Positions 1 through 30,377 of a DNA stretch of 30,377 nucleotides are shown here, one piece after another (position 1 is the first letter of the stretch; the number at the start of each line of letters is the position of its first letter). Source of the stretch: a virus; the IMG/VR virus record IMGVR_UViG_3300025769_000549, positions 1 through 30,377 of that record, one strand, 5' to 3'. The translations under genes were made by a program, and so were the position numbers. The notes beneath the pieces are model-generated. The model had not been told where the DNA came from and did not search any database. It saw only the letters and a list, made by a program, of their open reading frames with translations.

Positions 1-75
1 GTTTTGTGAACAACATTTTTTTGGCGCTGCACAAGCTGCCAATGCTATACACATTATTATAATTAGTTTTTTCAT
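1..75 (-). CDS. Start of a second small lipoprotein, cut by the window edge
   Basis: Reading down from the ATG at 73-75 gives 25 open codons to the left edge, beginning MKKLIIIMCIALAACAAPKK and followed by CCSQN. This is a lipoprotein signal peptide: two lysines, a hydrophobic core and a lipobox LAAC with the lipid-attachment cysteine at residue 15. Two further adjacent cysteines follow. The start codon overlaps the stop of the preceding lipoprotein gene in an ATGA arrangement, which suggests translational coupling and supports this start. The protein should be exported and anchored in the inner or outer membrane. Small Cys-rich lipoproteins at this place in a phage genome can be outer-membrane spanins for lysis or superinfection-exclusion proteins; the visible piece does not decide between them. 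The signal peptide is clear, the function is unknown. Confidence 0.72.
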   Translation of the reverse strand, partial: MKKLIIIMCIALAACAAPKKCCSQN

Positions 76-620
76 TCTTTTATTTTAATTGTTATATCGT
101 GTGGCGCGTATTCGTTACCGCCAAAATAAGGATATAAATAGTACCTACGTATTAAACCCCAATTACCTTCAGGTCTTCTACGTACAAGCGTAGTATCGTT
201 ATCTATTACTATTACATAATAAAACGTTTTTATATCAATTGTAGCGTCATAAATTACATCTGGTTCTATAGTTTTTATTGTAGCAGAGCTATGTCTACCT
301 TCTTCATGACGCAGCCAGCAAAGTTCTAGCTCGTTATTTAAATACCTCCAACCAAGCCTTATTGAGTATTTTTGATGGCGCAAACCAAAGTCACTCATGC
401 CGTATATTTTATTTACATCATGTTGGTTTTCTGGTATTTCACTGGTGTATATAGCTGATTCATCTAATATAAACTTAAAACTTATTCTAGAATTATCTGG
501 ATGGTTTATAAAACTACCTGAGCTATGCTCACCAGCTGGTATTGTATAAACTCTAAAGCCAAGATCATCAACTTCTTTTGAACATGAAACCAATAAAAGA
601 AGTATCAGAAGTTTTTTCAT
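72..620 (-). CDS. Phage-encoded lipoprotein, 182 aa, unknown function
   Basis: The N-terminus has a short signal peptide of lipoprotein type (MKKLLILLLLVSC), with the lipid-attachment cysteine at residue 13. The next residues are SKEVDD; an acidic cluster right after the cysteine resembles the lipoprotein export signal that sends Bacteroidetes lipoproteins to the cell surface. The mature part of about 170 residues looks beta-rich, with many aromatic and charged residues (for example LGWRYLNNELELCW and, near the C-terminus, YPYFGGNEYAPHDITI). It resembles in style uncharacterised lipoproteins of Bacteroidetes, so host origin is possible. It lies 8 bases after the giant ejected-protein gene and overlaps the next lipoprotein gene by ATGA, so it is co-transcribed with the virion genes. 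Surface display after infection, for example to block further phage adsorption, is a reasonable guess; a lysis role or a virion role is not excluded. Confidence 0.8.
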   Translation of the reverse strand: MKKLLILLLLVSCSKEVDDLGFRVYTIPAGEHSSGSFINHPDNSRISFKFILDESAIYTSEIPENQHDVNKIYGMSDFGLRHQKYSIRLGWRYLNNELELCWLRHEEGRHSSATIKTIEPDVIYDATIDIKTFYYVIVIDNDTTLVRRRPEGNWGLIRRYYLYPYFGGNEYAPHDITIKIKE

Positions 621-628
621 ATTATTAA

Positions 629-3600
629 TTAATTAGACGAGCCAAATTTTCTTTTTTTCTTAGACGAACCAAATTTTCTTTTTTTCTTAGACGAACCAAA
701 CTTTCTTTTTTTAGATGAGCCAAATTTTCTTTTTTTACTTGACTTTTCTCTAACATCAACACCTACACTCCAAGCGTTCCAACCTAAAATAATAGCTATA
801 CGTTTCCATGTTTGAGTTTGAGTATCTAATGCCGCTCTTATGTTTTGCAGTTTGTTATATATTCTGTTTACAGGTGCATTAAATAAACCTTCTGTAACAC
901 CTGTGGTAACCTCCCAGACAGGGTTGTCAATGTTTAATATACCCATTTCTTCTCTTTCTTGTTTGCTCCACTTCCAACTTTGTGTTGCTGAATATATTTT
1001 TCTAGCTTTAATACCAATAGGTGGTGCTAAATTAAAAAACTCAATTAATACATAAGCGTAGTCAGCCCTATTGCCTTTTTTATCTTGTTCAGCAGCTTTT
1101 AAAGCCATGTTTTTTAAAGTTGAAACAATAGCTCCACCAACACCTATACCTCTTAATGTGCTATCTAACATAGAGTTCCACAAACGAGCTTGTTTTTTAT
1201 CTATTAATTCTTCATCTTCATCTTCACCACCAAACATTAGCGCGAGTAAACCTGTTTGTAAAGCGTAAAAAATCATATTTTGAACAAAAGAATAATATAT
1301 TATTTTAGATATATTAGATTTTGTATCACCTCTACCGTTTATTAAATCTAAAAAGGCTTTTTTAGTTAAACGGGCATATTGCATTGGCGTATTTTGAAAA
1401 GCTAATATTAATCTTCCAAGCACCGAAGCTTGTTCTTGAGAAATCATATCTGCTCTAGCTGACTGCTGTGTTGCCTCTGCTATTTCTTGAAAATCTGACC
1501 AAGCTTTTTCTTTAGCTTGTTCTTCGGGCATTCCTTCGCCAACATATTTTCCAATTCTATTTCTATAAAAAGTAGCGCCTCCCATTGCAATTGCAAAACT
1601 ATCCGCAATTTGTGTTGGTGCAAAACCTTTCTGTAATAACCATCTAATAGCCGCTTTTGCCTTGTTGTCTGTTTTACTTAAATGAGAAATTAATTCAGAG
1701 GCGTTTAAATCTTGAGTCAAACCAGATCTACGTTGTTTTAAGAAATCAGAATTAAATATATCAGCAAAATCAGTCCAGAATTGTTCTTGATTTGAAAAGG
1801 CTCTTGCAGCTGCAAATATATTGTTATCGTCCCAATTTATAAAGTTTACGGTAGATAAAGTTTGTAGTATAGCTGATCTTGTGTTAACAAACATCACGGC
1901 AGCAACAGATCCGTTTAGCCAATTCATAAAATCGTTAACCATTTTGTTATCACCATAACTTCTGTTGGTACCGTTTTCCATACGCCATATTATGTCTTCT
2001 AAAGCTTGTCTAAACTTTTTACCATATATAGCTTCTATTTTATTCATGTTAGGTCCAATAAGTTGCCTGCCATTTTTACCGCCCCATTTACCAAAAACTA
2101 TTTCTCTATTTTGTTTAAATAAGTCTAAGAAAGAACCCATTTTTACATTACTAGATTTTTGAAATAAATCGTGTTTTATACCGTCTGTTTCCCATGTTGT
2201 AGTAGGCTCCGTATAACCTTTTAAATCTCTTGTAATATCATTTAAACCTAGCGCAAACGCAAGAAGCTGCTCGTCGTTTTCAACAATTGCAACAAGCTCA
2301 GCTTTATCAGTTTCTGACAAAGCAGGTATTTCGTAACCAGCCTTATCCCACAAATAAACTCTAATAGCATCTTCTACTACAAAATCACCTTGTATAATTG
2401 ACTCATTTAGCCTTTTTCGCATGCCTTCAAAACTATTTAATAGCTCGTGGTATTCGTTAGCCATTTGCTGTTTAGCTTGGTTAAGTTTTGTTATAGCTTT
2501 ATTGTAAGGATCAAGCAATATTTTTTTGAAAAACTTCATTTGCTCTTCACCTCTTTTGCCTTTACCTAAAAACGCATATAATAAACCTGCAAAATCTTCA
2601 GCAGATGGTGGAATCCAAAACTTCATTTTGCCTTGTTTTTGGCCTCTTTTTCTACCCTTCATTTCTGAAAATCTTTTTTCAGCACCAATTCCAGATTTTT
2701 CTTCTAATATTTTGTTAAACTCTTCGTTGTACTCTGCGCTTTTTGATGACTTAGCTTGTTGTATTTTTGATTTAACATCTAGCTGCTCTAACACATTTTT
2801 AACAGCTTGCACGTTTTGCAAAGCGTCATCTGCAAAATATATGTCATTATAACCTTCTTCAACTTTACCAACTATCCACAATGCTTTAGCTTCACCTGTA
2901 CTGTTGCCTAAACCTGTGATATTTCCTAAAGGTATTTCTAAGCCGTTTTGCTTTAAAAATTCATATATAGCTGGCGCTGACTCAGCAGGTCTAGCGGTTA
3001 ATACAAACATGTTTTCTGTTCCAAACTTACGAGCAAGTTTTAACGCTTTATTAAACAGCGGTGCAACTTTGCCGTCTATAACTTCGTTAAACTCTGAAAA
3101 ATCAAACTTATAACCAGCGTCAGCCATAGTAACATACTGTTTGGCATATTGAGCTGGGGTTAAAGTTCCTTTAGTTCCATCTGGAGCTGCGTATCTAATT
3201 AAAGACTTGCTTGTTGCTAAAGTATCGTCAAAGTCTAATATGCTTATACCTTTTGTTTTTTCATTATAAGCCATTGAACTAGCTAGCTTAGCAACTTCCA
3301 TGTACTGCATAGATTTACTAACGTTTGGAGCTTTTACATCTACAAAAGCACCACCAATTCTATTTTCAGGGTTTCTTATTTCTACAACAGCATCAACATC
3401 TGGGTGTCCTTTTAGCTCTTCGTTATAACTTCTATTTAAAGGTCCTTCAACGATGTTGTTCATATCGCTACCTACTTTGTATTTAGGACCAGCCATAGAT
3501 TGATAACCAGCCTTGTCAATAGCGGTGTTGTGCTTTTTAGTTATTATATTTACTGTAAAATCTTTAAACATTTGGTCAAGCAACTCGTCCCATTTAGATT

Positions 3601-6600
3601 CTGGATTGTTTTTTAATATATTAATTGTTTGAGTAATTAACATAAAGTGTGGCTTGTTATGATCGTATTCTAAGCTAGTGCCAGGATTACTAGGTCCAAT
3701 ATACTTGTTGTTTTCAAAATCCCATAATTTTTCTGAAATACCAAAAACTTTAGCAGCTTTTCTTGATGGAGCCTCCATGCCTTCTCCAAAGCTAAACATT
3801 ATATTTAAAAACATCATTCTGTCTAAAGCCATGTCGCTAGAACCATATTTTTTCCAAGCATTTGTTACTAAATACTTATAAAGAGACCTATTAACATCGG
3901 CTTGAACGTCCCTACGGTCTAAATATTCTAAACCAAACTCTTGTAAATCTCTAATAACATCTTTAGAAGTGTCATTTAAAACACTTAACCCCATGGCTTT
4001 AGGCGATTTCACGTCAAAATATCCATCAGTACCGTAGTTTACTAAATTGTAATAATCTTGCGCTCCACTAGTAACATTTGCTCTAAACCTAGACGAATAA
4101 TCTCCAGATAAAGTAACCCTAATACTACCAGGTTTTATTGGTTTAAACTGTTTGTTAGCTATACCACTAGCGCCCTTATACATCCCGCCAAGCAAAGACA
4201 ACCACAGCCTAGCGTCTTTATAAAGCATTTCTCCTTTTTGAACTTTATCTTTTAGGTCTCTAGCTATTCTAACTAAATTAACCCTACCTTTTTCTACTAA
4301 ATATTTACTAAATACAGAGCTTTTTGTATATTTACCAGAATCACCAGTTATTAATAAATCCATCAACTCAAACAGTTCGTCTTCTTCAGCTCTATTTTCA
4401 AGTCTTGAAGGAACAAAATCCATGAAAGAAGGTGCTGCTAGACCTAAAGCCTCATATCTAACGCTCATTGTTGCCCATATACTTAAAACTCCTAATTTTG
4501 AAAACAGCTGACCGTGTAATTTCTTGTAGTCTACTTTAGAACCTTTAAACGTTTTCTTAAACAACTCTAAAGTTTTCTCGCGCATTTCTTTTTCGTCTTT
4601 TTGATCGTCAATAATTATTAAAGCTATATCATAAGACATTTGTTCTAAACCTTCTAGTATTTCTACCCTTAAATCTTTGTTTTCTTTGTAATATGCTGAT
4701 CTAGCAACTTTAGAAATACCATCAGATAACGCTACTTGCAGTTTGTCGGTTAAATCACCGTGTTTGGCCATAACATTTCTTAGTGATTGACTAGCAACAG
4801 TTCTTCCAAATTGGTTAGCAAAAGCGTGCACAATAGCAGATATGTTTCTATCACCTCTAAAAGATTTGTTGTCTACAATACCAATAGCTTCTTCAATAGC
4901 TTTAATATCTACCACTGGAAATTTGTGGTACATTTGAACGTTGTTCTTTTTCTTACCCTTGTTATAAAGTAATTTTTGTAAAACTGGTCTTATTTTTGTA
5001 GGACCTATTGGTTTGTCTGTTGTTCCAACAAAACCTTCTGGTGTTACTGGCCCAACAAACAATTCAAGACCTAGTTTTCTCATAGCCATCTGCGCAGCTC
5101 TAAGCTCATTTGAACCTCTTGACTCATCTATTCTTAGGTTTGCCATAAATTTAACCGCAGGTATTTTTCCTTCTTTACTAGCCTTTGCGTTTAGCTTCCA
5201 ATTTAACTTGTCAGGATCAATACCAAAAATTTTACTTGTAATGTTGTACGCTAAATCTTGTAAGTTTGCAAAATTAACATTGTATATATCAAATATAACA
5301 CCGTCAGCATCTACAAAACCAAGATCATCTAATTCTTGCAACCACTCTTCAAAGGTTTGGTTTTTTGCAGGACCATTTTTAATTAATAAATAACCTTTTT
5401 CGTAATGATCTTCGTATTCTTTTTGTAAAGTTTCGCCACCAGCTTGAAAAGCTACGTTTACTTTAGGCAAACTTTCTTCACTTTGGTCTAACCTACTTGT
5501 CATACCACTTGTGTCAGCAACCTCATTAACACCTTCAGCATCCATACTTACAGCACCTTCAACTTCACCTTTCTTTTCTTGTTTTAATATTTGACCATAT
5601 CTAAGTGGAAGCAAGGTGTTCATATAAGCCCCAAACTCATTAACGCTAGCATCGTAAGTTCTTGCTAAAGCCACTAGTTGCTCGTAATAACCAGATAAAA
5701 ATTGATCAAAAGTAACTCTTTTACCTTCTTCAAGCGCCATTATGTTTGGGTTAGCAGCAGCAAATTTAGCTAATTGAACAGCAGCGGCCATGTTGTTTGC
5801 TATTAACGCGTCTTGCATTTCTGGTGACGCTACAACTTTACCGTTTTCTATTATATTTTCTTCTAGTATTGTTTTCCTTATTCTAGCGTTTTCTTCAATT
5901 ATTTTTTTAGAAGATTCTTTTAAGTCTAAGTCTTCTAATACTTTGTTTTCCTCATATATACTTGACGCTGCAGATTTTTGAGCTGCCGTTTTTCTTTTGC
6001 TTTTAGCCATAGCAGCTTCTACTTGGGCTTTTGTTCTTTGCTTTGCTGTAAGTTTAACTTCAACCTTTAAACCTTCTTTTTTTATCTTTTTTAAACCAGC
6101 GCTAAATCTACCTCTTTTAGCTTCTCTTGAATAATCTTCTAAGAAATTAATTAAATCTTTAGCGTCTTTAATAACTATGTTAACACCAAATTCACGGGCA
6201 ACGCTTCTGAAAATTTTACCAATTTCACCTAAAAACGAAGTGTCAAATCTATAGTTGTTTTGAAGCATATACTCTGACATTATCGTTAAAAGTTCGTCAG
6301 CATTAAGCTCGTCTACGTAACCATCTGTATCATAAGACGTTTTAAATTTATCTAAAACGTAATCTTTTAAAAAGCTACTCATTCTAGAATCGTTCTTAAA
6401 CTGCTTTCTTAATATTATAGCTAATTTTTGTATATCAGTTACGTAACCACCTGGTTTATCAGAAGCTCTTCTAGCAACTTGACCGTTAATCATCGTTTGT
6501 CTTAACATACCATGTAGTATTTCGTGTTGTATAACAGCAAAATTACCCGTGTTTTTAGCCATGTTCCAATCAACAATAATAGTATGCTTTTTATTAACAT

Positions 6601-9600
6601 CATCATAATATATCATACCACCAGCTTTTTTACCTTCAAATTGCTCTAAAGTTTCTGGTACATACTCAAGTTTTCTGTCTAATAAATTTTCTATCTGTAA
6701 GCTTACCTCTCTTTTTAAATCACCCCGTGAATCATAGTTTGATTTATCATTTCTTAACTCATCTATCTGTAGATTTAATTTTTTATTCTCAACTCTTCTT
6801 CTTGCGTTTTCTTTTTTAGCAAACTCAAAAAATTCTTCAGCAGATGTTGCTTCATGATATAAAAACCCAGATCCGTCAGCTAGTTTTTTACCTCTTTCTT
6901 TTAAAGCTTTATTTCTTTCTTCTTTTCTAACGTTATAACTGTCTTTTCTAATTTTATCGTCAATTGCAGCTATTTTATCGTTTATCTCGTTTATTTCCTG
7001 CTCTACAGCTGTTTTGTCTTTACCTTTTAATAATTCATCTTTCTGCTCTAATAAATTATTTTTTTCTCTTATATAATTAACAGTTTCTACGGTTAAATAA
7101 TCTGGCGCCATCTTCATTGCTTTAGCCATGTCAAAAGCCTCATCCATTACAGTTTTAAGCTGTTCTTTTTGTTTTTTAAGTTGACTTAAATGAGATTTTT
7201 CCCACTCTTCCATTGGAAATAAACTACCGTCATAGTTTTTTTCAATATTTTCTAATCTTTCAATCTCTTTTTCTATTAAGTCAAATCTTGCTTTTGCCGC
7301 GTTATACGTTTTACCAAGCTCTGCAAACTCTGCGTTTAATAAAACGCCTTGCATTTCTCTCACGCCTCTCACGGCTTGCACGGTACCTAAACCTTTTGCT
7401 ACAAAGGCAGTTCCTAGTATTAATTGCTCTTGAGTTCTTAAATCTGCTATTTCCCAAGAGTGGTTTGTTAAATAAACTGATTTTACTATATCGTTAACAA
7501 GAACATCTGCTTCTTCTTCTAAAAATTCTTTAGCAACATTTTTTATAAAAACTTCTCCAGCTTTTTTTCTTGCTATTAAAGAAACTGCTTTATCAAACTG
7601 TCCTTTTGAAGTGGCTTTAAATGATTCAACAAGGGTTTTAACAATACTTCTACCAACACCAGTATTGAACCATTGGTAATCTGGCATTATACCTTGGACA
7701 ATTCCAGTAGCAAGACCCATCCAACTTGCTAGTCCAAAAGCAGCGCCAGTGTCTAAGCCCTGAGATTTTCCGTATTCATAGTTTTGAGCAAATAACATTT
7801 TAAAAGTATGATCAACTTGAAGAGCGTTCATTGCAAATTTATCAGAAAACTTATATCTTTTTTGTAAGCTATGTATAATATCTAAAGAAAAATCATTTTT
7901 ATACAACTTACCTCCATTAGCAGTAATACCAAGTCTTGATGTTAAGCCTGGTTTTGCTTTTTTAATTTTATCTAAACGTTGCATTCTTAAAAGCTTCTTT
8001 CTTTGAGAAACGTTACCAGTACCCAAAGAAAGTGTAAAAGGCAATACTTCACCAATTAAAAACTTACTCCACTGATACATGCCAGCTTGTCTGTCTAGTG
8101 TTTTAAAAAATAATTTATTTTCATTTGGCTTGTCTAAAAATAAACGAGAGTCTGGGTCCATAGAGGCTGGTGTAATATCTGCTCTACTGTATTTAATAAA
8201 TTGATCACCAAACCAATCGAAAGCATCGTACTCCCCTCCACCAATAAGACCGTACTCTTCCATGTCTTTAGTGCCTATACCTAACTCAGCCGCTATTTTA
8301 GTACCTATACCCGTAAACAAAACTCCTAACGCACCTACTTTAGTTCTCATTAATCTTTTTGGAATCTCATATTTAATGTATGAGTTTAGCGCTGTAGATA
8401 ATACATCAGCGGCTTTACCCCAAGCGTTATCTCTACCAGCCATTTCTCTAAGACTTTCGTTAAATTTATCACTTATTGTAAAAGAACTTTTTTCGTAAGG
8501 GTTTTTAAATATATACGTTGGTTTACCACGAAGATAAACGCTATCAGAAAAAGCAGGTTCAAACATTTGGTCTTGCGTGTTATATGCAAGTGATGTGTAC
8601 AAGCCATTCATTTGCTTGCTTAACAAATCTCTTTTGTCATTATTTTTCTTTACCTTAGTATCAAATAAATTTAAATCTTCATTTATATCAACTCTTCTTT
8701 GCTCTAAATCTTTAGATCTTTTTATAAAATTTGTATAGTTACCTATTTGCTCGTCGTTTTTAAAGTTTGGCATCCACTTAGTTGCGCCTTTTTTGTCTGG
8801 AGCGTAATATCCTGTTGGTTTTATAATTCTATTCCAATCATCTTTTAAAGCCATAGACTCTGACTGCCATGTGCTGTATACGCTGCTTAGCCTAGATCTT
8901 TCTTCAACAAGTTTTTCACCTTCTGCAATTAGAGCGTTAGCTTTTTCGCCAATTATTTCCATGTTGTTATTTAGCACTTCAGACCTTGCTTTTAACAACA
9001 TCATCTTTTCAACATCTTCTGTTAAACCTGCTCCTCCCCAACTTGAGGACATAACTTTTTGAAACATTTCAGCTGGTATTTGCTTTAATATTTCTTTTCT
9101 TAATTGAGTTTGATATTCGCCAGCATCAAAATATTCTTCCGCAGATAATATACCTGGGTCATGGGTAAGTATTACATCTGTAAGTCTATTAAGATTTTCT
9201 ATTTGCTTTTTAGCGTTTTGTACGCCTGACGGTTCTTCTTTGTCTTTATTTAACGGGTCTTCTTCCCAGTTTTTTACAGTTGACTCGTGTTTTTCGTATT
9301 CTTGACTATAATCAATAGAAAGCTCTTCTTTTGTCATTTCAAGTTCTAAATCATACTCAAGATGATCCGCAAGTTTTTCTTTCTTTTTTTGTTTTTCTTT
9401 TATAAAGTTTTCAGGTTTGTAATCTTCTTTTTCTGCAGTAACATTTGGGTCTTCTAACTCATCAATAGTGTTATATGTTAATTCACCATCGTCACCACCA
9501 ACGGGTATCATACCGCCGGTTTGCATAAAACCTTGCGCCATAGATCTTTGATTGTTATTTACAACTTGATCTACTATATTTTGTCCAATTTGTATAATAT

Positions 9601-10558
9601 TTTCTGCTACAGGCGTGGTTTCTACTACGTCCTCATCTTCTTTTTCTATAAATATACTTTTTTGCTTTATATTGATTTCTGGATCTGTAATTTGATCCGT
9701 TAGAGAAGGGACCGTAAACATTTGCTCGTCAGTTTCAGTCTTATTAAAGGGAGTTTTAGCACCTCCTTTTACTTCTACTTCTGGAAGCATTGTTGGTTCT
9801 TGGCTCGCTTGAGCTAATTCAGGCTGTTTTTCTTCTACAGGAATTGGTTGAACAGGTATAGTCTCCATTGTTTGTGGAGAAACCTCTGGTTTGTCAGACG
9901 GCGCAACAAAAGTAGCGTCTGGCTCAGCAGGTATTGGCTCAGGAGTTTTTATTTGCTGTTGAATATCTTGCGTTGATTTTTCCTGATCTCTTTTGTACTG
10001 GTGCCAAGCTTTTTTGGTCATAGGACCCCAACTTCCATCAACGCCACTAGGACCAATATCGTAACCTTGATTAACTAGTTCTTGTTGTTTTTCTTTATAA
10101 CTACTTTTAGGTATTGTGCCGTAACTTTCTATAGCACGTCTAGTTACATGTCCAGTATCAGGATCTGCCCATTGTGGATTATCTTGCGCTATTCTGTGAT
10201 TTTTGTCATATAACACCTCGTCTAACGGTTTGTTTCCGTAAGCTGGCAAAGCTATGGTCATATATGGTTGCGCTCCTTTCTTATGATTTCTGTCAAAATA
10301 CTTTTCTACTAAATCAAGTTGTCCAAGTTCATTCATAGTTACTAACGAGCTATGATCAAAATTTAAATCTTTAGCTGTAGAATCCATGAACTGTATAAGA
10401 CCAGTTGCTGAAGAGTTTGGGTTTTTAGCTTTAACGTCAAAATTTGACTCGTTTTCTATAGCGGTCAAAAGTGAGTCCGGACTAAAACCAAACTTTTCTG
10501 AAATAGAATTTATTTTGTTTTCTACACCAGGTATTTGTAAAAACTCTTTTCTAGTCAT
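629..10558 (-). CDS. Giant 3309-aa ejected polyvalent protein with transglycosylase, zincin-like and HAD-type domains
   Basis: Residues 1-130 form a lysozyme-like transglycosylase domain: likely catalytic Glu37 in IENESNF, then ATGLIQFM near residue 52. Residues 160-185 look like a peptidoglycan-binding repeat (GVDGSWG at 172-178). A Pro/Glu-rich linker and long charged helices follow. A zincin-like site HEILH lies at 1345-1349, with a downstream acidic helix NADELLTIMSEYM at 1419-1431 that could supply the third metal ligand. A HAD-type hydrolase has DFDDT (2442-2446), LTAR (2520-2523), Lys2558 and FADD (2575-2578). A hydrophobic stretch lies near 3084-3108, and four Lys/Arg-rich repeats end the protein from about 3274. 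Fused mixed enzymes with helical spacers are typical of phage 'polyvalent proteins' packaged in the head and ejected into the host; T7 gp16 is a functional parallel for the transglycosylase part. It follows two smaller internal-protein genes. No RNA polymerase signature (DxDxD type) was seen. One uninterrupted frame; the individual activities are inference. Confidence 0.85.
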   Translation of the reverse strand: MTRKEFLQIPGVENKINSISEKFGFSPDSLLTAIENESNFDVKAKNPNSSATGLIQFMDSTAKDLNFDHSSLVTMNELGQLDLVEKYFDRNHKKGAQPYMTIALPAYGNKPLDEVLYDKNHRIAQDNPQWADPDTGHVTRRAIESYGTIPKSSYKEKQQELVNQGYDIGPSGVDGSWGPMTKKAWHQYKRDQEKSTQDIQQQIKTPEPIPAEPDATFVAPSDKPEVSPQTMETIPVQPIPVEEKQPELAQASQEPTMLPEVEVKGGAKTPFNKTETDEQMFTVPSLTDQITDPEINIKQKSIFIEKEDEDVVETTPVAENIIQIGQNIVDQVVNNNQRSMAQGFMQTGGMIPVGGDDGELTYNTIDELEDPNVTAEKEDYKPENFIKEKQKKKEKLADHLEYDLELEMTKEELSIDYSQEYEKHESTVKNWEEDPLNKDKEEPSGVQNAKKQIENLNRLTDVILTHDPGILSAEEYFDAGEYQTQLRKEILKQIPAEMFQKVMSSSWGGAGLTEDVEKMMLLKARSEVLNNNMEIIGEKANALIAEGEKLVEERSRLSSVYSTWQSESMALKDDWNRIIKPTGYYAPDKKGATKWMPNFKNDEQIGNYTNFIKRSKDLEQRRVDINEDLNLFDTKVKKNNDKRDLLSKQMNGLYTSLAYNTQDQMFEPAFSDSVYLRGKPTYIFKNPYEKSSFTISDKFNESLREMAGRDNAWGKAADVLSTALNSYIKYEIPKRLMRTKVGALGVLFTGIGTKIAAELGIGTKDMEEYGLIGGGEYDAFDWFGDQFIKYSRADITPASMDPDSRLFLDKPNENKLFFKTLDRQAGMYQWSKFLIGEVLPFTLSLGTGNVSQRKKLLRMQRLDKIKKAKPGLTSRLGITANGGKLYKNDFSLDIIHSLQKRYKFSDKFAMNALQVDHTFKMLFAQNYEYGKSQGLDTGAAFGLASWMGLATGIVQGIMPDYQWFNTGVGRSIVKTLVESFKATSKGQFDKAVSLIARKKAGEVFIKNVAKEFLEEEADVLVNDIVKSVYLTNHSWEIADLRTQEQLILGTAFVAKGLGTVQAVRGVREMQGVLLNAEFAELGKTYNAAKARFDLIEKEIERLENIEKNYDGSLFPMEEWEKSHLSQLKKQKEQLKTVMDEAFDMAKAMKMAPDYLTVETVNYIREKNNLLEQKDELLKGKDKTAVEQEINEINDKIAAIDDKIRKDSYNVRKEERNKALKERGKKLADGSGFLYHEATSAEEFFEFAKKENARRRVENKKLNLQIDELRNDKSNYDSRGDLKREVSLQIENLLDRKLEYVPETLEQFEGKKAGGMIYYDDVNKKHTIIVDWNMAKNTGNFAVIQHEILHGMLRQTMINGQVARRASDKPGGYVTDIQKLAIILRKQFKNDSRMSSFLKDYVLDKFKTSYDTDGYVDELNADELLTIMSEYMLQNNYRFDTSFLGEIGKIFRSVAREFGVNIVIKDAKDLINFLEDYSREAKRGRFSAGLKKIKKEGLKVEVKLTAKQRTKAQVEAAMAKSKRKTAAQKSAASSIYEENKVLEDLDLKESSKKIIEENARIRKTILEENIIENGKVVASPEMQDALIANNMAAAVQLAKFAAANPNIMALEEGKRVTFDQFLSGYYEQLVALARTYDASVNEFGAYMNTLLPLRYGQILKQEKKGEVEGAVSMDAEGVNEVADTSGMTSRLDQSEESLPKVNVAFQAGGETLQKEYEDHYEKGYLLIKNGPAKNQTFEEWLQELDDLGFVDADGVIFDIYNVNFANLQDLAYNITSKIFGIDPDKLNWKLNAKASKEGKIPAVKFMANLRIDESRGSNELRAAQMAMRKLGLELFVGPVTPEGFVGTTDKPIGPTKIRPVLQKLLYNKGKKKNNVQMYHKFPVVDIKAIEEAIGIVDNKSFRGDRNISAIVHAFANQFGRTVASQSLRNVMAKHGDLTDKLQVALSDGISKVARSAYYKENKDLRVEILEGLEQMSYDIALIIIDDQKDEKEMREKTLELFKKTFKGSKVDYKKLHGQLFSKLGVLSIWATMSVRYEALGLAAPSFMDFVPSRLENRAEEDELFELMDLLITGDSGKYTKSSVFSKYLVEKGRVNLVRIARDLKDKVQKGEMLYKDARLWLSLLGGMYKGASGIANKQFKPIKPGSIRVTLSGDYSSRFRANVTSGAQDYYNLVNYGTDGYFDVKSPKAMGLSVLNDTSKDVIRDLQEFGLEYLDRRDVQADVNRSLYKYLVTNAWKKYGSSDMALDRMMFLNIMFSFGEGMEAPSRKAAKVFGISEKLWDFENNKYIGPSNPGTSLEYDHNKPHFMLITQTINILKNNPESKWDELLDQMFKDFTVNIITKKHNTAIDKAGYQSMAGPKYKVGSDMNNIVEGPLNRSYNEELKGHPDVDAVVEIRNPENRIGGAFVDVKAPNVSKSMQYMEVAKLASSMAYNEKTKGISILDFDDTLATSKSLIRYAAPDGTKGTLTPAQYAKQYVTMADAGYKFDFSEFNEVIDGKVAPLFNKALKLARKFGTENMFVLTARPAESAPAIYEFLKQNGLEIPLGNITGLGNSTGEAKALWIVGKVEEGYNDIYFADDALQNVQAVKNVLEQLDVKSKIQQAKSSKSAEYNEEFNKILEEKSGIGAEKRFSEMKGRKRGQKQGKMKFWIPPSAEDFAGLLYAFLGKGKRGEEQMKFFKKILLDPYNKAITKLNQAKQQMANEYHELLNSFEGMRKRLNESIIQGDFVVEDAIRVYLWDKAGYEIPALSETDKAELVAIVENDEQLLAFALGLNDITRDLKGYTEPTTTWETDGIKHDLFQKSSNVKMGSFLDLFKQNREIVFGKWGGKNGRQLIGPNMNKIEAIYGKKFRQALEDIIWRMENGTNRSYGDNKMVNDFMNWLNGSVAAVMFVNTRSAILQTLSTVNFINWDDNNIFAAARAFSNQEQFWTDFADIFNSDFLKQRRSGLTQDLNASELISHLSKTDNKAKAAIRWLLQKGFAPTQIADSFAIAMGGATFYRNRIGKYVGEGMPEEQAKEKAWSDFQEIAEATQQSARADMISQEQASVLGRLILAFQNTPMQYARLTKKAFLDLINGRGDTKSNISKIIYYSFVQNMIFYALQTGLLALMFGGEDEDEELIDKKQARLWNSMLDSTLRGIGVGGAIVSTLKNMALKAAEQDKKGNRADYAYVLIEFFNLAPPIGIKARKIYSATQSWKWSKQEREEMGILNIDNPVWEVTTGVTEGLFNAPVNRIYNKLQNIRAALDTQTQTWKRIAIILGWNAWSVGVDVREKSSKKRKFGSSKKRKFGSSKKKRKFGSSKKKRKFGSSN
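635..740 (-). repeat. Tandem 27/30-bp repeat coding the C-terminal KK(K)RKFGSS units
   Basis: The last 35 or so codons of the giant gene are four near-identical units, each coding SSKKRKFG or SSKKKRKFG. Units are 27 or 30 bases long; the difference is one lysine codon. Differences between copies are mostly synonymous (for example ggc/ggt for Gly, aaa/aag for Lys), so the peptide is better conserved than the DNA. Each unit carries an A-run of six or seven on the coding strand. Confidence 0.93.
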
Positions 10559-10572
10559 TTATTATTATTTAA

Positions 10573-12312
10573 TTAAATTTTTGGAGCAGGTATTCTTCTA
10601 TCAACTTGACTTCTTATACCTTGACGATTATTATCTACACTACCACCTTGACGATTATTGTTGTTATTTCCCATGAAAATAGTAGGATTATAGTTAAACA
10701 TATCTGACATTTCAAAATTACCACCACCTGGCATTTCCCACTCTTCAGGGTTTCCTCCTAAAAATAAATTTTTGTAATAAGGAGATGTAGCTAAAAATCT
10801 GTTAAAAGCTTCTAGTTGGCCAGGCTCTGAAAGAATAAATTCTTTTTCTTGGTCACCTATAACAACGTTAACTTCTCCTTTTTTCATTGCTTCGGCAATT
10901 TCTTTGTCAGAACCCTCTTGCAAGGTTTGTATTTCAATACCATAAGCATTTCCAAAAAGGTCTTCGTATTGTTCAAGTGATTTTTCCATGCTTTTTGAAT
11001 TTCTCATTACGTTTTTAGAAACCATATTAAAGTATAATGGTAATTTTTCTTTTTTGGCTTGATTGTCGTAAACATCAGTATAACCACCTTGTCCATCAGG
11101 CAATTTTAAATACTCGCCTTTCATGTCTTTTTTCTTGTTAAAGTTTTCGTTATGCACGTCCGCTACAGCTCCTCCAAACCACTTACTCATACGCTTCATG
11201 TTGTGATCTGCAAAACGTTTTTGTCTAAGATAATTTGTAGCTTCTTCTTTACTCCATTGAAAATTACCATTTTCATCAAAAGCCGGTACCAAACCTCTGT
11301 CGACGGAGATCTGCCCGCTAGCAGCTTGCTCCTCTGTTAACGGCGTTGTACTTGGCCTGATTGGGTTATCTGTTTTTGTGTCAAAAGTTATGTACTCACC
11401 AGCGTCATCTTGATAAAATTCTTTTGGCAAGTTTCCTGAAGCAAAGGCATTTGCAAATGTTAAATCTTCACCATCGTCTACAATATCAGTAAAAAACATA
11501 GACATTTTTTCGTCAGTTGTGATAGGCGCTTCTGAGTTACCATCAGACTTTAAACTCTTCACTGTATTTAAAAAATCATTAGCAGCACCTTCTTTTGTCA
11601 TTGGACTTGTTGCGCCTGTACTCTTTGCTCTAACATCATTGTAAAATTTGTAAGCAGCAGTACCACCGTTTTTATACTCACCTTGTGGTGATGGTAAAGG
11701 ATTGTTTTTATCATATACAGTACCATCAGGCATCGTGACTTTTAGTCTATACCCATCTTCTTTTGGATATTCTATTTTAACACCGGTTTTGTCTTGACCG
11801 TTTATAGCTAAATGTATACCTCGCAAATGATCTCCTTGTTGTTTAGTTAACAAATCGTTGTATTGACCATCGATTTCAAAATTACCCATTTTTAGTGAGG
11901 CAAGTTGCTTGTTACCAGCGTCTATGTTTTGAATATACCCAGCAGCTTCAGTAATTTTTTTCTGAGCACCCATATCATCTTTGTTCTTAGATAATATTCT
12001 AGCTTGTTCTTGGTACATCCCACTAACCTCTTTCATTAAACCTTCCATGCCAACTACATTTTCGTTACCGGCTAGTTGAGTGTCTTCAAGAAGAGGTACT
12101 GTTTCTAATGGTGGTTTATTTTCCATTAAAGCGTTAAAAGTACCCTCTTGCCTAGCATATTCAGCTTGCATAGCTTTCATACCAGGCGCGCTAGCACTTT
12201 TAAAACTTTCGTCAAACGCTTTGTACGAAGCCACAGCAGCACCGCCATCACCAAATGCTACTTGTGTTTGTTTTAATATATTTCCATCTGCCGCTCCTAA
12301 AGTTTTTGCCAT
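10573..12312 (-). CDS. Internal (ejected) virion protein, 579 aa
   Basis: A soluble, charged protein with no signal peptide or membrane segment. The first 170 residues are mostly helical and Met/Gln/Ala-rich; the middle has a small beta-rich patch (about 185-215, with the hairpin-like VTMPDGTVYDKNNP); the C-terminus is disordered and Asn/Arg/Gln-rich, with two NNRQG copies. It sits between a 233-aa Gly/Ala/Gln-rich protein and the giant transglycosylase protein, 6 and 14 bases from them. In podoviruses this place is held by proteins packed inside the head and ejected to form a channel across the envelope (T7 gp14-gp15-gp16 arrangement), so the role is assigned by position and composition. No enzyme motif was recognised. 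A cargo protein of crAss-like type would fit equally well. Confidence 0.68.
   Translation of the reverse strand: MAKTLGAADGNILKQTQVAFGDGGAAVASYKAFDESFKSASAPGMKAMQAEYARQEGTFNALMENKPPLETVPLLEDTQLAGNENVVGMEGLMKEVSGMYQEQARILSKNKDDMGAQKKITEAAGYIQNIDAGNKQLASLKMGNFEIDGQYNDLLTKQQGDHLRGIHLAINGQDKTGVKIEYPKEDGYRLKVTMPDGTVYDKNNPLPSPQGEYKNGGTAAYKFYNDVRAKSTGATSPMTKEGAANDFLNTVKSLKSDGNSEAPITTDEKMSMFFTDIVDDGEDLTFANAFASGNLPKEFYQDDAGEYITFDTKTDNPIRPSTTPLTEEQAASGQISVDRGLVPAFDENGNFQWSKEEATNYLRQKRFADHNMKRMSKWFGGAVADVHNENFNKKKDMKGEYLKLPDGQGGYTDVYDNQAKKEKLPLYFNMVSKNVMRNSKSMEKSLEQYEDLFGNAYGIEIQTLQEGSDKEIAEAMKKGEVNVVIGDQEKEFILSEPGQLEAFNRFLATSPYYKNLFLGGNPEEWEMPGGGNFEMSDMFNYNPTIFMGNNNNNRQGGSVDNNRQGIRSQVDRRIPAPKI
10618..10659 (-). 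repeat. 15-bp direct repeat coding NNRQG twice
   Basis: The 15 bases accttgacgattatt occur exactly at 10618-10632 and 10645-10659, spaced 27 bases start to start. They code the two NNRQG motifs in the low-complexity C-terminus of the 579-aa internal virion protein. Confidence 0.8.
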
Positions 12313-12318
12313 ATTTTA

Positions 12319-13020
12319 TTATTTTTTAAATTCATCAAAACTCCAACCTCCTGTGCCATCCGCTCCTCCTGTTGGACTATAACCAGCGGCATATCCAGTA
12401 GCAACAGCACCTGCAACCTCACCAATACCACCAGCAACCATAGCTTTGTGAGCCGCTATATCTTGTTTTGCAGCGCCTAGTCTTTGCGCTCCCATACCTA
12501 ATAAAGTGCCTTGTCTAGTCATCTCCATTGATTGTTGTTGAGCAGCACCTTTACCAAACGCCATATCGGCTTGCATTTCCATTTGTTGTTCCATCATACC
12601 TCCTTTTGCCATTGCTAATTGATTAGCAGACTCTTGTTTTGATAAATCTGCCGCAATTTTTTGGCTTTGCATTACGCTTTGATTAGACAATGCTTGAGCT
12701 AAAGAGGCAATACCGCTACCTCCAGCCGCTCCTTGTAGATTTTGCATCATATTTGCTTGACTTTGTTGCATCATTTGATTTTGAAACTCAGCGGTTCTTG
12801 TGTTAACCTCTAAATCTTCAAAAGTGTTTTCGTAATTTCTTTGTATATCAGCAAAGGGATTAGATATTTCAAGATCTCTATATCTTTGCTTTTCTAAGTC
12901 AAATTCTTCTTGAGATTTTCTCAGCTCTTCTCTTCTAGCACCACGACCAGCTAAGCCCATGCCTATTTTTGCTAAGCCTCCTACTGCTCCTGATATTGCC
13001 ATTATTGCTAAAGGACCCAT
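12319..13020 (-). CDS. Internal virion protein with glycine-rich membrane-type ends, 233 aa
   Basis: Residues 1-30 are hydrophobic and glycine-spaced (AIMAISGAVGGLAKIGMGLAG), followed by a basic turn GRGARREELRK, then a long helical Gln/Met/Ala-rich body. A second glycine-spaced hydrophobic stretch lies near 195-215 (MVAGGIGEVAGAVATGYAAG). Glycine-zipper ends of this kind are usual in phage proteins that insert into the host membrane during DNA ejection. The gene is the first of the three-gene internal-protein set ending in the 3309-aa protein, so it is the counterpart in order and size of T7 gp14, the outer-membrane pore component. The homology itself is not shown. The start used is the first Met of MGPLAIM; Met7 would also be possible. 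A 49-base A/T-rich gap precedes it. Confidence 0.68.
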   Translation of the reverse strand: MGPLAIMAISGAVGGLAKIGMGLAGRGARREELRKSQEEFDLEKQRYRDLEISNPFADIQRNYENTFEDLEVNTRTAEFQNQMMQQSQANMMQNLQGAAGGSGIASLAQALSNQSVMQSQKIAADLSKQESANQLAMAKGGMMEQQMEMQADMAFGKGAAQQQSMEMTRQGTLLGMGAQRLGAAKQDIAAHKAMVAGGIGEVAGAVATGYAAGYSPTGGADGTGGWSFDEFKK

Positions 13021-13069
13021 GTTATATTGTTTTATTTAGTTTCATATGTAATATAGTTACATTTTTTAA

Positions 13070-13471
13070 TTATTTTTTACTACTTTCAACAACCTCAGCG
13101 CTAACTGCAAATAATTCTGCAGAAGCTGTTGAATCGTTTGTCATTTCTACTTCGGCGTAATAACCATTGAGACTAGACGTGCTTATCTTGTTGTCTTTGC
13201 CAAAAAATATATAATCATTAGCTGTTGGTAAAATTTCATTTCCAGTAGTTTGAACGTCTATAGTATATGTTGATGTACCTTCTGTATATGCTATACACTC
13301 ACCAAGCTTTATTATGCTTCCACTTTGTTTTCCATCTACAATTTTTACAAAATATATTATATCCCATCCACCGCTATCAGTTTGTGAAGCGGTATCAGAT
13401 GCCACGGCAGCTGTTTTAGCTTGTAAAGACTTATTTACTGGGTTAGGTAGTGTTATTCTTATTGTTGCCAT
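13070..13471 (-). CDS. Small conserved-type virion protein, 133 aa, unknown function
   Basis: The protein is acidic, Ser/Thr-rich and appears to be mostly beta strand, with no signal peptide or membrane segment. The C-terminal third reads NGYYAEVEMTNDSTASAELF followed by AVSAEV, ending VESSKK. It sits 4 bases after the Ig-like fibre gene and before the internal virion proteins, so a minor virion component (decoration protein, tail-tip or fibre-attachment subunit) is the most likely role by position. A fibre chaperone is the main alternative. I do not recognise a family. It is one of the few starts with a slightly purine-rich leader (gtagagat), but this is not a convincing Shine-Dalgarno site. 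Confidence 0.7.
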   Translation of the reverse strand: MATIRITLPNPVNKSLQAKTAAVASDTASQTDSGGWDIIYFVKIVDGKQSGSIIKLGECIAYTEGTSTYTIDVQTTGNEILPTANDYIFFGKDNKISTSSLNGYYAEVEMTNDSTASAELFAVSAEVVESSKK

Positions 13472-13475
13472 ATCT

Positions 13476-15029
13476 CTACGATGTTACGTTAATTGTTATT
13501 ATACCTGTTGCACTATCTTGTTGCCCGTCGTTAACTTTGAAATGCAAAGTTGTCGTTCCAACTGATGCTGCGGTATATTGTACAGTTTTGCTATTACCAA
13601 GAACTAAAGAAACGGCATTGTCTCCACAACTAATTGTTGTTGCTTGGTTGTTAGCGTTAGAGTAAACTAAAGAACCGTTGCTAGGTAGTTTTATAATAGT
13701 AAACGTCAAGGTATCACCTTCTGTGTCTGTAGCGGTTAGTGTTATTTCTTTCGCAACGTTTCTAGTCGCGGGAACATTAGCTTGATTTATTGCCACAGGC
13801 GCGGCATTAAAAGCAAGTATATTTGCAACATCTAAGGCGCAAGTTTGACTGCTAGTACCCATGTTATTTATTGTAGCGTTTCCGCTTATAACTGCCACAG
13901 AGTGAAAAGTTAAAGTTGTACCGCCAGCAATAGTTCCTCCAGGTGTTTGGCTGAGAGTTATAACTCCTTCTACGTTGCTCTCAACTATGCAGGAGCCAGT
14001 ACCGCTAGCAGTAATACCAGATCCAGTGACTCTCATGCCTTTATATATATCTTCATTTACAGCGGCTAAAGTAACGGTTTTAGATGAAGTTGCATTCTCG
14101 CCAGTAGCTGCAGTTAAAGTAGCGTGTATTGTTCTTTGTAAATCGTCAAACTCTACAACAGTACCACCTGTTAATGTGTTTTTAATATTACCACTTGTTG
14201 TTCCAGTAAAATCATCAGCCGTAAAACTTCCAACTGTTTTTAAACTAATTGCTGACGACTGACTAGTAGCATACCATTCAAACTTAGCTTGTTTTGCTTG
14301 GGTGGAGTTTACAGCGTCAGTTACTGTCACGCTAGTTTGCGTTACTAAAAAGTCACTAGCACTTTCTGTAAGACTAAAAGTTATAGTTGGATCAACGTAT
14401 TGGTTTAAAGAAAGCGTTGTTGGTGTGCTAATATTTAAAAAACTATTAGATGCTATTTGTGTTAAAACAACAGAATAAGTTGTTGAAGCTGTCACACTTG
14501 GAAATATAATATCTTCTTCATACAAACCCCCGGTAGGTATTGTAACAGTACCAGAACCACCTCTCATAGACGTGTTGTTAGCGTATTTAGCGTCAAAAGT
14601 TAAAGTAGCACCGTTATCACCGTATATTTTTATAGTTCTTGTTTCTCCTTGTTTTAAGACGTTAGAGGTGTCAAAAATATAATTGTATATTTTTCCAGTG
14701 GAGTTTACTTCGTCAAGCTCTGCTCTAGCAACAAAACTAATAACATCTCCTGAAACAGCTTTTAAAGGGTATTTATATTTTACAACAAAAGATCTTGCCG
14801 TTAAATTTCCACCAGCTATAGAACCAGTATCAGTAATCGCCACAGTATAACTGTTTGGATCGCTAACCCTACTAAAGTTAATAGAAGGTTCTGTTTTAAA
14901 AACGTGGTCAGCAGCGACGGTAAAAGTTTTTGTGAAAACAGTGGCAGTGGTAAAAGGCACGCCGCTAGTGCTGTACGTAGAGCCAGCGTTTTCTGTGCAA
15001 TTACTTTTTGTAGTTACTATATCTGCCAT
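13476..15029 (-). CDS. Fibre/adhesin-like protein with Ig/cadherin-type C-terminal domain, 517 aa
   Basis: A Ser/Thr/Val-rich, strand-only protein without a signal peptide. The last 100 residues show the pattern of a cadherin-like Ig domain of the VCBS/Big type: NAAPVAINQ, then ITLTATDTEGDTLTFTI, LPSNGSL, and the closing LHFKVNDGQQDSATG. A preceding block (about 320-385) has GMRVTGSGI and GTIAGGTTLTF, which recall short Gly/Thr-rich beta repeats of phage fibres. The stop of the tail-hub gene and this ATG are separated by a single base, so the two are coupled. Its place after the hub suggests a receptor-binding or accessory fibre protein; Ig-like domains in phage virions usually aid loose binding to surface polysaccharide. 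A head-surface decoration role is the alternative. Confidence 0.72.
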   Translation of the reverse strand: MADIVTTKSNCTENAGSTYSTSGVPFTTATVFTKTFTVAADHVFKTEPSINFSRVSDPNSYTVAITDTGSIAGGNLTARSFVVKYKYPLKAVSGDVISFVARAELDEVNSTGKIYNYIFDTSNVLKQGETRTIKIYGDNGATLTFDAKYANNTSMRGGSGTVTIPTGGLYEEDIIFPSVTASTTYSVVLTQIASNSFLNISTPTTLSLNQYVDPTITFSLTESASDFLVTQTSVTVTDAVNSTQAKQAKFEWYATSQSSAISLKTVGSFTADDFTGTTSGNIKNTLTGGTVVEFDDLQRTIHATLTAATGENATSSKTVTLAAVNEDIYKGMRVTGSGITASGTGSCIVESNVEGVITLSQTPGGTIAGGTTLTFHSVAVISGNATINNMGTSSQTCALDVANILAFNAAPVAINQANVPATRNVAKEITLTATDTEGDTLTFTIIKLPSNGSLVYSNANNQATTISCGDNAVSLVLGNSKTVQYTAASVGTTTLHFKVNDGQQDSATGIITINVTS

Positions 15030-15030
15030 G

Positions 15031-18000
15031 TTAGTTTTGTGTTAAATTCATAGTTAAAGAAGCTTTTAATAAAGAAACAATATCATAAGCTGGCATTGTG
15101 CCTGATATAGGCACGGTAAGTCTAACAACGTTTGTGTGCAGTCCTTGGTGAGCAGTGCTAGATGTCCAAGTGCCATTATTTATATAACCATCTGCTTTTG
15201 TAACAGTACCCATTAAAGAGCTTGGATCAGACGTTTCCGTTATAGTTACGTCACTAGCCAAAATACTCCATTTTTGACCATTAACAATTTGAGGGTGTAT
15301 ATAAAAATATTGGTTTTCAGAACTTATACTACCAGCTTGTCTATTAACTGTTATTTCTTTTGTTGTTGATGAGCTTTTGTGTTGTGACGTGTTTATTATG
15401 TATTTAGGATATCTTTCTTCTACATCACTGGTTTTTGCAATGGCAATATTATCCATATTACCAGCTACATTTTTACCTTTAAATAAATCTATTTGAGTAT
15501 TTGTAGCTACAAAAGTTTCTGATATAACACCCGTTGTAGTTCTTCTTGCACTAGCACTCACACCGCTTCTTTGTGAAAAGCCCATAGCTTTGTTGTTTGG
15601 ATTTCCATTAACATCAAAAGTTACATCTGCTGAAATTGTGTATGTTTCCCCAACTTCTAAGCCACTAACTATGTCTCTTAAGTATTGTAAACTAGCTACA
15701 GCTGTACCGGTAATTTTAACAGCAGAATTTAATGTAAACCCACTTTGCGAGTGTGTTTGTCCTATAGCTGCTGGATTACCGGTTTGGCTAGTTGAGTAAC
15801 TAGCACCACCACTAGAACCATATATACTACCAACTAATGATAACGTTGGTGATGTTTCTGGTGAAAAAATTCTTATACTTTGGGTGTATTGAGTGTTATG
15901 TGTACCGCTTGTAACTGTAACAGCACTACAAACGCCAAGACCTTGAACGCTAAACTCTTCTGGATCTAAATTATTTATTGTATTTGTTGTGCCTTGTATA
16001 AAGTTAAACCACTTACCTTCTTTTTCTTTAAACTCTGGTATTTGACCTTGTTGTTTATTTGTGGTAATACGATTGCTGTACCAGCCGTTTGTAGTTAAAG
16101 TAATGTCATCATTATCTGACTGGTATATCCTAGAAGTTGTGCCTTCATAATTTAAAGCCTTAAAACTTTTAATTTTAGAAGGCGCATCGTTAAATATAAA
16201 CTTAATTGTAGAATTATATTGAGTACCGTAAAAATTATTTCTTAAAACGCTAGCGTTGTGTTGATATAGCTCACCACCAAACACAGTGTAGTAATCACCA
16301 CTTACAGAAAATCCGTTTTCAGGTAAAAAAGATTTTAAACTTGACCAACCATTTACTTTTTCTGAAAAGCTAACAGTCTTACTGTTTAGTGTTAAGTTGT
16401 AAGTGTCTTTGTCTTCGTCGTAGCTACCTATTATATTGCCAGCAGCAGATAAATTATCTTTAAAAAACGTAGACATACCATAATCAGATATATTTGTTAA
16501 ACCATCATTTGATAATCTTAAAACAGCATTTCTATTCTTGTCTGTGAAATAAACTCTATAGCCGTAACTAGCAAATGACTCAGGGTTTTTAGATATACCA
16601 AACTCACCAGCAAACGGAACTGATTGTCCTAGCACGTTGTTTGTTGATGTTAAGTTTGCATTTCCATCAGCATTAAATAAAGCGTCTTTGTTTGCTAATA
16701 TTTTTAAAACTTTATGCTCGCAAAAAGCTAAAACATTAGTATTTCTAGTGTGAAGTTTTTGTATAGTACCATAACTAGGGTTTAAATCTTTTGTTATTTT
16801 TTCTGCTTGTATAAATTGATTTAAATTATTCACACCACTTTTACTATTAAATATACCAGAGTATATTATACCACTACCTAACTCTTCTTCTTTATAAACG
16901 TCTAAAAACGTTGTACTAACTCTTGGCCCAAGATCTATTTGTGGTGCGTTAAAATTATCTTTTACTCTATTACTTTCTACTCCGTTGCCATAAGAAAAGC
17001 AATTACTAAAGTTTAATGGTATTTTATAATAATAAGTTTGTATTGTAGTAAAGTTAGGTGTATTCCCATTATTAATTGTAACATTAGGCGCATAAACAGT
17101 ACCAACTGTAAGTACCTTTTGCTTCCATTTTACATTACCATTGTCATCTTTTGTGTATATTGTTACCATAGAACCATCTTCAACATGTTTAACCTGTTGT
17201 GATGTAGCGCCTTTAATCGTAAAAGAAGGTGATAAAAAGCTTCCGCCTAACGTAATTTGAGCATTAGCAGCATAGACATTAGTGTCGGTTGTACCATCAG
17301 GTTTTATAACATCTGTTTCTATGTACATATCACTTTTTAAAACAAGAGTAGTAGTTGGTATTTCGTGATAAATATTTAAATCTGTAGTTTCTTTTGGCTG
17401 TACTTCAAAAACAGCTGGATTAGAACTAGAAAAAGTGTCTCTATTGGTTATTGGTTTTAATATTTGTAACTCTGATGTATTAGATTGCTTTTCAGCATTT
17501 GTCCAGCCTGCAGAGGTAAAAGTTGTGCCATCAGGATAAGTATGACCATCAGGCCTTCTATTATCAGGATCACTTTTTGCAGTGCCATCGTAAGGCCTAA
17601 TTCTTTTGTTTAACTGGTTAAACGCATTACCATTAGGGTCTGTAGTTATCGCTGTTGTGCCATCCACGGTGTGCGATGTTGGAGACCAAGCTATAGGCTT
17701 GTCTAAAGTTATATGCCATCTTACACCTTGGTTGTTTCTATCGTGGAAAGCAGGGTCTGTTGATATATTATTCCAGTTATTTACATCTATAAGTTCTGAT
17801 TTTTTAATAGTGTAAATAGTTTCTGTAGGATCGTCTGTCCATCTAAATTTAGTACCTATAGTTTTTAAAGCCTTGTAAAGTGTATAATTTTTTTCAATAT
17901 GCATTCTATTTGGCCCAACTTTTTGCTCGTAAACGTAACCATTCGGAAATGCAGGTTTTTTTTCATAACCTGGCCCTATATTAAAAAGTCTAATATCAAT

Positions 18001-21000
18001 TTCTTTTTGACCTAATCTAAAACCATGTCCCATGTGTCTTTGGTCATCATAAGTAGTGGATTGGCTTTTAGGCAAACTTGTGGGATGCTGAACCCAACCC
18101 CAAGCTTGATCAATAGCATATCTTTGAGGCCCTTGATTATTTTTGCCGTATCTAGTTCTTGAAATATCCCGACTACCGTTGTACGTGAAACCATTACGCA
18201 TAACACCACTAACCGTAGCTCCACCACCATCTTGCTGCGTTAAATAATGGTTAAGATTTAAATTCATATGTTCAGAAGGGTCTGGGTTTTGTGACGCGTT
18301 TACATGGTCGTTCCAAACTTGATTATCACCAGCTCCTTTGTATGTGTTAATTAAATACGTGGCTGTGTCGTTGCCATAAAAATTAGAATTAGCAGGGTTG
18401 TCTTGAGAAGTATCACCATCAGGACTCGGCGCATACCCAGTTTCTGTAACGTTGTCAGCATCAGGATCTGTGTTGCCATCTCTTGTCCATATATTTTGGA
18501 TCCAATACATTTTTTCTGTAGACTTTATACCGTAAACCAAACCAGTATCACTATTTGCAGCTATAACGTGATCAAACAAAGTGTCGTCTTTAAGTATTTT
18601 TATGTAAAATCTACCTTCAAACTCTTCATCAAACTCTTTTATTTGGTCTTCATAAAGCTCAAAATATTCCGCCCTTGTTGAGCTACCAGGTGCTCCACCG
18701 ACAAAATTTATATCAGTGCCAAATGGTTTTTTTAAAGTAAACTCATAATAATCGTCGTTATCAGTAAAATCACCATCAGAATTGCTATCTACTCTTGTTA
18801 TAGAGTCAACTTCATAATATTGAGAAACTGTATTTTTTAAAAAAGAACCTATTCGTATAAATCTATTAGTAGATGTTGTAGTAGCTGAGTTTTTAAGAGC
18901 ATCAATATTGGCTATACCATTATTACCTCTAATTCTAACAACTACGCCGTTTTCTATAGGATATCCAGTTGTGTTGTCACTATTTGTTCCAAACAAACAA
19001 TTTTCTAACCTACCTAATAATTTTCTTTTTACACGAACAACATCTGGTGCCGACCCTTGTTTTTCTAAAACCTTGTAAGTCGGTGTATAACCTAGTAAAA
19101 ATGGACTGCTAGCATCATGCGCTTTTTTTAACACTATATTATCACCTACTTGAACTTTATTAATATCACTTGTTGGAAAAGAAACCCAAGCAAACTCTTC
19201 AGTTTCATTTTGGTATATTCTATCCATAGTAATATTATAATACTCACCCTTTGGCTCTTTAATATAATATTTTAAGTGAGTAGCCCAATTAGGTATATCA
19301 AAATCATATGTTGCAAAAAATTCATTTGTAGTAAAAGAATTGTTTTGTCCTATTGTTATTTTTGATTGTTCGGGATTTACAAAAGAAGGGGAAAACACTG
19401 GCGTTTGTCTTCCGTATTTATCTAATAAACTAACGCCAAGTTGATACGTTCTTAAAGATTTTATTGATTTTACAGCGTTATTACTAGAGTTGTAATCACC
19501 TGAAGAAGTCATTTCTAGTTTAAATATAGGCTTGTCAGCTGTTAAATTTCTCTGTTGCTTGTAGTTTGCATATAAAAGCCTATTAGCAGTTATTTCTTGA
19601 GCACGCGCAGAGGTAGGTACGTTATCGTAAGGTCTTAGCAGTTGATTGCTAGGAAGCATTGCGTTTACCTGATCACTAGTAATGTCTAAAGAAGTAAAAC
19701 TAGAAAGTTGATCTGAATCAATTGTTTTAAATTTATATATATTTGTTGCGTCTGAAAATTTTACCAAAACCTCAAGTCTTTCAACGCCCGGCGGTTTTGT
19801 ATCAAAGTTAGATAATGTTATTAAACTAACTGAGTTTTCCATGTTTTTATTATAACCTATTTCAGCGTCAAGCTCATAACCTGTTGATGTTGGCAAAAAA
19901 GCAACTTCGGAAAAAGGTGATATACAAGAAAATTCACCGTCATCATATCTCCATCTGTATGCAAATCTAGGAAAAACATCTTCAAATATAGACGTGTCAG
20001 TTTCTTTAGTAACATCCCAGCGATCAAGATCTCCAACAGGCATTGTTGCTATAGCAGGTGAAATACTTAATATAGTAGCGTCAAAAACTTTTCTAGTTGA
20101 ATTTGATTTAACCAGACTAGTTGTATCTTCTTCAAGTAGCTTTAATCTTATTCTTACATTATCATCTTCGTCTAAAGTAGTGGTAGTGTCTGGAGCTGTT
20201 AACTCTATAATATCGCCCTCTTTGTAATTAGGTCTTGGTGAAAATACCAACTTTTGAATCATTATTTGACGTGAGTTGCTGTCTAAAACAACAGCGCCAT
20301 CTTTGTCTTTAAGTGGTGTTTTTGAGTTTGTTCCAGGTGGTTTAACAACAACAATGTTGTCTTCGTTTCTGTAAGTCCAAAACGACTCGTTTTGATATGT
20401 TGACAATGCCCATCTAAAACCAACAATTGTGCCCGAGTTAATAGTAGAATTTGGCGCTGCTGTTAACGTTACCGTAGAGTATGTACCGCTTCCACCAGGA
20501 TCGTCTTGAACTGACACTACACCTATAACATTGTTATTACTATCTTTAATTACATTACCACTAGAATCTACAAACGTCATGTTAGGTTGTATACAATCCC
20601 ATTGCGCAGCATTTCCACCTTGGCCAGCAAACGTAGCTGTTGTGCTGTTTAAACCTGCAGTTAAAGCAAACGTGTGATTAGTGTTGTATATTTCGTTTGT
20701 AGCAGTAGAACCTGTAGCAAAAGGATCACCAGTACTTCTTCGACTAGTATTTGTTGGGTGTTCAAGAACAGAAAGACTTGGATCTGTAGTTCCACCGGCA
20801 TCTTCAAATAAAGCTATATCTGGAGCGTTTAAAGGATATTGTTTTATTACAGTTATGTGCTCCTCTAAAACATCATCACTTGTTATATTGTTTGAACCGT
20901 CTCCTTGTAATTTAACAAACTTTGATGTAGTTGAAAAATTTGTGCAACCAAGTTTAAATCTATCAATGTTTATTTTTTTAGGTTCGTTTTCACCATCAGT

Positions 21001-21426
21001 CCAAAAAAGCAAACCATCAATAATGTTTATACCTGTTACTAAATTGTTTTCAGTGGTTCTAACGCCATTTTGAACTTTAAAATTTAAAAACGAGACACTT
21101 CCACCATGATTGTCTACAAGTATAGGTTCTACCGCGTCCGCAGCTTGATTATACTCTGCTATCGCATCCACGCTTGTGCCAGATATAAACCATATAACAT
21201 TTTGGTTTTCTGGATTTACAATACTACCAATGCACTCTGCACCTGTTATGCTTAAGTTTGATACTTTTAAATTACCATACGAATTTTGCGCCGAACCAAT
21301 GTCACTACCTTCTGTTGTGGCAATGTCAATGTTTAAAGCGTCTCTATATTCATTTTTAGGTACTAATCTTTCGTCGAGGTCTTTATTCATTTTCCCCGAC
21401 GTAAAAGTATTTTTAATCTCCGGCAT
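15031..21426 (-). CDS. Giant tail hub / stabilisation protein, 2131 aa
   Basis: The N-terminus (KNTFTSGKMNKDLDERLVPK, then NEYRDALNID) is of the type found at the start of tail stabilisation or tubular proteins of phages of this sort: an arm followed by beta-propeller-like repeats. The body is rich in Asn, Thr and Asp and is strand-dominated. Around residues 1560-1720 is a block with PFAGEFGISKNPESFASYGY, then RVYFTDKNRNAVLRLS and NISDYGM, which reads like a propeller blade region. Residues about 1840-2010 resemble a carbohydrate-binding jelly roll (GLEVGETYTISADV). The gene follows two adaptor genes with a 3-base gap (TAG TAT ATG) and precedes the fibre gene by one base. It likely plugs and extends the portal-adaptor channel and displays receptor-binding parts; functional parallels are T7 gp12 and P22 gp10. 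Host recognition through its C-terminus is inference. It is far longer than gp12 (about 800 aa), so extra domains have been gained. Confidence 0.75.
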   Translation of the reverse strand: MPEIKNTFTSGKMNKDLDERLVPKNEYRDALNIDIATTEGSDIGSAQNSYGNLKVSNLSITGAECIGSIVNPENQNVIWFISGTSVDAIAEYNQAADAVEPILVDNHGGSVSFLNFKVQNGVRTTENNLVTGINIIDGLLFWTDGENEPKKINIDRFKLGCTNFSTTSKFVKLQGDGSNNITSDDVLEEHITVIKQYPLNAPDIALFEDAGGTTDPSLSVLEHPTNTSRRSTGDPFATGSTATNEIYNTNHTFALTAGLNSTTATFAGQGGNAAQWDCIQPNMTFVDSSGNVIKDSNNNVIGVVSVQDDPGGSGTYSTVTLTAAPNSTINSGTIVGFRWALSTYQNESFWTYRNEDNIVVVKPPGTNSKTPLKDKDGAVVLDSNSRQIMIQKLVFSPRPNYKEGDIIELTAPDTTTTLDEDDNVRIRLKLLEEDTTSLVKSNSTRKVFDATILSISPAIATMPVGDLDRWDVTKETDTSIFEDVFPRFAYRWRYDDGEFSCISPFSEVAFLPTSTGYELDAEIGYNKNMENSVSLITLSNFDTKPPGVERLEVLVKFSDATNIYKFKTIDSDQLSSFTSLDITSDQVNAMLPSNQLLRPYDNVPTSARAQEITANRLLYANYKQQRNLTADKPIFKLEMTSSGDYNSSNNAVKSIKSLRTYQLGVSLLDKYGRQTPVFSPSFVNPEQSKITIGQNNSFTTNEFFATYDFDIPNWATHLKYYIKEPKGEYYNITMDRIYQNETEEFAWVSFPTSDINKVQVGDNIVLKKAHDASSPFLLGYTPTYKVLEKQGSAPDVVRVKRKLLGRLENCLFGTNSDNTTGYPIENGVVVRIRGNNGIANIDALKNSATTTSTNRFIRIGSFLKNTVSQYYEVDSITRVDSNSDGDFTDNDDYYEFTLKKPFGTDINFVGGAPGSSTRAEYFELYEDQIKEFDEEFEGRFYIKILKDDTLFDHVIAANSDTGLVYGIKSTEKMYWIQNIWTRDGNTDPDADNVTETGYAPSPDGDTSQDNPANSNFYGNDTATYLINTYKGAGDNQVWNDHVNASQNPDPSEHMNLNLNHYLTQQDGGGATVSGVMRNGFTYNGSRDISRTRYGKNNQGPQRYAIDQAWGWVQHPTSLPKSQSTTYDDQRHMGHGFRLGQKEIDIRLFNIGPGYEKKPAFPNGYVYEQKVGPNRMHIEKNYTLYKALKTIGTKFRWTDDPTETIYTIKKSELIDVNNWNNISTDPAFHDRNNQGVRWHITLDKPIAWSPTSHTVDGTTAITTDPNGNAFNQLNKRIRPYDGTAKSDPDNRRPDGHTYPDGTTFTSAGWTNAEKQSNTSELQILKPITNRDTFSSSNPAVFEVQPKETTDLNIYHEIPTTTLVLKSDMYIETDVIKPDGTTDTNVYAANAQITLGGSFLSPSFTIKGATSQQVKHVEDGSMVTIYTKDDNGNVKWKQKVLTVGTVYAPNVTINNGNTPNFTTIQTYYYKIPLNFSNCFSYGNGVESNRVKDNFNAPQIDLGPRVSTTFLDVYKEEELGSGIIYSGIFNSKSGVNNLNQFIQAEKITKDLNPSYGTIQKLHTRNTNVLAFCEHKVLKILANKDALFNADGNANLTSTNNVLGQSVPFAGEFGISKNPESFASYGYRVYFTDKNRNAVLRLSNDGLTNISDYGMSTFFKDNLSAAGNIIGSYDEDKDTYNLTLNSKTVSFSEKVNGWSSLKSFLPENGFSVSGDYYTVFGGELYQHNASVLRNNFYGTQYNSTIKFIFNDAPSKIKSFKALNYEGTTSRIYQSDNDDITLTTNGWYSNRITTNKQQGQIPEFKEKEGKWFNFIQGTTNTINNLDPEEFSVQGLGVCSAVTVTSGTHNTQYTQSIRIFSPETSPTLSLVGSIYGSSGGASYSTSQTGNPAAIGQTHSQSGFTLNSAVKITGTAVASLQYLRDIVSGLEVGETYTISADVTFDVNGNPNNKAMGFSQRSGVSASARRTTTGVISETFVATNTQIDLFKGKNVAGNMDNIAIAKTSDVEERYPKYIINTSQHKSSSTTKEITVNRQAGSISSENQYFYIHPQIVNGQKWSILASDVTITETSDPSSLMGTVTKADGYINNGTWTSSTAHQGLHTNVVRLTVPISGTMPAYDIVSLLKASLTMNLTQN

Positions 21427-21429
21427 ATA

Positions 21430-22299
21430 CTAGTGTTTTATGTGCTTAGATTTACCTCTAAGTATTTGAGTTAATTCTTCTAGTTTTAAATTTGATAATC
21501 TTAATTTTGCTTTTCTAACCTCCGCAAACTTTTGTCTTTTAAATCTGTTAACTATATATTCTTGTACGTTAGATTTTGTGCATAATATTGCGTATGCTAT
21601 GCTTTTGTACATGGCTTCTTCGGCAAATTTATGTACCTGCATTTCAGCGTCTGTACCTAAACTATCACTTATATATTTTAAAGTTAAAGTTTTTCCGTTT
21701 AAAAAAGAGCTAAAATGTATTTTCCCATTAATATTATCTATATAATATGAGCCGTTGCTCTGAGCGTGTTGAGGGTCTATACCGTATCTAGCTCCTTCGT
21801 TTGGCCAATACGTATCATCTTCATAGTCATCATTTGTTGTTGTTGAAGTGTGGGCTTTGTAACTTTCCCATGTTGAAGATGAATTATCTGTTGTTAAATT
21901 AGTACCATCGGTAGCATAATCACCAACAGAACCAGAAGCCACGTCTAGTGGGTTTGAAGTTTTTGTAGCAGGATATAATACGTGCTCTATACCAGCGGAG
22001 TCTGCCCAAGTTAATTTAACATAGTTAACGTAATCTTGTGGTAACACCATCTGCAATGTTGCTGGAACTTCTATTTCTTGAGATTTTGTAGACTTAAAAG
22101 TATCAAACGAAAGTTCTTGCAAAGCTCTTTGAGCATGAAAAGCAACGTCAGTTCTTTTTATTTTTGATATTATTTTATTTTCACCAACATAAGCAATAAT
22201 AAACTGGTTTATAATGTGCTCTAAAGACGTAAATTGATAAGTACCAAAACTTGATCCACCGTAATAAGCATGTTGAGTTTGATTGTCTAGTAATCCCAT
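21430..22299 (-). CDS. Head-tail adaptor / ring protein, 289 aa
   Basis: The protein starts MGLLDNQTQHAYYGGS and has an early helix (SLEHIINQFIIAYVG) followed by DVAFHAQRALQELSFDTFKS and EIEVPATLQMVLPQDYVNYV. A helical bundle carrying a beta insertion of this kind is the usual plan of portal-bound adaptors such as T7 gp11 or P22 gp4, which continue the portal channel towards the tail. The middle (about 115-175) is Ser/Thr/Asp-rich and probably a surface loop; the C-terminus is basic and helical (FKRQKFAEVRKAKLRLSN). It lies between a second adaptor-type gene (3-base gap) and the tail hub (3-base gap). I assign the role from the pattern and position. It could be an upper or lower ring protein of a crAss-like tail. 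Confidence 0.7.
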   Translation of the reverse strand: MGLLDNQTQHAYYGGSSFGTYQFTSLEHIINQFIIAYVGENKIISKIKRTDVAFHAQRALQELSFDTFKSTKSQEIEVPATLQMVLPQDYVNYVKLTWADSAGIEHVLYPATKTSNPLDVASGSVGDYATDGTNLTTDNSSSTWESYKAHTSTTTNDDYEDDTYWPNEGARYGIDPQHAQSNGSYYIDNINGKIHFSSFLNGKTLTLKYISDSLGTDAEMQVHKFAEEAMYKSIAYAILCTKSNVQEYIVNRFKRQKFAEVRKAKLRLSNLKLEELTQILRGKSKHIKH

Positions 22300-22302
22300 T
22301 TA

Positions 22303-23004
22303 TTATTGTTTTTCTTGTTGAATTTCTTTTATTTCTTCTTGAGCTGCTATTTGATATAGATTTGGATCAGCTATTGATATGCCAGCTAAAGCCAATATTT
22401 TTATAACTAAATTTTTTTCTTCAGAAGCGTGAAGTTCAAAATCAGTTGATGACGCGCTATTGTATAAAGCTGCTCCGTTTATTTCTGTATAACCCCAATT
22501 AACGTCTGTAGGTTTTGCTATGTAATTACACGTAACACCAGATGTTATTGTTGTTGGGTACACTTGTATAGCCGTTGCAGACGTGTTTATATATATAGGC
22601 CTTGAAGTTGATGGTGAAGTTAAAGGTGAGTTTATGTAGTTGTTTAATTCGTTTTGACTAATTTTTTCGACTTTAACATATGTACCACTATTGTTATAAG
22701 AAAGCTCACCCATTTTGTGGTTGGCAGGTAAAGTGCCAGCACCATTGCTACCCATTGTCACGTCTTGTCTAAATTTTTCAAAAACATCTATTTTTTCATT
22801 TAATAAAGTAACCATATCAGCGTAAGTAGTGCTGTTGCCTGGCAATCTATTAAACTGGTTTAAATCGTAAAAATATTGTTCAAAAATATCTAATTGAGCT
22901 TGGTTAGCAAACAAATTAAACTCTTGAGGCGTTATATAACCTCTTTGTTCTTTGTCGGCTAAAGCTAAAACTCTTTGATATACAGTGTCTACGTTTATTG
23001 CCAT
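22303..23004 (-). CDS. Adaptor-type connector protein, 233 aa
   Basis: The first 60 residues are helical (DTVYQRVLALADKEQRGYIT, then PQEFNLFANQAQLDIFEQYF), followed by a beta-rich middle with IYINTSATAIQVYPTTI and CNYIAKPTDVNWGY, and a C-terminal helix (EEKNLVIKILALAGI) ending in a charged tail. This mix of N-terminal bundle, strand-rich core and C-terminal helix fits connector or tail-completion proteins, and it is directly upstream of the second adaptor gene (gap TAA then ATG). The leader contains a strong UUCG hairpin ending 12 bases before the ATG, so expression may be tuned separately from the gene before it. No enzyme motif. Moderately sure it is a structural ring or connector protein; the exact place in the neck is unknown. 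Confidence 0.68.
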   Translation of the reverse strand: MAINVDTVYQRVLALADKEQRGYITPQEFNLFANQAQLDIFEQYFYDLNQFNRLPGNSTTYADMVTLLNEKIDVFEKFRQDVTMGSNGAGTLPANHKMGELSYNNSGTYVKVEKISQNELNNYINSPLTSPSTSRPIYINTSATAIQVYPTTITSGVTCNYIAKPTDVNWGYTEINGAALYNSASSTDFELHASEEKNLVIKILALAGISIADPNLYQIAAQEEIKEIQQEKQ

Positions 23005-23016
23005 AGTTTTTTTATT

Positions 23017-23053
23017 GTAGTTTGCAATCGCCCCGAAGAGCGACTGCTCCTAC
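23017..23053 (-). promoter_or_regulatory. RNA hairpin with cUUCGg loop in the leader of the connector gene
   Basis: On the minus strand GCAGTCGCTC pairs with GGGCGATTGC (10 pairs, including two G-U) around a TTCG loop closed by C-G. An outer GTAG/CTAC stem adds four pairs. It stands between the stop at 23061 and the ATG at 23004. The bases after it are A-rich (aataaaaaaact), not T-rich, so it is not a typical intrinsic terminator for this strand; an RNA-processing site, a stabilising 3' end for the upstream message or a weak pause site is more likely. Confidence 0.7.
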
Positions 23054-23060
23054 AGTTTGA

Positions 23061-23888
23061 TTATTTTAATTGTTTTTCTATATTTGCATATATTTCCATA
23101 CCTTCATCAGTTTTAAACCAAGAGGCTAAGGCTGAGTATGGATGTTCGTCAAAAGGAACATTCATTAGTTTTCTATCGTTAGAACCCCACATAAACGTTC
23201 TTTGATCACCAGAAAGTTTTAAAATACCCATTTCAGTTGCTTTAATACCAATATTTCTAAGTTGAACATTGTCATCATTTGCTAAATCTAAGAACAACTC
23301 AGGGTTATTCCTAGCAAACAACAGCAAATCTCTTTTAAGTTCCTTAGAACTCATCTCTGACACTTTAGAACCTAATTCTACTCTCATAACAGCTTCTGCC
23401 ATGTCTATGTCCATCTGTCTTGCTGCTATTAAAGCGTCTATTTCTATGTTTATATCTTCTAAATCTTCCACAGCTTGTTTCTTTTCAGAAACTTCAACCC
23501 AAGATTTACCAGCCTGAGGGTGGTATATAGATAACATTTTTTGAAGAGTAACTTTGTTTTTCGGAACAGCTAACACACCGTTTCTAAAAATAATTCTTCC
23601 TCTAATAATATCACCTTTCATTTCATCTACAAAAACTGTTTTTTGGTTTTCAGAGTACATTATTTCTCTTTCATAACCAAGTTGTTCGTCAAAATAATAT
23701 AAATTTCTACTTTTAAACCAATGGGACAGAGGTTGCTTGTCACTTGTTAGTTTGTATATTCTATCTTTTAATTCCCAACCATCAACAACTTTGTAGGTAG
23801 GTTCTTTTCTTGTTGGTTTTTTTGTTTTAACCACTGGAGTTTCAACAACAGGTACCTCTACCTCTTCTGTTTTTTGTTTTTTTGCCAT
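23061..23888 (-). CDS. Conserved-type virion/connector-region protein, 275 aa, unknown function
   Basis: The first 30 residues are low complexity and charged (Lys/Val/Glu/Pro-rich tail). Then comes a compact beta-rich domain, with YKLTSDKQPLSHW, NLYYFDEQLGYEREIMYSEN, and GRIIFRNGVLAVPKNKVTLQ (to about residue 120). Next is a helical segment with ALIAARQMDIDMAEAVMRVE and SEMSSKELKRDLLLFARNNP, then a last domain with LSGDQRTFMWGSNDRKLMNV, FDEHPYSALASWF and a C-terminal helix. It lies between the capsid gene and the adaptors and is bracketed by two UUCG hairpins, so its mRNA may be separable from both neighbours. Genes at this position usually code head-completion, decoration or neck proteins; I recognise the general pattern from phages of this kind but no biochemical function is known to me. 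Confidence 0.65.
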   Translation of the reverse strand: MAKKQKTEEVEVPVVETPVVKTKKPTRKEPTYKVVDGWELKDRIYKLTSDKQPLSHWFKSRNLYYFDEQLGYEREIMYSENQKTVFVDEMKGDIIRGRIIFRNGVLAVPKNKVTLQKMLSIYHPQAGKSWVEVSEKKQAVEDLEDINIEIDALIAARQMDIDMAEAVMRVELGSKVSEMSSKELKRDLLLFARNNPELFLDLANDDNVQLRNIGIKATEMGILKLSGDQRTFMWGSNDRKLMNVPFDEHPYSALASWFKTDEGMEIYANIEKQLK

Positions 23889-23910
23889 AATATAATATAT
23901 AATAAAATTA

Positions 23911-23945
23911 ATAAAAAGAAAGGGTCGAGGCCGAAGCCTCGATCC
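23911..23945 (-). terminator. Intrinsic terminator after the major capsid gene
   Basis: On the minus strand, 14 bases after the capsid stop, GGATCGAGGC and GCCTCGACCC form a 10-bp stem with one A-C mismatch around a TTCG loop closed by C-G (23922-23945). It is followed by the T-rich run ctttctttttatt. Stem, loop and U-tract make a standard Rho-independent terminator. It lies inside a run of co-directional genes, so it likely acts as a partial terminator that keeps capsid message above the downstream genes. Confidence 0.85.
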
Positions 23946-23959
23946 TTAAGTAATAATGC

Positions 23960-25420
23960 TTATACAGCTCCTTTGAATAATACAAAGTTGTTAGCACCTT
24001 GAGTAACTAGACATCTTTCAGAAAGCATGTGCATTTCCATCGCGTCTAAATCAGAAGTAACAGCTCCAACTGAACCAGTAGTCCAACTTTTCATTTTTCT
24101 ACTTTCCATTTGAGAAGCTCTGTATCTTACATGTAAGAATGGTCTCTTAATGTTTTTACCCATACCTTGGTCATAAACAGTAGATACACCAGCTGGAATC
24201 ATAATCCCTCTGATAGCATTAGTTGCGTCAGTAGAGTTAATTAATCCTCTTGTTGCAGCGTCATTTAAGTATTTAAAGTCAGACTTGTAAAAGTCATAAG
24301 AACCTCTTCTAAATCCTGTAAAACCTAAGTTTAACGCCATATCTTCAGAGTTGTTAAATACTCCGTAAGAAGTACCACCAGATCCGTAAGAATTTTGAGC
24401 AGCTAAAATATCATCTAATTTTAAGCTAGTACGTCTATCCATGAAAAACATGTTTTCTTCAATAGCTCCATTTGCATCAAGCTCGTGAATTAACTCATCG
24501 TAATCACCCATATTTTCCATTGTATTAGCTACGTTACCTCTAGTTTCTAAAGCGTCAAATAAACCTTCAGTACCAGTGATTTTTGAATCAGAAGTAGTTC
24601 CAGTTCCATCAACAGCTTCTAGCATTGCCATCTCGCAGTAATCAGCAAAACGAGACTTAGTATCACCAGCAGCTTTTAAATACCACATGTAACCATTTTG
24701 TCCGTCTTCACCAGAAATTTCAACCCAACCAATTTGAGCAGCATCAGATCCTGAAACCTCATACTTATCTTTTAATATAATTGGCTTGTTAGTTCTAGAT
24801 AAGTGTTGTGGTGCATTAGCCCCAACTCTTCCTTCAACACCTTTTGCAAACTCAGATCCAAAAACTAATACTGATACGTCGCCAGCAGCTAACGAACTAG
24901 AAGCAATGTTTGCTCCATCGTAACGCTCCCAAATAACTTTACCATAAGCAGTACCAGTACCAGAAGTATCTACGCTTTTTACGTAACCTCTTACAGTTGC
25001 GTCAGCATCTGATACTAAAATCATATCTCCTGGTCTAATACCGTGTGGTACTACTCCAGTAGCACTAGTTACTGCTTTTCCATCAGCGTCAGTTGTGTTT
25101 GCGTCAAAAGTTAATGTTCCAGTTGTTGTACTTGCTGTTAATTCAACAGCTTTGTACGATAAATGTAATCTACCTTGCTCAGACCATATAACCTGATCAG
25201 CAGACATAGCTTCTTCAGCTCCTACTTGAGCTAAAAAACCTGAAATTGTTCTATTACCAAACACTTCAGCTTCCGCCTCCATTAAGTCTGGTAAGTATTG
25301 TTGAGCCCATCCATTTGTATTACCTGCTCCACCTGAAGTGAAATCGATATAATTGGTAGCCAACGTTTGTTTTAGCGGTGCTGGAGTATAACCAGCTGCC
25401 GCTACACCTGTAATTGCCAT
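23960..25420 (-). CDS. Major capsid protein, 486 aa
   Basis: Length and layout fit an HK97-fold capsid protein. The N-terminal arm is Ala/Thr/Gly-rich (TGVAAAGYTPAPLKQ), then a helix with QYLPDLMEAEAEVFGNRTIS and the SEQGRLHLSYKAVEL strand region. A Gly/Thr/Asp-rich insertion with a beta-barrel look (about 90-185: VPHGIRPGDMILVSDADATV) follows, and the C-terminal part has RPFLHVRYRASQMESRKMKS, DLDAMEMHMLSERCLV and TQGANNFVLF. It comes after the scaffold-like gene and before a strong terminator, as expected for the most abundant virion protein. The start follows an A/T-only leader (aaaataaataaat ATG), a Bacteroidetes-like initiation site. The ending resembles the crAss-like capsid family as I remember it; this needs an alignment. 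No separate head-protease gene is visible in the window. Confidence 0.87.
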   Translation of the reverse strand: MAITGVAAAGYTPAPLKQTLATNYIDFTSGGAGNTNGWAQQYLPDLMEAEAEVFGNRTISGFLAQVGAEEAMSADQVIWSEQGRLHLSYKAVELTASTTTGTLTFDANTTDADGKAVTSATGVVPHGIRPGDMILVSDADATVRGYVKSVDTSGTGTAYGKVIWERYDGANIASSSLAAGDVSVLVFGSEFAKGVEGRVGANAPQHLSRTNKPIILKDKYEVSGSDAAQIGWVEISGEDGQNGYMWYLKAAGDTKSRFADYCEMAMLEAVDGTGTTSDSKITGTEGLFDALETRGNVANTMENMGDYDELIHELDANGAIEENMFFMDRRTSLKLDDILAAQNSYGSGGTSYGVFNNSEDMALNLGFTGFRRGSYDFYKSDFKYLNDAATRGLINSTDATNAIRGIMIPAGVSTVYDQGMGKNIKRPFLHVRYRASQMESRKMKSWTTGSVGAVTSDLDAMEMHMLSERCLVTQGANNFVLFKGAV

Positions 25421-25444
25421 ATTTATTTATTTTTAAATTTGTTA
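25421..25444 (-). promoter_or_regulatory. A/T-only leader of the capsid gene, no Shine-Dalgarno
   Basis: The 24 bases before the capsid ATG contain a single G or C. There is no GGAGG-like sequence at the usual distance although this should be the most strongly translated gene. A-rich, SD-less leaders are typical of Bacteroidetes translation starts. Confidence 0.55.
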
Positions 25445-26602
25445 TTATTTGTTTTTAATTTTAAACTTAAAGCTAGGAGAATCATCGTTAAGCACTCTTA
25501 CTTTAGGACCACTAGTGTTGTCGTTTGAAAACGATTGTCTAGGATCCATGTTAACGTTTTTAGATTTAGCAACACTTTCTTTTAAAGCATCTGCCTTACC
25601 TTGTTGGTAAAAGTGATTAGCAATAGCATCGGGATTCATTGCTGTATATAAAGACTTATGATAACCCTTAGCATCTGACATTTCGTTATTCTCGTTCAAA
25701 AACTTTTTGACAAAATTATTAATATCGCTCTGGGTTGTTTTAACCTCGTTTGCATTTTTCACGTTAAACCTATACTTTTTATCACCAACATTATATTCAA
25801 AACCTTTGAATTTGTCGTTAAAAACTTTATTAGTTTTATTTAAAAAAGTATCAGTTTGTTTTTTTGCTATTTTTTTATTTTCTTCTGACTCTTTGTTGTA
25901 TCTATTAAAGAAGTTTACAGCTTTTTGTTGTTCAGTAGTTAATCTACTTCCAGCTTTAACTTCTTCATAGTATTTGGACTTTTGCCCGTCCAGGTGGGAC
26001 TTAGCGTTGGCAACTTGCTCTTTTAACGCTATTTTCTTTTTCTTTATAGCTCTTTCACTATCATCTTCCGAAGCCATAAATGTATCTTCTATTAAAAACT
26101 CAACCTCATCAGCGGTTAAATGTTTTTTAGTTTGTTTATAGTATTCCCTTAATACTGTAATGTCGTCATAACTAGAATAATCTTGATTAAGACGCACGTA
26201 ATCTTCTAATGTACCACCGGTTTCTTCCATAAAATCTACAACTTTTTGTAAATTTTCAGGCAAAGCCTTTCCAGTTTCTTTAGCTTCCTCAACAGCTTCT
26301 TGTATTTCTTCAACTTGCTCTTGAACTTCGTTTTCGGTAACTTCTTCTAATACTGGTGTTTCTTCCTGTGCTTGCTCTTCCGGTTGTACTTCTTTTTGTT
26401 CTTTTGTGGCATCGGAACTTTCATCGACTCCAACCACTCCCTTGTTGTCAGGGTTGTCTTTTTTAACTTCATTTTCTTTTGGTTTATTTAAATCAACGAC
26501 ATAATCGCCGTCTTCATTAATATTTGGTTTTTTAGTTTTTTCAACCGGTTGTTCAGTTGCCTGTGTAGTTTCTTCAACTACGTTTTCTACGTTTTCTTCC
26601 AT
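25445..26602 (-). CDS. Scaffold-like acidic protein between portal and capsid, 385 aa
   Basis: Residues 1-115 are a disordered, strongly acidic Glu/Val/Pro/Gln-rich tail with repeated EE and QE pairs (QEQVEEIQEAVEEAKETG). Residues 115-350 are helical with a high coiled-coil tendency (VDFMEETGGTLEDYVRLNQD, KKKIALKEQVANAKSHLDGQ, FFNRYNKESEENKKIAKKQ). The C-terminus is short and basic (FKFKIKNK), as in many scaffolding proteins, where a basic hook binds the capsid protein. Its place exactly between portal and major capsid gene is the standard place for the scaffold in tailed phages. No protease motif was seen, so a scaffold-protease fusion is unlikely. It has an A/T-only leader of 27 bases. Position and composition both support the call, but homology was not shown. 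Confidence 0.78.
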   Translation of the reverse strand: MEENVENVVEETTQATEQPVEKTKKPNINEDGDYVVDLNKPKENEVKKDNPDNKGVVGVDESSDATKEQKEVQPEEQAQEETPVLEEVTENEVQEQVEEIQEAVEEAKETGKALPENLQKVVDFMEETGGTLEDYVRLNQDYSSYDDITVLREYYKQTKKHLTADEVEFLIEDTFMASEDDSERAIKKKKIALKEQVANAKSHLDGQKSKYYEEVKAGSRLTTEQQKAVNFFNRYNKESEENKKIAKKQTDTFLNKTNKVFNDKFKGFEYNVGDKKYRFNVKNANEVKTTQSDINNFVKKFLNENNEMSDAKGYHKSLYTAMNPDAIANHFYQQGKADALKESVAKSKNVNMDPRQSFSNDNTSGPKVRVLNDDSPSFKFKIKNK

Positions 26603-26629
26603 AATATAATATAATAATAATTAATAATT

Positions 26630-29053
26630 TTAATCAAAAGATATAGGTGGTAATTCCATACCACTACTTATACTATCACTTGCTGACTCAAAGTTTTTAG
26701 GCCCCTCATCATTATTTCTTTGTGAAATCATTTCACTTTGCTGTGTAGCCTGTATTTTAGTTCTATTATCTTTACGATCTTCTTTCATTTTTTCGTTGTC
26801 AACCTTAGTTTTTGAATCTAAAGTCTTAAGTTGCATGTTGTATTGGAACTCTTGTTCCATTAATTGTTTTTTAAGTTCTGCTTCGGCTGCCTGCTCTCTC
26901 ATACGCAACTCAGATTTTTGTGATTCTAATTGAGTTTCTATTTGAGCTTTCATTTGCTCTTTTTGCATTTCAGCTTGTGCCGCCGCCTGTGCTGCTTGTT
27001 GATTTGTTTGCGACTGTAACTGCATATTTCTTTCTTGCATTTGTTGATCCCTGTCTTGCTTCTTTTTTCTACGTATTTTTAATAATTGGTTTGCAAGTTT
27101 TATATTTTTAACTTCTCTAAGATCAATAGCGTCTTCAAGTTCTATATTTTGTTGCTGTAATGCCATTTGTATATTGTTTTCAAGCATGGCTTTTTCTTCT
27201 TCATCTGGCTGCAGTTCAATAAATATACCGAAATCATATAAATGTAATTCTTTCAGTTCTTCTAGCACAGCAACGTTATAAGCTCCAATTGCTTGTATAA
27301 AAGCGTCTTTTGTTGGAGAGTATTCTACAATGTCAGATATTCTAAGCGATAAGCACTCTGCTATTTCAGTTGTCAAATATAATCCAGACTGTAATATATG
27401 TCTTGTTGCTGTATTACTATTTGCAGCCGCTAGTTTTTGTACTCCAACCAAAGCGTTTTTATCTGGCATACTACCATCTCTTGCTTCATTAAGACCGGTA
27501 GTATCTCTTATCATTTGCAAGTAATAGTTGTAATTACCAATAAGGGCATTTATTTTGTTACCACCACTACCACTAGTTATTTCTTGTATAGGCACTTTAC
27601 CTGGGTTCATATCACCTTCAGAAGTAAATGATCTACCTATAACAGAACCTGTTTGGAAGAACATGTTTAGCGCTTCTTGTGGGTTGTAATTTGTTCCATT
27701 ACCTAAATCTATCTCAGCTAAACCATCAGCATCTAAATAAACACCATCTGGAACCATTCTAGACATTACTTGTTGTAGCTTTAAATGCGTTAACTGTATC
27801 ATGTCAGCAAAACCAGTAACTCGTTTTACTAAAGACTCAATACGACCTTTGTACATTCTTGGCGCAACAATAGCGTAGTTCATTTTTACTTTAGTAAAGT
27901 CACTTTTTGGCCTCATCATATTTTTAGACATTTCCCACTTAAGTAATTTATCAGAACCTAATATCAAAGCACCGTCGTACAAACATTCTATTGACCTTTG
28001 TATTTTTTCAAAATTACTAGAATTTTCTGGTGGATTAAAAGCATCATCTTTTGCTAACGCTTTTTCAGCGCCAGTACCAGTTTCTTTTACTTTGTAAACC
28101 TCGTTCATATATGTTTTATAATTAAAATATAAAACCTGAACTTTGTTGCCATCACGCTGCTTCGAATTAAAGCTGTTGCTATTGTAATTAGACTGGTGAT
28201 GGTTTTTGTTTTTAATTATATCTTCTAATTCTTCTTTGCTTAAATTAGGAAATTCTTTAATAAGTTCGTTTATAGGTATAGATTTTACCTCACCAACGTA
28301 GTATATGTCATCAAAATATGGTGACTCAGTATAAGAATAAACTAAATCAACCGGATCTACATACTTAACTGTAGCTCCTTCAGCTACATTAAAATCAGTT
28401 TTAACAGCGCCAATACCTAAAACTGTTAAATCATAATAAAATCTTTTCTTTATCAACTCGTAATCACTACCTTCCATCAACACATTAATAGCTTGCTCCT
28501 CCGCTATCTCGACAGACTGCTTGTAAGTTAACTGCATGTGAAGATCTAGTTCTTCTTGTGACTGAGGCAGTTCATTAGCCTGCATGTTTGTTTTTCTAAC
28601 GTCTATATTATAATTTTGCTGCATGATAGCGTTAAAGTCCTGAGCAGCCATGTCCGCCATAATATCTTCCATATACTTAGACCTTTTGTCCATACCGGCT
28701 CTATCTTGTGAGTATGCTTTTATATCATACGTTCTTTCAGCAATACCATTTACTACTATGTCAACAAACTTAGGTATAATAGGTACTGGTTTCCAGTCTA
28801 AATTAAGGTAAGACAAATCACCGTTTATAGACAATTCATCTTTGTATTTTTGTATTGATTGTTCGCCCCTAGCGTATAACCTAAGATTATGAAAGTTATT
28901 GTGGTTAGTTCTATATCTGTTCGAACCTCTGTCTACGTTAAACCACTCTTGTTCAATAGCCTTAGCTACTTTCAAACCATAATCCATTGAGCTTTTTTCT
29001 TTATCGCTAACTACTTGACTAGGGAAATAATTATTTATAACAGGTTCTGCCAT
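26630..29053 (-). CDS. Portal protein, 807 aa
   Basis: The portal forms the dodecameric channel at one head vertex through which terminase pumps DNA. Visible signs: position right after the terminase gene (TAG, one base, ATG), length of about 800 aa as in large podovirus portals (P22 gp1 725 aa), and an N-terminal region with NLRLYARGEQSIQKYKDEL and LNLDWKPVPIIPKFVDIVVN, a pattern I associate with Bacteroidetes-phage portals. The centre (about 195-420) is mixed alpha/beta with YVDPVDLVYSYTESPYFDDI and ends in helices. Residues about 650-770 are an extended Gln/Glu/Lys-rich coiled coil (QERNMQLQSQTNQQAAQAAA and similar), comparable with the helical barrel that projects into the P22 head. The last 35 residues are disordered. 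Confident as a portal from order and motifs. Confidence 0.85.
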   Translation of the reverse strand: MAEPVINNYFPSQVVSDKEKSSMDYGLKVAKAIEQEWFNVDRGSNRYRTNHNNFHNLRLYARGEQSIQKYKDELSINGDLSYLNLDWKPVPIIPKFVDIVVNGIAERTYDIKAYSQDRAGMDKRSKYMEDIMADMAAQDFNAIMQQNYNIDVRKTNMQANELPQSQEELDLHMQLTYKQSVEIAEEQAINVLMEGSDYELIKKRFYYDLTVLGIGAVKTDFNVAEGATVKYVDPVDLVYSYTESPYFDDIYYVGEVKSIPINELIKEFPNLSKEELEDIIKNKNHHQSNYNSNSFNSKQRDGNKVQVLYFNYKTYMNEVYKVKETGTGAEKALAKDDAFNPPENSSNFEKIQRSIECLYDGALILGSDKLLKWEMSKNMMRPKSDFTKVKMNYAIVAPRMYKGRIESLVKRVTGFADMIQLTHLKLQQVMSRMVPDGVYLDADGLAEIDLGNGTNYNPQEALNMFFQTGSVIGRSFTSEGDMNPGKVPIQEITSGSGGNKINALIGNYNYYLQMIRDTTGLNEARDGSMPDKNALVGVQKLAAANSNTATRHILQSGLYLTTEIAECLSLRISDIVEYSPTKDAFIQAIGAYNVAVLEELKELHLYDFGIFIELQPDEEEKAMLENNIQMALQQQNIELEDAIDLREVKNIKLANQLLKIRRKKKQDRDQQMQERNMQLQSQTNQQAAQAAAQAEMQKEQMKAQIETQLESQKSELRMREQAAEAELKKQLMEQEFQYNMQLKTLDSKTKVDNEKMKEDRKDNRTKIQATQQSEMISQRNNDEGPKNFESASDSISSGMELPPISFD

Positions 29054-29054
29054 A

Positions 29055-30377
29055 CTATTTTTTGATTATTTTAGACATATTACCAGTATTACTGTACTTA
29101 GAAATATGTATGTTTAATTTAGGTTTTTCTATTGTCGCATTAGGTCTATACAAATGCCTGTTGTTAGCCATTATAGCAAGTCCAGAGCTTATAGATGCGT
29201 CATGCTTAGTTCTTTTGTTTATGTCAAATTTAGCCCAGTCATTTAAAAGTTCATTAAAATAACAACTACCAAATGTTCCATCTTGTTTCATACCTACATG
29301 GTCTTGTATATACATTTCAATAGCTGCGGCGTGAGCTTGTTTTATATCTTCACTTGAGTTTGGTATACCACCCACTTCTTTTTCTGCAGTAGATAATTTA
29401 TTCCAAACTTTATCAGGTCTATTCATACTAAAACCTCTATAACCACGTCTACGTAAATAATACAATAGACGAGGTTTGTTGTTTTCTGCAAGTATTGGCA
29501 TCCCATAAAATACTAATGCCATTAAAACATCTTCAAAGAACATCTCTGCAGTTTGAGGTCTTGCTAAATACTCTAAGAAAAACTGATTAGCAGGTGCGTC
29601 TTCCATGCTAAATTTAGTTAGGCCATGCAAAGCGCCTTTAGAACCTACACCATCTACAGTTCCTGATATATCGTAACTATCACAACCAAAAGCACCCATA
29701 TGCTCATTGCCAGGCCACTTAATACCATTTTTTATTACAACTTTGTTTTGTATGTTTGTTGGTGGTACCCAACTAACTTTAAACCTACCTTTTGGGTCTG
29801 GATAAAATATAACATTTGTATCTTTTACGCCATTAACCCACTGGAAATTACCTGTTGAAATACCTAAACTTCTAGACATTTCTTCATTATAATCTATTTG
29901 TTCATATAATTTAACAAGGTTAAAAATGGAATTTTTTGTTTCATCTCTAAACGCATGCTCTGTAGTTCTTGGAAACTGCCTGTAAAATTCATTTAAAGCA
30001 TCTTGATCGTTTTTTAAACCATCAGCTTCGTTTTGCCAATTGTCTATTACACCTACGTCTATTAATTCCCCATGTGGATCGTAGATTTCATTATCCGGAG
30101 TATTGAAGACTGGGCTTCCGTACTCATCAATAAATCCTTCGTAGTTCCACTCCATTGGGATAAAAAGAGAATATAAGCCAGACGCTGTCTGTCCATTTCT
30201 GTTTCGCTTAGTAACGTCTGATGCATTGTATAGTCTTTTAAAGTTTTCTCCACCTTTGTCTAGTGCGTTTGATGTTGAGCCCATCATACATTTACCTATA
30301 ATCCTACTACCTAATCGTAAACATGTTTTTGTAACTCTCCAGTTATTTAATATATTATCGGGTCTTTCCCACTTACC
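29055..30377 (-). CDS. terL: Terminase large subunit, C-terminal 440 residues (5' end outside window)
   Basis: The frame stays open from the apparent ATG at 30287 to the right edge, adding 30 residues (GKWERPDNILNNWRVTKTCL and on), so the real start lies outside. The visible part begins near the end of the ATPase: CMMGSTSNALDKGGENFKRL matches the coupling-motif region that follows Walker B in terminases (the 'STPNG..F' place in T4 gp17). The rest is the RNase H-like nuclease that cuts the concatemer: acidic residue 1 in GCDSYD (Asp203 counted from the ATG at 30287), a second likely acid in YGMPILAENNKPRLLYYLRR (near Glu268) and a third in TKHDASISSGLAIMANN (Asp363). Walker A and B are not in the window. 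Portal starts one base after its TAG. The nuclease pattern resembles terminases of crAss-like and other Bacteroidetes phages. Confidence 0.87.
   Translation of the reverse strand, partial: GKWERPDNILNNWRVTKTCLRLGSRIIGKCMMGSTSNALDKGGENFKRLYNASDVTKRNRNGQTASGLYSLFIPMEWNYEGFIDEYGSPVFNTPDNEIYDPHGELIDVGVIDNWQNEADGLKNDQDALNEFYRQFPRTTEHAFRDETKNSIFNLVKLYEQIDYNEEMSRSLGISTGNFQWVNGVKDTNVIFYPDPKGRFKVSWVPPTNIQNKVVIKNGIKWPGNEHMGAFGCDSYDISGTVDGVGSKGALHGLTKFSMEDAPANQFFLEYLARPQTAEMFFEDVLMALVFYGMPILAENNKPRLLYYLRRRGYRGFSMNRPDKVWNKLSTAEKEVGGIPNSSEDIKQAHAAAIEMYIQDHVGMKQDGTFGSCYFNELLNDWAKFDINKRTKHDASISSGLAIMANNRHLYRPNATIEKPKLNIHISKYSNTGNMSKIIKK

Follow-up and report, generated by a model that had tools for sequence, protein, structure and literature searches.

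A HAD-centred family of giant polyvalent-type proteins, with an exchangeable N-terminal head, as probable ejection proteins of podoviruses related to Flavobacteriia phages

The window analysed here, a stretch of 30377 bases forming one IMG/VR virus record, encodes a giant protein of 3309 aa (374 kDa) that is, with a probability of roughly three in four, an internal virion (ejection) protein of polyvalent type from a podovirus with Flavobacteriia-infecting relatives. At least 572 relatives are recovered by profile searches of IMG/VR. Judged by its conservation, a HAD-superfamily hydrolase domain together with the C-terminal module behind it (~850 aa) is the fixed, family-defining core, and the N-terminus, the middle domains and the tail are exchangeable between relatives.

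The gene occupies positions 629..10558 on the minus strand, as do all features described below. Its frame is uninterrupted over 3309 codons, with an ATG start and no internal stop; the first-pass annotation had reported this frame, and the minus strand can now be added to it. Across the same interval, the plus strand holds no ORF longer than 126 aa. Because a full-length homologue exists (G003, equal to L012/L016; 3324 aa, 63% identity), the length of the ORF is not a product of chance. The protein consists of several regions: an N-terminal lytic transglycosylase (SLT), a probable peptidoglycan-binding repeat, an acidic and poorly conserved linker (residues 200-420, 9299..9961, net charge -29), a spacer (residues 420-1260, 6779..9301), a zincin-like domain, a middle domain (residues 1720-1960, 4679..5401), the HAD domain, the C-terminal module and a basic tail. 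The spacer is confined to the window's own subfamily, being common only to L016, L017, L047-L049 and, in part, L052 and L090. The middle domain occurs in 35 of 100 relatives and gave no family match and no fold match; a fold search with the model of residues 1231-2420 returned nothing above a probability of 0.05 and is taken as uninformative. Matches of the giant to LAGLIDADG, DnaB_2, TRF and DUF885 fall under the curated cut-offs and are treated as chance. Directly before the HAD domain, residues 2190-2440 (3239-3991, minus) form an otherwise variable domain containing an invariant E-H pair (residues 2299-2300) and a conserved Arg (residue 2376), possibly another enzyme.

Relatives emerged when searches were run with an alignment, a viral search with the single sequence having given no match. 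The profile of the HAD domain and the following segment is matched in all 100 loci examined (a set that includes two contigs present twice), where the giants range from 2032 to 4134 aa. In public genomes, relatives are found on MAG contigs only. Labels on the longest contigs read Sphingobacteriales, Bacteroidetes and Saprospiraceae; those of other kinds on some short contigs are probably a binning artefact.

The HAD domain spans residues 2436-2640 (2639..3253), with D2442, D2444, T2521, K2558, D2577 and D2578 as the putative catalytic residues. All four motifs of a HAD-type hydrolase, an assignment already made from the sequence alone, are present and family-conserved: DFDDT at 2442-2446, LTAR with T2521, K2558, and DD at 2577-2578. 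In an alignment of 61 sequences, which leaves out the divergent loci L055 (DVDAT) and L110 (motif absent), they never vary except at the fourth position of DFDxT; DFDxT is kept in 98 of 100 relatives. The domain matches PHROG 415 (E 1.2e-5 for the window, 5.5e-8 for the best relative), and a match to Pfam DUF2608 lies under the cut-off. In Foldseek searches of the HAD region, HAD phosphatases are among the best matches with probabilities of 0.96-0.99, yet with weak E values (0.14-0.8), the model having a pLDDT of ~57-81. Sequence searches of the PDB with the HAD and C-terminal profiles gave no meaningful match. A close relationship to T4 PseT was rejected, since the hhalign comparison is not significant and motif I alone aligns; crAss001 gp60 was likewise not significant. 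In INPHARED, no DNA match to the window was found, and tblastn gave no clear HAD relative.

The zincin-like domain (residues 1310-1500, 6059..6631) contains the site H1345-E-I-L-H1349 and a distal E1422. The presence of such a site, also noted in the first-pass annotation, is borne out by family-wide conservation: conservation over 77 aligned relatives is concentrated in an N, the HExxH and the distal E, HExxH is kept in 88 of the 92 complete ORFs of relatives, and 76 of 100 loci match the zincin profile. In the structure model, HExxH sits on a helix following two strands. The domain has no MPTase match in Pfam. With this degree of conservation, both the HAD domain and the HExxH site look selected as enzymes.

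At the N-terminus, residues 14-127 (10178..10519) form the predicted lytic transglycosylase, with a catalytic-type Glu37 in an ES motif. The domain matches Pfam SLT PF01464 (E 1.1e-6, 28.6 bits against a cut-off of 21.3), the lytic transglycosylase 9udh in the PDB (E 9e-12) and PHROG 4928 (E 2e-17), and carries both signature motifs, NE37SNF with the catalytic Glu and GLIQF at 53-57 (GLxQ motif). Both enzymes whose absence from profile searches would have spoken against the original proposal are recovered, the transglycosylase by significant profile matches and the HAD hydrolase by its conservation across the family together with PHROG 415. The PHROG matches of the SLT also include PHROG 196 (baseplate hub) and tail proteins. 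The peptidoglycan-binding repeat (residues 153-197, 9968..10102) is probable: its similarity is weak in the window (endolysin PHROGs, E 0.015) and stronger in the relative L007 (E 9.5e-4).

The SLT is found only in the window, L006, L007 and L048. Among 89 N-termini scanned, a set to which the window, L006 and L007 are additional, recognisable heads comprise one SLT, three GH108 domains, assigned from sequence to L017, L047 and L049, and one T4-type lysozyme, assigned in the same way to L027 (PHROG 7 endolysin). Over 3108 aa, L047 and L048 share 93.6% identity, yet L047 carries a GH108-type head and L048 an SLT, and their DNA is homologous on either side of the swapped stretch. The N-terminus is accordingly described here as a swappable cassette of putative peptidoglycan hydrolases: SLT, GH108 or T4-type lysozyme. 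That unrelated hydrolases substitute for one another at one place argues strongly for wall cutting as the job of the N-terminal end. The remaining 84 of the 89 N-termini are without a recognisable peptidoglycan hydrolase, which is counted against the ejection reading and suggests that wall cutting may be done otherwise in most relatives. The N-terminus of L016 was considered as a hydrolase and left unassigned, with no Pfam, PHROG or meaningful PDB support. The transglycosylase is a variable accessory cassette and not the defining part of the giant; the defining part is the HAD domain with the C-terminal module.

The C-terminal module (residues 2640-3270, 749..2641) is conserved, mainly helical and present in all relatives. 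Its structure model is of moderate quality (pLDDT 61), a point that weighs against the ejection reading. Foldseek neighbours in a viral library include the Gundel_1 structural protein (E 2e-7) and proteins annotated as ART-PolyVal-like or 'large polyvalent protein associated'. A hydrophobic stretch at about residues 3087-3110 had been pointed out previously; it is present and conserved but falls short of a persuasive membrane helix, and nowhere along the chain does a 19-residue segment score above 1.5 on the Kyte-Doolittle scale.

The chain ends in a basic tail (632..748) of four (K)KKRKFGSS units, the repeat tail that had been recognised at the outset, encoded by a 27-bp tandem repeat of 4.0 copies at 633-736. 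In the 63%-identical homologue, the tail instead consists of acidic FEFADDN-type units with a 21-bp repeat. Sorted by a simple rule, the tails of 95 relatives are basic in 46, Cys/His (DUF5763-like) and zinc-binding in 31, acidic in 2 and unclassed in 16. Tandem repeats occur in the last 150 bases of 34 of 95 genes, compared with 34 of 950 internal controls, and are thus about tenfold commoner at the 3' end, an excess for which lysine-rich codon runs account in part. It may be guessed that the tail serves as a docking or packaging tag.

The window is probably a genome fragment, its large terminase gene being cut at the right end. It contains 14 genes, all on the minus strand, in the order large terminase, portal, 385 aa, capsid, 275 aa, 233 aa, 289 aa, 2131 aa (tail), 517 aa, 133 aa, 233 aa, 579 aa, giant and lipoprotein, the giant being the last large gene of the block from terminase through portal and major capsid protein to tail. 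The terminase (29055..30377, 5' end cut by the contig end) matches PHROG 6681, the portal (26630..29053) PHROG 6547 (E 4e-160), the major capsid-type protein (23960..25420) PHROG 13704 (E 7e-92) and the 2131-aa tail protein (15031..21426), muzzle/nozzle-like by position, PHROG 14478 (E 2e-121). An hhalign comparison (probability 100) identifies phi38:1 gp097 as a homologue of the tail protein. The 579-aa protein (10573..12312) is a candidate second ejection protein by its position, which resembles that of N4 gp51 and crAss001 gp46. The 233-aa protein (12319..13020), a candidate third ejection or core protein by position, adjoins the giant in relatives and is weakly similar to phi38:1 gp099.

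In ctfjg026, Maribacter phage Panino and Flavobacterium Elemovirus, portals are found that share 42-54% identity with that of the window; phages of Cellulophaga and Tenacibaculum gave further portal matches. The gene block runs colinear with gp090-gp101 of Cellulophaga phage phi38:1, in which gp101, annotated 'structural protein', fills the slot of the giant, and also with Elemovirus and ctfjg026, whose giants measure 3694-3859 aa. From the portal identities and the colinearity with phi38:1, the virus appears to be a podovirus whose relatives infect Flavobacteriia, and its host is probably a member of the Bacteroidota.

Two further genes of the block merit description. The 517-aa gene (13476-15029, minus), situated between the tail and 133-aa genes, has no PHROG match, and phi38:1 is without a counterpart at that place. 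A small lipoprotein-type gene (MKKLLILLLLVSC; 72-620, minus) adjoins the giant gene. Its product is 81-82% identical in L016 and L030, and the core of the L030 giant is only ~53% identical, a disparity that suggests recent exchange. The lipoprotein may act in superinfection exclusion or as an outer spanin.

In cultured relatives, giants of 1691 to 3859 aa stand at the corresponding late position and have little sequence in common. Several are annotated as structural protein, and this shared location speaks for the ejection reading; that the label is deposited annotation is a point counted against it. HExxH is present in the giants of Elemovirus, Gundel_1 and ctfjg026; phi38:1 gp101 has neither HExxH nor the HAD motif. 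QQV91510.1 of Tenacibaculum phage Gundel_1 (Pachyviridae), a 2482-aa 'structural protein' with HExxH that follows genes of ~226 and 512 aa, an arrangement like that of the window, is homologous to the C-terminal part of the window giant (25% over 244 aa; hhalign probability 90). Unlike the window giant, it is without a DxD[D/E]T HAD motif and an SLT-type motif.

Phage polyvalent proteins include giant, late, virion-packaged proteins in which zincin-like MPTases are fused to a lysozyme or transglycosylase and other enzymes (Iyer et al. 2017, PMC5512222). A zincin is a frequent, not a universal, component of such chains. The parallel with this class, drawn before any database search, is a good one: the fusion of lysozyme or transglycosylase with zincin is described there (PMC5512222), and PolyVal-annotated proteins are among the Foldseek neighbours. 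The window giant likewise unites several biochemically different domains in one chain (SLT, zincin and HAD), some of them variable, and is encoded by a late gene beside virion genes. The terms 'haloacid', 'HAD superfamily' and 'phosphatase' do not occur in the main text of PMC5512222. The named LPD domains gave no Pfam LPD match in the giant, and a separate search for LPD38 found none, with an uninformative control.

The gene layout resembles N4 gp52-gp51-gp50 and crAss001 gp45-gp46-gp47, the latter likewise following a muzzle gene. N4 gp50-gp52 are ejected proteins (PMC12633501), and crAss001 gp45-gp47 are cargo proteins stored in capsid and tail, gp45 being proposed to exit N-terminus first (PMC10172136). 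No sequence link from the giant to N4 gp50/51/52 or to the crAss001 cargo proteins was found, which also counts against the ejection reading. With T7 gp16, a type of protein that PHROG 342 describes as 'internal virion protein with endolysin domain', the giant shares an SLT at the head of a very large chain, which in T7 is ejected. The SLT of L007 and L048 matches at the N-terminus of PHROG 342 (about residues 6-104 of 1235; E 1e-6 for L048), and the similarity is confined to this domain, no other having been found. To our knowledge, T7 gp16 has neither a zincin nor a HAD domain, and N4 gp50 has no N-terminal SLT.

On the ejection reading, the giant would be packed near the portal, held by the helical C-terminal module and by the charged or zinc-binding tail. 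By analogy with T7, N4 and crAss001, it would exit N-terminus first, and its 579-aa and 233-aa neighbours would complete the ejection channel. The SLT would then cut peptidoglycan while the peptidoglycan-binding repeat grips it, so that the channel crosses the wall. The zincin may cleave the chain, releasing its later part, or may cleave a host protein. The HAD domain would act in the cytoplasm as a phosphohydrolase on a phosphorylated substrate; PHROG 415, the phage family nearest to it, hints at nucleotides or the ends of nucleic acids.

The lytic transglycosylase is equally the part of the chain from which a different location can be argued. Its activity is periplasmic, a baseplate hub family and tail proteins are among its matches, and delivery of the giant to the cytoplasm is a step that we infer; the protein could then open the wall or belong to the tail core as a virion-associated component, remaining in the particle or in the periplasm, with zincin and HAD domains that are relics or work in the periplasm. 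Such an arrangement is unlikely, as the near-invariance of the HAD residues and of HExxH has the look of selection for enzyme function, the tail gene of the block encodes a separate protein of 2131 aa, and proteins of polyvalent type are among the Foldseek neighbours of the C-terminal module. The replacement of the N-terminal hydrolase by unrelated ones bears on another possibility, a late cytoplasmic or assembly protein absent from mature virions, such as a prohead-maturation protease fusion. A peptidoglycan hydrolase maintained in this way makes little sense there, and the syntenic giants are annotated as structural; this role is therefore quite improbable, even though the block contains no separate recognised prohead protease and P1 DdrB, a polyvalent protein, is cleaved before packaging (PMC5512222).

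The resemblance to N4 gp50 in size, gene position and the succession of an HExxH domain (C1) and a large helical C-terminal region (C2) (PMC12633501) would also fit a virion RNA polymerase of giant size, comparable to N4 gp50 or to the RNAP-associated proteins of crassviruses. This identity is the most remote of those considered: hhalign comparisons of residues 1231-2420 and 2396-3285 with N4 gp50 and crAss001 gp47/gp49/gp50 gave probabilities below 1%, and no RNAP family was matched in sequence searches of Pfam, PHROGs and the PDB, which constitute the check for residues 1-1230. An ejected protein of polyvalent type thus remains the preferred reading.

In conclusion, the polyvalent class is known, and neither the HAD-centred family nor the cassette swap seems to have been described before; no title or abstract on a HAD-centred polyvalent family was found in a search that left most subscription journals outside. 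The entry machinery of Bacteroidota podoviruses, of which little is known, thereby gains a defined and very common family, and at least one otherwise unrelated giant 'structural protein' of cultured flavobacterial phages, that of Gundel_1, is tied to polyvalent proteins. The natural exchange of SLT and GH108 in the near-identical L047 and L048 offers a ready-made test of the role of the N-terminal cassette in wall entry. More speculatively, and with rather low confidence, a HAD phosphatase may be preloaded in every particle of a large family of Bacteroidota phages, enter before or with the DNA and immediately act on signalling nucleotides or the ends of nucleic acids in take-over or counter-defence, the wall-cutting head being swapped like a cartridge to suit the host wall and the basic, acidic or zinc-binding C-terminal tail being swapped as a virion docking tag. 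If true, such an invariant HAD phosphatase, packaged so as to be delivered, would represent a new kind of first-strike phage enzyme.
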